This document shows, one piece after another, positions 1-64,000 of a DNA stretch of 64,000 nucleotides. Both the position numbers and the translations under genes were made by a program. The notes under the pieces were generated by a model. The model was not told the DNA's origin, ran no database searches, and saw only the letters and a list, made by a program, of their open reading frames with translations. Source of the DNA: Ruminococcus sp. (GTDB lineage: Bacteria; Bacillota; Clostridia; Oscillospirales; Ruminococcaceae); contig JAFXSC010000001.1 of the NCBI GenBank assembly GCA_017525915.1, positions 1-64,000 of the forward strand. Reading direction: 5' to 3'. The number at the start of each line of letters is the position of its first letter. Position 1 is the first letter of the stretch.

Positions 1-141
1 CTGGAAGTGGTTCAGCCTTTCGTTCATGACAGCATTAGGCTTGATACCGCGCATTTTTGCCTCTTTGGCGATATCATTATAAGTAGCCTCTGTCATGGCT
101 ATTGATGTTCTTACTGATTTGAGATCTTCTTTCTTACGCAT
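1..141 (-). CDS. Partial small RHH/MobC-like protein
   Basis: The window cuts this gene; the first 47 codons are visible, starting MRKKEDLKSVRTSIAMTE. The pattern of a basic start, a short beta-like stretch (SVRTSIAMTEATYNDI) and two helices resembles ribbon-helix-helix DNA-binding proteins found as MobC or repressor-like proteins on mobile elements. The carboxyl end lies outside the window, so function is inferred only from the fold-like pattern and the mobile context. It diverges from the DUF960/amidoligase cassette that starts at 334. Confidence 0.5.
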   Translation of the reverse strand, partial: MRKKEDLKSVRTSIAMTEATYNDIAKEAKMRGIKPNAVMNERLNHFQ

Positions 142-333
142 AGTAATTACCTCGTTTGTATAGTATTTCTGGAATGAATTGATATATATATTTACCAATA
201 TACAGGTCGCTCCGCTCCAGCTTACCATATAGTAGTACTTTTTTGAAATATTTCGATATTTTTAACTTTTGAAATATACATTATTACTCTGATACCAGTT
301 ACGGTGATCAAAAAACATGAAAGGAGAATGCCT

Positions 334-618
334 ATGACAGAATCTAAACGCTATCTGACCTGTGGAGTTGACAGCACAATACCACTGGAACTACAGCTAT
401 TTTTGTGGGAGTGCGTGGAGCGTATGCCTGCTCCGTGTGACTATCTCCAAGTCTTTGAGCTGAGTCCGTCAGGTGCTATGCAGTCTATCGTTCACAGCTC
501 AGAAGAACCCGAATATCGACAGGTGTACATGATACCGTCAGAAACACCTATCACGGAAAAGCTGTACATCATTGATGACGGCGACCACAGCACGATGCTC
601 TTATCATCTGAATATTAA
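334..618 (+). CDS. DUF960-like protein, cassette 1
   Basis: A 94-residue protein that resembles the DUF960 family (core LELQLFLWECVERMPAP, then DYLQVFEL and SEEPEY). No biochemical role is known to me for this family. Start at 334 is chosen because AAGGAG at 321-326 is 7 bases upstream; the ATG at 328 is too close. A diverged paralog lies at 28799-29104 in a cassette with the same partners (amidoligase and amidotransferase), so the three probably act in one process. It is separated from the amidoligase gene by a UUCG hairpin at 626-645, which may set different expression levels. Confidence 0.75.
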   Translation: MTESKRYLTCGVDSTIPLELQLFLWECVERMPAPCDYLQVFELSPSGAMQSIVHSSEEPEYRQVYMIPSETPITEKLYIIDDGDHSTMLLSSEY

Positions 619-625
619 CAGAAAT

Positions 626-645
626 GCCGCTCCTTCGGGAGCGGC
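626..645 (+). terminator. UUCG hairpin between DUF960 and amidoligase
   Basis: Perfect 8-bp stem GCCGCTCC / GGAGCGGC closed by the stable TTCG tetraloop. The following bases are only modestly T-rich (TTAACTATTTTA), so it may be a leaky terminator or an RNA-processing hairpin rather than a full stop. The ribosome site of the amidoligase gene starts about 13 bases further on. Confidence 0.55.
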
Positions 646-671
646 TTAACTATTTTATGGAGGTTTTTACA

Positions 672-1784
672 ATGGAAGACAAGAACACAAATGCACTGTA
701 CTGCTCCAGATGTGGAGCACTTATAGGTGAAGATGAGGACTACGGTGAGGTCAATGGAGAAATAGTCTGCAATGACTGCATTGAGCGTTACATAAATACC
801 TGTGACCGCTGTGGAGAAACTATCTGGACAGATGACAGCTACGGCGATGAATATACCACCCTCTGTCGTCACTGCTACCACAGCCACTATACTCGTTGCT
901 CCTGCTGCGATGCACTGCTGCATGAGGACGATGCGTACAATTTGGACGGCTATGATTATTGCAGCGACTGTTATCATAATGAAGTCGATAAGAACAGGTC
1001 TATCCATGATTACGGCTATAAGCCTGAACCACTGTTCTACGGCGATTCTAAGCGATATTTCGGAATCGAGCTGGAGATTGACGGAGCCGGCAAAGACGAT
1101 GATAACGCCGAAGAACTACTCGCTATCGCCAACAACGACGACGAGCATATCTACATTAAAGGTGACGGCAGCCTTGACGATGGAATGGAGATCGTTACGC
1201 ATCCGATGAGCCTTGCATATCACAAGGATTTCTGCTGGGAAGCCCTGATGAAAAAAGCTATTTCATTAGGATACCGCAGTCACCAGACTTCGACCTGTGG
1301 GCTTCACATTCACGTCAACCGCTCCTGCCTTGGAGATACACGCGAGGAGCAGGATATCATCATCAGTAGGATACTTTACTTTGTGGAGCACCACTGGAAT
1401 GAGCTACTGAAATTCAGTCGCCGCTCTGAGTATAGTATGAACCGCTGGGCTGCAAGGTACGGCTTTGAGAAGACTGGACGGGAGATACTCGACAAGGCAA
1501 AAAAGGGAAACAACGGACGTTATGCCGCTGTAAACCTGATGAATTACGCAACGATCGAATTTCGTCTGTTCAGGGGTACGCTCAAATACAATACCCTGAT
1601 CGCAGCAATTGAACTGGTGAACGAGATATGTGATCTGGCTATACACCTGAGTGATGAGGGTATCGCAAAGATGTCTTGGAGCGAGTTCGTTGAAACTTTG
1701 ACTGAACCGGAACTCATCGCTTATCTCAAAGAGCGCCGGCTCTACATCAATGAAGAGGCAACTTCAGATCAGGAGGAAATGTAA
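672..1784 (+). CDS. Zinc-ribbon amidoligase, cassette 1
   Basis: A 370-residue protein. Residues about 8-105 hold several Cys-x2-Cys pairs (YCSRCG, CNDC, CDRCG, CRHC, CSCC, CSDC), a chain of treble-clef or LIM-like zinc ribbons. Residues about 125-330 match the amidoligase (glutamine-synthetase-like, Amidoligase_2) pattern: FGIELEID, IKGDGSLDDGMEIVTHP, then the CGLHIHVNR motif and TIEFRLFRGTLKY. Family members are predicted ATP-dependent enzymes that form amide or peptide bonds, often with a glutamine amidotransferase supplying ammonia, as seen two genes downstream. Start 672 is supported by GGAGG at 659-663. Paralog at 30802-31893. The substrate (small peptide, protein tail or metabolite) cannot be told. 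Confidence 0.85.
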   Translation: MEDKNTNALYCSRCGALIGEDEDYGEVNGEIVCNDCIERYINTCDRCGETIWTDDSYGDEYTTLCRHCYHSHYTRCSCCDALLHEDDAYNLDGYDYCSDCYHNEVDKNRSIHDYGYKPEPLFYGDSKRYFGIELEIDGAGKDDDNAEELLAIANNDDEHIYIKGDGSLDDGMEIVTHPMSLAYHKDFCWEALMKKAISLGYRSHQTSTCGLHIHVNRSCLGDTREEQDIIISRILYFVEHHWNELLKFSRRSEYSMNRWAARYGFEKTGREILDKAKKGNNGRYAAVNLMNYATIEFRLFRGTLKYNTLIAAIELVNEICDLAIHLSDEGIAKMSWSEFVETLTEPELIAYLKERRLYINEEATSDQEEM

Positions 1785-1943
1785 ATGGGACTTATATCAA
1801 AAATATTTAAAGTTGACCGTGAAACGGAACAGGAGATCAAGATGATTCTCAAATATGTGAGTGCTATTGTACTTATAGTAGCAGCAGGCAAGGCGGGCGT
1901 CGAACTCGGCGCATTGCCGTTTGACGACGATAAGGAGGTTTAA
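1785..1943 (+). CDS. Small single-TM protein, cassette 1
   Basis: A 52-residue reading frame starts directly after the amidoligase stop (TAA then ATG, ribosome site AGGAGG at 1771-1776). It has a charged amino end (MGLISKIFKVDRETEQEIKM), one hydrophobic span (YVSAIVLIVAAGKAGVELGAL) and an acidic tail. Its last codons contain the ribosome site of the amidotransferase gene (AAGGAGG), so the three genes are translationally linked. The second cassette also has a tiny membrane-type gene (29503-29598) near its amidotransferase gene. It may anchor the enzymes to the membrane; this is inference. Confidence 0.7.
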   Translation: MGLISKIFKVDRETEQEIKMILKYVSAIVLIVAAGKAGVELGALPFDDDKEV

Positions 1944-1945
1944 CG

Positions 1946-2926
1946 ATGTGTGCATTGTTTGGTTGGCTCGATTACAAGGGAATAGTTCCGTACAGGGTAT
2001 TGAAGAAACTCACTCAGGCTCTCGGCAACGCAGCCGAGGAGCGCGGCACCGATGCAGCCGGTATCAGTTATGTAAAGGACGGCAAGGTCATAATATACAA
2101 GCGACCTAAACCGGCACACAAGCTGCATTTCAGTCCGCAGGAAGGAACTTCCGCCGTTATGGGTCACACCCGTATGACTACTCAGGGCGACGGTAAGCTC
2201 AACTACAATAATCATCCGTTTCCCGGTACTGCCGGGGATACGGATTTCGCATTCGCTCATAACGGCGTACTCTGGAACGACAAGGAACTCCGCAGAGATA
2301 AGGTTATTCCCGACAGCTATATCGAGACTGATAGCTACATTGGCGTTCAGCTAATTGAAAAGCAGAGAAAGCTCGACTTCGACAGTCTGAGATTTATGGC
2401 AGAAACGGTTGAGGGAAACTTCACCTTTACCGTACTCGACCAAAGAAATAGCTTGTATATCATCAAAGGCAGCAACCCGATGTGCCTGCTCCACTTCCCT
2501 GTTCTAGGATTGTATGTATATGCTTCCACTGAGAGTATCATGAAAAGTGCTATCAGCAAGATAGGTCTGCACAAGTTTGCTTCGGAGCGTATCAATACTG
2601 ATGAAGGCGATATTATTCGTATTGACAGGAACGGTAATATCACTCGCGCAGAGTATGAACCTAAGATATACCGTTCAAAGTATGGTGCATGGTATGATTT
2701 TGATGATCCTTCTTATTATAATATGCACGAGGAGATACTGCTGGCATACTGCGGCTGTTACGGAGTTGACAGCGAGGATGTTGAGCTTCTCCTCGAATAT
2801 GGCTATACCTGTGACGAAATAGAGGAACTTTTGATGGAGCCGAGCCTGCTCCAAGAAGCACTCAATGATATAAAGTTCGGTGCCGGCGAAAGCCTGTATG
2901 AAAACTGCTATGGAGGGGCTTGGTGA
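1946..2926 (+). CDS. Stand-alone class II glutamine amidotransferase, cassette 1
   Basis: A 326-residue protein with an N-terminal-nucleophile glutaminase domain. Cys2 follows the initiator Met (MCALFGWLDYKG), so Met removal would expose the catalytic thiol. Other class II signatures are RGTDAAG, GHTRMTTQG, NNHPF and AHNG. The domain is that of GlmS/PurF/AsnB amino ends, but no sugar-isomerase or PRTase domain follows; residues about 235-326 are a helical acidic tail of unknown role. It probably releases ammonia for the amidoligase upstream. The stop overlaps the integrase start (TGATG). Paralog at 29617-30579. Confidence 0.88.
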   Translation: MCALFGWLDYKGIVPYRVLKKLTQALGNAAEERGTDAAGISYVKDGKVIIYKRPKPAHKLHFSPQEGTSAVMGHTRMTTQGDGKLNYNNHPFPGTAGDTDFAFAHNGVLWNDKELRRDKVIPDSYIETDSYIGVQLIEKQRKLDFDSLRFMAETVEGNFTFTVLDQRNSLYIIKGSNPMCLLHFPVLGLYVYASTESIMKSAISKIGLHKFASERINTDEGDIIRIDRNGNITRAEYEPKIYRSKYGAWYDFDDPSYYNMHEEILLAYCGCYGVDSEDVELLLEYGYTCDEIEELLMEPSLLQEALNDIKFGAGESLYENCYGGAW

Positions 2927-4101
2927 TGGGTACACGCAGAGGGAATAACGAAGGCTGTATATATAAGGACAAGCAGGGGCACTGGCGCGGCGTAGTGTCA
3001 CTGCCATCAGCTAATGGTAATTACAAAAAGAAATGTGTCTACGGTCGCACAAGAAAAGAAGCAGCTGATAAGATGAATGAGATCCTTTCAAAGCTGAGAA
3101 CCAACAGCTACATTGAGCCAAGCAAGGTCACTCTCTATGAGTGGCTTTGCACCTGGCTTGACGAGTATTGTAATGACATAAGACTTACTACAAAAGTCAA
3201 CTATGAAACCTTCACTTATCAGCATATTAAGGATACTATCGGAGGATATAAGCTATGTGATCTGACACCGATGATAATTCAGCAATTCTATAATGACAAA
3301 ATCAAAAACGGTAAGATCAACGGGAAAGGCGGACTAAGTCCTAAAACACTGCGGAATATACACAATTTCCTGCATAAAGCTTTGAATCAGGCAGTGTTCC
3401 TTGATATGATAGTCAAGAATCCAACAGAGGCTACCGTACTGCCCAAAGGTCCCAAAATTGAAATGCGATACTTTACAGTCGATGAACAAAAACAATTGCA
3501 GGAAGTAATCAAGGGACACAGGCTGGAAATGGCTATACTACTATGTCTGTATACCGGCGTAAGGCAAGGAGAGTTGCTTGGTCTGACATGGAAAAATGTT
3601 CATCTTGACTTACAAGGTCAAAGCTATATTAATATAGTACAGACACTCAACCGTGTACAGAATAAGGACAAGAATGCTCCTACAAGGACACTGCTCATTA
3701 TTAATGAGCCCAAAACCAGACACTCGTTCCGGATGATCCCGCTTCTGCCATATATAGCCGAAAAACTATATCATTACCGTAATGATCAGGCTGAATATCT
3801 TGAAAGAAACGGTTATCCTAAAACCGATTTTGTAATTGCTTCAACAGTCGGAACCCCTATAGATCCGAGAAGTTTTCAGCGTGATTTCAAGATAATACTT
3901 GAAAAAAACGGAATACGCCAGGTAAACGTTCATGGCCTGCGGCACACCTTTGCTACCAGAGCTCTTGAATCAGGAATGAGCGTAAAAACGCTGTCAAAAA
4001 TACTCGGTCACGCAAGCGTAGGCTTCACGCTTGATACCTATGCCCATGTGACCGAACAGCTGAAAGTTGAAGAAATGTCAGGTATGCAGGGATTCTTATA
4101 A
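2926..4101 (+). CDS. Tyrosine recombinase/integrase 1
   Basis: A 391-residue tyrosine site-specific recombinase. The amino end (GTRRGNNEGCIYKDKQGHW) is the arm-binding beta-sheet type of Tn916-like integrases, followed by a SAM-like core-binding domain (about 60-160) and the catalytic domain with Arg in TGVRQGELLGL, HGLRHTFATRAL (His-x-x-Arg) and the nucleophile Tyr in DTYAHVTEQ. Start 2926 overlaps the amidotransferase stop (TGATG) with GGAGGGG just upstream, an unusual coupling of an integrase to a metabolic-type gene. A terminator follows at 4112. No matching att site was found nearby. Confidence 0.93.
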   Translation: MGTRRGNNEGCIYKDKQGHWRGVVSLPSANGNYKKKCVYGRTRKEAADKMNEILSKLRTNSYIEPSKVTLYEWLCTWLDEYCNDIRLTTKVNYETFTYQHIKDTIGGYKLCDLTPMIIQQFYNDKIKNGKINGKGGLSPKTLRNIHNFLHKALNQAVFLDMIVKNPTEATVLPKGPKIEMRYFTVDEQKQLQEVIKGHRLEMAILLCLYTGVRQGELLGLTWKNVHLDLQGQSYINIVQTLNRVQNKDKNAPTRTLLIINEPKTRHSFRMIPLLPYIAEKLYHYRNDQAEYLERNGYPKTDFVIASTVGTPIDPRSFQRDFKIILEKNGIRQVNVHGLRHTFATRALESGMSVKTLSKILGHASVGFTLDTYAHVTEQLKVEEMSGMQGFL

Positions 4102-4111
4102 GAAATAAATG

Positions 4112-4136
4112 GCTTCGCCCCGCAATGGGGCGAAGC
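4112..4136. terminator. Hairpin after integrase 1
   Basis: Perfect 10-bp stem GCTTCGCCCC / GGGGCGAAGC with a 5-base loop, between integrase 1 (plus) and the convergent gene ending at 4181. The T-tract is weak on either strand, so it could serve both directions only modestly. Confidence 0.6.
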
Positions 4137-4180
4137 AACTACACTTTATCACACATATATTCTGTAAGAGATACAATGAT

Positions 4181-5770
4181 TTATCCTTCTTTCAATAATT
4201 GCGCTATATCCAGCAAAATTTTTTGCAAGCGTTTAAACGGATCATATTCAAGTGCTTTAAATGGAACAAATCCTCTATTTTTTGAACTATCCCCCAATAT
4301 AATGCTTAGTTTCAAATCATTATCGTTGATTTCAGGGTAAATATGATTGCCACATCCAAGCAACACTCTTTCTTGATTTATTTTTTCGATTCTACCACTA
4401 ATTTTCTCAATGCTATCAAGGAACCTACTTCTTTCTTCATCATAGAGGGCAGTGATTAAAAATCCCATATTCCAACTTTTAGTCCTCTGATCTTTTGAAG
4501 ACCTAAAATAATAGTTTTCAATAAGATCACAGAAACTATTAACTGAATAGTCTATGGCAGTAATAATTGAACAAACGATTGATTCAGGTTTAATTCCATA
4601 ATTCCGTAAACACTCAATAATATCAATAATAATTCTCATTATTGAATCAGTAATATGATTCGTGTCTGTCTTATGTTTAAAAAGCACTATAATACCATCA
4701 TAGCTAATATTACTTATTTGATTTAAAACTTCCATAATTGAACGAAAAAAGTTGCTTTCCTCAGCATCAAATTGATACCTGTATTTATTATATAATGCTT
4801 CATGTGCTTCATCGGATATTCGTTTTTCAAACCTGTATTTATCAGAATAATCACTATATTTTGATGATAATAAGTCTTGGGTTATTTCTTTAGTATAATA
4901 AAAGAATCTCGGCAAGTAACAACATGGATGGATAGAATTAAGTATTCTAAATCGGTAAATAGAATTTTCACCTTTTGGCAAATAAATTGGTTGATTATCT
5001 AATTCTGACTTTGTTATCGTTTCTTCAATTACAGAATTAAAAAACTTGTCTTTTAATTCTGAAGCGGAGGTAATCAGCGTATTATCATTTTGGAGTTCTT
5101 TAATTTGAATCATAAAAAAAGGATTATAGTCATGATAAGAATAGTATCGTTCTGTAGAGTACAGTTTAAAGTAGTTACAACGATCCAGTTTTTCGCTTCT
5201 GTTATATATAAACTCTATATCTTTGCCTATAGCGTTGGCATACATTATCTCAGCAAAATTTGCTGATTCAAATATTTTTTTTACTTTATGGATAGCTGTA
5301 TAAAATTCAACTGTTACATCTTCAGAATCTAAATCAACTTTTTCCTTTTTTACTATATCATTATCAATATCGAATATAACTGGTAATATCTCGGAAACAA
5401 TAACTTTGTATATCTCTCTTGACAACATACGTCTATCATGACTATTTTCATAATAATTGGGTACTTCTATATCATAATGTCTGAAGTATAAGACAGCATT
5501 ATTGATCAACCTTTCTCTGTTATAATCAGATCCCCACTTGCTGTTAGAAACATCAAAATCAACTGATTCAGTGTTAAAGGCAATATCAAATAACACATCA
5601 AACCTCTGCTTATATTTTTGGGTATATGTATTCTTGTCGAACAAGCCGTTTTTATTTTGAACAAGCGTACCTCTCTTTCCGGGTTCGTAGTTTTCATAAC
5701 CAATTGTAGTACGGTCAAAAATGCCTTCCAATAATTCACTTAGGCAACTAATTCTGCTAATTCTTTCCAT
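4181..5770 (-). CDS. Unrecognised AT-rich 529-residue cargo gene
   Basis: No family recognised. The protein is rich in Asn, Asp, Ile, Tyr and Lys, has no clear signal peptide or membrane span, and carries no nucleotide-binding loop that I can see. The middle (about 250-300) contains Tyr/Phe-rich stretches such as YSYHDYNPFFMIQIK and CCYLPRFFYY; the carboxyl half is helical. GGAGG lies a few bases before the ATG. Base composition is clearly more AT-rich than the flanking integrase genes. It lies alone between integrase 1 and the excisionase of the next module, the usual place for cargo. A defence or host-interaction role is possible but not shown. Confidence 0.7.
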   Translation of the reverse strand: MERISRISCLSELLEGIFDRTTIGYENYEPGKRGTLVQNKNGLFDKNTYTQKYKQRFDVLFDIAFNTESVDFDVSNSKWGSDYNRERLINNAVLYFRHYDIEVPNYYENSHDRRMLSREIYKVIVSEILPVIFDIDNDIVKKEKVDLDSEDVTVEFYTAIHKVKKIFESANFAEIMYANAIGKDIEFIYNRSEKLDRCNYFKLYSTERYYSYHDYNPFFMIQIKELQNDNTLITSASELKDKFFNSVIEETITKSELDNQPIYLPKGENSIYRFRILNSIHPCCYLPRFFYYTKEITQDLLSSKYSDYSDKYRFEKRISDEAHEALYNKYRYQFDAEESNFFRSIMEVLNQISNISYDGIIVLFKHKTDTNHITDSIMRIIIDIIECLRNYGIKPESIVCSIITAIDYSVNSFCDLIENYYFRSSKDQRTKSWNMGFLITALYDEERSRFLDSIEKISGRIEKINQERVLLGCGNHIYPEINDNDLKLSIILGDSSKNRGFVPFKALEYDPFKRLQKILLDIAQLLKEG

Positions 5771-5910
5771 AGTCTGAGACCTCCATTTCGAATTTTTTTC
5801 GAAAAAAACTTCGTAACTATTTCAATTTTAGTTTTCGAGCAGATGAGTTATAATATAACTATGGACAGGGGCCCCGATCCAAATTCTTCCGAAAGGAGGT
5901 TCTGGATGGA

Positions 5911-6105
5911 ATGTCCAGCTTATGCTTAACCCCAAAAGAAGCCGCTGATCAGCTGCATATCAGCAGATCGAAGCTGTATCAGTTGCTTCGAGAGAACGCC
6001 ATACCTTCAATTCGTGTCGGACGTAAGATACTTATACCGACCGAAGAGTTGAAGAGATGGCTCCACACGACATCCACCCACTCCAGCAGCTTGAAAACTG
6101 AATAA
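5911..6105 (+). CDS. xis: Excisionase-type HTH protein
   Basis: A 64-residue winged-helix MerR/excisionase-family protein (HTH_17): LTPKEAADQLHISRSKLYQLLREN, then IPSIRVGRKILIPTEELKRWL. Such proteins bind DNA near att sites and steer the integrase towards excision. The AAAGGAGG site at 5892-5899 precedes it, and a TATAAT box is at 5849-5854 without a clear -35. The adjacent integrase gene 6173-7336 is in the usual xis-int order. Confidence 0.85.
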   Translation: MSSLCLTPKEAADQLHISRSKLYQLLRENAIPSIRVGRKILIPTEELKRWLHTTSTHSSSLKTE

Positions 6106-6117
6106 GAGGTGATAATC

Positions 6118-6192
6118 ATGACATTACTTCAAATGTCCGGATATCCGCCTTTTTCAAAGGTGGTGATAACTGATGGGCTCACGCAGAGCTAA
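6118..6192 (+). CDS. Possible 24-codon leader overlapping the integrase start
   Basis: A short frame with its own ribosome site (AGAGGTG) starts at 6118 and reads MTLLQMSGYPPFSKVVITDG before stopping at 6192. It runs through the ribosome site and first codons of integrase 2 in another frame, so its translation could change ribosome access to the integrase start. Only position and a ribosome site support it. Confidence 0.35.
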   Translation: MTLLQMSGYPPFSKVVITDGLTQS

Positions 6193-7336
6193 TGGTGAGG
6201 GATGCATCACTAAGTTTCGCAACGGTTATCGCGGTAAGCTTTGCCACAACGGAAAATCAAAGTACGTCTATGGCAAGACAAAGAAGGAAGTCGGTACCAA
6301 GCTTCAACAGCTCAGGATAGACATAAAGAACGGCATCGACATATTCTCTACCAAAATGACGTTTGCGGAACTACTTGAACGCTATCTCTCTTCGTATGCG
6401 CCGGATATCAGACCAGCAACTAGGCAGAACTATGAGGGATACAGCACAAAGATCGGACAACACCCGATCGCAGGTATCCCCGTAGCGAATCTGAGAGCCG
6501 ATGACTTCCAGCAACTGTCGAACTTCCTTTATACTAAGGGAAGAAACGACGGAGCAGGCGGGTTGTCAGCAAAAACAATCCGCAACATCTTCAACTTCAT
6601 CTCAGCAGCTATGAAGACAGCCCAGGCGAACGGACTCATTGTCAACGATCCGTCGAGGTATGTAAACCTCCCAAGGCAGCATCATATCGAGAAGTCTATA
6701 CTCAGTATTACTGAGGTTCAAAGACTGATCGATGCAGCAGAGGGAGAGTGGGCTTTCGGAATATACATACTCGCTCATACTGGATTACGGAGCGGCGAAT
6801 GTCTCGGACTTCGCGCGGACAGCCTGTGCTTTGAGGACGGAATACCATATCTCAATATACAGCACAGTCTGCGTCGTGTCAAGGACTTCGCTGCTAAGCC
6901 AGGACAGCACAAATCGCACCTGATGTTGACTGATTTGAAGACTGATTATTCACGCCGTAAGATCCCACTTTCGCAGGAGGTCGCAGAGCACATCAAGGCT
7001 CACATCGATCATCTGCATGATAAGGCGGTACACTCCTACGGGCTGTTCAACGAAAATCCGTTTCTTGTATGCAACGAACTGGGAAATGCGGTAGAGCCCA
7101 GCAGCTTTCGTAACTACTTCAATAGAACTGTGAATGCAGCTGGTCTTCCGAGGACAACTACACAGCACACACTCAGGCACAGCCGGTGTTCACACCTGAT
7201 ACAGCATGGGTGTTCGCCGAAGCTTGTATCATTGTATTGCGGCCACTCGGATGCCGGTTTTACGCTGTCGAGGTACACACACTATTCACTCGCGGATATC
7301 AACCGAGAGCTTAGAACTCACGAAAAAGATTTTTGA
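6173..7336 (+). CDS. int: Tyrosine recombinase/integrase 2
   Basis: A 387-residue tyrosine recombinase. The arm-binding start (GSRRANGEGCITKFRNGYRG) resembles integrase 1. The catalytic domain has Arg in HTGLRSGECLGLR, the HTLRHSRCSHL motif (His-x-x-Arg), a His/Gly block (YCGHSDAGFTLS) and a final Tyr in SRYTHYS. It follows an excisionase and precedes a P4-type helicase, MobC and relaxase, the layout of an integrative mobilizable element. The att-like tRNA fragment at 10800-10850 ends this module on the right, so this enzyme is a candidate for tRNA-fMet targeting, as is integrase 3. Confidence 0.92.
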   Translation: MGSRRANGEGCITKFRNGYRGKLCHNGKSKYVYGKTKKEVGTKLQQLRIDIKNGIDIFSTKMTFAELLERYLSSYAPDIRPATRQNYEGYSTKIGQHPIAGIPVANLRADDFQQLSNFLYTKGRNDGAGGLSAKTIRNIFNFISAAMKTAQANGLIVNDPSRYVNLPRQHHIEKSILSITEVQRLIDAAEGEWAFGIYILAHTGLRSGECLGLRADSLCFEDGIPYLNIQHSLRRVKDFAAKPGQHKSHLMLTDLKTDYSRRKIPLSQEVAEHIKAHIDHLHDKAVHSYGLFNENPFLVCNELGNAVEPSSFRNYFNRTVNAAGLPRTTTQHTLRHSRCSHLIQHGCSPKLVSLYCGHSDAGFTLSRYTHYSLADINRELRTHEKDF

Positions 7337-7372
7337 AAAAAACCGGACAACCGGACAGAAAGAATATTAACA

Positions 7373-7395
7373 GGTGGGGGGCTTATGCCCCCACC
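7373..7395 (+). other. GC-rich hairpin before the helicase gene
   Basis: Stem GGTGGGGG / CCCCCACC with loop GCTTATG. It lies between the integrase stop and the helicase ribosome site (AGAAAGG at 7396-7402), directly against that site. It has no T-tract, so translation control or transcript processing is likelier than termination. Confidence 0.5.
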
Positions 7396-7410
7396 AGAAA
7401 GGTAATAATT

Positions 7411-8769
7411 ATGAAACTTAATGAATTATTCAAGGTAACTAAAAATATGGAAAAGATCAAGATCACTAAGCCCAAGAGCGCCGTTGCTGATATATGCAAC
7501 GCGCTGTTGAAGCTCAAGATACTGCTTTTCTCCAATCTCATCCCGCTTATGAATATGGGTAGTTACAAAATGAGAATAACCGAGGACATCGCAGTCTCAT
7601 TAATTCGTTCTCTGCTGACTGACAGTGATTCTCTTGAGTTATCCGATAACACACTCAAGGACGTTATCGAGAGGCTCAGCTACCTTCCTCAGTTACAGGT
7701 TGATCTTGACAAAGGCTTCCGTGACGGTCAGCTTTATGTTAACGTCGGCAATGGCGTATACTCTATTATGGAGCGTCAGCTTGTAGAGTTAGAGGCGAAT
7801 ATTGATTTTGACTATACCAGCAAAATCGACTATAAACCTGGCGCTAAGCTCGACGATGCTCCACACTTCAAACGCTTCGTTGAAATGAGCGTAGGCAAAG
7901 AGAACTATAACTGCCTGATGCGTGTCCTTGGCTACTGTATAAGTTCGCTGACTAAGGGACGTAAAGCTTTTGTATTTCTCGGAAAGGGCAAAACAGGAAA
8001 GAGCACGCTGTTAAATGTTTTGCAGTCAATCTTTGATCCTGACCTTGTTTCCCATCAGCCATTTCATGTCATGGGCAGCGAAAAATCTCGCTGGCACTAT
8101 GCTGGGAAAAGAATTAACATAAGTAGGGATAACAGCAGCACTCCGATGAGGGACGAAGAAGGCTTTAAGTCTCTTGTCTCTTGTGAGGAAACAGTCGGCA
8201 GAGAGGTGTACAAGGAATACATCAACTACACTCCGACTGCGAAATTTATCTTTGCATCAAATTGGCCGCTCTGTTTCGCTCATCCTGACGATGCAGTTAT
8301 CGACAGACTTGTTGTCATAAGATTCACCCGCGAGATACCCAAAGATCAGCTTGATCCAGAACTTGAGGAGAAGTTGAAGTCAGAAGCTGACGTGATTTTT
8401 TCTCTTGCCCTCGACACACTTAAAGACCTTGTTGACTCAAACTATGACTTTTGTATGTCTAAGGACTCAGAGGAATACCTTCATCAGCAGCGCGTTCAGA
8501 TCCACTCCGCTCTGAACTATCTCGAGGAAGAGACGGTTCTTAATGCAAACGGCTCTGTCTCATCAGAAATGCTCTTTGCGGGATACAACGAATATTGCCG
8601 TCTCAACGCTATCACTCCGCTCGGCAGGAATACTTTCTTGCAGCAGGTCAAGGACTATAGCCGTGACATCAGCTACACCAAGGTTTATTGGAACGGCAAA
8701 CGTGTGAACGGCTTCAAGGGGATACGCTTTGCGTCGTCAAATGATCAGGAGGAGCAGAATGATAAATAA
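7411..8769 (+). CDS. P4-type replication helicase (D5-like)
   Basis: A 452-residue superfamily III helicase of the phage P4/D5 primase type, the replication protein of many integrative elements. Walker A is FLGKGKTGKSTLLN (about residues 190-203). Downstream are INISRDNSS, the sensor-like stretch KFIFASNWPL and the Arg region VIDRLVVIRF. The amino part is short, with no evident primase catalytic motifs, so it is probably helicase only. Start 7411 (MKLNELFKV) is preferred over an upstream codon because AGAAAGG lies 8 bases ahead. A second, different P4-type helicase is at 39875-41311, consistent with two elements. Confidence 0.85.
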   Translation: MKLNELFKVTKNMEKIKITKPKSAVADICNALLKLKILLFSNLIPLMNMGSYKMRITEDIAVSLIRSLLTDSDSLELSDNTLKDVIERLSYLPQLQVDLDKGFRDGQLYVNVGNGVYSIMERQLVELEANIDFDYTSKIDYKPGAKLDDAPHFKRFVEMSVGKENYNCLMRVLGYCISSLTKGRKAFVFLGKGKTGKSTLLNVLQSIFDPDLVSHQPFHVMGSEKSRWHYAGKRINISRDNSSTPMRDEEGFKSLVSCEETVGREVYKEYINYTPTAKFIFASNWPLCFAHPDDAVIDRLVVIRFTREIPKDQLDPELEEKLKSEADVIFSLALDTLKDLVDSNYDFCMSKDSEEYLHQQRVQIHSALNYLEEETVLNANGSVSSEMLFAGYNEYCRLNAITPLGRNTFLQQVKDYSRDISYTKVYWNGKRVNGFKGIRFASSNDQEEQNDK

Positions 8770-8974
8770 GTTTATAAATATACTTATTATCTTACTGACA
8801 ACTAATATGTTGTGTGCTTATGTGCTGCCGCTTAATGCGGCGGCGCAAACCCACATTAGTTACAGAGACAGGTATATTATAATAAGTATGATTTGGATAT
8901 TCCTGAGAAATAATTATAGCTCATTCATCGGTTATCTTCCAAGAGATAACTTGGTAATGACGGTTGGTATGTAA
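8759..8974 (+). CDS. Small exported or membrane peptide
   Basis: A 71-residue frame beginning MINKFINILIILLTTNML, a signal-peptide-like hydrophobic amino end with a possible cut after NAAAQ, then a second hydrophobic span (YIIISMIWIFL). It overlaps the helicase end by 11 bases and has GGAGGAG just ahead. The DNA near 8824-8840 forms a GC-rich hairpin inside the gene. No family recognised. Confidence 0.5.
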   Translation: MINKFINILIILLTTNMLCAYVLPLNAAAQTHISYRDRYIIISMIWIFLRNNYSSFIGYLPRDNLVMTVGM

Positions 8975-9032
8975 TGAAGACAGTAGTATCATTCCCAAAA
9001 ATACTGATATATTTGAAAAGGAGTTTTAAATT

Positions 9033-9362
9033 ATGAAAAGGACAGACAATATCCAGCTTAAAGTTTACCCTGATGAAAAGAAAGCAATAGCTGCGAATGC
9101 TGAGAGAGCCGGCACGGACGTAAGCAAATATCTCCGCACAGTGGGTATCGAAGAAGGCAAAGTTGTTTTCCTCGACAAGGGTGCGTATATTCCAAGGCAG
9201 CTCATTGAGATCAATGACAAAATCACCGGAGCTCTGCGCTGCGGCAAGATCTCTGACGCATTAGGTCAGGAAATCATTGAAGCGACGAAAACGATCATGA
9301 CAAAGTTCGTTGAAGTCAGCCAGCAGTTGACCACGATAAGTCCCGACGACGAGGAGGAATGA
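9033..9362 (+). CDS. MobC-like relaxosome accessory protein
   Basis: A 109-residue protein. The start (RTDNIQLKVYPDEKKAI, then AERAGTDVSKYLRTVG) fits a ribbon-helix-helix DNA-binding domain of MobC/relaxosome type, followed by a helical carboxyl part. It ends 3 bases before the relaxase gene. In related systems it helps the relaxase open oriT; oriT should be near here, but no convincing inverted repeat was seen directly upstream. Confidence 0.75.
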   Translation: MKRTDNIQLKVYPDEKKAIAANAERAGTDVSKYLRTVGIEEGKVVFLDKGAYIPRQLIEINDKITGALRCGKISDALGQEIIEATKTIMTKFVEVSQQLTTISPDDEEE

Positions 9363-9365
9363 GAT

Positions 9366-10544
9366 ATGTCGATGATCTTATGCCGTCAGGGTGATAACAG
9401 GAGTCTCAAAGACTTCACAAACATTCTTGAATACTGCACTGATCCTATAAAGACCAAGGATAAGCGTTATGTGTTTGCTTTCGGATGCATTACCGATGAT
9501 CCGTTATCAGAAATGATTGAGGTCAAAAGAATAAACGGAAAAGCTTCCGGTCGCCAATATACTCAAACGATAATATCACCGACTCCTGTTAACAACCATG
9601 TCTCCGATGAGGAATTTATGGAGATGGCGAAGGAAACCGGACAGCACTACTATAACCTCGGCTACCAGTGTGTTGTGTCAGTACATTTTGACACTGGAAA
9701 GCGTCATTTTCATTTGGTGATAAATACCGTATCATTACACAATGCAAAGAAGTTTTCGCAGAGTATAAGTCAGCTTAACAGATTTAAGCTCCACTGCAAC
9801 CGTATCTTTACAAAGTATGGCTTCGATATCGTAAAGTCACCCGCTGAGAAGATGCTTGATGACAAGCCCTACTCATTCAAGGATGGTTACGATTTCCTTG
9901 AATGTTACGACGAAATCGCACAGGATATCGCGTTCAACTTTTATGACGTCACTGAAAACACAAGCTCAGGATACAGTATTGTACCTCCAAAGGCTACCAG
10001 TTATAACCCTGATGCACCAGTCAACGGCTTCAACAGGTTATTATACGCAACCGACCCGATATATCGTGGCTACGTTGATGCTTGCTTGAATTGTCCACCG
10101 CCAGTGTTTGATCCGAGAAATGCATGGGGACCGCCTTGCGAAATGATACCAATGACTCCTCCCACCTCAGCGGATGATGTTCCTGCGATCATCATCAAAG
10201 ATCAGTCATACACTAATGGTGCTTATGTTGATCTTTACTCAAATGCTTCGGGAACAGGGTTGATGATCAACCACAGCAGGAATTACGACGTATACGTTCC
10301 TGAATCAGTCGATCCTTATGATATTGACGGCGTTGTTCGTAAAATACCGCTCTTGACTGAAAATGAGAAGAACGATGCAATACGCAGCGCTGCTGCCGCT
10401 CAGAACGCTCTTCATCGCAAGGATAATCAATCAAAAGTGGCTCTTGACTTATCTGAGAACATCAAGATTCATATTGGAGAGGAATACATACGTAAGATAC
10501 CTCAGATAATAGACGTTGAACCAGATGATGATGACAACGAATAA
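9366..10544 (+). CDS. Relaxase / mobilization nuclease
   Basis: A 392-residue MobA/VirD2-type relaxase. A conserved Tyr lies in FTNILEYCTDP (about residue 22-32) and the metal-binding motif reads VSVHFDTGKRHFHLVIN, a variant of the HxxxDxxHxH pattern. The carboxyl third is likely the helicase- or coupling-interaction part and ends in an acidic tail. The element could be mobilized by a conjugative helper, because no type IV secretion genes appear in the window. A strong terminator follows at 10552. Confidence 0.85.
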   Translation: MSMILCRQGDNRSLKDFTNILEYCTDPIKTKDKRYVFAFGCITDDPLSEMIEVKRINGKASGRQYTQTIISPTPVNNHVSDEEFMEMAKETGQHYYNLGYQCVVSVHFDTGKRHFHLVINTVSLHNAKKFSQSISQLNRFKLHCNRIFTKYGFDIVKSPAEKMLDDKPYSFKDGYDFLECYDEIAQDIAFNFYDVTENTSSGYSIVPPKATSYNPDAPVNGFNRLLYATDPIYRGYVDACLNCPPPVFDPRNAWGPPCEMIPMTPPTSADDVPAIIIKDQSYTNGAYVDLYSNASGTGLMINHSRNYDVYVPESVDPYDIDGVVRKIPLLTENEKNDAIRSAAAAQNALHRKDNQSKVALDLSENIKIHIGEEYIRKIPQIIDVEPDDDDNE

Positions 10545-10551
10545 TTTTTCG

Positions 10552-10582
10552 GCAGCTCCTTCGGGAGCTGCTTCTTTTTTTA
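10552..10582 (+). terminator. Terminator after relaxase
   Basis: Perfect 8-bp stem GCAGCTCC / GGAGCTGC with TTCG loop and a run TTCTTTTTTTATT. A classic intrinsic terminator closing the xis-int-helicase-mob unit. Confidence 0.9.
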
Positions 10583-10690
10583 TTATATACCGTTTTTGAA
10601 GATATTTCAATAGCCGGAAACGTTAATTTTTTGAATTAAGGTACATTTGGTGTACATTTCTATTTTAGAGGAGATAATCAAAATAAATAA

Positions 10691-10728
10691 CTGTTCGCAA
10701 GATAGTGCCAAAAGCACCTTGCGAACAG
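10691..10728. repeat. 11-bp inverted repeat near the left att
   Basis: CTGTTCGCAAG and its exact complement CTTGCGAACAG, separated by 16 bases. It lies between the relaxase terminator and the left att. It may be a recombination accessory site, an oriT-like hairpin or a terminator arm. No gene covers it. Confidence 0.5.
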
Positions 10729-10771
10729 TTATAATTAACGGACAAACGGCTATATTATGGTAAAAATAAAA

Positions 10772-10797
10772 GGCACTATATTTTGCAATATAGTGCC
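10772..10797 (-). terminator. Terminator beside the truncated tRNA
   Basis: Stem GGCACTATA / TATAGTGCC; on the minus strand it is followed by TTTTATTTTT. It stands just 3' of the tRNA-fMet fragment, exactly where a tRNA terminator belongs, and so may once have terminated the tRNA transcript now separated by the island. Confidence 0.7.
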
Positions 10798-10799
10798 AA

Positions 10800-10850
10800 T
10801 TTTCTGGTTGCGGCGGCTGGATTTGAACCAACGACCTTCGGGTTATGAGC
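10800..10850 (-). repeat. attL: truncated tRNA-fMet 3' part (51-bp direct repeat)
   Basis: Identical over 51 bases to 46753-46803. On the minus strand it is the initiator tRNA from the anticodon arm to the CCA end. The 5' half is missing here, so this copy is a non-functional fragment left by integration into the tRNA 3' end. It marks the left border of the 36-kb island. Confidence 0.93.
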
Positions 10851-10914
10851 AACTAAATCTAAGCTGCAAAAATGACAGTATATAGAGAAAAAATGCAACT
10901 ATAAACTATCATCC

Positions 10915-10945
10915 GCCGACGAGGTGACGACGTGATAGCCGACGG
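10915..10945. other. Paired GCCGACGR motif inside left end
   Basis: GCCGACGA at 10915-10922 and GCCGACGG at 10938-10945, 65-95 bases inside the left att. The same octamers occur at 46632-46651 near the right att. They are candidates for integrase arm or excisionase binding sites; this is inferred from position only. Confidence 0.4.
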
Positions 10946-10990
10946 TCAGAGTTTTTGAAGAATACTTCACTAAAAAACTGCTCTGTTAAA

Positions 10991-11110
10991 AGTGGTATTA
11001 GTGGTATGTTTTTTCAAATTCCTTTTCACTTTTCCGAGTGATAAAGGTGATGTACTTTTCCTAACTCTCTTTTGAAAAATTTTCGGAGTGGCATTAGTGG
11101 TATGTTTTGG
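10991..11110. repeat. Iteron-like repeats, left cluster
   Basis: Three copies of a family made of two 9-base units of the type GTGRTAWWR: AGTGGTATTAGTGGTATG at 10991-11008, AGTGATAAAGGTGATGTA at 11037-11054 and AGTGGCATTAGTGGTATG at 11088-11105, each followed by a T-rich stretch. Related copies are at 14.93, 39.81, 41.81, 45.09, 45.92, 46.19 and 46.24 kb. This otherwise gene-free stretch (10851-11128) holds nothing else visible. Confidence 0.6.
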
Positions 11111-11128
11111 GAGATACTTATTCTAATA

Positions 11129-11983
11129 CTATATGAATAATCCCTTAGAAGTACAGAACTTAAATGGAAGCATCAAATGCTTTGTATATGGATTACCAAT
11201 ATCTTCAGAATATCGGTATCTGGATGTATATATTATGGACGTGTCAATTTGTTCAAAATCCATAATTACATCTTGCTTTGATTCTCTGAAATGAACGGAA
11301 TATCCTCCATTTGCAGCTGTATCAAAAAGCCGAACATTTTCTCCAGGCTGAACAATTTGAGATTTAGAAACAGCCGATTGATACCTACAAGGGTAAAAGA
11401 ACTCATTTCCATTATAAACGCTCTGAATTATAAATCCACCTACACTATCATCTCCACACTCATTGACTGCTCTTCTAAACGCCCCTGTACTCGTAAGCTT
11501 TGACTGCCCTATACGTTCATCTTGCGTCAAGCGTAATTTCTGCATCATATCAAAGGCTGCCTGTGAACCAATCCAAGCAGATGAAACATCGATAAACATA
11601 TTTCCATTTTTAATACAATAGATACATGGCTTTCCTGTATCAGAAGAACATATTATAAACTCTATGTCATCTTTATGAGCTTCCATATGCAATTGCATTG
11701 TTTTTTCCAACATTTCCTCATCGCTAACAATTCCTTTTTCAAAAATCCACTTTAGCAATTTCTGAGCATATGACGTATCATTTCCAGCAAAGGAAACACA
11801 GCAAGAAGGACTGATGATTATGCTTTTTATGAATCCATAATCTTCAATCGCTTTTCTTTGTCTTTCACTCCAATTAGCCAAAACTGCACCTGTCAAAGTA
11901 GTCTTAGTATCACTCAGGATATTAATACTATACTCCGAACATTCTTCATCTATTGGATTCTTTTCAGCATAAACAAAACTCAT
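11129..11983 (-). CDS. Possible proteasome-fold (Ntn-like) protein
   Basis: A 284-residue protein, last gene of a minus-strand trio with a TOPRIM-like protein and an AAA ATPase. Residues about 25-85 (SDTKTTLTG, KSIIISPSCCVSFAGN, then YAQKLLKWI) have the strand-Gly-Lys-Ala/Gly rhythm of proteasome-beta or HslV folds, but no Thr/Ser/Cys is exposed at the amino end, so it would be inactive or processed. The rest is unassigned. GGAGG lies before the ATG. Fold assignment is weak; gene reality is firm. Confidence 0.6.
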   Translation of the reverse strand: MSFVYAEKNPIDEECSEYSINILSDTKTTLTGAVLANWSERQRKAIEDYGFIKSIIISPSCCVSFAGNDTSYAQKLLKWIFEKGIVSDEEMLEKTMQLHMEAHKDDIEFIICSSDTGKPCIYCIKNGNMFIDVSSAWIGSQAAFDMMQKLRLTQDERIGQSKLTSTGAFRRAVNECGDDSVGGFIIQSVYNGNEFFYPCRYQSAVSKSQIVQPGENVRLFDTAANGGYSVHFRESKQDVIMDFEQIDTSIIYTSRYRYSEDIGNPYTKHLMLPFKFCTSKGLFI

Positions 11984-12044
11984 TTACTTCCTCCGGAGAT
12001 ATCACTTAATCAGTGCATTATATCGTCAGTTTCTTTGATAATTA

Positions 12045-12746
12045 CTAACTATTTTCTTCTTCCTCAAAGCACAATTGTAAATTGGTATGTCGGTTTAATG
12101 AATTTACTTCTCTTTGAATATAATCCCAAGTCTCTTTGTAAGTACCTTTAACAGTAAAAACCGATTCGGAAATATAATTAAGGAAACCGATCAAGTCATT
12201 CTTATATTTCTTGGCGAATATATGCGCATTATATTCTTTTTCCTCGTCTGTACTATTTTGTATATTATGAAGAACATGATCCATATTACAGGACATATAA
12301 TACACCTTGTATGGAATAATAGACCAAATAGTCTTTATACTCAAAAGTGACTTAAGATTATCGCTCTTCTGTATATTTCTGTTGACAATATCTTTTCTAT
12401 CCTTGCAAATTATACTTGTCAAAGAATAATTCACTTTTTCTACAGACCTGTCTTCAATAACATATTCTTCATCAATAAAAGCACCATCGGTATCAACTAT
12501 GTGTATTATCTGACTATAATGCTCTTTTTGATACTTATTCTTTTGGGCATTTCTCTTAACCACATCTGTAATTTTTTCACGTATATTATGCGGATATCCG
12601 CTCCATTCAGTCGTTATATCGCAATGCATTACTTCCACCAAAACATTCTTGGAAAACTTATCAAAATACTGTTTTAAAGAAATACCAAGTGCATCTTCAT
12701 CAGTTGGTCCTTCAACAATTACTAACACAACTTTTTTACGAGCCAC
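12045..12746 (-). CDS. TOPRIM-like nuclease partner of AAA ATPase
   Basis: About 233 residues. The amino end KKVVLVIVEGPTDEDALG has the TOPRIM Glu motif, and HIVDTDGAFID fits the TOPRIM DxD region; later come CDIT and YYMSCNMDHVLHN. TOPRIM proteins of this kind act as nucleases when paired with AAA ATPases in OLD-, PARIS- or Gabija-like defence. The start is uncertain: GTG at 12746 (AAGGAGG 12 bases ahead, inside the ATPase gene) is preferred; TTG at 12773 would add 9 residues. The gene overlaps the ATPase end, so they are coupled. Confidence 0.72.
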   Translation of the reverse strand: MARKKVVLVIVEGPTDEDALGISLKQYFDKFSKNVLVEVMHCDITTEWSGYPHNIREKITDVVKRNAQKNKYQKEHYSQIIHIVDTDGAFIDEEYVIEDRSVEKVNYSLTSIICKDRKDIVNRNIQKSDNLKSLLSIKTIWSIIPYKVYYMSCNMDHVLHNIQNSTDEEKEYNAHIFAKKYKNDLIGFLNYISESVFTVKGTYKETWDYIQREVNSLNRHTNLQLCFEEEENS

Positions 12747-14184
12747 AGAACTCACCTGCCTCCTTAAATGCAAATGCTATTTCAGAATTATTTGTAGCGT
12801 CATATACATCATCATTTTGCTCACCTAATGTAATATCACGATAATAAAAATCTCGAAGGTTATGCGTAGCTTTTACATAAGTTGGGCGAATATACCTGTT
12901 TTCTGGATTAGTAGTAGTAAATGCGATACAGGATTTATCTAATGTTTCAAGAGGTCGCAAATTATGCGATGTAAAAATTAACTGCCCCTTCCCTTTATTT
13001 GAAATAATACTCATTAATTCACCTAATAAATATTCAAATACTCCTGAATCAAGTTCATCTATAGCTACAGTAAAAGAGTATCTGTTATAGACATTGATCA
13101 ATAGTTGTAATATGCAGAATATCTTTTTAATTCCGTCCGACTCATAACAAAGAGGAATAGGCTTACTATTCTTATCAGACAACAATTGCACCCTGTATGA
13201 TATTTGATTTTTAGGAGATATCTCTTTATCTATAATTCTAATGGATATTTTCAGTCCAGGTATTATCTCTTTTAGTACAATATTCATGCTTTCAATCAAC
13301 TGTTCAGCCAATTCATATGCGTCAGAAGGAATCAATCCATTACCATTTATTGGAATTACAATATTACCATTTACTTTTGAAGTACCCTTCTTATAATTAA
13401 ATGGTAGTGGAAGAATATCCATATTTAACATTGAAGCATCTTTAGTGTCAAAAATAAACAACCTAAAATTCCCATAGTAAATTAAACTTTCATAAGTTTC
13501 AATGAATCTTAACGCTGTTTTCTCTATTGAATTGGCGTCTTTTTCATTAGCTTTTCTTCTAATTGAATTAATAAGCTCTCTTGAAAAAATAAAAGAGCGT
13601 GAAGATAGTTCAGTAATTTTTTTCTTTGGAATCAAATTATTGATTTCCCTCTTATCTCTTCCAAGCAGCAGATCACATTTTGTAGCTGGTTTAAACAAGG
13701 AATCAGAAGAGTCTGTATCAATATACGGATTCAGTTTTTCAATTACTTTTCCATTTGATTTAATTTGAAGAGACAAACGTTCCCAAATTACAGCTGGTCG
13801 ATACTCCTCTGCTTGCACTGATTCGCTATAATTATCTTCTTGAAAATCCTCAATTTTTCCAATACATACTGTATATTCAATTCTTGTGATCTCATCATTA
13901 TCACCTTTTATTGTAAATGTATAAGTTAAAATTGAGTTTTCTGCACCAACTCTAATATAATCAGCAAACTTCCGATCTATTACTTTGCCACAAAAAAGAG
14001 TTTTTAACAGTGACATAGCATCTATCAAAGCAGTTTTACCAGAGCCATTCTGTCCATAAAGACCGATTATTTCAGCAGTATTGCTCTTTTTCCCTAATAA
14101 AAAAGACAACTCTCCGTATTTTACATTTTTAAAGTCTTGAATCTTGATTGTTTCAAGTCTAACATTATTTATCTTAATTGACAT
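12736..14184 (-). CDS. AAA (SMC/OLD-like) ATPase
   Basis: A 482-residue ATPase of the AAA_15/AAA_21 type. The start IKIQDFKNVKYGEL and Walker A GLYGQNGSGKTALIDAM (about residues 40-56) are typical; the Walker B/D-loop reads VAIDELDSGVFEYLLGEL, followed by the H-switch QLIFTSHNLRPLE. Members sense phage or DNA signals and control an effector, here probably the TOPRIM-like protein encoded next. Start 14184 (MSIKINN) is preferred: AGGAG is 9 bases ahead, whereas the ATG at 14193 touches it. The promoter is at 14252-14280. Confidence 0.85.
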   Translation of the reverse strand: MSIKINNVRLETIKIQDFKNVKYGELSFLLGKKSNTAEIIGLYGQNGSGKTALIDAMSLLKTLFCGKVIDRKFADYIRVGAENSILTYTFTIKGDNDEITRIEYTVCIGKIEDFQEDNYSESVQAEEYRPAVIWERLSLQIKSNGKVIEKLNPYIDTDSSDSLFKPATKCDLLLGRDKREINNLIPKKKITELSSRSFIFSRELINSIRRKANEKDANSIEKTALRFIETYESLIYYGNFRLFIFDTKDASMLNMDILPLPFNYKKGTSKVNGNIVIPINGNGLIPSDAYELAEQLIESMNIVLKEIIPGLKISIRIIDKEISPKNQISYRVQLLSDKNSKPIPLCYESDGIKKIFCILQLLINVYNRYSFTVAIDELDSGVFEYLLGELMSIISNKGKGQLIFTSHNLRPLETLDKSCIAFTTTNPENRYIRPTYVKATHNLRDFYYRDITLGEQNDDVYDATNNSEIAFAFKEAGEFCGS

Positions 14185-14251
14185 AATCAGCATCTCCTAT
14201 AAGTTTTAATCATGCTCGTTATTACTCATAATTATTATACTTATTATGATG

Positions 14252-14280
14252 ATTATACCATCAATCGTGATAATTGTCAA
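14252..14280 (-). promoter_or_regulatory. Promoter of the ATPase/TOPRIM operon
   Basis: On the minus strand TTGACA, 17 bases, TATAAT: a near-perfect vegetative promoter. The spacer contains TATCACGATTGATGGTATA, an imperfect dyad that could be an operator. Confidence 0.8.
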
Positions 14281-15056
14281 CAGCAACTTCAAAAATGATA
14301 TAAAATATTCCATAATTAAGATACGCGTGCGGTATTTGCATCATGAAAACAACAATTAATTTCTTTATGTCGTTAGATTCTTCGTGAATAGCTGCAGACT
14401 AATAATCATATCATTGATAGAAGCGATATACAACATAATCCTACGTGATAAAAATGTTCACAAGCAATAATTAAGATTCATTTTGTACTATTATTTGCAA
14501 AATATGAAACAATAGTTCTCAATTCATACCACAAATACCATCCTGCTATACCTTGTAACATACATCGAAATTGTCGGAGGGACTGACAGATAATTCTTAA
14601 TGTTACAATATGGCTGCGCATAAAAATAAATATTTAATTAACGTTCGCTATATTTTCACATAGTCCATAATTGGTATAGGTGGTTTATCTTTTTCTCAAC
14701 TTTCCATAGCATGAAATTATTATTGGTAACAGTGGTATTATTTATAAATAACATCTTATGTCGTCAATATCTCCGATACCGTCAGCATTGTCGGCATTTA
14801 ATTTGCTTATGTTTCGTTTTCATCTTCGAGATACGAAATTATAGCATCACACAGTTTCTTCTTTAAATCATACATTCTTTTTCGAGGTCTCATACAGAGA
14901 TTCGGTCTCATTCCATTACACCGCTCATACCACTGATGGCATAAGTGGTATGATTTTTCCTATTAAAATAATTCATACTGACTTGTTTAAGTGCAGAAAT
15001 TCCTTATAACTCTGATGTAAAATATATAGTATTATTTATTAAACACAGAAAAAGTA
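14281..15056. other. Gene-free AT-rich stretch
   Basis: Nearly 800 bases between two divergent putative defence operons without a credible reading frame. It holds a hairpin CATACCACT / AGTGGTATG at 14928-14953 followed by a T-rich run, part of the iteron-like repeat family, and several loose copies of GGTAT-type sequence near 14680-14730. It may be decayed coding sequence or hold an unseen small RNA. Confidence 0.5.
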
Positions 15057-15085
15057 TTGAAGTCTTTATCCTTTTTTGATATAAT
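15057..15085 (+). promoter_or_regulatory. Promoter of the restriction-like island
   Basis: TTGAAG, 17 bases, TATAAT, about 50 bases before the start codon of the GHKL gene; AAAGGAGG lies in between. Confidence 0.75.
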
Positions 15086-15133
15086 ATAGTAAAAAATACT
15101 TGTTCAACGTTTATAGTTAAAGGAGGAACCAAA

Positions 15134-17050
15134 ATGGAGAATGGCACAGTGGCTTTTGAAGAAAACTATATATTCAGAGCTAATAGATCAATCACTTCAA
15201 ATTCTGACATTGCGCTTACAGAATTCGTTGCAAACGCTTGGGATGCTGGAGCTCACAATGTGAGCATTACTATTCCAGATAAAGAAAATGAAGAAATAGC
15301 TATCGAAGATGATGGCATTGGAATGAGCGATGCAGAATTTCATGAAAGATGGATGACATTAAATTATAATAGGCAAAAAAGGCAAGGGGCAAAAGTTGTC
15401 TTTCCTAATGGTGTAGAAAAGTCTGTTAGAATTGCTTATGGTCGTAACGGAGTTGGCAGGCACGGTATGCTTTGTTTCGCTAACAACTATACCGTTGAAA
15501 CCTGGAAAGATGGCTGCTGTAATATATATGATATTTCAATATCTCATGGGAGTTCTCCTTTTAAAATCGTAAATCATAAAACTGAAAATAAACAAGGACA
15601 CGGCACAAGAATATATACTTTTGTAAGCCGACATTTGCCTGATGCTGCAGTAATGACGGATGTTCTCTCAGCCCGTTTCCTATATGATCCCTGTTTTTCT
15701 GTAAAAATTAACGATAAATATATTGATTTATCTCAACATAAAGGCATTATTTATCAAAAGGATTTTACATGTAATACTAATGTTACGTTCTCTATGATTG
15801 TAATTGATTCAGAAAAAACTGCAGCAAAATCGCAACAACACGGCGTGGCATTTTGGGTGTCTGGACGACTTGTTGGACATCCATCTTGGTCATATAGCAA
15901 AGTTACTTTTCTTGATGGAAGATTAAAAGCAGCTAAACGCTATACAATAATTGTCAAAACTAATGATCTCATTGATGATGTTTTACCGGATTGGAGCGGT
16001 TTTATTGAATCTCCAAATATGATAAGTGTTTATAAATGTGTCAAGCAAGAGGTTGATACATTTATAAAACTAGTAATGGCCGAACATCTAAATGAAATTC
16101 GTATTGATGCAATAAAAAATGCAAGTGACGAATTAGGGTCACTTACAATAAGTGGCAAAAGAAATGTCTCTGCTTTTATCGAAAAAGTAACCGAAGATAA
16201 TCCTGTTATTAATCCTGATTATCTACATACTGCCATTGAAGCGCTTGTATCAATTGAAAAAGCTAAAAGAGGCGAAGAACTACTAAGTCAACTCGGACAA
16301 ATGTCACCGGATCAAATCGATAAGCTTTCAGAAATTCTAAGTAATTGGAATGTTGATGATATTGCTACTATAATAAGCGAAATTGATAAGAGAATCCTTG
16401 TCATTGAAGCTATGCAAAGAATATATAATGACAAAAACACAGAAGAGTTACATACTCTTCATCCATTAGTACTCAATTCTCGATGGCTATTTGGCGCACA
16501 GTTTGACTCTCCAATGTTTGTATCAAATTCAGCTTTGTCAACTGTAGTTAGCTCGTTATTCACTGATTCTGATTATGACATGGAAGAAATAAACAATCCT
16601 AAACGTAGGCCGGATATAGTATGCTTAAAGAATTATTCATTAAAGGCGGTTTGTACAGAAAGAATAGACCATAATTCTGGTGAAATAATGAAGCCAGATC
16701 AGATATTGATAGTTGAAGTCAAAAGAGGAGGATTTGAGATTACTGATAAAGAAGTTAATCAAATTGAATATTATGTTCGCCAAATCAGAAAATCTTCGGT
16801 TCTTCATAGTTCAGCTACTATTGATGCGTTTGTCGTGGGAGCTAAACTTGGTGATATAGATCCAGAGAAAGAAACATCAAGTGGAAGAATACACGCAGTT
16901 ACATATGGTCATTTAGTCGATACAGCGAGCGGAAAGCTTTTCAGATTAAGAGAACGCTTACAAGAACACTATAACTCTTTAGGACAAGAAAGCATTGTTG
17001 AACAAGCACTAAATGTAGATAGACAGCTTAAAATCAGTATAACAGTATAA
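15134..17050 (+). CDS. GHKL ATPase fused to PD-(D/E)XK-like nuclease
   Basis: A 638-residue protein. Residues about 10-180 are a GHKL (Hsp90/MutL/MORC-like) ATPase: N-box TEFVANAWDAGA, G1 IEDDGIGM, G2 GRNGVGRHG and a GHGTRI G3 block. The carboxyl part (about 485-600) has RRPDIVCL and ILIVEVKRGGFEIT, an Asp...Glu-x-Lys arrangement of PD-(D/E)XK nucleases. GHKL ATPases linked to restriction systems are known from work on MORC origins. The following helicase and methyltransferase suggest a nuclease arm or gate in DNA defence. A terminator at 17053 separates it from the next gene, so it may be independently expressed. Confidence 0.78.
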   Translation: MENGTVAFEENYIFRANRSITSNSDIALTEFVANAWDAGAHNVSITIPDKENEEIAIEDDGIGMSDAEFHERWMTLNYNRQKRQGAKVVFPNGVEKSVRIAYGRNGVGRHGMLCFANNYTVETWKDGCCNIYDISISHGSSPFKIVNHKTENKQGHGTRIYTFVSRHLPDAAVMTDVLSARFLYDPCFSVKINDKYIDLSQHKGIIYQKDFTCNTNVTFSMIVIDSEKTAAKSQQHGVAFWVSGRLVGHPSWSYSKVTFLDGRLKAAKRYTIIVKTNDLIDDVLPDWSGFIESPNMISVYKCVKQEVDTFIKLVMAEHLNEIRIDAIKNASDELGSLTISGKRNVSAFIEKVTEDNPVINPDYLHTAIEALVSIEKAKRGEELLSQLGQMSPDQIDKLSEILSNWNVDDIATIISEIDKRILVIEAMQRIYNDKNTEELHTLHPLVLNSRWLFGAQFDSPMFVSNSALSTVVSSLFTDSDYDMEEINNPKRRPDIVCLKNYSLKAVCTERIDHNSGEIMKPDQILIVEVKRGGFEITDKEVNQIEYYVRQIRKSSVLHSSATIDAFVVGAKLGDIDPEKETSSGRIHAVTYGHLVDTASGKLFRLRERLQEHYNSLGQESIVEQALNVDRQLKISITV

Positions 17051-17052
17051 AC

Positions 17053-17093
17053 ATAAAAAACACTAATGCTATTGTTGCATTAGTGTTTTTTAT
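17053..17093. terminator. Bidirectional terminator after the GHKL gene
   Basis: 17-bp perfect stem ATAAAAAACACTAATGC / GCATTAGTGTTTTTTAT with a 7-base loop; A-run before and T-run after. The interval to 17391 shows no further gene. Confidence 0.9.
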
Positions 17094-17391
17094 GTTGTGT
17101 CCGTCATTATATAACTTGACTAACAATCATTAATTGACATAATTTAGCACTGATATCAATAACATTTTTAAGGATTTCGGTGATAATTCCAGATGGCGTC
17201 AACGGTAAAGGGGAAACTATACAAGCAAAACATTTAAATAAAACAGTATTTGCGCTTTAAGGTTGAAAACGGAAACACAATATGCTATAATTAAACATAT
17301 AAAAGCATTGTTAAACTGTCGAAATTCAACATATTATTTCTTGAATGTTAAAAACAGTTTACTTTTTTTACAGAAGATGTGGGGGCGTAAT

Positions 17392-20244
17392 ATGATTAAT
17401 GAGTATCAGGCTAAGTATTATTCAACGTTGTTAACACAAAAGTCTATAGGCGGCAGTATTGATTGTATTGCTCAATCGCTTTTAAATGCAGCAGTAGATA
17501 TAAATCCTCATCAAGTTGAAGCAGCTTTATTCGCATTTAAATCCCCCTTATCAAAAGGTATAATACTGGCTGATGAAGTAGGTCTCGGAAAAACGATAGA
17601 AGCAGGCTTAGTTATATGTCAGTATTGGGCAACTGGAAAAAGAAAAATAATTATTGTATGTCCTGCCTCTCTTCGGAAACAGTGGAGCTATGAACTTACT
17701 GAGAAATTTGGAATAGACAATGAAATAATTGATACAAAAAACTACAATGAATATATTAGGAGAGGATATTTGCCATTTTCAAGTAGAAAGGTTATAATTT
17801 GTTCTTATAACTTTGCCTCAAAGAAAAAAGAAGATATTTCTGCAACAGGTTTCGATTTAGCTGTTTTAGATGAAGCACACAAGCTTAGAAATGTATATAA
17901 AAAAAACAGCAAACTTCCTCACAATATAAGAGATGCATTCTCTGATACAAAAAAAATACTCCTTACCGCAACCCCTTTTCAGAATTCTTTAATGGAATTA
18001 TATGGGTTATCAACAGTTATTGATGATAATATATTTGGTGATAGCAGATCTTTTCGAGCAGAATACGTAAATGAAGAAAACTATACAGATTTGCAGCTTC
18101 GTCTTTCCCCCTACTACAAAAGAACACTTAGGAAAGATGTTACTGAATATATCAAATACACTAAGCGACTTTCCATCACTCAAGAATTTACAGCGAATGA
18201 TAATGAGCATGAACTATATGAGCAAATTTCAGAGTTTCTAAGATCTGATAATATATATACAGTTCCAAATAGTCAAAAAATGTTGACAACCATGATTATC
18301 AGAAAAATACTTGCTTCTTCAACATTCGCATTAATCGGAACATTAAACACTATTAAAAATCGATTAAATACTTTATTAGCTGAAAACAGTTATTTTGAAA
18401 TTTCTTTGAGTGAATTCTTTTCAGAAGAAGAAATAGAGGATATCACCGAAGAAATACTTGAAAACAATGACGAAACTTCATTCAATGATAATAAAGATAA
18501 TGGAAATAATAAAATAGATATTGATAGATTAAAAAAAGAGATAGAGCAAATCGAACGGTTTATAGAGATGGCTAAAGCTATATCTCATGATACCAAAGCA
18601 GAAGCATTAATAAAAGCATTGTCAAGCGCTTTTTTACAATTAAATTCTTTAGGAGCCAATCAAAAAGCTCTTATTTTTACTGAATCCACAAGAACTCAAA
18701 CATACTTAAAGGAATTTCTTGAAAAAAACGGGTATAATGGTAAAGTTGTATTATTCAACGGTTCCAACAATGATGCTGAATCAAATACTATATATGAAAA
18801 ATGGATAACGTCTAATCAAACTACTGGTAGAATAAGTGGTATTAAAGCAGCAGATAAGCGTATGGCTATTGTAGATTACTTTAATAGTTCAGCTGAGATT
18901 ATGATTGCAACAGAAGCAGCTGCTGAAGGCTTAAATCTTCAATTTTGTTCATTAGTAGTCAACTACGATTTACCATGGAATCCTCAGCGTATTGAACAAC
19001 GTATAGGACGTTGTCATAGATATGGTCAAAAAAGCGACGTTGTTGTTGTGAACTTTATAAATACACGTAATTACGCAGACAAAAGAGTATACGATCTGCT
19101 TGATAGTAAATTTCACTTATTTAATGATGTATTCGGTGCCTCTGATGAAGTATTGGGACAAGCTGATAGTATAGATTTTGAAAGAAGGATATGGGAAATA
19201 TATCAGGAGTGCCGTACAGAAGAAGAAATCAATTCTGCATTTGAGCAATTACAAAACGATATGCAGGATCAAATAGATCAATGTCTCTCTGATGTCAAGA
19301 AAAAAGTACAGAATACTTTTGATATAGAAGTTCAAGAGCATTTAAGACTAGCCAAAGAAGAAACCGGCGCTTTCTTAAACAGATATGAGTATATTTTTTG
19401 GGAACTTACAAAGTTTATTTTACAGGATTTTGCTGAATTCAACGATAGCGATTACTCATTTAAGTTAAATAAAACTATTGCAGGTTGCCCAGCACATACA
19501 TATGCTCTTTTTTCTAAGCAAGCATTAGGAGAACAATACCGATTATCTCATCCCCTTGCACAGTATGTAATTAACACAGCACTTAATCTTGAACTAAAAA
19601 AAGGACATATAGATTTTCAAAAAAATGCTGATGGTATCAATGTTAGCGTTCCTGAAAGCTTATATGGCAAAAGTGGTTACCTTGTTCTATCTGCTCTTGA
19701 TGTATCTGCTTTTGATGATGAACAACATAGCCTTTTCACCGCATTCACCCAAGACGGAATATATCTCACACAAGAAGAATGCGAGAAAATGTTTTTGCTA
19801 AAAGGTATTGTGCGTGAATTCAATTCTGAATTACCGGAGACTATATCCAAAAAATTAAAAGCTAATACAGAGCAGCATATTAAACACAAACTCAGTGAAA
19901 TAGATACAAGAAATCTTCAATATTTCCATGATGAAGAAGAACGCATTTTCCGCTGGGAAAAAGACCTTGTAAACAGCCTTGAACATGAGTTAGATAACGT
20001 AAAACGTCAGATACGTGAAGCAGAAAGGCAATCACGTATAGCGCCCAATATGCAGGAAAAGCTCGAACTCACAAAAAAGATTGATGAGCTTGAACGTCTT
20101 AAAAGACGTAAGCGTAATGAACTTGCTGACAGAGAAGACGAAATAAGTGAAAAGCGCAGAAAAATGATAGCAGAACTAGATTCACGAATGATAAGACAGG
20201 TATCTTCAAAAGAAATATTTGTAGTTGAATGGTCAATAAAATAA
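17392..20244 (+). CDS. SNF2-type helicase of a restriction-like operon
   Basis: A 950-residue superfamily II translocase. The amino end (MINEYQAKYYS, then DINPHQVEAALFAF) is typical of the helicase-related proteins next to type III-like methylases. Motif I is ILADEVGLGKTIEAGLV, motif II LAVLDEAHKLRN, motif III LTATPFQNS; the carboxyl half has MIATEAAAEGLNLQFC and the QRIGRCHRYGQ motif VI. The tail is coiled-coil (about 890-940). Start at 17392 is chosen because upstream codons are non-homologous filler and the G-rich ribosome site lies ahead. It probably moves along DNA as the motor of the system. Confidence 0.9.
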   Translation: MINEYQAKYYSTLLTQKSIGGSIDCIAQSLLNAAVDINPHQVEAALFAFKSPLSKGIILADEVGLGKTIEAGLVICQYWATGKRKIIIVCPASLRKQWSYELTEKFGIDNEIIDTKNYNEYIRRGYLPFSSRKVIICSYNFASKKKEDISATGFDLAVLDEAHKLRNVYKKNSKLPHNIRDAFSDTKKILLTATPFQNSLMELYGLSTVIDDNIFGDSRSFRAEYVNEENYTDLQLRLSPYYKRTLRKDVTEYIKYTKRLSITQEFTANDNEHELYEQISEFLRSDNIYTVPNSQKMLTTMIIRKILASSTFALIGTLNTIKNRLNTLLAENSYFEISLSEFFSEEEIEDITEEILENNDETSFNDNKDNGNNKIDIDRLKKEIEQIERFIEMAKAISHDTKAEALIKALSSAFLQLNSLGANQKALIFTESTRTQTYLKEFLEKNGYNGKVVLFNGSNNDAESNTIYEKWITSNQTTGRISGIKAADKRMAIVDYFNSSAEIMIATEAAAEGLNLQFCSLVVNYDLPWNPQRIEQRIGRCHRYGQKSDVVVVNFINTRNYADKRVYDLLDSKFHLFNDVFGASDEVLGQADSIDFERRIWEIYQECRTEEEINSAFEQLQNDMQDQIDQCLSDVKKKVQNTFDIEVQEHLRLAKEETGAFLNRYEYIFWELTKFILQDFAEFNDSDYSFKLNKTIAGCPAHTYALFSKQALGEQYRLSHPLAQYVINTALNLELKKGHIDFQKNADGINVSVPESLYGKSGYLVLSALDVSAFDDEQHSLFTAFTQDGIYLTQEECEKMFLLKGIVREFNSELPETISKKLKANTEQHIKHKLSEIDTRNLQYFHDEEERIFRWEKDLVNSLEHELDNVKRQIREAERQSRIAPNMQEKLELTKKIDELERLKRRKRNELADREDEISEKRRKMIAELDSRMIRQVSSKEIFVVEWSIK

Positions 20245-20264
20245 TTACAGGGAGTGCATAACAG

Positions 20265-23200
20265 ATGTCGAAAAAAAGAGACGATTTTATAAAGTTGATG
20301 AAAGGTATATTTGAGCTTGACAAGTCAGATCTTGATTTTGGAATATACCGTATAATGAATATCCGTAAAGCAGAAATCGAGAGTTTTCTGTCTGACGGTA
20401 TAAATGAAAAAATAGAAAAAATTCTTGCTCCTTTCGCAAAGAATGATACAGATGATATAAAGAAACAGATTGCTGAAATCGAAAAACAAGCAGGCGATTT
20501 TGGGATTACTGATATCTCATCATCTCCAATGGCCGAGAAATATAATAATCTTAAAGCACAATTAGCTGGTGGAGTTGATCTTGCTGAACTTGAATCAGAC
20601 GTATACTCACATTTATTTAATTTCTTCAATCGCTACTATGATGAAGGTGATTTTATTTCCAAACGCAGATACAAGGAAGGTGTATACGCTATTCCATATG
20701 AGGGAGAGGAAGTAAAACTTTACTGGGCAAATCAGGATCAGTATTACATAAAAACAAGCGAAAACTTTAAGGATTATACTTTCATTGTTGATGGCTATTC
20801 AATACACTTCCGTATCGTAGACGCAACTACAGAGCAAAACAATAACAAGGAAAGCGATGATAAGAAACGCAAGTTCATGCTCTATACCGAAAATGAAGAA
20901 TTGCCCGAAATAAAAACATTTGAATTCAACGATGAAAAGAAGGAATTTATTATTCGTTTCATCTATGACATTCCGGAGGATAAAAAAGTTAAATATGAAG
21001 AGCTGAACTATGCTACAATAAAGGAATATGTTTTCAAGAATAGTTTACCATTCTGGCAAGCTCTCCTTGCTCCTATCAAGCACGAAAAAGAAAAGGAATA
21101 TGATCTTCTCAAGAGACACCTGAATGCTTATGTTGCCAAAAATACTTTCGATTATTTCATTCACAAAGATTTAAAAGGTTTCCTTTATCGTGAACTTGAT
21201 TTTTATATCAAAAATGAGATAATGCACCTTGATGATCTTGATACTTCCGATGAAAAGCGTGTTGAGACTTATCTTGCAAAAGTCAGAACTGTAAAGCGAA
21301 TTGGCAAAATAATCATCGACTTCCTCGCACAGATAGAGAATTTCCAGAAGAAACTGTGGCTGAAAAAGAAATTCATCATAGAGACTAATTGGTGCATTAC
21401 GCTGGATAATATTGATGAATCATTCTATCCTGAGATTGCTGCGAATAAATCACAGATACAGGAATGGATAGATATGTATGCTGTTGACGAGATTGAAACT
21501 GACCTTACTACTGTAGGATTCACAAATCCTCCTACTATAGAATTCTTAAAACAGAATCAGCATCTTATTGTAGACACTAAGCATTTTGACACTGTTTTTA
21601 AGGAAAAGCTAATTGCTTCTATCGATGATATTGATAAGCATACTGATGGATTGATAATAAATGGAGATAATTATCATTCTCTTTCAATTCTGAAAGAAAA
21701 ATACGCAAAAACTATCGATACAATCTATATCGATCCTCCATATAATACTGATGCAAGCAAAATATTATATAAGAACAATTATGAACACTCATCATGGCTT
21801 TGCTTAATGAAAGATAGAATAGTATTAGGAAAGTCATTATTAAAAGATGATGGACTTCAATCTGTAGCTATTGATGAATATGAATTAAAGGAATTATATG
21901 GTTTACTTCAAGAAACATTTGGACGACTCCGTTGTGCAGGTATAGTTGCAATAAGAAGTAATCCTTCTGGACGACCAACAGATGGTGGATTTGCACTTTC
22001 ACACGAATATGCATTAGTTTTCAAAAATAGTGAAAATGCTATAGTAGATAAAGTAGAACGAACAGAAGAACAAAACAAGCGATATGATAAAAATGATGAA
22101 CAAGGACCATACGAACAGAGAAATTTCAGAAGAGAAGGATCAAATTCAGATAGGATGGATGGTATAAGACAGTGGTATCCTATCTATGTTAATAAGACTT
22201 CTTTAAAACTAAGAGTACCTAAAATGATATGGAACAATGATACTGAATTATGGAATATTTTAGAAGAACCTACATCTGATGAAGAAGTTGTATATCCAGT
22301 AAATGATGATGGTGTTGAAAAGAATTGGCGTTGGGCATGGGAAAACGTGATAAAAGACTATAGTCAGTTTTATGCTATAAAACAAAAAAGTGGAATACAG
22401 GTGTATTATAAATTTCGTCCAAATAAAACTGGTATTTCTCCGCTGACTTTTTGGGAAGATAAGCGTTATTCCGCAACTGAAAATGGCACAAAACTATTAA
22501 AGAAAATATTACCTAATAATCCATTTAGTTATCCTAAATCTATATATGCTGTTGAAGATATGTTAAGAATAACAGGAATGAAAAGTAAATCTTCAATAGT
22601 TATTGATTTCTTTGCAGGTTCAGGAACTACTGGTCATGCAGTTCTTAATCTAAATCGTAGCGATAACGGAAATAGAAAATATATCCTTGTAGAGATGGGT
22701 GAATATTTCTATAGTGTTACATGCCCTCGAATGAAAAAAATAATTTACTGTACTGATTGGAAAGATGGTAAGCCTCAAAATCGTACCACAGGAGTATCAC
22801 ATATTATGAAGTATATGACACTTGAAAGCTACGAAGATGCCCTTACCAACATCAGCCTCAGCAATGAAAAGCACAAGATGTCAACGCTCTTCGGAGATGA
22901 GTACATGATCAACTATATGCTTGATATTGAAGCTGAGGGAAGCCTTCTTAACATGGATGCATTTACTTCTCCTTTTGAGTATAAGCTGAAAGTAACAGAG
23001 AACAACGAAACCAAGGAGAAAAACATTGACGTTGTTGAGACATTCAATTATCTCATAGGTCTTACTGTCAAGAGTATAAGTGCAACTGCATACTTCAATG
23101 CTAAACCGGATCCGTATGGAGAATATGAAGGCGCAGTACGCCTTGAAAAAGATGATTATGGTACATATGGATTCAAACAGATTGAAGGCTCTTCTCCCGA

Positions 23201-23432
23201 TGGCAGACGTGTGCTTGTTATATGGCGTACTATTTCAGAAAACCTTGTAGAGAGCAATGCTGCACTTGATGCCTATTTTGCTAAACATCGAATCAATCCA
23301 CAGGATAGAGAATACGATATTATTTACGTAAACGGTGATAATAACCTCCAGAATTTACAGTCTGATGATGAGACATGGAAGGTTCAGATGACTGAAATTG
23401 AATTTAAAAAGAGAATGTTTGAGGAGGAATAG
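20265..23432 (+). CDS. Type III-like DNA methyltransferase (Mod)
   Basis: A 1055-residue beta-class adenine methyltransferase. The catalytic motif IV is IYIDPPYNTD (about residue 488) and the AdoMet motif I VIDFFAGSGTTGHAV (about 782), in the order of type III Mod proteins, which modify one strand of an asymmetric site. The amino 450 residues are helical and may bind target or partner. Coding of residues about 500-780 uses more A/T-rich codons than the flanks, consistent with an exchanged target-recognition block. It sits 20 bases after the helicase gene with GGGAG ahead and couples to the next gene at 23435. Confidence 0.9.
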   Translation: MSKKRDDFIKLMKGIFELDKSDLDFGIYRIMNIRKAEIESFLSDGINEKIEKILAPFAKNDTDDIKKQIAEIEKQAGDFGITDISSSPMAEKYNNLKAQLAGGVDLAELESDVYSHLFNFFNRYYDEGDFISKRRYKEGVYAIPYEGEEVKLYWANQDQYYIKTSENFKDYTFIVDGYSIHFRIVDATTEQNNNKESDDKKRKFMLYTENEELPEIKTFEFNDEKKEFIIRFIYDIPEDKKVKYEELNYATIKEYVFKNSLPFWQALLAPIKHEKEKEYDLLKRHLNAYVAKNTFDYFIHKDLKGFLYRELDFYIKNEIMHLDDLDTSDEKRVETYLAKVRTVKRIGKIIIDFLAQIENFQKKLWLKKKFIIETNWCITLDNIDESFYPEIAANKSQIQEWIDMYAVDEIETDLTTVGFTNPPTIEFLKQNQHLIVDTKHFDTVFKEKLIASIDDIDKHTDGLIINGDNYHSLSILKEKYAKTIDTIYIDPPYNTDASKILYKNNYEHSSWLCLMKDRIVLGKSLLKDDGLQSVAIDEYELKELYGLLQETFGRLRCAGIVAIRSNPSGRPTDGGFALSHEYALVFKNSENAIVDKVERTEEQNKRYDKNDEQGPYEQRNFRREGSNSDRMDGIRQWYPIYVNKTSLKLRVPKMIWNNDTELWNILEEPTSDEEVVYPVNDDGVEKNWRWAWENVIKDYSQFYAIKQKSGIQVYYKFRPNKTGISPLTFWEDKRYSATENGTKLLKKILPNNPFSYPKSIYAVEDMLRITGMKSKSSIVIDFFAGSGTTGHAVLNLNRSDNGNRKYILVEMGEYFYSVTCPRMKKIIYCTDWKDGKPQNRTTGVSHIMKYMTLESYEDALTNISLSNEKHKMSTLFGDEYMINYMLDIEAEGSLLNMDAFTSPFEYKLKVTENNETKEKNIDVVETFNYLIGLTVKSISATAYFNAKPDPYGEYEGAVRLEKDDYGTYGFKQIEGSSPDGRRVLVIWRTISENLVESNAALDAYFAKHRINPQDREYDIIYVNGDNNLQNLQSDDETWKVQMTEIEFKKRMFEEE

Positions 23433-23434
23433 AC

Positions 23435-24238
23435 GTGTCTTTATTAAGTAATATTGAAAAAAAAATAATCTATCGTCTATTCGATATTCAGTCAGGATAT
23501 GTTTTTTTCCATTTATCAGACAAACGTCAATACAACAAAAATGATACAAGGGATATTATCCTTGATGCGTGTAATATCAATATATACTCAGATCCAGAAT
23601 ATAGTTCACTTTCGCAACAAAAATGCATAGAAAAAATATTCGAGACTGATGATTCACATCTAATTGCAGCTCTTTTAAAAGGATTATGCGATTTTTTCTG
23701 TTTTAAATTCGGCAATATGTACTGGGACAATGAGGATCAAGCAGATTACAATGCGGTTCAGCAAATCATTAAAAGATTAGCTCAAACAGAACATATTGAT
23801 TTGCCTGAGGTTAAACAGTATGATAACATAGAAATGCTAACTCAGGATATAGAGCGGAATATTCAAAATGGTACTCCGCAACTAGCTCTTGATAGACTCC
23901 ATACTTTTTCAAGTATTTATCTACGTGAGAAATGCAAAAAGCACAATTTAGCAACATCAGATGAAAAAGGCAATAATTATTCTATTGATGGATTGGCTGG
24001 AAAACTTAAAAAGTATTATCTTGATAATTCTTACTGCAAGTCTCAATTTAGCGCTCAAGCTGTTAAAACTATGATTAGTTTATTTGCAAATTATAATGAT
24101 ATCCGCAATGATCACAGCTTCGCACATGAAAATGATATCCTTGCTAAAGATGAAGCTGAATTTGCTGTTAAAACCATGTTAGCAACCCTTCAGTTTATAG
24201 ATAAACTTGAATCAACGATAGATACACTTCCGTTTTGA
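23435..24238 (+). CDS. Abi_C-like HEPN-type protein
   Basis: A 267-residue protein with a GTG start and GAGGAGG ahead. The carboxyl part (about 145-265) matches the abortive-infection C-terminal pattern: helix RLHTFSSIYLREKCKKHN, then LAGKLKKYY and RNDHSFAHENDIL. The RNDxSxAH stretch has the R-x4-6-H look of HEPN ribonucleases. It lies between Mod and Res in the same operon, so it may be a nuclease that acts when restriction fails. The amino half is unassigned. Confidence 0.75.
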   Translation: MSLLSNIEKKIIYRLFDIQSGYVFFHLSDKRQYNKNDTRDIILDACNINIYSDPEYSSLSQQKCIEKIFETDDSHLIAALLKGLCDFFCFKFGNMYWDNEDQADYNAVQQIIKRLAQTEHIDLPEVKQYDNIEMLTQDIERNIQNGTPQLALDRLHTFSSIYLREKCKKHNLATSDEKGNNYSIDGLAGKLKKYYLDNSYCKSQFSAQAVKTMISLFANYNDIRNDHSFAHENDILAKDEAEFAVKTMLATLQFIDKLESTIDTLPF

Positions 24239-24253
24239 TAAGTAGGTGAAAAA

Positions 24254-27200
24254 ATGGCAAAGAAAAAACAAGAAATAGTTAGGTTTAATGACAGGTTACT
24301 GCTATTCAGATTCTTTCTAAATAGATTTGGCAAGGATACTTTGAAAGGCCTTGCCAAAGACTTAAACGATATAGAATACGAAGGATATGATGAAAATCAG
24401 AATACATGGTTCTATGTATATCTGAAACGTTACTGTAAAGATACAGGAATAAGTGCAGATTTTCTTAGAATGTATGACGAGAACATTTGCCGTCATTTGC
24501 AGCATATAAACGAAAAAAGAGAAGACAAGGTAATATTGAAGTATTTCCAGTACATTTCACTACTTTTTACTGAAATGTACCTCGATAATTATTTCTTCAA
24601 TACCGATCAATTTATAAACGATCTCAACGAATATATTGACAAAATAGATGCTGAATCACTTGGTATGAACCATTTTAGTCACTATTCAAGGGATAATATG
24701 AATAAACTTGCTTATATGTGTGCCACAGGAAGCGGTAAGACTCTTATTATGCATATAAATATACTGCAATACCTTCATTACATGAAACGTGCCAAAAGGC
24801 GTAACAGTAGTATAGATATCAATAAGATTATAGTTCTTGCTCCGAATGAAGGACTTTCTAATCAACATTTAGAGGAATTAACTCTTTCCTCCATATCTGC
24901 AAAACTATTTTCAAAAGACATAATAGGTATGGCAGCAGAAAAAAACGATGTTCTTATAATTGATATCAATAAACTGAAAGAAGAAAATGGTGTTAAAACA
25001 GTTTCTATAGACAGCTTTGAACAGAACAATCTCGTTCTCGTAGATGAGGGACATAGAGGACTTACTGGTGATGTATGGTATGATTATCGTACCCGTCTTT
25101 CTGCAGATGGTTTTTCTTTTGAATATTCAGCTACTTTTCGGCAGGCTCTGCAATCACAAAAATCAAGTGATAAAAAAGCTAAAGAAGAATTGATAGATGA
25201 ATATGGTAAGGCTATAATCATGGACTACTCCTATAAGTATTTCTATGAAGACGGATATGGAAAGGATTATAGAATATATAACCTTAAGGATAACTTCCAT
25301 TCGGATCAACAGTTGCTGTACTTAACAGGTTGCCTTATGTCTTTCTACCAACAAATCAAGCTCTACACTGTATATAAAAAAGAATATACCCCTTTCAGAA
25401 TAGAGAAACCCTTACTTGTATTTGTCGGAAACAGGGTTACAGCTAAAATATCTGATGCAGAATTAACAGATGTTGAAGAGATATTAGCATTTATCGACAC
25501 TTTCGTTATGAATAAGAATAATTCATCAATTAATCATATTGAAATGCTAATTACAGGTAACACTGGTCTTAATGATGCTGCAGGAAATGAGCTATTTTAT
25601 AATGATTTTACGGCGTTAGAAAATGCAATTGGAATTCAAACAGCAGAGGAAATATACTACGATGTAATTAGAACTGTATTTAACGTTGAAACGACACCTG
25701 ATATTCCAAGGCTACATATAGTTGATATGAAGCAAGTAGACGGTGAAATAGGGCTCAAAATTGGTGAAATGAATCCTTATTTCGGTGTTATATCTGTTGG
25801 TGATACATCCACACTGATAAAAAAATGCAATTCTGATCACTTAATAACAGACACTGAGGAATTCGCATCAGAATCAATGTTTAGAACTATAAACAACAAG
25901 GATTCAAATATTAATATCTTAATAGGTTCAAGAAAATTCTCAGAAGGTTGGAATAGCTGGCGTGTATCTACTATGGGACTTATTAACTTTGCTAAAGGCG
26001 AAGGATCTCAAGCCATACAGCTCTTTGGAAGAGGTGTTAGACTTAGAGGCTATGATGGCTGTCTTAAAAGAAGCCATGAAGCCACTATCAGTATACAGAT
26101 ACCAAAACATTTGTGGGTACTGGAAACATTAACTATTTTTGGCGTTAAGGCTCAGTATATGGAAGACTTCAAAAAATATCTTGAAATGGAAGATGTACCT
26201 GCTAATGAAACCACTTATGAATTTATTCTTCCCATAAAAAGCAGATACGACATGGTAAAGGGTAGAGGACTGCAAGTAATTCAATTGCCAGAACGCATCA
26301 GAAATAATTATAAGCGATTATCAAAAAGAATTATTCTTTCAGTTCCCGATGATGATTTCATAGGTTATTTAAGCAAAAACAGAATTGTCGTAGATTGTTG
26401 TTCAAAAGTTCAAACTATAGAATCTGGTGTTAGTTTACATATTGAGTCAACAACAAAAGAAAGAGTAATCGACAATAATTATCTTAGTTTTTTAAACTAT
26501 CAGCGAATTTATGAAGAATTACAACAATATAAGAATGAAAAAAAGTATTACAACATTATAATAAATAAATATGAGTTTAAGAAAATCTTGTCTGTTACAG
26601 GATGGTACGGACTAATAATACCCGAAAAGTACATGATTCTCGATTCAATAGAAGCTATTGAGAATATTACTGATTATGCAATAATGATACTCAAAGTGTA
26701 TCTTGATAAATTTTATACTTTCAATAAGGCTAAATGGGAAGCTCCTTTTCTCGAATACCATGAGCTAAGTTCAAATAATAACAATATTGACTTAGAGTAT
26801 AAAATCAAGTATACAAGCAATTACTCTGATGACTCTAATGCTGAACAAATACGCTTGTTTATTGATGATATAGTTACAATGATAGAAAAAAAAGGTTATA
26901 TTGAAGGCTATGAAATGTCAATGAACAAAGATATAATATTAGCATTTGACTTTAGGAAACACTTGTATACTCCTTTAATAAAAGTTCTGCCAGGTCCATT
27001 AAAGATTCAAGTTAGTCCTGTTCCACTTAATGATGGAGAAAAGCTATTTGTTGATAAACTTCATGACTACTTTGAAGAAAATGCAGCATATTTTCAAGAA
27101 AAAGAAATATATCTCCTGCGTAATAAAAGCAAGGTTGGAATGGGATTCTTTGAGGCAGGAAATTTCTATCCGGATTTTGTCTTATGGATTAAAGAGGAAA

Positions 27201-27508
27201 ATATTCAGAGAATCAGTTTTATTGATCCTAAAGGCCTATTAAGGGTAAGTCCTCATGATCCGAAACTCAGTTTTTACATAAAAATAAAAGAATTGCAACA
27301 ACGGCTTGCAAATACAGCTAAAGAAGGCACTGTGATTTTGAATTCATTTATTATGTCATCAACACATTCACTACAATTAGGAGAATTCCTTAATATGAAT
27401 AAACTTGAACGTGAGCAGAAACATATTCTTTCACTTGATAATGATGATTGTATTAAAAGAATGATAGAAATGATTGAAGATGATTCGTCACAAATTGTTT
27501 CTGAGTAA
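24254..27508 (+). CDS. Res-type helicase-endonuclease
   Basis: A 1084-residue protein with superfamily II helicase motifs: motif I YMCATGSGKTLIM, motif II VLVDEGHRG, motif V/VI SRKFSEGWNSWRVST and QLFGRGVRLRG. Near the carboxyl end, NFYPDFVLWI followed by RISFIDPKG fits a PD-(D/E)XK nuclease (Asp...Asp-x-Lys). This is the architecture of type III Res subunits, which move along DNA and cut when unmodified. It completes the operon of SNF2 helicase, Mod, Abi_C-like protein and Res. The second, SNF2-type motor makes the set unlike plain type III restriction. Confidence 0.88.
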   Translation: MAKKKQEIVRFNDRLLLFRFFLNRFGKDTLKGLAKDLNDIEYEGYDENQNTWFYVYLKRYCKDTGISADFLRMYDENICRHLQHINEKREDKVILKYFQYISLLFTEMYLDNYFFNTDQFINDLNEYIDKIDAESLGMNHFSHYSRDNMNKLAYMCATGSGKTLIMHINILQYLHYMKRAKRRNSSIDINKIIVLAPNEGLSNQHLEELTLSSISAKLFSKDIIGMAAEKNDVLIIDINKLKEENGVKTVSIDSFEQNNLVLVDEGHRGLTGDVWYDYRTRLSADGFSFEYSATFRQALQSQKSSDKKAKEELIDEYGKAIIMDYSYKYFYEDGYGKDYRIYNLKDNFHSDQQLLYLTGCLMSFYQQIKLYTVYKKEYTPFRIEKPLLVFVGNRVTAKISDAELTDVEEILAFIDTFVMNKNNSSINHIEMLITGNTGLNDAAGNELFYNDFTALENAIGIQTAEEIYYDVIRTVFNVETTPDIPRLHIVDMKQVDGEIGLKIGEMNPYFGVISVGDTSTLIKKCNSDHLITDTEEFASESMFRTINNKDSNINILIGSRKFSEGWNSWRVSTMGLINFAKGEGSQAIQLFGRGVRLRGYDGCLKRSHEATISIQIPKHLWVLETLTIFGVKAQYMEDFKKYLEMEDVPANETTYEFILPIKSRYDMVKGRGLQVIQLPERIRNNYKRLSKRIILSVPDDDFIGYLSKNRIVVDCCSKVQTIESGVSLHIESTTKERVIDNNYLSFLNYQRIYEELQQYKNEKKYYNIIINKYEFKKILSVTGWYGLIIPEKYMILDSIEAIENITDYAIMILKVYLDKFYTFNKAKWEAPFLEYHELSSNNNNIDLEYKIKYTSNYSDDSNAEQIRLFIDDIVTMIEKKGYIEGYEMSMNKDIILAFDFRKHLYTPLIKVLPGPLKIQVSPVPLNDGEKLFVDKLHDYFEENAAYFQEKEIYLLRNKSKVGMGFFEAGNFYPDFVLWIKEENIQRISFIDPKGLLRVSPHDPKLSFYIKIKELQQRLANTAKEGTVILNSFIMSSTHSLQLGEFLNMNKLEREQKHILSLDNDDCIKRMIEMIEDDSSQIVSE

Positions 27509-27519
27509 AACATCTGAGA

Positions 27520-27551
27520 ATTCCCCTATACTTACACAAGTATAGGGGAAT
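27520..27551. terminator. Bidirectional terminator, operon end / integrase 3 end
   Basis: 14-bp stem ATTCCCCTATACTT / AAGTATAGGGGAAT with loop ACAC between the converging Res gene and integrase 3. Confidence 0.85.
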
Positions 27552-27557
27552 AGTTCT

Positions 27558-28700
27558 TTATACCGACGGTTTCTCAAATAATGCTTCATCAAGCTTGTCA
27601 GCAGCTTCCTTTTCAACTTTTTTCAATACATGACTGTAAATGTCCATCGTAACCTGATAGCTTGAATGTCCTAATCGTTCCTGAGCCACTTTAGGTGAAA
27701 TACCTAAAGATAGCATAATTGTGGCATTGATGTGGCGCAGATCATGGAACCGCAGATGTTTTAAACCCTGAGCTTCAAGGAAACGGCGGAACTTTTGTGT
27801 AAATGAATCACTTTTGTATGGAGAACCATCTTTCTGACATATAATATAGTCATTATCATTAGCTTTTCTTTCTGTCTTGGTATCCCTTAGCAGAGTAAGA
27901 AGCGTAGCAGGTATCTGTATAGACCTCTTACCACTTTGAGTCTTTGGAGCTTTCGTGATTCTCTCGTTATTCACAGTAACAAGGTTCTCTTCAACAGAGA
28001 GATAGCCATTTTCAAAGTCAATATGTTTCCATTTCAGAGCAAGCAATTCACCACGGCGCAGTCCTATACATATCTCTATCATAAGCGGCAGATACATACT
28101 TGTACCTTTAGCACAGTCAAGCATATGCTCAACTTCTTCTATACTGTATACATCAGGATGAAATCTTTCCAGCTTCGGCATAGTAACGTTATCGCATGGA
28201 TTCTTAGGTATAAGCTCTAACATTACCGCCTTCTTCATAGCTGCCGACAGGTTAAGGAATATATTCTTTATAGTTTTAGGTGCCATTGGTTTACCAGTGA
28301 GTGGAGACTTCTTCTGTAAAGAGAATATCCACTTCTGAACATCAATGTTCTTAACCTGCTGCAAATACATATCACCAAATACCGGAATAATATAGTTCTC
28401 AGTCTGGACAACATAATGCTGAACAGTAGTAGGAGAAAGCTGATCTTTAATATACAGTTCAATCCATTGATGAATAAAATCCTTAACAGTGATCTTGCTA
28501 TCCTTAGTAAATGTGCGGTTTTCAAGCTCATTAATGAAGTTACGCATAGCTTTCTCAGCTTCCTTCTTACTTCCTTTAACCGTCCTGTAAAACCTCTTAC
28601 GTTTTCCTGTAGAGAACCCCGCTTCTTCCTCAGCAACTATCTGATAGGTAGTAATACCTGACTTTGATTCTCTTTTTCTTAAATGTGCTGTAAATGGCAT
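27558..28700 (-). CDS. Tyrosine recombinase/integrase 3
   Basis: A 380-residue tyrosine recombinase. The amino end differs from integrases 1 and 2 (MPFTAHLRKRESKSGITTYQ). The catalytic domain has Arg in EICIGLRRGELLALKW, FHDLRHINATIML (His-x-x-Arg), LGHSSYQVTM and Tyr in DIYSHVLKK. Start 28700 has AAGGAGG ahead. It is the only integrase inside the 36-kb island, so it may have driven island insertion in tRNA-fMet; but it sits in the middle beside the restriction operon, so it may instead belong to a nested element. Confidence 0.92.
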   Translation of the reverse strand: MPFTAHLRKRESKSGITTYQIVAEEEAGFSTGKRKRFYRTVKGSKKEAEKAMRNFINELENRTFTKDSKITVKDFIHQWIELYIKDQLSPTTVQHYVVQTENYIIPVFGDMYLQQVKNIDVQKWIFSLQKKSPLTGKPMAPKTIKNIFLNLSAAMKKAVMLELIPKNPCDNVTMPKLERFHPDVYSIEEVEHMLDCAKGTSMYLPLMIEICIGLRRGELLALKWKHIDFENGYLSVEENLVTVNNERITKAPKTQSGKRSIQIPATLLTLLRDTKTERKANDNDYIICQKDGSPYKSDSFTQKFRRFLEAQGLKHLRFHDLRHINATIMLSLGISPKVAQERLGHSSYQVTMDIYSHVLKKVEKEAADKLDEALFEKPSV

Positions 28701-28758
28701 AATATAGCCTCCTTTTTGCAATTTTATAACATAATGTTCGGCGTGCCATTATAAAAAA

Positions 28759-28789
28759 ATTCGGGAACAAAATTTACTGTTCCCGAATC
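28759..28789. terminator. Terminator after cassette 2
   Basis: 11-bp stem ATTCGGGAACA / TGTTCCCGAAT; A-rich on one side and T-rich on the other. It ends the minus-strand cassette and could act both ways. Confidence 0.8.
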
Positions 28790-28798
28790 ATTTTTTCA

Positions 28799-29104
28799 TC
28801 AATATTCCTCAGCTAAAAGCATCGTAGAGATATGCTTATCCTCGTCCTCATAGTAATCGTCGATAACATAGATTTTGGCAGTTATCGGTCTTTCGACGAC
28901 TGTAAGAATGTAGGTCTTATCATACTCAGGCTCCTCGGAATAGTGATGTATCACCTGCATACCGTTTTCGATTTTCATGTCAAAAACCTGGAAATAGTCC
29001 TTCGGAGCAGGCATATTTGCGATAGTCTCCCAGATGAACAATTGCAGTTCGATAGGTACGCTTTCGTGTACACCTCTGGTCATATACTTATCCCCTTCAA
29101 ACAT
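28799..29104 (-). CDS. DUF960-like protein, cassette 2
   Basis: About 101 residues, clear paralog of the protein at 334-618 (shared IELQLFIWE, NMPAPKDYFQVFD, YSEEPEYDKTYIL, PITAKIYVIDD). The ATG at 29104 overlaps the upstream stop (TGATG); an internal ATG at 29083 (MTRGVHESV) with GAAGGGGAT ahead is an alternative start matching family length. Last gene of cassette 2. Confidence 0.75.
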   Translation of the reverse strand: MFEGDKYMTRGVHESVPIELQLFIWETIANMPAPKDYFQVFDMKIENGMQVIHHYSEEPEYDKTYILTVVERPITAKIYVIDDYYEDEDKHISTMLLAEEY

Positions 29105-29424
29105 CACAGACACCTCTCTTCTATAGCAGCCTTTGCATCGTCACTATAAGGTATGTATATATCCTCACTGTAGCCGTCGGAAGCCGCCCATACTGTATGA
29201 ATCCATATTGCATTATCAAGTAATATTTCTTCAAAGAATTCAAGATTCTTATCGTTAAAGTAATCATATTCACTCTCAGAAAGAAGTCTTACAGAAAACA
29301 CATCACTAAAATCACCAAGACCATATTCGTTGATAATATTAGTAACTTTCTCTGTAAGATACTCTTTAAGAGATGTCGATATTTCGACGTTTTTAAGTGC
29401 ATCCAATGAATCTATCCTGACCAT
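29104..29424 (-). CDS. Unrecognised 106-residue cassette 2 protein
   Basis: Starts [20 protein letters not shown]; acidic, no membrane span, contains [28 protein letters not shown] lies just ahead. No equivalent is seen in cassette 1. Its stop overlaps the start of the DUF960 gene, so the two are translated together. Confidence 0.65.
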
Positions 29425-29425
29425 T

Positions 29426-29506
29426 TTACCTCCTCCTTTTAAACAGTGTGAGAATATCCATTGCACATGAAACGCCTCTTAGAAACAGATCAATTGCAGC
29501 ATTCAT
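29426..29506 (-). CDS. Possible 26-residue peptide
   Basis: Tiny frame [19 protein letters not shown] ending in LFKRRR. The start overlaps the preceding tiny gene by ATGA, and GGGAGG lies 10 bases ahead. Its Arg/Lys end encodes the ribosome site (AGGAGGAGG) of the next gene, so translation here could simply feed that gene. Confidence 0.4.
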
Positions 29507-29598
29507 ATAGTTCTCGCCCTCCCATTATAGTATTCAAGTGCTATAGCAACTCCTCCGACAACAAGTGTCACAATAAGTCCTGCAACAAAGTATTCCAT
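29503..29598 (-). CDS. 31-residue membrane peptide, cassette 2
   Basis: MEYFVAGLIVTLVVGGVAIAL, then a basic end (NGRARTI). One predicted membrane helix of small residues with GGAGG ahead. It occupies the place next to the amidotransferase gene, as the 52-residue membrane protein does in cassette 1, though the sequences are not clearly similar. Confidence 0.55.
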   Translation of the reverse strand: MEYFVAGLIVTLVVGGVAIALEYYNGRARTI

Positions 29599-29616
29599 AA
29601 TTTTTCCTCCTTTATT

Positions 29617-30579
29617 TTAACGCTGATACAGCGTTTTGATCTCTTCCATAGCCTGTTCAAACAGGTCATGATCCATTAACATTTCTTCGACTTCATCACT
29701 GCTGTAACCGAACTCAAAGAGTAATTCAACATCCTCTCTATCGACCCCATAACACCCGCAGATCATGAGAAGATCATTCTCATACTCCTCGTCAGTTTTT
29801 TCTAAACCGTACCACTCATACCAGTCCGTAAGTCGGTAATTATTGAAGCTGTAATGACGCTCGACTTCTTCAAACGTAATTACAGAAATTCTTCCGTCAC
29901 TATCAATACGAACTATATCACCTGTGTTGATTTTTACATTTTCACATTCTGCTGAGAATCTCGCTGACTTCATAGCATTTTTGAGAATATCCGCAGTAGA
30001 CGCATAGATATAGAGTCCATACTCAGGAAAATGCAGAAGTGTTATAGGATTACTTCCCCTAACGAGAAAGAGGGTATTATCGTCCCTCAGAACAGTAAAA
30101 ACAAAGCTACCATACACAGTCTCAGCCATAGTCCTTATACTGTTTCCGTCCACGATATTCTGCTGCTCAATCAGCTGAACTGCAACATAGCTATCGGTCT
30201 CGACCTCAGTATTAGGAAGTTGCTTTTCACTCTTTAACTCCCTGTCGTTGTAAATTATACCATTGTGTGCAAGAGCGAAATTGTGGCTATCTGTTGAGCC
30301 TACAAATGGGTGATTGTTGTAGTTGAACTTTTCATTTCCCTGCGTTGTAAGGCGGTTGTGACCTATCAGCGCAGTAGTTTCTTTCGGAAAATACAAGTGA
30401 ACTTTATGTGCAGGTTTAGCCTTTTTGAATGTAATAATTTTACCATTGTTGATGTAACTAATACCTGTTGCATCAGTACCACGAATCTCAGCAGCTATTG
30501 AAATTTCACGCAACAATTTCGTCAGGACTTTGTGCGGAATTTTCTTACCATAATTAAGGAATCCGTATATAGCACACAT
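29617..30579 (-). CDS. Stand-alone class II glutamine amidotransferase, cassette 2
   Basis: A 320-residue protein, paralog of 1946-2926. Catalytic Cys2 is in MCAIYGFLNYG; other signatures are EIRGTDATGISY, GHNRLTTQG, NNHPFVG and ALAHNGIIYND. One difference is GHNR in place of GHTR. It would free ammonia for the amidoligase upstream. The carboxyl acidic tail (YGVDREDVELLFEFGYSSDE) is the most conserved part between the copies outside the glutaminase core. Start 30579 is 2 bases after the DUF4314 stop. Confidence 0.88.
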   Translation of the reverse strand: MCAIYGFLNYGKKIPHKVLTKLLREISIAAEIRGTDATGISYINNGKIITFKKAKPAHKVHLYFPKETTALIGHNRLTTQGNEKFNYNNHPFVGSTDSHNFALAHNGIIYNDRELKSEKQLPNTEVETDSYVAVQLIEQQNIVDGNSIRTMAETVYGSFVFTVLRDDNTLFLVRGSNPITLLHFPEYGLYIYASTADILKNAMKSARFSAECENVKINTGDIVRIDSDGRISVITFEEVERHYSFNNYRLTDWYEWYGLEKTDEEYENDLLMICGCYGVDREDVELLFEFGYSSDEVEEMLMDHDLFEQAMEEIKTLYQR

Positions 30580-30580
30580 A

Positions 30581-30805
30581 TCACTCAGCCTCCTTTCCGA
30601 TAACTTCAAATGAATCAGCATCAGGACAAATGCCGAGACTTCTTCCGTTGTCCCATTTCATGTGCAGAGTTCCCACATCGTCAACGTAAGCAACTGTTCC
30701 GGTCATACCATTTTCGATTGGAGAATAAGGATCGTCCATGTGAATAAGTCGAATTCTTGTACCGGCAGGGTAAGCCTTCTTGTAGTATTCAGCCTTGTTC
30801 ATCAT
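30581..30805 (-). CDS. DUF4314-like small protein
   Basis: A 74-residue beta-rich protein fitting DUF4314: YPAGTRIRLIHMDDPYSP, GMTGTVAYVDDVGTLHMKWD, then LGICPDADSFEVI, an SH3-like barrel pattern. The start overlaps the amidoligase stop (ATGATG). No biochemical role known to me; it is encoded with amidoligase cassettes here and may be a binding subunit. Confidence 0.78.
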   Translation of the reverse strand: MMNKAEYYKKAYPAGTRIRLIHMDDPYSPIENGMTGTVAYVDDVGTLHMKWDNGRSLGICPDADSFEVIGKEAE

Positions 30806-31893
30806 ACATCCTCCTCAACATTGACTTCATCATTGATATATAGGCGGCGCTCTTTAAGGTACTGTATCAACTCTGGATACTGAATATTGCTGACTAATTC
30901 CGACCATGAGAGTGATTCAAGCTCACTTTGGGACATAGAAAGAGCCACATCACAGATCGTATCAACGAACTGCAATGTGGCTATGAATGTGTTATATTTT
31001 AGTGTGCCTCTGAACAGGCGAAATTCGATCGTGCTGTAGTTGCAAAGATTTACTGCACTGTATCTGCCGTGATCGCTGCACTTGGCTTTCTTCAAAATTT
31101 CCTTGCCTGTTTTTTCGTAACCGTAACGAGCGCTCCAACGGTTCATGTTGTAGGTGCTGCGGCGAGAAAAACGAAACACCTCATTCCAATGCTTTTCTAT
31201 CAGGAACAGTATCTTTCCGATGACTTCTTCCTGCTCAGACTGATTATCTCCAAAAGCGTTCCTGTTAACATGGATATGCAGACCGCAGGTAGATGTCTGG
31301 TGTGAACGATAACCCATTTTGATAGCTTCATGCAGAACAGACTCCCAATCCATATCGTTCATATGATAGTTAAGATTCATCGGGTGGCTAACGATTTCAA
31401 AGCCGTCATCTATACTGCCGTCAGACTTGATGTAGATGTGTGCATGACGAGCATTGCCGACCTCTTTAAGAGTGCTTGCATTATCATCATCTTTACCGCC
31501 GCAGTCTACTTCAAGCTCAACACCGAGATAACGCTTGCCGTCACCGTAGAAAACAGGCTCAGGCTTATATGAATATTCCTCGATCTCGTCATTAAAATCA
31601 TCGTAGCAGCTATCACAGTAGGGATAATCGCCTCGCCAATTGACATTGTTGTCGTGAATGATACGATTACAACACTCACAGCGATGATAGTAGTCATTGT
31701 AGCAGGTCTCACAAAGGGTAATGTTATCGTCCTGTACCGAATCGTTGATCCAAATAGTCTCACCGCAGTGGTCACAGGTGGTACAATGCTCGTCAACACA
31801 GTCCTGACATAGAAACTGATCGTCTACCCATGTACCGTCCTCCTCTTTGATCTCTCGTCCGCAAATGTCACAGACTCTTGTGTTTTCTTCCAT
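30802..31893 (-). CDS. Zinc-ribbon amidoligase, cassette 2
   Basis: A 363-residue paralog of 672-1784. Zinc ribbons (CDICGREI, CQDC, CDHCGE, CETC, CECC, CDSC) occupy about residues 6-95. The amidoligase domain has LGVELEVD, IKSDGSIDDGFEIVSHPM, CGLHIHVNRNAFGD and TIEFRLFRGTLKY. Start 31893 has GGAGG ahead. The two copies are similar throughout yet clearly diverged, so the duplication is not recent; they probably arrived with separate elements. Confidence 0.86.
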   Translation of the reverse strand: MEENTRVCDICGREIKEEDGTWVDDQFLCQDCVDEHCTTCDHCGETIWINDSVQDDNITLCETCYNDYYHRCECCNRIIHDNNVNWRGDYPYCDSCYDDFNDEIEEYSYKPEPVFYGDGKRYLGVELEVDCGGKDDDNASTLKEVGNARHAHIYIKSDGSIDDGFEIVSHPMNLNYHMNDMDWESVLHEAIKMGYRSHQTSTCGLHIHVNRNAFGDNQSEQEEVIGKILFLIEKHWNEVFRFSRRSTYNMNRWSARYGYEKTGKEILKKAKCSDHGRYSAVNLCNYSTIEFRLFRGTLKYNTFIATLQFVDTICDVALSMSQSELESLSWSELVSNIQYPELIQYLKERRLYINDEVNVEEDV

Positions 31894-31916
31894 TTCAATT
31901 ACCTCCAAAAACAAAA

Positions 31917-31953
31917 AATTCCGATAAGGCTGGAAATAGACCTTATCGGAATT
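31917..31953 (-). terminator. Terminator before cassette 2
   Basis: 13-bp stem AATTCCGATAAGG / CCTTATCGGAATT followed on the minus strand by TTTTTTGTTTTT. It ends the PPDK/Sel1 transcript and separates it from the amidoligase operon. Confidence 0.88.
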
Positions 31954-32055
31954 ATAATACATATTTGATTTTTGGAGTAGATACAGACGGTGCAGAAAAC
32001 TGCTACTGCCTCTATCTGATTTTCTGAGAAGCCAAAGAAAAAACAAAGAGAATAA

Positions 32056-32337
32056 TCAGAATTTTTCCTTGAGGAATTCTATTGCTTCTTCACATCCTTG
32101 ATCTGCGGCTTGTTTAAAGTAACTCTTTGATTTTTTTCTGTTAGCTTCTACACCATAGCCATAGTAGAAGCAAAAACCTAAATTATACTGTGCTGGTGAG
32201 TATCCTTGATCTGCTGCTTTATGAAACCAAAAAGCTGCATTTCCTAAATGTTCTTCAACAACTTCTCCTTTCAAATACAAGAGTCCTAAATCATTTTGTG
32301 CTTCAGGGTATCCCTTTTCAGCATCTGATTTTGCCGA
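32056..32337 (-). pseudogene. Sel1-repeat tail in frame behind a TAG
   Basis: About 93 codons of Sel1-like repeat (AEKGYPEAQNDLGLLYLKG, HKAADQGYSPAQYNLGFCF, QAADQGCEEAIEFL) continue in the same frame as the PPDK-type gene, directly after its TAG stop. No good ribosome site or ATG is seen near its first codons (only TTG). So either the protein was once one chain and a nonsense change cut it, or TAG is read through in part. Sel1 repeats bind partner proteins. Confidence 0.65.
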
Positions 32338-34491
32338 CTAAAATATCCTTTTATTAGCTTCACTTTTAGTTATTAATCCTTCTTCATACAGTTGTTTTGA
32401 TATTTCTTGAGCAGCTTCAGATGTTCTATCTCCACGGCAAACATTCAACAAATATAGCAGACCGTTTTCGATTGTAAATTCCATATAAATCATATCTATA
32501 TAGTGCTTTTCAAACATATCTGCACATTGTTCTAACATAGGATAAAATGTTGGATTTTCCTTCTTAACCACATCGAGAGAAATTATTTTGCATTCTTCTG
32601 CAGAAGCATCATTTCCTTGTGCATTATAAGCGATTTGACCATCCAATGCTTTTTCACCAGTAATAGGACTTCGAGAGAAAAGAAGTCCTGTTCCGCTTTT
32701 ATCATTCAAATTACCGAAAACCATTTCCTGAACAATAACAGCTACTCCCCATGAAAATGGAATATCATTATCTCTTCTGAAAGCATTAGCTTCCGGATTA
32801 TCCCATGAACAATATGCAGCTTCAATTATTTCAAAAAGTTGTTCTTTAGGAGATTGTGGAAATTCACTATTTGAATAATCTTTATATATTTTTTTATACT
32901 GCTTTACAAGTTCATTTAAAGCTTCAACATTTAGATTTGACTCTTCTTTTACATTGTATCGCTTCATTAATTTATTCAAGGCATTTGTAAAATAGCTCTT
33001 ATCTATTCCTTTGACATTAACTCCATATGAGGTGATCAATCGTCTGTAACAATCCAACGCCCAGCGAGCCTTTTCCGGATTTTTTGAAAAACTCTCTACA
33101 ATTTCATCGTTAAAACCAACATTCAGAACTGCCTCCATTAAACTGGGAATCGAACCTCTGCAGCTTGTTCTGACTGAAAGGAAAAGAGGATTTGTCTTGT
33201 CTCCAAATTTCTTTCCCCTGTTTATTTCAAATTGTTTTAGTATTTCACTAATATCAGTTCGTATTTCTTTAGTAAAATGTCCTTCGTCATAATAATCTAT
33301 GCAGGCTTCTGTGTTTATAATGAATCCAAAAGGTAAAGGAATACCCATGTCGCATATTCTCACACAAGCTCTGCCTTTTGTTCCTATTGCTCCAACATCT
33401 TCACTATCAATGTCTGTGAACATATGAGCATAACGAGGCGTATAATTATCGTCTATATCATCATTAACTGTATCTGTGTTTTCACAGTAAGAAGAATTTG
33501 CATCAGTTAGTTCAGGTTCGCTTTCATTCATCCCTATCTGTAACGTACTAATTTCAACAATGCTGTTCTGCTTATTCTCGATGAAGCTTTCGGAAATATC
33601 TATGTAAGAAAACTCTGCGCTGTCGTCAAGTTCAAATTTTTCAAGAACTCTGTTTATGATAGTTTCTTTCTTTTTTGACATTTTCTCCATTTTAGGGAGG
33701 AAATGGTATGCTTCTATCATCTCCGCAAAAAGGTTAGCAGGGAAGTTCTCACGGAAATTGCAAAGTTCAAGATAGACTGTGCCGACTTTATCTTCTGGAA
33801 GGGAAAGTATCTCGTCAAGATAAGCGCTGACGGAAATACTGTCCTCGGAAATTATTCCTCGTTTTGTAAGCTCTCCTCGCAATATATCAAGCTTTCGTTC
33901 ATCTTCCAAAGTACGCTTATCAAGCTGTGAAAGAACGCAGCAAAGACCATACAGCTTGCTTTCATCGCTGTAACGTCCGAGCCTTATTTCTTCTATAAGC
34001 ATATGGAAGTTGTCAACGCTTTCTATTTTTTCATTAAGAGCTGTTACAAATTTGCCGAGCGACTGTAATGTTTCTTGCTGTATCTGCTGAATTTCAGCTA
34101 TCTGAGCCTTCATTACAAGCTGTTCGTTATAAGCCTCGTTCACCTGTGCGTATATCTGATTCATACGGTTTCCAAGACTGCAAATTACCTGCTGATCGAT
34201 ACAGTTCATCTGATAGCACTGCGCTACTGCCTGAGAAACATATGATACTACTTTATCTTGGTTTTTCTGAATCTCTGCTTTTGTAGCCTTGTTCTTACCG
34301 GAAACAGTTAATACCATACGCTTGAACCAGCCCTGCTTTTCCATAGCTTCAACACGGCTGTTGGTATCGTTCTGCAAATTAGTTATACCTTGAACAAGCG
34401 TTGTCATTTGTCCCATTATAGTTGTAAGCTGTGCAGGTGACTGCTGCACTAAAAATCTTATATCATCTCCGCTGATGACTGATGTTGGCAT
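32338..34491 (-). CDS. Coiled-coil protein with PPDK-type ATP-grasp domain
   Basis: A 717-residue protein. Residues about 1-180 are helical and coiled-coil, loosely like TelA; about 180-340 are helical. From about residue 355 on it matches the nucleotide-binding domain of pyruvate phosphate dikinase: GTKGRACVRICDMGIPLPFGF, LFLSVRTSCRGSIPSLMEAV, IPFSWGVAVIVQEMVFGN, SGTGLLFSRSPITGEK, and ENGLLYLLNVCRGDRT. The phosphohistidine swivel and PEP-barrel domains are absent, so ordinary PEP/pyruvate chemistry is not expected; phosphate may go to another target. GGGG site before ATG; stops with TAG, behind which Sel1 repeats continue in frame. Confidence 0.82.
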   Translation of the reverse strand: MPTSVISGDDIRFLVQQSPAQLTTIMGQMTTLVQGITNLQNDTNSRVEAMEKQGWFKRMVLTVSGKNKATKAEIQKNQDKVVSYVSQAVAQCYQMNCIDQQVICSLGNRMNQIYAQVNEAYNEQLVMKAQIAEIQQIQQETLQSLGKFVTALNEKIESVDNFHMLIEEIRLGRYSDESKLYGLCCVLSQLDKRTLEDERKLDILRGELTKRGIISEDSISVSAYLDEILSLPEDKVGTVYLELCNFRENFPANLFAEMIEAYHFLPKMEKMSKKKETIINRVLEKFELDDSAEFSYIDISESFIENKQNSIVEISTLQIGMNESEPELTDANSSYCENTDTVNDDIDDNYTPRYAHMFTDIDSEDVGAIGTKGRACVRICDMGIPLPFGFIINTEACIDYYDEGHFTKEIRTDISEILKQFEINRGKKFGDKTNPLFLSVRTSCRGSIPSLMEAVLNVGFNDEIVESFSKNPEKARWALDCYRRLITSYGVNVKGIDKSYFTNALNKLMKRYNVKEESNLNVEALNELVKQYKKIYKDYSNSEFPQSPKEQLFEIIEAAYCSWDNPEANAFRRDNDIPFSWGVAVIVQEMVFGNLNDKSGTGLLFSRSPITGEKALDGQIAYNAQGNDASAEECKIISLDVVKKENPTFYPMLEQCADMFEKHYIDMIYMEFTIENGLLYLLNVCRGDRTSEAAQEISKQLYEEGLITKSEANKRIF

Positions 34492-34505
34492 TATTATATC
34501 CCCTT

Positions 34506-35621
34506 TCAGATCTTGCCTAACAGTTTGTCAAGGTCGTTTACAAGCTGTTTGTTTTCAGTATTTTTCTGTTCGATATATGCGTTAGCTCTCATATGAGTAT
34601 TTGCAAGTTCATTATGTTCAAGAGCAAGCTGTTCGTGGACTTGAAGCTGCGTTGTATACTCTTCAACAAAAGAACCGAACTGATCGGCAGACGTTTGAAG
34701 AGCGCTTACAAGATCGTCATTCATTTGCATCAGATCCTGATAGTATTTAGCTTCTCCAAGTATTTCTCTGTATTCTCCACGACCAAAAGCAGGTGCAACT
34801 ATCTTGTTTATTGCCGCACCTAAAACGATAGAGACAGGTATAGTCACCGGAGCACCAGCAAGACCGGCGGTACTTAAAACAGCCGTAACCGGTATCATCA
34901 GACCTGCTGTAACTCCACCTGTTATTGCTCCGTCACCACCTGCCTTAGCTATCTCTTTTATGTAGTCTTTACCGCTTATTCTGCCTTCTTTGTAATCCTT
35001 ATAGCGAGCAATCGTTTCAACAGTAACAGTTATAGCTGCGCCTATTACTGCTCCTTTCGCCATTTCAACAGCTGCTCCCTTTGCAAGCTGTGCCGCCTGA
35101 TACTTTTTGAAAGTTCCGTCCTGCATATGGTTCTGCATTTCCACAGCTTTCGCTTTGCTTATAGGATCGCTTGAAACTCCGTCAGGTGCGGTAATTTTAT
35201 TTACAGAGCCGTCTATAAACTGCTCCTGACCATCTGGAACAAGAAGTTTTTGTCCTCTGTAATTTCCGTGATTTTTATAGCTGAGAGTAGCTTCCGGAGT
35301 ATTGCCGTATTTCGCTTGGTATCGACCTGCCGCCCAGCCTTCGCCGTTTTTATATATGCCTAAGTCCATTGAGTTTTTGGCGTAACCGTGTTCCGGTATA
35401 AGAGCTTTTGCTCTGTAAGCACTTCCGGCAGCCTTAGCATTGAAATTAAATGTAAGCTCATGCCAGTTCTCAGCAATGAAGCCGTTAAGATTCGGATTTT
35501 GGCTTACTTCTCCGGCTTTAGTCAAAGCTCTTTTAAATATTTCATTTCCGACTTGCTGTTCTTTTACAAGATTAAGCGTTCCGCTAAAGAACTCTTTAAC
35601 GTCATTGTTAGTTATAGGCAT
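34506..35621 (-). CDS. Glycine-zipper membrane-active protein
   Basis: A 371-residue protein with no known enzyme motif. The amino third includes QEQFIDGSVNKITAPDG. Residues about 170-290 hold two long Gly/Ala-rich hydrophobic stretches (KGAVIGAAITVTVETIA and GGVTAGLMIPVTAVLSTAGL, then VTIPVSIVLGAAINKIVAP), the pattern of glycine-zipper or pore-forming proteins. The end (about 300-370) is coiled-coil. It could be the effector of the PPDK/Sel1 module; this is inference. It ends 15 bases before the PPDK gene and has a promoter with operators at 35657-35722. Confidence 0.72.
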   Translation of the reverse strand: MPITNNDVKEFFSGTLNLVKEQQVGNEIFKRALTKAGEVSQNPNLNGFIAENWHELTFNFNAKAAGSAYRAKALIPEHGYAKNSMDLGIYKNGEGWAAGRYQAKYGNTPEATLSYKNHGNYRGQKLLVPDGQEQFIDGSVNKITAPDGVSSDPISKAKAVEMQNHMQDGTFKKYQAAQLAKGAAVEMAKGAVIGAAITVTVETIARYKDYKEGRISGKDYIKEIAKAGGDGAITGGVTAGLMIPVTAVLSTAGLAGAPVTIPVSIVLGAAINKIVAPAFGRGEYREILGEAKYYQDLMQMNDDLVSALQTSADQFGSFVEEYTTQLQVHEQLALEHNELANTHMRANAYIEQKNTENKQLVNDLDKLLGKI

Positions 35622-35656
35622 TTCAATTCCCCCTTGCAGAAAAAGTTATGTCATAT

Positions 35657-35722
35657 GCTAAATAGTGTTTACCATATTATAACATACTGATTCATAAGTT
35701 GTCAATCACTATTTACCAATCA
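35657..35722 (-). promoter_or_regulatory. Promoter flanked by two operator-like sites
   Basis: Minus-strand promoter TTGACA (35700-35705), 18 bases, TATAAT (35676-35681). Sites TGGTAAACACTATTTAGC (35657-35674) and TGGTAAATAGTGAT (35705-35718) stand on either side. The same sites flank the promoter at 36215-36286, suggesting one repressor for both. Confidence 0.75.
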
Positions 35723-35735
35723 CAGAGTTATTTAA

Positions 35736-36200
35736 CTATACTTTTTCGTTAAGAATAGCTATACTTGTTTCAAGCCAGCGAGAATAAGTGTTTAAAGTAT
35801 TATCTAAAAGAGCGGTGCCGTTAAATAGACCTATTACTTTTTGGACAGGATTGCCGCTATGCTTGATTCTCTTATCAAAATCGGGGTAAATATCCTGTCT
35901 TACAAGAAGGTGATTACCTGCACCCATATATACTGCCTTCCAATTGTCGGTTGACTTAGGCTTCTCAAAATCGAAGTCCTTGATAGGCGGAAAAGCTTTG
36001 ATAACGTTTTCATAATCAAGACTTCCGTCTATATAGCTGCCTCTTCTTACTATGATTTCTCTATTTTCAAGGCTAACTATGGTTATAGAGCCGTTATCGC
36101 CCATTGCACCTGTTTCTGAAACAGCCACGAAATAGATGTCCTTATAGCTTATTGAAGCTGCATTTTTATCTGTTAACTGTTCTTTTTTTACGTTAAGCAT
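35736..36200 (-). CDS. Unrecognised 154-residue module protein
   Basis: A mainly beta-strand soluble protein (YKDIYFVAVSETGAMGDNG, ITIVSLENREIIVRRGSYID) with no recognised family. AGGAGG before the ATG; first gene after the XRE-controlled promoter. It may be the sensor or immunity part of the module; not shown. It stops 14 bases before the next operator region. Confidence 0.7.
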   Translation of the reverse strand: MLNVKKEQLTDKNAASISYKDIYFVAVSETGAMGDNGSITIVSLENREIIVRRGSYIDGSLDYENVIKAFPPIKDFDFEKPKSTDNWKAVYMGAGNHLLVRQDIYPDFDKRIKHSGNPVQKVIGLFNGTALLDNTLNTYSRWLETSIAILNEKV

Positions 36201-36214
36201 AATTATCCTCCTTC

Positions 36215-36286
36215 TGGTAAATAGTGAACACCAATTCTATTCTAAATATAGCATATAATGGTATAAAAGTCAAACTGTATTTACCA
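36215..36286. promoter_or_regulatory. Divergent promoter region with paired operators
   Basis: Dyad TGGTAAATAGTGAACACCA at 36215-36233 and ACTGTATTTACCA at 36274-36286. Between them, the minus-strand promoter TTGACT (36268-36273), 17 bases, TATATT (36245-36250) serves the 154-residue gene, and TATAAT at 36254-36259 may serve the XRE gene. The layout matches that at 35657-35722. Confidence 0.75.
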
Positions 36287-36305
36287 ATTTGAAAGGTCGT
36301 ATGCT

Positions 36306-36578
36306 ATGTTTAAACTTAAAGCGGAAAACGGCTTTAACAACATTACCGGAAAAAGGCTGACTCAGCTTCGCCATGAGAAAAATATATCCCAAAGACAGCT
36401 TGCTAAAATGATGCAGGTCGCAGGCTATGATGTAGATCATCACTTCATCCGCAGAATTGAAAACGGTGAAAGATTTGTTACTGATATAGAGCTTGTTGCA
36501 TTGGCAAAGGTGCTGAATATCAGCATTATTGAACTCATAGACGATTCAATACCGATATCAGCACCTGATTGCGATTAA
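36306..36578 (+). CDS. XRE-family regulator
   Basis: A 90-residue helix-turn-helix protein: LTQLRHEKNISQRQLAKMMQ and VDHHFIRRIENGERFVTDIE, the lambda-repressor fold. It is divergent from the PPDK module and likely binds the TGGTAAATAGTG-type sites at both promoters, repressing them. GAAAGG ahead of the ATG. The last codons overlap the convergent zinc-ribbon gene. Confidence 0.9.
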   Translation: MFKLKAENGFNNITGKRLTQLRHEKNISQRQLAKMMQVAGYDVDHHFIRRIENGERFVTDIELVALAKVLNISIIELIDDSIPISAPDCD

Positions 36579-36727
36579 TATTTATTCTTACTGTGATTAT
36601 ACTTTAATATCTCTTTATAGCATGAAGAACAGTAACCAAGATGTCGCTCCCATTTCAGCTTCTTGAATTGAACGATCCTGCCGCAGCTTTCACATTTACA
36701 TTTACCGCTTTTGTCTTTCCATATCAT
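36575..36727 (-). CDS. 50-residue zinc-ribbon protein
   Basis: MIWKDKSGKCKCESCGRIVQ, later GYCSSCYKEILKYN: two Cys-x2-Cys knuckles forming a zinc ribbon, rich in Lys. The start overlaps the stop of the upstream gene (TAATG), and its stop overlaps the XRE stop from the other side. A likely nucleic-acid or protein adaptor of the small operon 38458 to 36575. Confidence 0.72.
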   Translation of the reverse strand: MIWKDKSGKCKCESCGRIVQFKKLKWERHLGYCSSCYKEILKYNHSKNKY

Positions 36728-37599
36728 TAAAAACAATCTTCCCACGGCTGTTCACTTTCAAGGTATTTCCTATATGAAGCTGCAAACCTTTTGAACTGTT
36801 CCTTTTCATATTCGTTACAATAGTAGAATGGCTCTAAGCTGCTAACATATATCTTTCCTGATATACTGGATTTATATAAGGATACTATCAATGGAGTTTT
36901 ATTCATCCTTTTAAGCACTTTTTTCGGTTCATTTATGAAAGTTGAGTAGTCTGTATCAAAAGTATCAAAGAATTTCTGCAATTCATGTTCGCCTTCGGAA
37001 AAGATTCTGTTTATATAGTAATAAAAGGTTCTGACTTTTCCGCCATTAAAAACCTTGACCATTATTCTCAGTGTTTTATCTGTAGGTTCATTTCTGTCTT
37101 TGAAGCTCTCTATATTCATAACAAATCCCAAGTATTCGTTATCTGAGTAATTATCTTCTCCAATATACGGAAATGGGAAATACTTCTTGATGATCATTGG
37201 AACATTATCAACAGTCTCAGATACATTAACATTTTTGAGTTTTCTGTATAGTTCTTTTTCTGAAACGCCATCGCCAATACCGGAATAAAGCTCCAATCTG
37301 TTTTCATCTATCAAAAGAACACAAAATCTTCCAAGTGCTTCATCAAGATCAAGTTCATACTCATAATCACCGTATTCATTTTCTAATATTACAAACAAAT
37401 CGAACGCATTGCAGAAATTCTGAAAATCTTTTCTGCCTTTCTCAAAAATATTTTTGAATTTCACATTGTAATCTTTAACTTCTCCATCCATATCAACGTA
37501 TGTTCTTACGATTACAGTATTTTCATCTTCAATATCAATTTTGTATATAGCTCCCGAATATTCACCTTCGGAAACAATAACTGCATTTTTAGGTTCCAT
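36727..37599 (-). CDS. Unrecognised protein with an internal duplication
   Basis: A 290-residue protein. Two similar halves: YNVKFKNIFEKGRKDFQNF (about 55-75) and YYYINRIFSEGEHELQKFF (about 200-220), each preceded by beta strands (TVIVRTYVDMDG; LRIMVKVFNGGK). No catalytic motif seen. Start 37599 (MEPKN) has GAGGAGG ahead; an earlier start at 37614 is less likely. Coupled to the zinc-ribbon gene. Confidence 0.68.
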   Translation of the reverse strand: MEPKNAVIVSEGEYSGAIYKIDIEDENTVIVRTYVDMDGEVKDYNVKFKNIFEKGRKDFQNFCNAFDLFVILENEYGDYEYELDLDEALGRFCVLLIDENRLELYSGIGDGVSEKELYRKLKNVNVSETVDNVPMIIKKYFPFPYIGEDNYSDNEYLGFVMNIESFKDRNEPTDKTLRIMVKVFNGGKVRTFYYYINRIFSEGEHELQKFFDTFDTDYSTFINEPKKVLKRMNKTPLIVSLYKSSISGKIYVSSLEPFYYCNEYEKEQFKRFAASYRKYLESEQPWEDCF

Positions 37600-37699
37600 A
37601 TTATTCCTCCTCATATGAACATATCACTTTTCTCACTGCTGAAAAGTTTTTCTGTATTCTCAGCAGTGAGATCATGAATCATTAAGCGTATATAATCAT

Positions 37700-38458
37700 T
37701 TAAATAAAGTCCATGTCATCTAATTCAAACTCTTCGTCATCGTATTCTTCTTCATCTTGTTTTTCATGTATTATATCATAGTCCAAGTAATCATGTGCGT
37801 ATTCAGGAAAATATTTCTCAAGTAAAGGTTTAGCTATGATTTCCCTATCAGTGTAGCTATTTGACATCTGACAAATAAAGTAAATATGAAATAATTCGCT
37901 TAACTCCTTAGGTATATCGTAATTAAGTTCTATTTCATAATCGCCGAAAGCCTCTTCAAATACAGTATTATTCTTTTCAATATCATTATACTCATCCTCC
38001 ATAGCCCATTGGCTTGTTTCAAAATCGATTTCAAGCAAATCTTGTTCACTGGAATCATAATCTATTGATTTTAAAACAACCCATGTATATAGTCCAATCA
38101 TGTCATTCAAATCATACGTATTTGCGTATTCAGGGAAATAATAATAATCACGTGGATCATCATAATCAATAAGCATTTGTGTAAGAAAGTAAAACACCTC
38201 CATTCCTGCTAAGCATTTTTCATTTTCATAACCATACATAGAGTAACAATTTCTACAATAAAAAATATCTTTACATAAGAGTTCAACCTCCCTATATTCA
38301 TTTCCATTGTAAACAACGAATGTTATGATCAAGTTTACGATTGTTTGGTCTGAACTATTTTTTACTTCTTCGGTCCTCATACTTTTTACCATTGCAGGAT
38401 ATGGACAACCATACCTAAAGTCATTTGTTTTGTAATCATAAATGTTCTGCCAACTCAT
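37700..38458 (-). CDS. Unrecognised acidic 252-residue protein
   Basis: Starts MSWQNIYDYKTNDFRYGC. Has a beta stretch (IVNLIITFVVYNGNEYREVEL, then CKDIFYC) resembling one unit of the duplicated protein encoded next, and a very acidic end (EEYDDEEFELDDMDF), as in DNA mimics. This might make it an anti-defence or inhibitor type protein; speculative. First gene of the operon, divergent from 38597. Confidence 0.65.
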   Translation of the reverse strand: MSWQNIYDYKTNDFRYGCPYPAMVKSMRTEEVKNSSDQTIVNLIITFVVYNGNEYREVELLCKDIFYCRNCYSMYGYENEKCLAGMEVFYFLTQMLIDYDDPRDYYYFPEYANTYDLNDMIGLYTWVVLKSIDYDSSEQDLLEIDFETSQWAMEDEYNDIEKNNTVFEEAFGDYEIELNYDIPKELSELFHIYFICQMSNSYTDREIIAKPLLEKYFPEYAHDYLDYDIIHEKQDEEEYDDEEFELDDMDFI

Positions 38459-38596
38459 TATTTAACAGATCCCTTCTTTTTAATATTCAGCATCTCTGCT
38501 GTAATTACAGTATATCATACTGTATTTTAGTTCTGTAAAAACCACTTTGTTTATGCTAATAAGGCGATATAAGCCTAAAAATCGGAGGTTATTGTC

Positions 38597-39784
38597 ATGA
38601 ATGAATCAGATAAGCTTTATGAAGGTGCAGGCGACCTTACAACAGCCAGCCTTGATGAATTACTGTATGATGAGTATTCCTTTATTGATGATAACGATAA
38701 TTATACAGAGGAATATCTGCTTGAATACAAATTCAAAAGCTTTTCAGAAGGCTTAACTGAATACATACGCTCTCATGGCTATTCGGGAGATATTGATTCC
38801 GTTGAAGATAAAACGGATTTTATAAAACAGAAATGCAAGGACAACAACATTACTCTTAATCCCTCAGTTGTAAAAACTTGGTTTATGGATAAACGTCCAC
38901 GTTCAGGAGCAGAAAGCAGAACATTAGTCTACAAGCTATGCTTTGCACTGAATATGAATGCAAAAGAAACTGCTGATTTCTTTTATAAAGTCTATTTTGA
39001 ATGTCCTTTTAATTTCAGAATTTCTGACGAAGCTGTAATTTATTATTGCCTTAACAACAACAAGGGCTATTCAGAAGCAGAATTACTTAAAGGGAAAGTA
39101 AAGAACATACTTGAAACTGCTAAACCTTCTGAATCTGAATATGACATGACAACTGCTATCGGAAAGGATATTAGCACTATACAAACAGACGACAGATTTC
39201 TCGATTATATATCTAAAAACAGTGCTGAATTTATTGCAGGTAATAAAACGGCGTATAAATACGCTTCAAAATTGATAACTGCTGTAACTGACCTTGCAAA
39301 AAAGAGATGTAAGAATAAAGAAGAACTAAAGCATCGCATAGGCAAAGATAATAACATTGATCTTTTCATATACGATCTATTCGGAGAGGACATTAACCAA
39401 TATAAAAAGGAACAATCTTTTTCAAAAGCTTCTGAATTTCCGGAACTTATCAAATCAAACTTCCCACTAAAAATGCAGCTCTCAAAAGTCAGAAACAATG
39501 AGTCGGTATCATATGATACAATGCGGAAAGCTCTGATAGAGTTATTCTTTTACAGATATTTTGCAGAACTTTTTGAAGCAAACACTGACGAATATTTTTG
39601 TATATATGAAGATGATTTTCGAGGATATGTTGCTGAAACCAACGACCTGCTGTTTTCATGCGGCTATCCCCAATTGTATGTAAGAAATCCTTATGATTGG
39701 CTCTTTATGCACTGTGCCAATACACCTTACCCCTTAGAGGAATTTCAAAACGCAGTAAAGCGGTATTATCTGGATATTATATAA
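38597..39784 (+). CDS. Unrecognised 395-residue protein, possible regulator
   Basis: Acidic Tyr-rich start (residues 1-50). Residues about 70-140 (IKQKCKDNNITLNPSVVKTW, RTLVYKLCFALNMNAKETA) may be an HTH-like helical domain; the rest is helical. CGGAGG before ATG. Similar large single-gene proteins are common on clostridial elements, but I do not recognise this one. Confidence 0.6.
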   Translation: MNESDKLYEGAGDLTTASLDELLYDEYSFIDDNDNYTEEYLLEYKFKSFSEGLTEYIRSHGYSGDIDSVEDKTDFIKQKCKDNNITLNPSVVKTWFMDKRPRSGAESRTLVYKLCFALNMNAKETADFFYKVYFECPFNFRISDEAVIYYCLNNNKGYSEAELLKGKVKNILETAKPSESEYDMTTAIGKDISTIQTDDRFLDYISKNSAEFIAGNKTAYKYASKLITAVTDLAKKRCKNKEELKHRIGKDNNIDLFIYDLFGEDINQYKKEQSFSKASEFPELIKSNFPLKMQLSKVRNNESVSYDTMRKALIELFFYRYFAELFEANTDEYFCIYEDDFRGYVAETNDLLFSCGYPQLYVRNPYDWLFMHCANTPYPLEEFQNAVKRYYLDII

Positions 39785-39808
39785 AGGAATTATTATCAAA
39801 TTTCGACT

Positions 39809-39833
39809 GGTGATAAAAGTGATGTGTTTTTTT
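39809..39833 (+). repeat. Repeat-family copy, one arm of an inverted pair
   Basis: Begins GGTGATAAAAGTGATGTG and runs into seven T. It is an inverted match (24 of 25) to 41808-41832, and belongs to the iteron-like family. The two arms bracket the helicase gene 39875-41311. Confidence 0.7.
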
Positions 39834-39843
39834 ATAAAAAGAT

Positions 39844-39866
39844 GCCCGATACTTGATGTATCGGGC
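39844..39866 (-). terminator. Terminator after P4-type helicase 2
   Basis: 9-bp stem GCCCGATAC / GTATCGGGC with a 5-base loop, followed on the minus strand by TCTTTTT. Confidence 0.82.
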
Positions 39867-39874
39867 GTAAGCGA

Positions 39875-41311
39875 TCATTTCAGGAAGACATTTTTATAAT
39901 AATCTCCGCTGTTAATGTGTATAGGTCTTGCTCCATTATTTTCATCTTCAAGAATGTTTTTGAAAAGCCTATGGAATATTGTACTGGACATATTACCATT
40001 GAAATGGTTCTGCCTGCAGTATTTTAAAAATGCGTTGTATACAACTGTGGTCTTTGTTTTAACCTTTGAAGTCTCATCATATACTTCAACACAGCTGTTG
40101 TAAAATGCCTTTACAACATTATGCTCATTTTTATAGTGTTCAAGTTCATCTGCACAAGCCTTTGAATATGTGAAGTTGAAATCATTCTCAAAGAGTCTCA
40201 TCAGACCATCATATGCAAAATTGAATATTCCGGGAAGTTCCTTTTCAAGTTCTGCTTCAAGGTATACATCTTTATAAAGTATACCTTCTTCATCTTCTTT
40301 CTCCGGATCACGGTCACGGAAGCACTGATTAAACGGTATTATAAGAAGTCTTCTGTAGAAACCATCGCTGTAATCCTTGGTTTGTATCATGTCATTAGCA
40401 AGAAGGATAAATTTACTGTGTATCTCAGTAGTATATGACTTTGCATATTTTTCCTCTATTTCAGTAGAGTCTCCGCCAGTAAGACTTTTCAAGTCTGCTG
40501 TACTGTATAGTTTCTCTGTTTTTGTCTCAGAAGAAATATTCAAAAGCTTTCTGTCGAGGTTCTGTTTTGAGAATCGTCCGCCACTCAGACTATCAAGAGC
40601 GATAGCAGAAACATTTTTTTCTCCGATCATTTTTTTGATGATATTTGAAAGAAGTGATTTGCCATTTGAACCTTTTCCAAGGAAAATAACAAGCTTTTGC
40701 ATTATATCCTCATAATAGAGACAAGCTCCCATTATTTCCTGTATAAGGTCTATCCTTGATCTATCTTCCTCAAATATTTCATTCAGAAATCTTTTGAATT
40801 TAGGAGCTTCTGCATTTTCATCAAAGTCATATGGCAGCTGTACAAGGCTGAATATTTCAGAATCAGGCTCATAGAATGTATTTTCATCTACATCCAGTAT
40901 TCCGTTGGTAAAATGAAGAAGTCCGGGTTTCATTCCGTTATTCTCGGAATAATCAAGCTTTCTGTAAAAATACGGAAGATAATCGCTTTCATAGCTTTTC
41001 TTCCATATTGTTGGAGATGCTTCCTCTATGATATAGAAGAATATTTTTGTGTACTGAGCCTCTTCAAGCTGAACATAACGTTTTTCAGAGAAATTATAAA
41101 AGTATATCCTCTCGTTACAGTTGACTGCACATAGCCTCGTCATTGCATATCTTATGAATACTGCGTGATTGAATTTGAGCCTATTATTATCGTTTACGAA
41201 GCCTCGCTGTGTAAGCATCTTTTCTTCGTAAGCACCAGTATCAAGCTCCTTTTTCCATTTACGGTTACTTATGTCCTTTTTAATAAAGTCGGTTTCTTTA
41301 AAACGTTCCAT
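39875..41311 (-). CDS. P4-type replication helicase 2
   Basis: A 478-residue D5/P4-type superfamily III helicase. Walker A is VIFLGKGSNGKSLLSNI (about residues 210-226); later ISSETKTEK, SKFILLANDM and FYRRLLIIPF are the B, sensor and Arg-finger regions. The amino part has a D5_N-like helical domain (LLHFTNGILDVDENTFYEPD). AGGAGG before ATG. It differs from the helicase at 7411-8769, suggesting a separate element. No relaxase in this half of the window. Confidence 0.87.
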   Translation of the reverse strand: MERFKETDFIKKDISNRKWKKELDTGAYEEKMLTQRGFVNDNNRLKFNHAVFIRYAMTRLCAVNCNERIYFYNFSEKRYVQLEEAQYTKIFFYIIEEASPTIWKKSYESDYLPYFYRKLDYSENNGMKPGLLHFTNGILDVDENTFYEPDSEIFSLVQLPYDFDENAEAPKFKRFLNEIFEEDRSRIDLIQEIMGACLYYEDIMQKLVIFLGKGSNGKSLLSNIIKKMIGEKNVSAIALDSLSGGRFSKQNLDRKLLNISSETKTEKLYSTADLKSLTGGDSTEIEEKYAKSYTTEIHSKFILLANDMIQTKDYSDGFYRRLLIIPFNQCFRDRDPEKEDEEGILYKDVYLEAELEKELPGIFNFAYDGLMRLFENDFNFTYSKACADELEHYKNEHNVVKAFYNSCVEVYDETSKVKTKTTVVYNAFLKYCRQNHFNGNMSSTIFHRLFKNILEDENNGARPIHINSGDYYKNVFLK

Positions 41312-41452
41312 GTTTTTTCCTCCTATTAGATATTTGCGTTTCCGCTAAATATATCTTACCACATGATCTATAAGAACTGTAAAAACGACTTTCAAAGTCA
41401 TTTTTACAGAACCACATCATGATATGATACATTTCTCGTGGAGGTGGATATC

Positions 41453-41851
41453 ATGAATGTATTTTCAAAAGCTGAGGATATTATAGAAATTATTAAAGCC
41501 GAGAAACTGACTTTATTGCAGTTTTTAGACAAATACTGTACAGTATTTAAAGATATTCCAAGAGGTTCGCTAATAGCTCCGGAATACAGATACAGAGATT
41601 CTTACAGCGAAAAAGCATTTGTATTTCTTATAGGCAGTTATGTCTATTATTCATTATATCAGAAACCTGTAACATGGCTTGAACGATACAGATTTGCTGA
41701 GTTCAGCGATTATAGTGTTTTTTTCAAGAAGACTATATGTACCGATACTTCAAGACGTATTGGAAGATTAGATGAACTTCAAAAAATAATCACGGAGATT
41801 AGTGTTGAAAAAAACACATCACTTTTATCACTAAAAGGAGAAATGGAATGA
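41453..41851 (+). CDS. Small partner gene of the kinase-NB-ARC protein
   Basis: A 132-residue helical protein (MNVFSKAEDIIEIIKAEKLT, later RDSYSEKAFVFLIGSYVYYS) of no known family. Start 41453 has GGAGGTG ahead. It overlaps the kinase gene by four bases (ATGA), so the products are made together. Its last codons include the inverted repeat arm at 41808-41832. It could be a toxin, an inhibitor or a sensor. Confidence 0.68.
   Translation: MNVFSKAEDIIEIIKAEKLTLLQFLDKYCTVFKDIPRGSLIAPEYRYRDSYSEKAFVFLIGSYVYYSLYQKPVTWLERYRFAEFSDYSVFFKKTICTDTSRRIGRLDELQKIITEISVEKNTSLLSLKGEME
41808..41832 (-). repeat. Second arm of the inverted repeat pair
   Basis: Complement of 39809-39833 with one mismatch; it falls within the last codons of the 132-residue gene. 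Confidence 0.7.
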
Positions 41852-44800
41852 GACTTCCAATTCAGAATGATTCATGTATATTACTTCATGAAATAGGAAC
41901 CGATAAACAGTATGAATTCAGAATATTAAATACTATCGGTGAAGGCGCAAGCTGTATCGTTTATACAGCTGTATACAAAGATAATGACGGAAATGAGTTT
42001 ATTGTAAGATTGAAGGAGTTTTACCCCACTGCGCTAAATATAGAACGTAACAGTGACAATTCACTAAATGTAGATAATGCAGATTTTCAAAAACACTTAC
42101 AACATTTTTCTGAGGGATACAAAAAGCAGCTTGATTTCAGAAAAATACCAGATAATACGAACAGTATCAGCAACATTCAAGGTATCTTTGAAGGCAACAA
42201 CACAAGATATATTGCAATGAGTTGTCAGAACGGCATAAGCATTGATGAAGCTGAACTTTCACTGTATGATATTATCAGAGTGCTGAAAGCTGTAACAATG
42301 CAGATAGATAATTTTCATAAAAACGGATATCTGTATCTTGATCTGAAACCTGCAAATGTCATTTTATATCCCGAAACTCCCGAACTTGTAATGCTGTTTG
42401 ATTTTGACAGTGCAGTCAGAATTGAAGATGTATCTAAACTTAAAATCACTTTCACTAAAAAATGGGCAGCACCTGAAATATATATGCAAAAGCGAAAAGA
42501 AATAGGTGTATGCTCTGATATTTATACGATAGGCGCATTATTGATGTATATGCTTTTCAAGAGATGTCCTGACATGGAGGATAACAGAAGATCAAGCAAT
42601 TGGGATAAAGAATTCTCCGAGAGCATCATAGCAGATGAAAGTCCTGAAATAAAAAGAATGATAACAGATATTTTCAGAAAGACATTATCAGTTTATATTC
42701 CGGGACGTTTCAAAAGCTGCACTGAATTACTTGACTATATTGAGCCTTTTATCCTTTCTTTTCAGAAGGAGAAACCATATCTTAAAACCTCTCTTCCTCT
42801 TGGCAACAACTATTTCTGCGGACGTGACAGAGAACTCAACGATATACATGAACTGCTTCAAAATGAAAACTTCATTGTTCTTCACGGCATAGGCGGTATC
42901 GGTAAATCAGAACTTGCAAAGCATTTTGCGCTCAAATATTCCAACGAATATGATGCTGTTATTTTTGTACGTTATGTTGATAGTATAATTGCAACTGTAA
43001 CCAATGACCGCAGCTTTCCTGTTGTTAATCTTAGTCGTGGTGATGATGAAAGTGATGAAGATTATTTCAAAAGAAAAATAGGGATATTGCAGAAGATATG
43101 TACTCCAAGACATCTTATAATTCTTGATAATTTTGACACAGATGAATGTGCCGATCTCGACGAACTCACTTCCTTGAACTGCAAATTTCTTGTTACGTCA
43201 AGAGTTGATTTTGAAGATATTTTCCCACAGTACGAAATCGGTGTTTTTGACGAATTTGAGAACTTACAGCAATTATTCTATCATTACAGCAAGTGTGAAA
43301 ATGCTGAATATTCAGATAATATTATTATAGCTCTCGACGGTCATACAATGGCGGTAGAGCTTGTTTCAAAGCAGATCTCTGTTAATGAAATGTCTCCAAA
43401 GGATATGTATGAAAAGCTTTGCGAAAACGGTATATATGCAGATGAAAACAAGGTCAAGAACTTCAAGGACGGCTCTATAAAGAGCAAGTCTGCATATTCG
43501 CACATTGAAGTATTATTCAGCATCTTTGGACTGAGTGAGAAAGAAAAGCAGATACTAAGATACATTTCATTAATAGGCACAACTCCTATGTATGTCGAGT
43601 ATTTCAACTATATCTGTGAACCCGATGAAGATGAAATGGTCAGCTTTGAAAGGCTTGTAAAAAGCGGCTGGATACAGACTGCTTCCGACGGCGAAAATAG
43701 TATTATAACTCCGCACACTCTTATCGTTGATGTTCTTTGCAAACAATTGAAGCCTGACTGTGAACATTGCGGTAAAATGGTTTATAACGCTGCAGCTGCC
43801 GCCTATAATATTGATCTTAATGATGATGCTGATTCCCGAAAAGCTGATATATATTGGATCGATCATATGGCTCATACAATAAGCGGTTATGATGAAGAAC
43901 TTGCCTATTTCTACGAACAGATGATATATCCTGTTTACATGGGAGAGAATATGTATTCAAAGGCTTTATGGGCAGTTGACCGTGAACTTGAAATATTACA
44001 AGAGATAGGTACTAATGAAGAACGTCTATATAATGCAGTAATGTTCGGCAGAGCAATATCCAAGCTACTTCATAACGATACAGAGTTTGCCAGATTTGAT
44101 AATATGCTTCGTGAATTAGACATTGACAGCAAAAGTCAGATTATTCTTTTTGAAGAGAAAATGAAAGACTATATCAATGAGCATAATTATAAAGGTGCTT
44201 TTAATGCTGCGGAACAGATATTAGAAATTGCCAAAGCCGAGAATAATGACCTTTTACTTGCATCTGCTTATGCTGATATGTATTTCATTGACTCAACAAT
44301 GAATGAAGGAAAGGACGGCAAAAAATACTCCGAACAATGCACAGCACACATTGAAAAATACATTTCTCAGCATTCTTCTGTTCTGAAAGGTAGTACAGAT
44401 GAAGCTGCCGATTTGCTCGCTGATATAGCCTTTATTTACTTTGAGATCGAGGATTATTCAAAGGCTCTTGAATACTACCTGCAATATGAAGCTGTCTTAA
44501 CTGAATTGCAGAACGAGGCGAAAAAAATGTCAGCAGACAGCCGTATCGCTGATTGTTACAGTCATTTAAACAATTTTGAGAAGTCCGCTGAGTATTATGA
44601 TAAAGCTCTTGAATATGCAATTCATAGTTATGGCGACGAACACTCTGTAACAGCCGATATATCAGCTGAATATTCAAACGCTATTATCTTGGAGTTTAAC
44701 AGAACGAATAATAAAGAGCTTCTTTATAAGCCTGAAGAAATGCTTCAAAAAGCAATAGATATTTTACGCAGTGAAGAATTGTGCGATGATTTCAGAATCA

Positions 44801-45084
44801 ATGACCTGATGCTCATATATTCAACCGTTCTTTCTCAGCTTGATATGTTTGAAGAAAGCTTTAGTTATTCGCAGAAAGCTCTCGAATTCTTCAAGAACTT
44901 TTACGGAGAACTTGATCCCCGAATGGCTCGTATTTACCTTGCTATAGGCGATAACTATCAACGTGCTAAAAACAGAGAAGACGCAGAAAATTATTATAGA
45001 CTTGCTATAAGTTCATACAAAGAAACCGATCTTGATACGACTGATCTTAAAGATGCTGTAGAAACAGCGCTGAACAAAATATAG
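41848..45084 (+). CDS. Protein kinase-NB-ARC (STAND)-TPR protein
   Basis: A 1078-residue, three-part signalling protein. Residues about 15-290 are a Ser/Thr-type kinase: Gly loop TIGEGASCIVYTA, catalytic LYLDLKPANVIL (Asp, Lys, Asn kept; HRD His-Arg replaced), DFD in place of DFG, and WAAPEIY. About 325-560 is a STAND/NB-ARC NTPase: FCGRDRELNDI, P-loop HGIGGIGKSELAKHF, Walker B HLIILDNFD, then FLVTSRVD. From about 700 on TPR-like helices repeat (DYSKALEYYLQYEAV, KSAEYYDKALEYA, EDAENYYRLAISSY). The plan recalls NLR-type immune sensors: TPR senses, NB-ARC oligomerises, kinase acts. Coupled to the small gene upstream. Confidence 0.88.
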   Translation: MRLPIQNDSCILLHEIGTDKQYEFRILNTIGEGASCIVYTAVYKDNDGNEFIVRLKEFYPTALNIERNSDNSLNVDNADFQKHLQHFSEGYKKQLDFRKIPDNTNSISNIQGIFEGNNTRYIAMSCQNGISIDEAELSLYDIIRVLKAVTMQIDNFHKNGYLYLDLKPANVILYPETPELVMLFDFDSAVRIEDVSKLKITFTKKWAAPEIYMQKRKEIGVCSDIYTIGALLMYMLFKRCPDMEDNRRSSNWDKEFSESIIADESPEIKRMITDIFRKTLSVYIPGRFKSCTELLDYIEPFILSFQKEKPYLKTSLPLGNNYFCGRDRELNDIHELLQNENFIVLHGIGGIGKSELAKHFALKYSNEYDAVIFVRYVDSIIATVTNDRSFPVVNLSRGDDESDEDYFKRKIGILQKICTPRHLIILDNFDTDECADLDELTSLNCKFLVTSRVDFEDIFPQYEIGVFDEFENLQQLFYHYSKCENAEYSDNIIIALDGHTMAVELVSKQISVNEMSPKDMYEKLCENGIYADENKVKNFKDGSIKSKSAYSHIEVLFSIFGLSEKEKQILRYISLIGTTPMYVEYFNYICEPDEDEMVSFERLVKSGWIQTASDGENSIITPHTLIVDVLCKQLKPDCEHCGKMVYNAAAAAYNIDLNDDADSRKADIYWIDHMAHTISGYDEELAYFYEQMIYPVYMGENMYSKALWAVDRELEILQEIGTNEERLYNAVMFGRAISKLLHNDTEFARFDNMLRELDIDSKSQIILFEEKMKDYINEHNYKGAFNAAEQILEIAKAENNDLLLASAYADMYFIDSTMNEGKDGKKYSEQCTAHIEKYISQHSSVLKGSTDEAADLLADIAFIYFEIEDYSKALEYYLQYEAVLTELQNEAKKMSADSRIADCYSHLNNFEKSAEYYDKALEYAIHSYGDEHSVTADISAEYSNAIILEFNRTNNKELLYKPEEMLQKAIDILRSEELCDDFRINDLMLIYSTVLSQLDMFEESFSYSQKALEFFKNFYGELDPRMARIYLAIGDNYQRAKNREDAENYYRLAISSYKETDLDTTDLKDAVETALNKI

Positions 45085-45089
45085 AAATG

Positions 45090-45130
45090 GCACATCACCT
45101 ATATCACTATGATACAGGCGATGTGCTTTT
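45090..45130 (+). terminator. Terminator after the kinase-NB-ARC gene
   Basis: Stem GCACATCACC / GGCGATGTGC with one mismatch, then TTTTTAC. Its left arm (45089-45110) is also a copy of the repeat family, on the minus strand. Confidence 0.7.
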
Positions 45131-45137
45131 TACGTTA

Positions 45138-45797
45138 TCAGCTCTTAATGTTTTTTATGTGGAATTCATACCTTGCACTTCCATCGCTTCTGATAAATCT
45201 GACTTTATCCAATGATACTGTAAAATCTCTTCCGACCAATTTACCAATATCCGTTACTGAGTTTACACAGAACATTTTTCTTGCAGTATTGTACATTAGT
45301 GTACCTTCATAAGTTCCATTAGTATCATTGAAACAGTAATCAAATTTAAGATATACCAATGATAAGGAATCATCGAGCCTGCATTCAACAAGCCTGCCAA
45401 CAAATTCGGATTTTCCGCTTTCACATATCTTGTTAAGTAAATGTGGACTTACTCTTGAATAATCGAGATACTCCTCATTCAAACCAACAAGCGTATTCAA
45501 TTCATTACATGAATTATCGCTATAGTATTCTTTTTCCTTGATATAGCTGATCATCATTTCATTCTTGTGATCGTCCTGATTTGTCAATTCCTTTATGTTA
45601 GATACGCCCTTCTCATTGATACAGTTTTTGAAAATGCGATTGAGATGAAGATTATCACACCTGAGAGTTATGAACTCATCGAAGCCAAGATAATATACAA
45701 GCTCCGTGAATTCATCATATGGATTTACCTCAACAAGCTCTGCATCATCAGAGAATACCTCTACATTCAGAATAGATGTGTAATTGTTAGTTGCCAT
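45138..45797 (-). CDS. Unrecognised 219-residue protein
   Basis: Starts MATNNYTSILNVEVFSDDAE; soluble, mixed alpha-beta, end YEFHIKNIKS. Residues about 150-215 are mostly strands (LVYLKFDYCF, YEGTLMYNT, VSLDKVRFI). AAAGGAG is 10 bases before the ATG. Convergent with the kinase gene and last protein gene of the island. Confidence 0.65.
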   Translation of the reverse strand: MATNNYTSILNVEVFSDDAELVEVNPYDEFTELVYYLGFDEFITLRCDNLHLNRIFKNCINEKGVSNIKELTNQDDHKNEMMISYIKEKEYYSDNSCNELNTLVGLNEEYLDYSRVSPHLLNKICESGKSEFVGRLVECRLDDSLSLVYLKFDYCFNDTNGTYEGTLMYNTARKMFCVNSVTDIGKLVGRDFTVSLDKVRFIRSDGSARYEFHIKNIKS

Positions 45798-46342
45798 AGT
45801 TATCAAACTCCTTTAGTTTTATTTGTAGTTCATCTGACTACGATATCATTATATCATGCGATAATGTTTATTTGTAAAAATGACTTTTAGTTTCCTTCGT
45901 CCAGAAGAAAACATTATAAAGGTGGCGTGAGTGGTATGTTTTAGAGAAAACTTTTTTCAATTTTCAAAATGGTTACTGCTGTAATTCTTTAAAAGTATAT
46001 AACAAAAAACTCTATCGGCAATTCTATGTCGATAGAGGCTATTTTAAATCCATAAATCTTTCTGAATTAATGTCTGTTTACCATTACGCTTATTCAAAGT
46101 TATTTTCCCTTAGAAGTGTTCACGTTCTAAGGATAGGTGCTGAAAATTAGCAATTCCCTAAATGCCCCGAAAAGTCTACTATAAAAGGATTTCAAAAAGT
46201 TCATCACCTTTATCACAACTCAAAACAAAAAATCTTTTCATAAAATCATGCCACTCACGCCACCGCATAGAATTTCCGTCGTCAACGTCGTCGTCAAGAA
46301 GAATCCTTGCACACAAGTCGATATTTCGCAGAGAAAAAGAAA

Positions 46343-46389
46343 GAAGCATATCACAAATGCACCTAAATTTGGTGACTGTGATATGCTTC
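46343..46389 (-). terminator. Long hairpin with T-run
   Basis: 13-bp stem GAAGCATATCACA / TGTGATATGCTTC around a second small stem CACC...GGTG; on the minus strand TTTCTTTTT follows. There is no gene just upstream on that strand, so it may end a small RNA. Confidence 0.55.
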
Positions 46390-46631
46390 ATTAATTCTTA
46401 TTCAAGTTTGTTAACCGAGGTAAACAAGAGATTTCGTCTATATATCGAAAGTTAAGCTGATTCTTTAACTTGAGTTACTCCTAAACATAAGGAACCTTCG
46501 GGTTCTGCCCCCAAAAACTCCCTGACGACAGCAAAAAAATCTTGGCATTCTGTTCTTTTCACGGAAAATAGCCAAATATCCAAGTTGAACCTGACGACTT
46601 GCCGTCGACGTACAGCAACAGAACTATAGTT

Positions 46632-46651
46632 GCCGACGGATTCGCCGACGA
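46632..46651. other. Paired GCCGACGR motif inside right end
   Basis: GCCGACGG at 46632-46639 and GCCGACGA at 46644-46651, 102-121 bases inside the right att; counterpart of 10915-10945. Confidence 0.4.
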
Positions 46652-46724
46652 ACAACCGCCAATGCGAACCTAAAGATTTCCGTGTGACCAAATGTGTGAT
46701 TTTTGTCGATATATAAATAAATAA

Positions 46725-46750
46725 CCCCAATGCTCTAGCAAGCATTGGGG
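46725..46750 (-). terminator. tRNA-fMet terminator supplied by the island
   Basis: Stem CCCCAATGCT / AGCATTGGGG followed on the minus strand by TTATTTATTTATAT, 8 bases past the tRNA 3' end. Confidence 0.8.
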
Positions 46751-46752
46751 TG

Positions 46753-46834
<82 letters not shown>

Positions 46835-46857
46835 TCAATTATCCATGTGACTATATT

Positions 46858-46886
46858 ATTATATCACGTGCCTGGTACAATGTCAA
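46858..46886 (-). promoter_or_regulatory. tRNA-fMet promoter
   Basis: TTGACA, 17 bases, TATAAT on the minus strand, 24 bases before the tRNA; the consensus match expected of a strong stable-RNA promoter. Confidence 0.88.
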
Positions 46887-47153
46887 CACTTTATATATAT
46901 TTTTTTATTTTAACTTTATATCCAGTTCGTTTTTCGTCCACACACTTCCGCTTACACTTGCATTGAAACATTCTTAAAAGTAATATCCTGACTTTCCCTT
47001 ATAACATTATCATTATTACACAATTGCACTGAGCAATGACTGAAAAAGGTGGTCATTCAAGCATTGACTGAATCTGTGTGGCAGACGATAATGGCGACAG
47101 ATACTACTTTTAAGATTACGCGTTACTCTGGTAATTCACTAAACGATAAACCC

Positions 47154-47192
47154 AAAGAGCTATCCGATTCTAACTTAAATCAGATAGCTCTT
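47154..47192. terminator. Hairpin between tRNA and guaA
   Basis: Stem AAGAGCTATC / GATAGCTCTT with an 18-base loop, then ATCTTTTC. The interval 46887-47314 shows no gene otherwise. Confidence 0.55.
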
Positions 47193-47314
47193 ATCTTTTC
47201 AGACAAATAATTTTTACTGTTGCCGATAGTCGAGAATTGTTGCCAAATCGTTGCCATTCAGCGTATCTATGTAACGAAAAGCACAGTATTACGCTGTTTG
47301 CAAACGATTCTGTA

Positions 47315-48865
47315 TCATTCCCACTCCACAGTTCCCGGAGGCTTTGAGGTTATATCATACACAACTCGGTTAACGTGCTCGACCTCATTGCAGAGACGGT
47401 TTGACACTCTTGCCAGAACGTCATACGGTATCCTTGCCCAGTCTGCGGTCATAAAGTCATCGGTCGTAACTGCGCGTATAGCGATGAGGTGGTCATATGT
47501 ACGGTGATCGCCCATAACACCAACTGTACGAACATCCGGGAGTACAGCAAAGAACTGCTTCAGCTCGTTCTCGATACCGCTCTTTCTTATCTCATCACGG
47601 AAAACTGCGTCCGCTTCCTGCAATATCTTTATCTTCTCCTCAGTTATCTCGCCGATGATGCGGACACCAAGTCCCGGTCCCGGGAAAGGCTGTCTCCAGA
47701 CGAGTTCATGCGGTATGCCAAGCTTTTCGCCCACAGCTCTGACTTCGTCCTTAAAAAGATCTCCGAGAGGCTCTATCACACCTTCAAACTGTATATCTGA
47801 CGGCATTTCGACCATGTTGTGGTGGGTCTTTATAACAGCAGTGCTTCCCTGCCCTGCCTTATTTCCCTTTCCGGACTCAATGCGGTCCGGATAGATAGTA
47901 CCCTGTGCGAAGAAGCCGTCAGCTCCCTGCTCGCGTATCTTGTTCCAGAAAACGTTATAGAACTCAGTACCTATTATCTTACGCTTCTTTTCGGGGTCTG
48001 TAACGCCCTTCAGCGCCGCGAGGAACTTGTCCTTGCAGTTCACGCGGACGAAATTCATATCAAACAGCTTTGTGAAGGTCTCCTCAACAAAATCTCCCTC
48101 GTCCTTACGCATAAGTCCCTGATCGACGAACACACAGGTGAGCTGTCTGCCGACTGCACGGCTGAGAAGTCCTGCTGCAACAGATGAATCAACACCGCCG
48201 GAAAGTCCGAGTATGACCTTCTTGTCGCCGATGCGCTCACGGAGCTTTGCAACAGTGGTCTCGATGAAGTCGTCCATTACCCAGTCACCGGTGAATCCGC
48301 ACACATCATAGAGGAAATTATGGAGTATAAGCTTTCCGAACTGGCTGTGAGTTACCTCCGGGTGGAACTGCACTGCGTAGAGCTTTCTTTCAGGACATTC
48401 AAACGCCGCGCAGGGACAGTCCTCCGAGATCGCCTTTACGTCAAAGCCCTCCGGAAGTCCGCTTACGAAGTCGGTATGGCTCATCCAGACGATATTCTTC
48501 TCCGGAACACCTTTGAAGAGTTTTCCGCCGGTCTGTGTTATCTCGATCTTGCCGTATTCGCTCTTTGTACAGCTCTCGACCGTGCCGCCGAGGGTATAAG
48601 CCATGAGCTGACAGCCATAGCATATTCCGAGGGTAGGTATGCCGAGATCGAAATACTCCTTGGCAATATGCGGCGAAGTCTCGTCGTACACGCTGTTAGG
48701 TCCGCCTGTGAAGATGATACCCATAGGGTCGAGTGCCTTGATCTCCTCGAGAGGGGTGTCAAATCTCTTGATCTCGCAGTAAACGCCGCATTCACGCACT
48801 CTGCGGGCGATGAGCTGGTTATACTGTCCGCCGAAATCAAGAACGATACAGAGCTGATTTGCCAT
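47315..48865 (-). CDS. guaA: GMP synthase (glutamine-hydrolysing)
   Basis: A 516-residue enzyme converting XMP, ATP and glutamine to GMP. The class I amidotransferase part (about 1-195) has [18 protein letters not shown], nucleophile Cys in [15 protein letters not shown] and QFHPEVTHS. The PP-loop ATP-pyrophosphatase is [18 protein letters not shown] (about 222-239), followed by the GMP-synthase dimer domain ([16 protein letters not shown]; end [18 protein letters not shown]). Full family length. Start 48865 (MANQ) has AGGAGG ahead. It marks the start of normal chromosome. Confidence 0.97.
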
Positions 48866-48914
48866 ATTAGCCTCCTGTTCACGGCAGTGCCGCCGCATTT
48901 AATATTACTATTCT

Positions 48915-48943
48915 ATTATGCCACTTTTCGGCAGCATTGTCAA
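48915..48943 (-). promoter_or_regulatory. guaA promoter
   Basis: TTGACA, 17 bases, CATAAT on the minus strand. No purine riboswitch-like fold was evident in the short leader. Confidence 0.8.
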
Positions 48944-48947
48944 GTAG

Positions 48948-48976
48948 AAAAGGCAAGCCTTTACAGCCTGCCTTTT
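48948..48976 (-). terminator. Terminator after the lipoprotein genes
   Basis: Stem AAAAGGCAAGC / GCCTGCCTTTT with one mismatch. Its T-run overlaps the region just before the guaA -35 box. Confidence 0.7.
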
Positions 48977-48980
48977 GTTA

Positions 48981-49595
48981 TTACTTAACGCGGGTATATG
49001 TTTCAGTTCCCTCTTTATCAGTAACTTTGAGTGTATCACCGTCTATCTCTACCTTTGAAGGCTCATCGCCCTCATCGTCAAGGCTGGTCGTGAGAGTTCC
49101 TTCTTCTTCATTGTACTCATAGGTGCCTTCAGCGGAGTATACAGTTACAGTCCTGTCAGCGCTTTCAAATCTGAACAGGTAATTTCCTGCTTCGCTGTCA
49201 AACGTATCGCTCCTGTATTCGCCGTACACCGTGCTCGTATCAGCATCGCCAGTGCGTTCAAATATTAACGCGCCGGCGTTGATGTTGATTGTCTTACCGT
49301 CGTAGGTATACTCCATTTTTGTCCCAGCCCAGTTGATACTGTCGTCCTTGACCTGTATAACGTCAGAATAATCGCCTTCAACCGTCAAAGTCATCTTGTT
49401 GTCAGACCTGAACTCGACAACGGCACTCAGCGCTGTTCCCTCATCGTCTTCCATTATCCCTTTAAGGGTATCCTCGTTCGCGCTCCACTTTCCAACGATA
49501 CCCTCGGACTTGTCGTCGTCCTTGCTGCTTCCGCAGGAAACGAATGTGCATGACAGCATCATTGCTGCCGCGAGAATTGATATTGCTTTTTTCAT
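48981..49595 (-). CDS. Lipoprotein paralog 1
   Basis: A 204-residue predicted lipoprotein: signal MKKAISILAAAMMLSCTF with lipobox FVSC, then Gly/Ser/Lys/Asp linker and IVGKW. The body resembles a lipocalin-like beta sheet (YTYDGKTINI, YEYNEEEGTLTTSLD). Start 49595 has AAGGAGG ahead. Third of three tandem paralogs on the minus strand; the first 35 codons are nearly identical in DNA to paralog 2. Confidence 0.85.
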   Translation of the reverse strand: MKKAISILAAAMMLSCTFVSCGSSKDDDKSEGIVGKWSANEDTLKGIMEDDEGTALSAVVEFRSDNKMTLTVEGDYSDVIQVKDDSINWAGTKMEYTYDGKTININAGALIFERTGDADTSTVYGEYRSDTFDSEAGNYLFRFESADRTVTVYSAEGTYEYNEEEGTLTTSLDDEGDEPSKVEIDGDTLKVTDKEGTETYTRVK

Positions 49596-49632
49596 ATGTT
49601 TTTCCTCCTTAATATATGAACAGCGTTTGCTG

Positions 49633-50250
49633 TTACTTAACACGAGTGAATACAGAGTCTCCGTCGTCGTCAGTTATAGTGAGCTTATTGCCTTCGATCT
49701 TTACCTTTGCAGGTGCGTCGCCGTCATCAAGGCTGGAAGTGAGAGTGCCTTCCTTCTCGTCATACTCATAAGTACCGCTCTGAGAATAATTTGCAGTGGT
49801 CTTGTCAGCACTCACAAAATTAAACTTATAATCTGCACCGCCAGTGTTAAAAGCGTCGCTCGTATACTCGCCATATACCGTGCTTTCATCAGCATCACCG
49901 GTACGGACGAACGATGCCAGACCACTGATATCAATGGTCTTTCCGTCGTAGGTATAGGGTATCTCGTTTCCGCTCCATGTGATAGTACTGTCCTTCAGCT
50001 GGATAACGCTTGAAAAATCGTACTCTGCTGTCATTATCATTTTATTGTCCGCTGTGAATTCAACTATGGTAGAATTGATGACCCAGCCTTCATCTTCGCT
50101 GCCGTCAAACATATCCTTCATGGTTTCCTCTGTCGGCTCCCACTTGCCTACTATGCCCTCGGACTTGTCGTCGTCCTTGCTGCTTCCGCAGGAAACGAAT
50201 GTGCAGGACAGCATCATAGCTGCCGCAAAGATCGCGATCGTCTTTTTCAT
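49633..50250 (-). CDS. Lipoprotein paralog 2
   Basis: A 205-residue lipoprotein with signal MKKTIAIFAAAMMLSCTF, lipobox FVSC and IVGKW motif. Body shared with its neighbours (YTYDGKTIDI, STVYGEYTSDAF). GGAGG before the ATG. Role unknown; surface exposed. Confidence 0.85.
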   Translation of the reverse strand: MKKTIAIFAAAMMLSCTFVSCGSSKDDDKSEGIVGKWEPTEETMKDMFDGSEDEGWVINSTIVEFTADNKMIMTAEYDFSSVIQLKDSTITWSGNEIPYTYDGKTIDISGLASFVRTGDADESTVYGEYTSDAFNTGGADYKFNFVSADKTTANYSQSGTYEYDEKEGTLTSSLDDGDAPAKVKIEGNKLTITDDDGDSVFTRVK

Positions 50251-50276
50251 AAAAAAACCTCCGTTGTTATTCTGTC

Positions 50277-50903
50277 TTATTGTGAAGCGCGGTTAAGAAT
50301 GCTTACCGCTCCGTCTTTGTCGGTGATTTTAAGGGTGTCGCCGTCAAGCTCTACCGTTGACTCATCAGAATCACTGCCCTGTTTCAGCACCTTTTCTTGT
50401 GGGTCGTAGGTGTACTCTATCTCGGTCTCTTCGACTGCGTAGGATACGCCTTCCGCCGGAAATCCGATGCGCGCGGCGTTGTTTTCTCCGAAGAAATTTT
50501 TGAGGAAGTCCCCGGTGTATTCGCCGAACGGTGAGTCCGGGTCGGGGTCTCCGATACGGAAAAAATCAAGCTTGCCGACACTGAGCGTCTTTCCGTCGTA
50601 GGTATACTCAGTCTCCTGACCGCCGACTTTGCACTTGCCGCCCTGCAAGCTGATATAGTTGGTAAAGTTGTATTCAAGGGTCATGACGTATTTTCCGTCA
50701 TCACGGAACTCCATGCTGATGCTGTTGAAATACGATATCTCCTCCGGGGAAAGTCCCATGAGAGTATAGCTTCCCCTGTCAACTACCCATTTTCCGATTA
50801 TCGAATCACTGCTGCTGTCACTGCTTTTGCTTCCGCATGAGACAAACGCGCACGGAACAGCGACCAGTGCCGCGAGTATAGCTGCCGTTATTTTCATTTT
50901 CAT
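50277..50903 (-). CDS. Lipoprotein paralog 3
   Basis: A 208-residue lipoprotein, the most diverged of the three: signal MKMKITAAILAALVAVPCAF, lipobox FVSC, then SIIGKW and YTYDGKTLSVG. AGGAGG before ATG; probably first in transcription order. The gap 50904-51230 has no gene. Confidence 0.83.
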   Translation of the reverse strand: MKMKITAAILAALVAVPCAFVSCGSKSSDSSSDSIIGKWVVDRGSYTLMGLSPEEISYFNSISMEFRDDGKYVMTLEYNFTNYISLQGGKCKVGGQETEYTYDGKTLSVGKLDFFRIGDPDPDSPFGEYTGDFLKNFFGENNAARIGFPAEGVSYAVEETEIEYTYDPQEKVLKQGSDSDESTVELDGDTLKITDKDGAVSILNRASQ

Positions 50904-51230
50904 AACAGTCCTCCTGATGATAAGGAACAGAACTGTTCCAGTTTAAATCTAAAGCGTAGCATTATGGTATGATTGCCCGATCGCAGGGAGCAGATCTCTG
51001 AACTGCATATCTGCAAGGGCTTTTGCATTAATTATATCACAAAACCGCTGAAAATCAAGGAATACGGCGCATTTCGCCTATTTGCACAATTATTCCCGAC
51101 ACACAGCACGTTTTTTGGGAATGCGCTTCCGGTGTATTTCCCGGTCTATTGCCAAAAATCACTAAAAATTCCGCTTTCCGTACAAAAATGCTGATAAAAT
51201 CGCAGAAATTCACAAACAGCCCGAAAATCC

Positions 51231-51259
51231 TTGCATTACAGCCGTGATTATGCTATAAT
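51231..51259 (+). promoter_or_regulatory. Promoter of the permease gene
   Basis: TTGCAT, 17 bases, TATAAT, 65 bases before the start codon. Confidence 0.8.
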
Positions 51260-51324
51260 GGATAGCGGTTTTGCGTTTTCTTATATTATAGTATAAGCGC
51301 TACTATTTCAGTGGAGGTATTATT

Positions 51325-52677
51325 ATGTCAGCAGCACAGATATTTGCCGTTATCATTTTCACGGCAATGTTCGTAATGATCGTTCTCGATAAGATCGAAC
51401 GCCATTACGTCACCCTCGGAAGCGGCGTACTCACTCTCGGAGTCGTTTTCGGCATCTGCATGAGAAAGGGTTCCGCGATATGGGACACCCTCGCGCTCGA
51501 AGGCTTCACCAAAAAGGAATTCTGGTATCAGGTAACGGAGAGCGAAAGCAAGGGCATCAACTGGGCGACTATCGTCTTCATCGCAGGTATGATGGTCATG
51601 GTCGAAGGCATGGCGAAAGCCGGCTTCTTCCGGTGGCTCTGCATGAAGATAGCATTCATCGTTAAATGCCGCACTATCCCCGTTTTCATCACCTTCATGA
51701 TAATGTCGGCGGTGCTCTCAATGTTCATCGACAGTATCACTGTTATCATGTTCCTTGCGGCGGTAACGGTCGAGCTTGCACAGCTCCTTAAATTCAATCC
51801 CGTACCGATGATACTCTCGGAGATATTCTGCGCCAACCTCGGCGGAAGCGCTACGATGTGCGGTGACCCGCCCAACATCATCGTAGGTACTTCAATGGGC
51901 TTCTCGTTCTTCGACTTCCTTACGAACACCGGTGTCTGCGCCGGCATATGCCTCGCTGTATCAGTACTTTTCCTGTATTTTGCTTTCAGGAAGGAGCTTG
52001 CCTCCGCAGAGGGCGAAAAGATAGATATGTCCAAGCTCCCGAAGCCCTCTGAGGCTATCACTGACAAGAAGAGCTTCATCATCAGCAGCATAATTTTCGG
52101 CTGTGCGGTAATACTCCTTGTTACCCACTCGATGACCCACCTCACAGTTGCGACTATCGGTCTTTCAATTGCGGTTATCACACTTCTCACTTCAGCAAAG
52201 GACGCTCCCGAGCTTCTTAAAAAGGTCGATTACAAGACCCTCCTTTTCTTCATCGGTCTGTTCATTGTAGTCGGCGGACTTGAAGAGACAGGCATTCTTG
52301 AACTTATTGCGAAGTTCATCAAGAATATCAGCGGCGGAAACGCTATGCTCATGGTAGCTATTATACTCTGGGTTTCAGCAATAGCAAGCGCTTTCGTTGA
52401 CAATATCCCCTTCGCCGCAACTATGGTCCCCGTTATCGAGAGCCTCGCGGCTACCACGGACGTCAGCCGCAACACCCTTGCATGGACACTTTCCCTCGGT
52501 ACCGATATCGGAGGAAGCGCTACTCCTATCGGTGCTTCCGCTAACGTTGTAGGTACTTCCGTTGCCGCTAAGAACGGCTATCCGATAAGCTGGGGAAGAT
52601 ACTGCAGGAAGATCGCTCCCGCAACAGTTCTCGTACTTGCGATATCCACAGGATATCTGTTCCTGAGATATCTCTGA
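51325..52677 (+). CDS. ArsB/NhaD-type (ion transporter superfamily) permease
   Basis: A 450-residue membrane protein with about 11 to 12 spans. Two inverted half-repeats hold the superfamily signature: GGSATMCGDPPNIIVGTSMG (about 172-191) and GGSATPIGASANVVGTSVAA (about 393-412); each is preceded by an SxFxDxI/N-P-type helix (FIDSITVIMFL, FVDNIPFAATM). The relatives are NhaD sodium/proton antiporters and ArsB-like or SLC13 carriers. The substrate is not settled; an antiporter of sodium is plausible. GGAGG before ATG. Confidence 0.86.
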   Translation: MSAAQIFAVIIFTAMFVMIVLDKIERHYVTLGSGVLTLGVVFGICMRKGSAIWDTLALEGFTKKEFWYQVTESESKGINWATIVFIAGMMVMVEGMAKAGFFRWLCMKIAFIVKCRTIPVFITFMIMSAVLSMFIDSITVIMFLAAVTVELAQLLKFNPVPMILSEIFCANLGGSATMCGDPPNIIVGTSMGFSFFDFLTNTGVCAGICLAVSVLFLYFAFRKELASAEGEKIDMSKLPKPSEAITDKKSFIISSIIFGCAVILLVTHSMTHLTVATIGLSIAVITLLTSAKDAPELLKKVDYKTLLFFIGLFIVVGGLEETGILELIAKFIKNISGGNAMLMVAIILWVSAIASAFVDNIPFAATMVPVIESLAATTDVSRNTLAWTLSLGTDIGGSATPIGASANVVGTSVAAKNGYPISWGRYCRKIAPATVLVLAISTGYLFLRYL

Positions 52678-52725
52678 TAAAACAGGCAGTGTTTATTTCC
52701 GTATGACTTAAAAGGAGGAAAAATC

Positions 52726-53328
52726 ATGTCACAGTTCATTATTTCAGTCGGCAGAGAATTCGGCAGCGGCGGCAGAGTTATCGCTGAAGCCCTCGCCGAG
52801 AGATTCAATATCCCGATATACGACAGACACCTCATCACCGATATCGCCGAGAAGACCGGTCTTACTCCCGAGGAGATAGAAAAGTACAACGAAAACCCCA
52901 AGCACAGGATAGTTTCACGCTCGGTTAGAGGTTTCAGCAACTCCATCGAGGACAATATCGCCGAGATGCAGTTCAATATCATCGACCAGAAGGCTCAGAG
53001 CGGCGAATCATTCGTAGTTGTCGGCAGATGCTCCGAGACCAAGCTCCGCAAGTACCCGGCGCTCATATCGCTCTTCGTGCTCGGTGATATGTCCGAGAAG
53101 ATAAAGCGCGTTATGGAGGTTTACAGCCTTTCCGAGGATGAAGCAAAGAAGCTCATCGAAAAGAAGGACAAGAAGAGAAAGCGCTATCACAACTACCACT
53201 GCTCCGGTCACTGGGGCGATTCCCGTCTCTATGACCTCAGCATCAACAGCAGCCGTCTCGGCATCGAAGGCACTGTTGACTGCCTTGAAGCCTATATAAA
53301 GGCAAGACTCGGCGCTGACGCTAAATGA
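52726..53328 (+). CDS. Cytidylate-kinase-like protein
   Basis: A 200-residue P-loop protein of the cytidylate-kinase-like family: ISVGREFGSGGRVIAEALAE (GxxGxGG P-loop variant) and IPIYDRHLITDIAEKTGL, later VVVGRCSETKLRKYP. In these proteins the usual GKS/T is replaced by SGG. True cmk activity is unproven. AGGAGG ahead; 48 bases after the permease gene, probably one transcript. Confidence 0.85.
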   Translation: MSQFIISVGREFGSGGRVIAEALAERFNIPIYDRHLITDIAEKTGLTPEEIEKYNENPKHRIVSRSVRGFSNSIEDNIAEMQFNIIDQKAQSGESFVVVGRCSETKLRKYPALISLFVLGDMSEKIKRVMEVYSLSEDEAKKLIEKKDKKRKRYHNYHCSGHWGDSRLYDLSINSSRLGIEGTVDCLEAYIKARLGADAK

Positions 53329-53346
53329 ATAGCGAATATATAAGAA

Positions 53347-53386
53347 AGCCGCACTATAAGGGAAATGCTTATAGTGCGGCTCTTTT
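53347..53386 (+). terminator. Terminator after the kinase-like gene
   Basis: 14-bp perfect stem AGCCGCACTATAAG / CTTATAGTGCGGCT with 7-base loop and CTTTTCTTT. Confidence 0.92.
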
Positions 53387-53490
53387 CTTTGACAGCTGGT
53401 AATTTTTACCGGTGATTACTTTGCTCCCATGCGGCAATAATAGGTATATATCCTATGGCTTGCCGCAGCCACAAGCGGCATGGGAGTAGT

Positions 53491-54264
53491 ATGGCTTACA
53501 ACAAGGTCGTTATATCCGGCATCAACACCTCCGAACTGACCGTTCTGCGAGAGGATGAGAAGATTGCACTCCTCCGCGAGATACGCGCTACCGGCAGCAA
53601 AGAAGCACGCGACAAGCTAATCCGCGGAAATCTGCGTCTCGTTCTCAGCGTTATCCAGAAATTCACCGGCAGAGGTGAGGACGTCGATGATCTTTTTCAG
53701 ATAGGTGTCGTCGGACTGATAAAGGCGATCAACAACTTTGACCTCACCAAGGAGGTGCGCTTCTCGACATACTGCGTGCCGATGATAAGCGGTGAGCTAC
53801 GCAGACATCTCCGCGATTGCAGCCATGTCAAAGTCAGCCGCTCCATGCGTGACCTTGCCTACAAGTCAATACAGGCCAAGGAACGCCTTACCTCAGATCT
53901 CGGCAGAGAGCCGCGCATCGAGGAGATAGCGGAAGCGGTCGGCGAAAAGCGCTCCGATGTGGTCATCGCCCTCGAAAGTATAAGCGACCCGGTCTCGCTC
54001 TATGACCCGGTCTACTCCGATACCGAGGACGCGGTCTATGTCATCGACCAGATAAGCGACCGCAATGACGTTGAAAGCTGCATGGACGAGATAACCATAC
54101 GCGACGCTATCAAGGCGCTCGGCGAACGCGAAAGGAATATCCTCAGTCTGCGGTTCATCAAGGGACATACTCAGGTGGAGGTCGCAAAAGAGATCGGTAT
54201 TTCGCAGGCGCAGGTCTCACGGCTTGAAAAGAGTGCCATCAGCCGCATAAAGTCCAGTATTTAG
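53491..54264 (+). CDS. sigG: Sporulation sigma factor SigG
   Basis: A 257-residue sigma-70 factor. Amino end MAYNKVVISGINTSEL matches the SigG-specific start; region 2 is GNLRLVLSVIQKFTGRGEDV and DDLFQIGVVGLIKAI; region 3 SRSMRDLAYKSIQAKERL; region 4 LSLRFIKGHTQVEVAKEIG with SQAQVSRLEKSAI. It directs the late forespore genes. Start 53491 is set by family alignment; GGGAG lies 5 bases ahead. The presence suggests a spore-forming lineage, though spore genes can persist in non-formers. Confidence 0.93.
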   Translation: MAYNKVVISGINTSELTVLREDEKIALLREIRATGSKEARDKLIRGNLRLVLSVIQKFTGRGEDVDDLFQIGVVGLIKAINNFDLTKEVRFSTYCVPMISGELRRHLRDCSHVKVSRSMRDLAYKSIQAKERLTSDLGREPRIEEIAEAVGEKRSDVVIALESISDPVSLYDPVYSDTEDAVYVIDQISDRNDVESCMDEITIRDAIKALGERERNILSLRFIKGHTQVEVAKEIGISQAQVSRLEKSAISRIKSSI

Positions 54265-54351
54265 CGCATTTCTGCAAATCCGAAGCACCGCATCACTCAT
54301 CTTCCTTTCATATTTCTGATCTCCCGCCGATAAATTTTCACCCGCTCCCTC

Positions 54352-54380
54352 TTGACTTTCTTCCGGATATGTAATACAAT
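54352..54380 (+). promoter_or_regulatory. Promoter of the surface-protein gene
   Basis: TTGACT, 17 bases, TACAAT, about 50 bases before the start codon. Confidence 0.72.
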
Positions 54381-54431
54381 ATAAGTACAAGGATATAAAC
54401 CTACGGCGATTATTAAGGAGTGTGCATACCA

Positions 54432-55049
54432 ATGGGTAAAGTAAAGGAGTTCTTTGGCAGCCTCAAAAGGTCAACAAAGATCACCCTCATCTCATGCGTC
54501 AGCTTCGTGCTGATGACCTTCCTCATCCTCTGCTTCTTCATCATGTCCCCCATTACGCCTTCCGACAAGGCAGGACATACCTACGGCAGAGAAAGCATCT
54601 CGACTGACACGACTGATTCTACCATTACAACTTCGGCAGCCGGTGTTGACATTTCCTCCGATACTACCGGAAAGTCAACCACTACCGTTACAACAACTCA
54701 CAAGGATTATGTTATAACTATCACTACCGGAACAAGCAGAGCAGATGACTACTACACCGACGGCAGGATCAATACAGGCGAATTCACAGGTCCTTACAAC
54801 GTTGATCCCTTCCAGGCTACATCGGAGCAGTCAACGCAGAGCTATACCAACGGCTACGAGCCTGTGACAGAGTATACTACCGGCGGTCAGGAGCCTTACA
54901 CAGGAGAAGATCCGACTGAGCCCTATACCGGTGAGATCACGACTCAGGAGCCTACGCAGGCACCTACCGAGATCGTCACCCAGGCTCCGCCCCAGACACA
55001 GCCCCCTGTCATTGAACCTACTACCGGCGGCGAGGTAAGCGTCTGGTAA
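54432..55049 (+). CDS. Membrane-anchored Thr/Pro-rich protein
   Basis: A 205-residue protein with one amino-terminal membrane span (ITLISCVSFVLMTFLILCFF, about residues 17-38) and a long outer part that is low complexity in Thr, Ser, Pro, Gln and Gly (TTGQEPYTG- and TQEPTQAPTE-type repeats). Such tails are wall linkers and are often O-glycosylated. No catalytic domain. AAGGAG lies 11 bases before the chosen ATG. Confidence 0.75.
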   Translation: MGKVKEFFGSLKRSTKITLISCVSFVLMTFLILCFFIMSPITPSDKAGHTYGRESISTDTTDSTITTSAAGVDISSDTTGKSTTTVTTTHKDYVITITTGTSRADDYYTDGRINTGEFTGPYNVDPFQATSEQSTQSYTNGYEPVTEYTTGGQEPYTGEDPTEPYTGEITTQEPTQAPTEIVTQAPPQTQPPVIEPTTGGEVSVW

Positions 55050-55083
55050 TTCCGGACAAGCTGCTTTTTCGCAGCATTCCCAC

Positions 55084-55118
55084 AAAAAAAGAGCGGTGTT
55101 CAGAACACCGCTTTTTTT
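55084..55118. terminator. Bidirectional terminator
   Basis: Stem AGCGGTGTT / AACACCGCT with a 3-base loop, A-run before and T-run after. Its right arm includes the last codons of the convergent Nudix gene. Confidence 0.88.
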
Positions 55119-55888
55119 ATCATATCAAGCTCTTTAAGAGAGATGCAGTTCGGGGGGAATCCTCCGTTTTTCATCATCGAGAGCATTTCGTCTATCTCAG
55201 CCCAGCCGACCTCAGATACCTCAGAAGCCTGAAGTACAAGGCTGTCCTCGTCAATGTCCTCGCGGCAGAGATATACCGCGCTGAGCTCGTTGTCGTTGAT
55301 ATCATCGTACCTTACAACGTTATTTATGAGCCCTATCAGCTCAAGTCTCTCGCCGGGAATGTCTATACCAAGCTCCTCTTTGAGCTCCCTTACGGCAGCA
55401 TGGCGGAACTCTCCGCCCTGAGACACATGACCTGCTGCGGAAACATCATACTTTCCGGGATTTACGTCCTTTTCAGCGGCACGCTTCTGGAGAAGCACGA
55501 ATATTCCCATATCACGCCGCTTTATCAGCCAGATATGCACGGTCGGGTGAAGGTCGCCGTCCCTGTGAACGAGGGAGCGCGGCTTTGCAGTCCTTGTCAG
55601 GCGCGAATGGCTGTCGATGAGGTTCAGGAACTCGTCCTCGCGTATGACGCACGATGAGTTCTCTCCGCTGTTATCACGGAAAGCTCCGGCTATCTCGTCA
55701 ACAGTGCTGTTGACGGCCTTCTCGTCGGATATATAAAGCCTGTACTCATGCGGTGTGCTTCGGGAGGAAAGCTCAGCACAAAGGCTCTCCCCGTCCTTAA
55801 TGCCCGGAACACCGAGCTTGGCCGCGACCTCACTGTAAAGCTCCTCGCTGTTCTGGAGCCTGTTAAGATATATTTCAGAAACTTCCAT
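55100..55888 (-). CDS. Nudix hydrolase (IDI/YfcD-like)
   Basis: A 262-residue protein. The amino part (1-105) is family-specific; the Nudix box is AAGHVSQGGEFRHAAVREL followed by KEELGID. The first Glu of the standard box is Gly with a Glu next to it, as in some IDI-like members; the REL-x-EE-x-G core is intact. Substrate unknown (nucleoside or prenyl diphosphate type). Start 55888 has GGAGGG ahead. Confidence 0.85.
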   Translation of the reverse strand: MEVSEIYLNRLQNSEELYSEVAAKLGVPGIKDGESLCAELSSRSTPHEYRLYISDEKAVNSTVDEIAGAFRDNSGENSSCVIREDEFLNLIDSHSRLTRTAKPRSLVHRDGDLHPTVHIWLIKRRDMGIFVLLQKRAAEKDVNPGKYDVSAAGHVSQGGEFRHAAVRELKEELGIDIPGERLELIGLINNVVRYDDINDNELSAVYLCREDIDEDSLVLQASEVSEVGWAEIDEMLSMMKNGGFPPNCISLKELDMIKKAVF

Positions 55889-56053
55889 ATTTTCCCTCCG
55901 GCTGAAAATCATTGCCTTGAACATTATATACCTTTGAAAAGGAAATGTCAATACTTGTCGTAATATTCCGCATGGCAGCAGGAGCGGACATTATCAGCCC
56001 GGACATATTTAGATACGCAATCATTCACTATTCTCTGAAAATACGGTGAAACC

Positions 56054-57553
56054 ATGAAAACAAAACTCTTCCCCCCTGTACTGCTCTGGTGTGCAGTCAT
56101 CGCAGCATCGACGCTGCTGATATGCTCGAAATCCTCGCCGCTCTACCCTCTCAACGACTGGGTGGACGCCAACACCTACCTTACCGTCGGAAGGGGTATG
56201 CTACGCGGCAAAGTCCCCTACCGCGACCTCTACGAGCAGAAGGGTCCCCTGCTCTATATGCTCCACGCCGCCGCGGCGCTGATATCAGGGAAGTCCTTCT
56301 TCGGCGTGTTCCTTATCGAGACTGCCGCCTGCACCGCATTCCTCTATGAAGCCTGTCTGCTCATGGAAAATAGCTGCGGCAGATACGCCCTGTGGCTTAT
56401 GCCCGTGCTATCCGGAGCGATATACGCCTCTGATTCCTTCTGTCACGGCGACAGCGCGGAGGAACTCTGCCTGCCGCTGACCCTCGGTGCTTACCTCATC
56501 GGTCACGGAGCCGTACACGGCAGACGCGCTCTATCGGGCAGGGAATGGTTCATTCTCGGCGTTCTCGGCGGCGCTGTTCTGTGGATAAAATTCTCGTTCC
56601 TCGGAATTTTCGCGGCAGCAGCTATCGCCGGCATCATCGCCGCTGTAAAGAACGGAAGAGCTGGACTGCTTCCCGGCGAAATATCGTTCTGTGTGCTCGG
56701 TGCAGCAGCGGCAAGTCTTCCGGTTATGCTGTACTTTGCCGCAAACGGTGCCGTAAGTGAACTTTTCTCGGTGTACTTCTACGACAACCTTTTCCGCTAC
56801 GGCGGCGGCAGCAGCGTTCTCCTCCGGAACATCGGAAACGGGCTGTACTTCTGCCTGCTGTTCATGCTCATTCCTGCCGTCCTGATATGCGCCGGGACAG
56901 TTTTGGTGCCGCTCCGCGAAGGCAAAGCGTCAGCCGCCTATTTCCTCGGCTCGGCAGCTCTGATGATACTGACGGCTTTCGGAGGACACCTCAGCTATCA
57001 GTATTACCCTCTCGCAATGGCTGTGTTCGTTCCGCAGGCTCTCGGTACGGCTGCCGGAACGTTCCTTCCGGAACTGAGCGGCAAGGATTTTCCGCGCCGC
57101 GCTTACGCTGCGATATGCGCTGCCGGAACAGTTCTCTGTGCGTTCTGGTGCTTACTGACGAGCAGGAACGTCTACCTCATGAAATATGACCGTGATGAGC
57201 TTCCGCAGTACATCTTTGCCGATGTCATTGAGGAAAACGGCGGTGGAAGCCTCCTCAACTACGGTTTCATAGACGGCGGCTTCTACCTTGCTGCAGGTCA
57301 GGTGCCGGAGTTCCGCTACTTCTGTCTGAACAACATGGCTGTTCCGGAAATGGCTGCCGCGCAGGACTGGTACATATCCTCCGGAAGGGCAGATTTCGCG
57401 GTGGTACGCAGTTTAAAGCCGCAGCCGGAAGTTCTTCTCCCCGGATACAGCATCATCGCCGAAGCGGAAATGTGTTATTATGACAAAAAATTTTATTACT
57501 TTTTGTTCAAATGCAATGAAATTGATAAAAATATTATTTCAGCTATTGAATAA
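56054..57553 (+). CDS. GT-C-like multi-pass membrane protein
   Basis: A 499-residue protein of about 10-11 membrane spans. The first outer loop holds NDWVDANTYLTVGRGMLRG and VPYRDLYEQKGPLLY, the Asp-containing loop of GT-C glycosyltransferases that use lipid-linked sugars (Dol-P-Man/ArnT-like). The end is a soluble tail. GC-rich codons typical of the host. The ribosome site is weak. Sugar and acceptor unknown. Confidence 0.75.
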   Translation: MKTKLFPPVLLWCAVIAASTLLICSKSSPLYPLNDWVDANTYLTVGRGMLRGKVPYRDLYEQKGPLLYMLHAAAALISGKSFFGVFLIETAACTAFLYEACLLMENSCGRYALWLMPVLSGAIYASDSFCHGDSAEELCLPLTLGAYLIGHGAVHGRRALSGREWFILGVLGGAVLWIKFSFLGIFAAAAIAGIIAAVKNGRAGLLPGEISFCVLGAAAASLPVMLYFAANGAVSELFSVYFYDNLFRYGGGSSVLLRNIGNGLYFCLLFMLIPAVLICAGTVLVPLREGKASAAYFLGSAALMILTAFGGHLSYQYYPLAMAVFVPQALGTAAGTFLPELSGKDFPRRAYAAICAAGTVLCAFWCLLTSRNVYLMKYDRDELPQYIFADVIEENGGGSLLNYGFIDGGFYLAAGQVPEFRYFCLNNMAVPEMAAAQDWYISSGRADFAVVRSLKPQPEVLLPGYSIIAEAEMCYYDKKFYYFLFKCNEIDKNIISAIE

Positions 57554-57574
57554 AATAACAATTTGTGATATAAT
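57546..57574 (+). promoter_or_regulatory. Promoter of the HD gene
   Basis: TTGAAT, 17 bases, TATAAT, overlapping the last codons of the membrane-protein gene. Confidence 0.72.
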
Positions 57575-57651
57575 GTATATGGAGAATGATGCCGGAGTGG
57601 ATTTTCTGAACCGTTGCTCCAATAACGCCTGAAGGCAGAAAGAGGTGTTTC

Positions 57652-58254
57652 ATGACCCCTAAAGAAGAATTTATCTCGGTCTATACTGAGAATATCAAAC
57701 GGGGAGGAGCTGATAAACTGCTTGATTATCTCAAAAAAAGCGATTTCTTCACCGCTCCGAGCAGTACCCGTTTCCACGGAGCTTACGAATGCGGTCTTGT
57801 ACAGCACAGTCTCAACGTTTACTACTGCCTGAAGGACTACCTCTCGCGCCCACGCACCAAGGAGCTCTACGGAATGGACTACTCCGAGGAGACAATTGCC
57901 ATCGTCGCGCTGCTCCACGACGTCTGCAAGGTCAATTTCTACGGTGTGGACTACCGCAACAAAAAGAACGACGAGACCGGCGTATGGGAAAAGGTGCCGT
58001 ACTATACGGTTAACGACACTCTCCCCTACGGACACGGCGAAAAATCCGTATACATACTCTCAGGATTTTTCTACGGCGACAACAGGCTCTCGCGCGATGA
58101 GGCTTTTGCGATACGCTATCATATGGGCTTTTCATACGGAAGTACCGATGAGAGAGGTACTATCGGAAAGGCTCTCGAAGAGTACCCGCTCGCCCTTGCT
58201 CTCAATGTTGCCGATATGGAGGCATCCTACTACCTCGAGGGAAGCAATAAGTAA
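57652..58254 (+). CDS. HD-domain phosphohydrolase
   Basis: A 200-residue metal-dependent phosphohydrolase. His in RFHGAYECGLVQHSLNV, the HD pair in ALLHDVCKVNF (about 87-97), His in YGHGEKSV and Asp in LNVADMEASYY fit the HD metal site. Relatives act on nucleotides, often ppGpp, cyclic dinucleotides or tRNA ends; substrate unknown. AAGAGG before ATG. Confidence 0.83.
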   Translation: MTPKEEFISVYTENIKRGGADKLLDYLKKSDFFTAPSSTRFHGAYECGLVQHSLNVYYCLKDYLSRPRTKELYGMDYSEETIAIVALLHDVCKVNFYGVDYRNKKNDETGVWEKVPYYTVNDTLPYGHGEKSVYILSGFFYGDNRLSRDEAFAIRYHMGFSYGSTDERGTIGKALEEYPLALALNVADMEASYYLEGSNK

Positions 58255-58318
58255 GCACAGGACCGTGCTCAGGGGATAGAGCGCGGATGATACATACTTT
58301 TTAAAGGAGAATTGATAT

Positions 58319-59911
58319 ATGAATTGGTATGACAACGCCATAATCTACCACATCTACCCGCTCGGCTTCTGCGGAGCACCCAAATTCAATGACGGAGGCG
58401 ATGTGGTCTACCGTCTCGACAAGGTGCTCGACTGGATACCGCATTTCAAGGAGATGAATGTTGACGCCGTTTACTTCGGACCCGTTTTCGAGTCTGTCGA
58501 GCACGGCTACGATACCATTGACTACAAGACCATTGACCGTCGTCTCGGCGACAACAATTCCTTCCGCTTCATCTGCGACAAGTTCCACGAAAACGGCATC
58601 AGGGTCATCCTTGACGGCGTTTTCAACCATGTAGGAAGGAAATTTCCCCAGTTCGTCGATATTCAGGAGAAGGGTCAGGGGTCGGGCTACTGCGACTGGT
58701 TCCAGAACCTCAACTTCGGCGGTCAGAGTCCCTGCGGCGACCCATTCTGGTATGAAGGCTGGAACGGCCACTATAACCTCGTAAAACTCAATCTCCGCAA
58801 TGTCGGCGTCTGTGACCACATCATCGACGCTATCAACTACTGGATAGAGTCCTTTGGCATCGACGGCATCCGCTTTGACGCTGCCGACTGCATCGACTTC
58901 GACTTCTTCAAGAGGATAAGAAGCTTCTGCAAGGGCAAAAAGCGCGATTTCTGGCTCATGGGCGAGATAATCCACGGCGACTACAACCGCTGGGCAAACC
59001 CTGAGATGCTCGACAGCGTTACCAACTATGAATGCTACAAGGGCCTCTATTCCTCCCACAATGACAAGAACTATTTCGAGATCGACTACTCAATAAACCG
59101 CCAGTCCGGCATGAACGGCGGTATTTACAGGAATATCGACCTCTATAACTTCGTTGACAACCACGATGTGAACCGCCTTGCGAGCACCCTCGTAAATCAG
59201 GCTCACCTTCCCCTCGTCTATACCCTCATGTACTCGATGCCCGGTATCCCTTCGATCTACTACGGCAGCGAATACGGCATTCAGGGCCGCAAGGAGAACA
59301 ATTCTGACGATAACCTCCGTCCCTGTCTCCACCTTGCGGATATGGAGCGCGAGAACATCGAGCTCTACAAGCACATCGTCAAGCTCGGACGCATCTATCG
59401 CGCTTACCCTGCCCTCAGAACAGGCAGCTATGAGCGTATCCAGATCACAAACCAGCAGCTCCTTTTCAAGAAGTGCCTCGGCGATCAGGTGGTCTACGTT
59501 GCGCTCAACCTTGCCGATTATCCGTATGATGTGAACTTCGGTACTCACCTCGGAGCTCTCGTTGACGTTATCAGCGCTGCTAAGATACCCGTTGAGAACG
59601 GCAACGTTCATCTGACGCTCCAGCCCTTCTCGTCAATGATAATCGTTGCTGACGATATCGTCAACATCGATCCCGAGAACGCGGTAGGTCCGCAGATAGC
59701 CGAGGAAAAGGAGACCGAGATAGTCTGCGGTGCAAAATACCGTCACTTCAAGGGCGGTGAGTATGAGCTCATAGACGTTGCGCGTCACAGCGAGACCAAC
59801 GAGGAGCTCGTCATCTACCGTTCGCTCCACGACGGTCAGGTATGGGCAAGACCCAAGACCATGTTCACCGGAAAAGCCGGAGATGTAAGAAGATTCACCA
59901 AAATCGACTAA
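58319..59911 (+). CDS. GH13 alpha-amylase-family enzyme
   Basis: A 530-residue glycoside hydrolase of clan GH-H, close in look to cyclomaltodextrinase/maltogenic types. Conserved regions: I GVFNHVG; II GIRFDAADCIDF (nucleophile Asp); III LMGEIIHGDY (acid/base Glu); IV FVDNHDVNR (Asp stabiliser). Barrel about 25-400, carboxyl beta domain after it. No signal peptide, so it works in the cytoplasm, probably on maltodextrins. AAAGGAG ahead of ATG. Confidence 0.9.
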   Translation: MNWYDNAIIYHIYPLGFCGAPKFNDGGDVVYRLDKVLDWIPHFKEMNVDAVYFGPVFESVEHGYDTIDYKTIDRRLGDNNSFRFICDKFHENGIRVILDGVFNHVGRKFPQFVDIQEKGQGSGYCDWFQNLNFGGQSPCGDPFWYEGWNGHYNLVKLNLRNVGVCDHIIDAINYWIESFGIDGIRFDAADCIDFDFFKRIRSFCKGKKRDFWLMGEIIHGDYNRWANPEMLDSVTNYECYKGLYSSHNDKNYFEIDYSINRQSGMNGGIYRNIDLYNFVDNHDVNRLASTLVNQAHLPLVYTLMYSMPGIPSIYYGSEYGIQGRKENNSDDNLRPCLHLADMERENIELYKHIVKLGRIYRAYPALRTGSYERIQITNQQLLFKKCLGDQVVYVALNLADYPYDVNFGTHLGALVDVISAAKIPVENGNVHLTLQPFSSMIIVADDIVNIDPENAVGPQIAEEKETEIVCGAKYRHFKGGEYELIDVARHSETNEELVIYRSLHDGQVWARPKTMFTGKAGDVRRFTKID

Positions 59912-59916
59912 AAACC

Positions 59917-59945
59917 AGAGCCGCACGGGAAGTGCGGCTCTTTCC
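59917..59945 (+). terminator. Terminator after GH13
   Basis: 10-bp stem AGAGCCGCAC / GTGCGGCTCT, then TTCCTTCT. Confidence 0.82.
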
Positions 59946-59988
59946 TTCTGCGGAAACAACAGAAATAAAAAAATTTCCCTCCAAGATA

Positions 59989-60017
59989 TTGACTTATCAC
60001 TACGAAAAGAGTATAAT
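59989..60017 (+). promoter_or_regulatory. serC promoter
   Basis: TTGACT, 17 bases, TATAAT, 56 bases before the start codon. Confidence 0.82.
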
Positions 60018-60072
60018 TATTATTGTATGGCAATACTAATCAATTTCATATAATATATGGAGGTTTTTTCAA

Positions 60073-61158
60073 ATGAGCAGAATTTATAACTTCAGCGCAG
60101 GCCCCGCCGTTCTTCCCGAGGAAGTCCTCAAGGAGTGTGCAGAGGAAATGATGGATTACAAGGGCTGTGGAATGTCCGTTATGGAAATGTCCCACCGTTC
60201 AAAGGTCTATGATGATATCATCAAGGAGGCTGAACAGGATCTCCGCGACCTTATGAACATCCCTGACAACTACAAGGTAATCTTCGTTCAGGGCGGCGCT
60301 TCCCTCGTTTTCGCAGAAGTTCCCATGAACCTTATGAAGAAGGGCAAGGCTGCTTACATAATCACTGGTCAGTGGGCCAAGAAGGCTGCTCAGGAGGCTG
60401 AGAAGTACGGCGAAGTCGTAAGAGTCGCTTCTTCCGCCGATAAGACCTTCTCCTATATCCCCGATTGCTCCGACCTCGATATCCCCGAGGACGTTGACTA
60501 TGTTTACATCTGCGAGAACAATACCATCTACGGTACAAAGTTCTGGGAACTCCCCAACACAAAGGGTCACGAGCTCGTTGCTGACGTAAGCTCATGCTTC
60601 CTCTCTGAGCCCGTTGACGTTACCAAGTACGGCGTTATCTACGGCGGCGTTCAGAAGAACGTTGGTCCTTCCGGCGTTCAGATCATCATCGTTCGTGAAG
60701 ACCTCATCGCTGACGGTCCCGCACTCAAGATCACTCCTACAATGTGCGACTGGAAGATCCAGGCTGAGAACGAGTCCCTCTACAATACTCCCCCCTGCTA
60801 CGGCATCTATGTATGCGGCAAGGTATTCAAGTGGATCAAGAAAATGGGCGGTCTCGAGGCTATGAAGGCTCACAACGAGAAGAAGGCCAAGATCCTCTAC
60901 GATTTCCTCGACAGCAGCAAGATGTTCAAGGGCACCGTTGAGAAGAAGGACCGTTCACTCATGAACGTTCCCTTCATCACAGGCAATGAGGAGCTCGACA
61001 AGAAGTTTGTTGCTGAGTCCAAGAAGGCTGGTCTTGAGAATCTCAAGGGTCACAGAACTGTCGGCGGTATGCGCGCTTCCATCTACAACGCTATGCCTAT
61101 CGAGGGCGTTGAGAAGCTCGTTGCTTTCATGAAGAAGTTCGAGGAAGAAAACTCCTGA
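60073..61158 (+). CDS. serC: Phosphoserine aminotransferase
   Basis: A 361-residue PLP enzyme, second step of serine synthesis (3-phosphohydroxypyruvate plus glutamate to phosphoserine). Start IYNFSAGPAVLPEEVL is diagnostic; the PLP Lys lies in YGGVQKNVGPSGV (about residue 197); the end has GHRTVGGMRASIYNAMP. Standard length. GGAGG ahead. Paired with serA downstream across a small MITE-like repeat. Confidence 0.96.
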   Translation: MSRIYNFSAGPAVLPEEVLKECAEEMMDYKGCGMSVMEMSHRSKVYDDIIKEAEQDLRDLMNIPDNYKVIFVQGGASLVFAEVPMNLMKKGKAAYIITGQWAKKAAQEAEKYGEVVRVASSADKTFSYIPDCSDLDIPEDVDYVYICENNTIYGTKFWELPNTKGHELVADVSSCFLSEPVDVTKYGVIYGGVQKNVGPSGVQIIIVREDLIADGPALKITPTMCDWKIQAENESLYNTPPCYGIYVCGKVFKWIKKMGGLEAMKAHNEKKAKILYDFLDSSKMFKGTVEKKDRSLMNVPFITGNEELDKKFVAESKKAGLENLKGHRTVGGMRASIYNAMPIEGVEKLVAFMKKFEEENS

Positions 61159-61261
61159 TAATTCATAATTAAGAATGCATAATGCATAATTATGGTGTCG
61201 CCTTCGGCTCGGATTAATATGTGAGCGGAAGCGAACAGCTTAAATTATGAATTATGAATTA
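61159..61261. mobile_element. MITE-like palindromic element
   Basis: 103 bases with ends TAATTCATAATT and AATTATGAATTA as inverted repeats, the right arm doubled in an overlapping way, and the core GCCTTCGGC. It has no coding capacity. It lies between serC and serA; its right arm supplies an in-frame but probably unused upstream ATG for serA. Confidence 0.75.
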
Positions 61262-61288
61262 AAAATAATTGGAAAGAGGTTTACTGAA

Positions 61289-62452
61289 ATGTACAAGATT
61301 CAGACACTTAACAAGATATCCTCTATCGGTACAGATATCTTCGATAAGAGCAAATACTCCATCTCTGATACACCTGAGAATCCCGATGCTATCATGGTAC
61401 GTTCTGCCAAGATGCACGACATGGCTTTCGGCGACAAGCTCATCGCTATCGCTCGTGCAGGTGCCGGCGTAAACAATATCCCTGTTGAGCGCTGCGCTCA
61501 GGAAGGTATCTGCGTATTCAACACTCCCGGTGCTAACTCTAATGCAGTTAAGGAGCTCGCTATCTGCGCTCTCCTCCTCGCTTCAAGAAAGATCGTTGAG
61601 GCTGCTGCATGGGCTGCTTCACTCAAGGGCACTCCCGACGCTCCCAAGACTGTTGAAGGCGGAAAGTCCAAGTTCGCCGGTCCTGAGATTGCAGGCAAGA
61701 CCCTCGGTATCATCGGCCTCGGCGCTATCGGCGGTAAGATCGCCAACGCTGCTGAGTCCCTCGGCATGAAGGTTATCGGCTACGATCCCTTCCTCTCAGT
61801 TGCCGCTGCTCTCCACCTTGAGCCTTCTGTAAAGATCGTTTCCGATATCAACGATATTTACAAGAACAGTGACTATATCACGATCCATATGCCCTACACT
61901 CCTCAGACAAAGAATACTATCGATGCTGAGCAGATCGCTATGATGAAGGACGGCGTTCGTCTCATCAACCTCGCAAGAGGCGAGCTCATCAACAGTGAAG
62001 CAGTTGTCAAGGCTATCGCTGACGGCAAGGTAGCCAAGTACGTTACTGACTTTGCTGACGACATCGTTCTCGGCGTTGACGATGTTATCGTTCTCCCCCA
62101 CCTCGGCGCTTCTACTCCCGAGAGCGAGGACAACTGTGCAGTTATGGCTGCTCAGGAGCTCGTTGACTACATCGAGAACGGTAATATCAGAAACAGCGTA
62201 AATCTCCCGAATGCTTCAATGGAGGCTCAGGGCACAAAGATCTGCGTTATCCACAAGAACGTTCCTACAACTATCGCTTCTATCACTACTGTTGTCGGCA
62301 ACGAGGGTATCAATATCGAGAACATGGTAAATGCAAGCAAGAAGGATTTTGCTTACACTATGCTTGATGTTATCGGTGAGATCCCTGCTTCCGTTGAGGG
62401 CAAGATCAATGCTGTTGACGGCGTTATCCGCGTAAGAATAATCAACAAGTAA
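61289..62452 (+). CDS. serA: D-3-phosphoglycerate dehydrogenase
   Basis: A 387-residue enzyme, first step of serine synthesis. Substrate-binding start (DAIMVRSAKMHD), Rossmann GLGAIGGKIANAAESLG (about 148-164), catalytic Arg/Glu/His in INLARGELINSEAVV and VLPHLGASTPES, and a carboxyl ACT domain (ICVIHKNVPTTIASIT) used for serine feedback. Start 61289 is set by homology and GAAAGAGG ahead. Confidence 0.96.
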   Translation: MYKIQTLNKISSIGTDIFDKSKYSISDTPENPDAIMVRSAKMHDMAFGDKLIAIARAGAGVNNIPVERCAQEGICVFNTPGANSNAVKELAICALLLASRKIVEAAAWAASLKGTPDAPKTVEGGKSKFAGPEIAGKTLGIIGLGAIGGKIANAAESLGMKVIGYDPFLSVAAALHLEPSVKIVSDINDIYKNSDYITIHMPYTPQTKNTIDAEQIAMMKDGVRLINLARGELINSEAVVKAIADGKVAKYVTDFADDIVLGVDDVIVLPHLGASTPESEDNCAVMAAQELVDYIENGNIRNSVNLPNASMEAQGTKICVIHKNVPTTIASITTVVGNEGINIENMVNASKKDFAYTMLDVIGEIPASVEGKINAVDGVIRVRIINK

Positions 62453-62460
62453 TTCACAAT

Positions 62461-62493
62461 AAAAAAGCCTGACCGCTTCGGTCAGGCTTTTTT
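62461..62493 (+). terminator. Terminator after serA
   Basis: 14-bp perfect stem AAAAAAGCCTGACC / GGTCAGGCTTTTTT with a 5-base loop. Confidence 0.93.
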
Positions 62494-62527
62494 GCAGCAG
62501 AAAGGGACGCACATGGCGTCCCTTTTG

Positions 62528-62830
62528 TTATTCTTCCTCGTTCTCGTACTTCTTCTGGAACTCTGCAAAGACTTCCTCGAGAAGATCATCGTCGTCAACA
62601 GAGACAAAATCGACCATTTCCGGGTCATCTGCCATCAGCATCTCAAGTATCACGACCTCGTCGTCCTCGTCCTCAAAGGGAAGAAGGACTGCAAAGGAAC
62701 GCTCCTTATACTCTATGACATCGAGCATCTCGAAGGATACGTCGTTTCCGTCATCGTCAGTGAGGGTAATGTAGTCAGCGTTCTCCTCGTCGTCAAATTC
62801 TTCCATTTCTTTTTCATTCATATCGCTCAT
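62528..62830 (-). CDS. DUF1292 protein
   Basis: A 100-residue acidic protein of the DUF1292 (YrzB-like) family: YITLTDDDGNDVSFEMLDVI and YKERSFAVLLPFED, ending in an acidic tail. Role unknown in the family; often near the RuvX/alanyl-tRNA synthetase genes in other Bacillota. Start 62830 has GGAGG ahead. Confidence 0.88.
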   Translation of the reverse strand: MSDMNEKEMEEFDDEENADYITLTDDDGNDVSFEMLDVIEYKERSFAVLLPFEDEDDEVVILEMLMADDPEMVDFVSVDDDDLLEEVFAEFQKKYENEEE

Positions 62831-62911
62831 AGCGTTACCTCCAAATAAAGTATGCCTTATTGTAACATAAATCCGCGCCAAAGTCAAGGATTTTCCGTGA
62901 TTGTTCAGGTA

Positions 62912-62940
62912 TTGCATTTGCCGAACAAATCTGTTATAAT
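62912..62940 (+). promoter_or_regulatory. Promoter of the M42 peptidase gene
   Basis: TTGCAT, 17 bases, TATAAT, about 35 bases before the start codon. Confidence 0.78.
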
Positions 62941-62975
62941 AATAATGATTGATTTTTTGCGAAAGGCGATATGCT

Positions 62976-63989
62976 ATGGATATTAAAGCAACGATTACTG
63001 CACTGTGTGCGGCATCCGGCGCCTCCGGGGACGAGTCCACCGCTGCCGGAACTGCCCTCTCTATGCTGAAAGAATACTGTCCGGACGCTGAGATTGTTTC
63101 CGGAAACGTTATAGGTACCTTCGGCTCACGCCGCGAGGGACTTCCCACCCTCGTCCTCGATGCCCACATCGACCAGATCGGCATGATAGTCACCCACATC
63201 ACTGACGAGGGCTTCATAAAGGTCGGCAACATCGGCGGCATCGACCGCCGTCTGCTCCCTGCACAGCCCGTTATTATCCACGGAAAGCACGATATCCTGG
63301 GCGTTGTCTGCTCTGTTCCTCCGCACCTCATCAGCGGTGAGAACGGCGTTATGGAGTGGGGCGATGTTTCGATAGATGCAGGTATGACCAGGGACGAGCT
63401 TGAAGAAATCGTCTCTCAGGGCGACAGCATCACCTTTGATGTTAAGCTCCGTGAGCTTGCCGGCGGACGCATTGCCGGCGGCGCTCTCGATGACCGCTGC
63501 GGAGTTGCGGCTATTCTCCGCACTCTGGAACTTCTGAAAGGCCAGCAGACCGCTTACAATATAACAGTGAACTTCTCAACTCAGGAGGAGCTTGGCGAGC
63601 GCGGTGCTAAAATAGGCGCTTTCAGGCTTGCTCCGGACTTTGCCATTGCCGTTGACGTAAGCTTTGCCTATGCTGTCGGCGAGAACGAGCAGAAATGCGG
63701 CAAGCTCGGCAAGGGCGCTATGATCGGCATTTCCCCCAGCCTCGACCGAGGTCTTTCCATGGGACTTATACGCGCCGCTGAAAAAGCTGCGCTCCCCTAT
63801 CAGCGTGAGGTCATGGAGGGACTTACCTCTACCAACGCCGACCGCTATTCCGTTTCAAGAGAGGGCGCAAGGGTCTGCACAGTTTCTATTCCTCTGCGAA
63901 ATATGCACACACCTGCCGAGGTCATCGACCTCAGTGATGTTGAGCTCACAGCACAGCTCATCGCTGAATTTGCAAAGGAGGGTGAATGA
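62976..63989 (+). CDS. M42-family metallopeptidase
   Basis: A 337-residue cytoplasmic aminopeptidase of the M42 (endoglucanase M/PepA-glutamyl type) family. Metal ligands: His in LDAHIDQIGM, Asp in GGALDDRCGVAA, Glu-Glu in STQEELGERGA, Asp in AIAVDVSFAY and His in RNMHTPAEVID. Usually forms dodecamers that degrade peptides. Start 62976 has GAAAGG ahead. It overlaps the next gene by ATGA-type coupling. Confidence 0.9.
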   Translation: MDIKATITALCAASGASGDESTAAGTALSMLKEYCPDAEIVSGNVIGTFGSRREGLPTLVLDAHIDQIGMIVTHITDEGFIKVGNIGGIDRRLLPAQPVIIHGKHDILGVVCSVPPHLISGENGVMEWGDVSIDAGMTRDELEEIVSQGDSITFDVKLRELAGGRIAGGALDDRCGVAAILRTLELLKGQQTAYNITVNFSTQEELGERGAKIGAFRLAPDFAIAVDVSFAYAVGENEQKCGKLGKGAMIGISPSLDRGLSMGLIRAAEKAALPYQREVMEGLTSTNADRYSVSREGARVCTVSIPLRNMHTPAEVIDLSDVELTAQLIAEFAKEGE

Positions 63990-64000
63990 TGAAGGAGCTT
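63989..64000 (+). CDS. Start of a following gene (cut by the window)
   Basis: AAAGGAGGG at 63975-63983 and ATG at 63989 (or 63986) read MKEL before the window ends. By analogy with clustered M42 genes it may be a second peptidase, but four codons cannot show this. Confidence 0.4.

Follow-up and report, generated by a model that had tools for sequence, protein, structure and literature searches.

Several described systems share parts with the locus analyzed here. The nearest are the PDC systems of PADLOC, which reportedly stem from a guilt-by-embedding study (the preprint of Payne et al.); in PDC-M09, the protein M09B is accompanied by a partner, M09A. Two further points of comparison are Bunzi, whose activity has been tested, and Leo (LeoBC/LeoA). 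The available part of one report describes most PDC systems as unvalidated (PMC12988326), and phage-encoded pyruvate phosphate dikinase (PPDK) is on record in the accessible portion of another (PMC12038007). Our literature search, which had bioRxiv and most subscription papers outside its reach, did not find the name PDC-M09, and none of the literature matches listed linked PPDK to immunity or described a PPDK conversion of the kind reported below.

The window, a stretch of 64,000 nucleotides from Ruminococcus sp., contains five reading frames at 32056–36578 that were proposed in a sequence-only reading and are confirmed here (Table 1). The surroundings are a mobile island rich in defence genes, as that reading had held. 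A tyrosine integrase (27558–28721) flanks the region on one side and a D5/primase gene (39875–41311) on the other; beyond them lie a DrmD-like helicase, a type III-like methyltransferase and restriction subunit, and an AbiL-like ATPase, with a kinase–STAND–TPR protein on the opposite side from these genes.

Table 1. Features of the locus, in window coordinates
Feature	Coordinates	Strand	Evidence
Gene A, 371 aa: N-domain, glycine-zipper hydrophobic part, C-terminal coil	34506..35621	-	Reading frame; 10/10 loci
Gene A N-domain, residues 37–168, candidate PD-(D/E)XK-like nuclease	35118..35513	-	Plasmid homologues; motif
Gene A glycine-zipper/hydrophobic part, residues 179–281	34779..35087	-	Hydropathy; GxxxG
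Gene B, 717 aa: helical coil and PPDK ATP-grasp-like domain, TAG stop	32338..34491	-	Reading frame; domain searches
Gene B conserved N-part, residues 1–345, helical	33457..34491	-	Nine loci and window; AF2
Gene B PPDK_N-like domain, residues 353–716, altered	32344..33435	-	PDB alignment; residue comparison; GC3
Sel1 repeats, gene B frame behind TAG	32056..32337 (earlier ORF 32056–32280)	-	Sel1 E 4.1e-14; frame; GC3 0.23
154-aa protein, no family matched, same operator type upstream	35736..36200	-	Reading frame; homology searches; operator scan
XRE-type regulator, divergent	36306..36578	+	HTH_3 E 1.6e-8
Operator copy, 1 mismatch	35656..35667	+	TGGTAAATAGTG scan
Operator copy, 0 mismatches	35707..35718	-	TGGTAAATAGTG scan
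Operator copy, 0 mismatches	36215..36226	+	TGGTAAATAGTG scan
Operator copy, 2 mismatches	36275..36286	-	TGGTAAATAGTG scan
Promoter-like site, gene A, TTGACA-18-TATAAT (12/12), between two operators	35676..35705	-	Consensus match only
Promoter-like site, 154-aa gene, TTGACT-17-TATATT (10/12), between two operators	36245..36273	-	Consensus match only

Relation to PDC-M09 and Other Described Systems

Gene A is the point of contact with PDC-M09. The PADLOC model PDC-M09B matches gene A of three relatives—L057 (E 5.5e-113), L060 (1.4e-119), and L058 (6.6e-123)—and gene A of L059 aligns with gene A of these three. The window gene A matches PDC-M09B only at E 0.0098, over residues 159–261; clade I gene A of L053 and L055 gave no match to the model at E 0.01. 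The two gene-A clades are linked by profiles built without the group being tested: in a small search set, the clade II gene A profile matches the window gene A at 5.6e-8, which makes its C-part a distant relative, and the M09B-type proteins of L036, L038, and L037 at 1.4e-42 to 1.8e-35. The claim that no named system or family covers the locus therefore stands for the set as a whole but fails for gene A of L057, L058, and L060, which PADLOC lists as its candidate PDC-M09B. At E 0.001, PDC-M09B occurs in 14 of 391 class genomes and in 0 of 14 control genomes.

The partner gene differs. M09A is present in L036, L037, L040, and L043, whereas in the window its place is taken by gene B, downstream of gene A, and both the N-domain and the PPDK C-end of the window fall outside the PDC-M09B model. 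A clade I gene B coil profile matched none of the four M09A proteins; the 154-aa and 717-aa proteins had no PADLOC match at E 0.1, and no M09A partner was found in the window. Because profiles link gene A only distantly and the coil profile reaches no M09A, we classify the window, by sequence comparison, as a sister arrangement and not a member of PDC-M09.

The remaining systems share single parts. An enterobacterial plasmid operon (L067, L068) joins a homologous N-domain to a glycine-zipper-like part (Gly-zipper_Omp, E 0.015) but has other partner genes and no gene B. Bunzi is represented by the BnzB domain that L043 joins to its M09B C-part, and Leo by three of the four M09A proteins, which match LeoBC, and by GTPase parts in gene B of L058 and L060 (L060 by alignment); the window module, in contrast, has neither BnzB nor a GTPase. 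With PPDK (PDB 2dik, 2r82), gene B shares the ATP-grasp nucleotide domain, but it has an altered site and lacks the His and PEP domains.

A Two-Gene Unit

We surveyed 84,980 species genomes by a pattern scan with gene B coil alignment, which requires exact short peptide patterns; the nine further gene B loci that it returned, in Clostridia and Synergistota, are no census. Together with the window they make ten loci, two of them from Synergistota, and in 10/10 gene A lies immediately upstream of gene B on the same strand, a count that covers only loci reached via gene B. Left out of it were L014 (G473), a gene-B fragment whose 5.3-kb contig carries no gene A; L015 (G520), a weak coil match near patatin and dynamin-like genes; and the weak coil matches L007, L051, and L070.

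The sequence-only reading had treated four genes as one set. Checking co-occurrence across genomes bore this out for gene A and gene B; no other locus was seen to pair the module with the XRE gene or the 154-aa gene. What is conserved is a unit of two genes and not of four, and we hold the two-gene modular family to be solid, with high confidence.

The module is rare. Within the genus, the gene B coil was matched in 5/125 genomes by single sequence and 6/125 by profile (own genome counted); the five other genomes comprise two full partners (G002, G449), one fragment (G473), and two weak matches (G520, G470). The coil was matched in 2/391 class genomes and 2/398 phylum genomes, one in each case being its own; the other class match, L007, reads as a chemoreceptor-like coil, and the other phylum match is a fragmentary one of 47 columns. 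Gene A alone as query gave no confirmed relative in a first scan of genome contigs. Viral contigs yielded no confirmed relatives, whether they were searched with gene A and the coil of gene B (pattern scans and alignments) or with the 154-aa and PPDK parts (pattern scans), and a search of 72,556 plasmid and 50,697 phage records with gene B residues 1–310 found nothing at E 1e-3. The modules of L053 and L054 are surrounded by genes that look like housekeeping genes by eye, outside any defence island.

Exchangeable Ends

The N-end of gene A and the C-end of gene B are exchanged between loci. Gene B ends in Sel1 repeats in L052, L053, L055, and L056, in a GTPase in L058 and L060, and in no further domain in L057; L054 and L059 were assigned no type, and the window carries PPDK, then Sel1 behind a TAG stop. 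These assignments were made by Pfam for L052 and L058 and from sequence and alignment for the other relatives. In a tree of the coil, the window and L052 form a pair (100/100) that belongs to a six-row group (100/100) of five Sel1 rows and L054, with the GTPase rows apart from this group; across the ten rows, a small sample, the C-end labels show no clustering beyond chance (78 and 67 of 500 shuffles scored as low). The window and L052, from R. flavefaciens, are 65% identical over the coil, yet both variable ends differ; parts of a downstream amidoligase and GATase are common to the two loci. Among M09-type loci, the M09B C-part is likewise joined to other N-ends: the BnzB domain in L043 (E 6.9e-117) and, by eye, an HNH-like stretch in L041.

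Gene A Combines a Hydrophobic Glycine Zipper with a Candidate Nuclease Domain

The description of the 371-residue protein as a glycine-zipper, membrane-type protein agrees with its sequence: hydrophobic segments span residues 179–205 and 230–281, and four of its six GxxxG steps (190, 213, 231, 236) lie inside or next to them. The N-domain recurs at 48.5% identity in 15 Klebsiella/Enterobacter-type (Enterobacteriaceae) plasmid records. In the two contexts viewed (L067/L068), it belongs to an operon of a vWA protein, the homologue, an AAA ATPase, a CARF–PD-(D/E)XK nuclease, a PP2C, and a kinase.

The domain carries the motif E51...D86...Q102xK104, whose four residues are invariant in 5/5 N-domain rows, two of which are near-identical plasmid copies (four independent rows). 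A QxK variant of the PD-(D/E)XK motif occurs in Mrr-like enzymes. Across loci the gene A N-ends fall into three alignable types, and the other two also show E...D...QxK (7/7 and 4/4 rows, residues hand-picked); L052 lies outside all three and has no recognisable nuclease motif. Searches with the N-domain gave no Pfam match and nothing credible among PDB profiles. Because hhalign detects no homology between the three types and the AF2 model of gene A (pLDDT 43) gives no usable fold, we advance the domain as a candidate nuclease at the level of its motif.

Gene B Joins a Helical Coil to an Altered PPDK-like Domain

Residues 1–330 of gene B are modeled by AF2 as helix nearly throughout (pLDDT 78). 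Against PDB and BFVD, the coil model found no related fold at E ≤ 0.001, and the coil matches no named family in the libraries searched.

The C-terminal half is PPDK_N-like. It is matched by Pfam (E 4e-22), by PDB chain 2dik (E 8.2e-85), and by NCBIfam pyru_phos_dikin at 2.9e-101, under that model's curated cut-off, over profile positions 2–365 of 865. The profile match ends at 365, no phosphohistidine or PEP/pyruvate domain was detected in gene B, and nothing follows the PPDK domain before the TAG, so that the earlier description of an isolated PPDK-type ATP-grasp domain agrees with the profile searches. Such a domain is absent from all nine gene B relatives and is seen only in the window. 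Within the genus, 106/125 genomes have a PPDK-domain match at identities of 32–45% (40–44% for long matches, the window itself aside), consistent with housekeeping PPDK.

We compared the domain with nine PPDK sequences from Clostridia, Bacilli, Alphaproteobacteria, Spirochaetes, and Bacteroidota: five annotated ppdK genes (L071, L072, L076–L078), three unannotated stretches (L073–L075), and the host's own gene (L005). Of 110 positions invariant among the nine, 69 are kept and 41 changed. In C. symbiosum numbering, K22, R92, and E323 of the nucleotide site are kept, and three of the six residues are replaced (D321 by Y669, Q335 by N683, R337 by C685); the roles of K22, D321, Q335, and R337 are those we take this site to have. 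Plant PPDK Arg95 and Glu324 are named as ATP-binding in the available part of PMC5507339, and we take them as R92 and E323. Because 41/110 invariant positions and three of six nucleotide-site residues are altered, working phosphotransfer appears unlikely. The residue comparison makes a nucleotide-binding sensor likelier than a phosphotransferase at this end, and we propose it as such.

The Sel1 repeats had been read as a separate gene. They are not clearly independent: the frame continues that of gene B directly behind the TAG (32338–32340), and the Sel1 ORF therefore appears to be the end of gene B, cut off by the stop. Over 61 bp, the window Sel1 part is 74% identical in DNA to that of L052 gene B. 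Of the 42 mechanical window ORFs of at least 150 aa, 7 end in TAG, which led us to discard the idea that TAG is read as sense here. Because composition breaks inside gene B, with GC3 at 0.39 in the coil, 0.22 in the PPDK part, and 0.23 in the Sel1 part, the sequence suggests that PPDK and Sel1 arrived as one cassette.

Operators and the Local Regulatory Genes

The XRE regulator is divergent from the 154-aa gene, as had been described, and the proposed operator control is matched by four copies of TGGTAAATAGTG bracketing two promoter-like sites. These copies (≤2 mismatches, between 35656 and 36286) compare with 0.09 expected from 200 first-order resamplings of the 720-bp region, TGGTAAATAGTG having been picked from the operator region itself after inspection; five further 2-mismatch matches lie elsewhere in the window. 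At both promoter-like sites, an inverted operator pair brackets the site, TG precedes the −10 element, and the upstream operator copy is one base away from the −35 hexamer. Promoter-like matches overall number 7 against 4.7 in shuffles (SD 2.0), not clearly above, and we therefore place weight on the operators. Their arrangement is such that the single divergent XRE protein could silence both promoters.

The loci of the nine relatives contain eight operator matches at ≤2 mismatches, two within gene A (L054, L057) and six elsewhere; in none was the operator found directly upstream of gene A. At the limits used, Pfam, NCBIfam, PADLOC, and PHROGs gave nothing for the 154-aa protein, and its gene was found in 0/124 other genus genomes, in none of the 72,556 plasmid records, and, by pattern scan, in no viral contig. 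Neither this protein nor XRE matched in the relatives' loci compared (in L052 the contig stops too near the upstream side of gene A for an XRE gene to be seen). The two genes look like a local addition to the two-gene module.

Weighing the Explanations

We read the pair, with middling confidence, as a two-component conflict module tied to the membrane and most probably directed against phages, with exchangeable sensor and effector ends; a conflict or defence role in the broad sense is likely, if by a small measure. Its conserved core would consist of the glycine zipper and coil of gene A and the helical coil of gene B. Gene B may serve as sensor or adaptor, its coil holding gene A through the C-terminal coil of the latter, and its C-end—Sel1 or GTPase in relatives, altered PPDK here—would answer infection by binding protein or nucleotide. 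Release or reassembly would then allow the glycine-zipper helices of gene A to enter the membrane and/or the candidate nuclease domain to act, and the infected cell would be stopped or killed. In the window, the XRE repressor, acting on the two operator-bracketed promoters, may keep gene A and the 154-aa protein low until induction, and the TAG after the PPDK domain would terminate gene B ahead of the Sel1 repeats.

Points in favor of this reading are the PADLOC listing of gene A as a defence candidate in three scanned relatives, the fixed A–B order, the profile link between the two gene-A clades, the exchanged ends, the recurrence of the N-domain in plasmid operons and its invariant motif, the hydrophobic GxxxG part, the GC3 break, the island, and the operators. 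Points against it are the housekeeping-like surroundings of L053 and L054, the L014 gene-B copy lacking gene A, the rarity of the module, the C-end labels clustering no more than chance in the coil tree, the missing nuclease motif in L052 gene A, the lack of homology between N-types, the N-domain search of PDB profiles with its lack of credible matches, and the lack of fold support for gene A or the gene B coil; the TAG, moreover, could mean a damaged gene B.

That last point leads to a decaying locus, in which the PPDK cassette and the TAG inactivated gene B and the module is dead here. The altered PPDK site, the stop ahead of the Sel1 repeats, and the occurrence of the domain in 0/9 relatives fit such decay, but the PPDK part still reads through 367 codons even though its identity to housekeeping PPDKs is about 42%, and neither the coil frame nor that of gene A is broken. 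These open frames argue for selection after divergence, though they are no proof of present function, and we consider decay unlikely.

Gene A could instead be a polymorphic toxin aimed at other bacteria, with the 154-aa protein as its immunity protein and XRE controlling production. The 154-aa gene and gene A are indeed each preceded by an operator pair of one kind, and the N-end of gene A is exchanged as in toxins. Against this, the conserved partner is gene B, behind gene A; the 154-aa gene is not found with relatives (0/124 genus genomes; no match in compared loci); and Pfam and NCBIfam revealed no trafficking domain in gene A, giving only sub-cut-off matches (phi29 scaffold, TraO, MscL). 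We judge a toxin–immunity pair improbable.

The mobile element could also carry an XRE-regulated toxin–antitoxin or addiction cassette in which gene A encodes the toxin and either the 154-aa gene or gene B the antitoxin; this would account for the shared operators and for the nearby integrase and primase. It accords poorly with the relatives, which have no operator just upstream of gene A and in two cases (L053, L054) lie among housekeeping-looking genes. Gene B, at 330–717 aa, is unlike an antitoxin, its residues 1–310 go unmatched in the plasmid and phage records, and no conserved antitoxin gene stands beside gene A, the 154-aa gene included (0/124); we rate this explanation as quite improbable.

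Least probable is the phosphotransfer enzyme of the sequence-only reading, modifying a target during infection: ATP-grasp homology extends over 364 residues and K22, R92, and E323 are kept, but D321, Q335, and R337 are replaced, 41/110 PPDK-invariant positions are changed, there is no His domain, and the nine relatives manage without the PPDK domain.

Implications

For the membrane-linked conflict module with exchangeable ends, the window would add a specific case: a PPDK ATP-grasp domain that was detached from its enzyme, changed in its catalytic site, and taken on by a nuclease-bearing immune module as its exchangeable sensor. We offer this as a speculative reading, unlikely on present weight; such a sensor would read nucleotide state or act as a decoy that mimics PPDK of the host or of a phage. 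For the family, the comparison defines gene B as a partner gene for gene A and joins PDC-M09B, the BnzB fusion, and the plasmid vWA/CARF operon—mostly unvalidated annotations—by one logic of exchangeable parts. Should gene B be the sensor, an exchange of its C-end would directly test how such modules change what they detect; and, if the reading of its altered domain is true, the PPDK case would be an example of a metabolic enzyme co-opted for immune sensing.

Defense-type genes around the module

The defense-type gene set to the left of the module (Table) has the appearance of a DISARM/type III hybrid. Its SNF2 helicase is DrmD-like (E 1.9e-206), and the type III-like methyltransferase and REase_III score 1.3e-214 and 7.3e-177, respectively. 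At the other flank, the kinase part of the 1078-aa protein matches PD-T4-6. The amidoligase behind gene B, the 717-aa coil protein, matches phrog_16683 (E 1.2e-122), and portions of both it and the adjoining amidotransferase likewise follow gene B at L052, a Ruminococcus flavefaciens locus. Searched against Pfam, NCBIfam, PADLOC, and PHROGs, the 295- and 252-aa proteins had no hit that passed the cut-off.

Exchanged ends among relatives

The gene B C-end is a GTPase, with further GTPase-like genes next, in R. flavefaciens locus L058 (by Pfam, scanned as L013) and in related locus L060 (by reading of the sequence). A weak resemblance to the gene B coil is found at the N terminus of the dynamin-like GTPase of L015. 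At L043, a BnzB domain (Bunzi; E 6.9e-117) sits on a C-part of the type of M09B, a protein of PADLOC candidate system PDC-M09, and an M09A gene adjoins. The plasmid operon of L067 and L068, found in Klebsiella and Enterobacter, looks like a conflict operon.

Table. Features in the window and at related loci
Location	Feature
Window 15134-27508	HATPase, DrmD-like SNF2 helicase, type III-like methyltransferase, Abi_C protein, REase_III
Window 29617-32046	Amidoligase, class II glutamine amidotransferase, after gene B
Window 36727-38458	Upstream of the XRE regulator: two proteins (295 and 252 aa)
Window 41848-45084	1078-aa protein: kinase, STAND-like NTPase, TPR repeats
L058:6923-10623	Gene B with GTPase C-end, further GTPase-like genes
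L015:4820-7971	Patatin-like phospholipase adjoining dynamin-like GTPase
L043:5428-6816	BnzB domain on M09B-type C-part
L067:4810-12660 and L068	vWA, N-domain/glycine-zipper-like protein, IetA-like AAA, CARF-PD-(D/E)XK, PP2C, kinase
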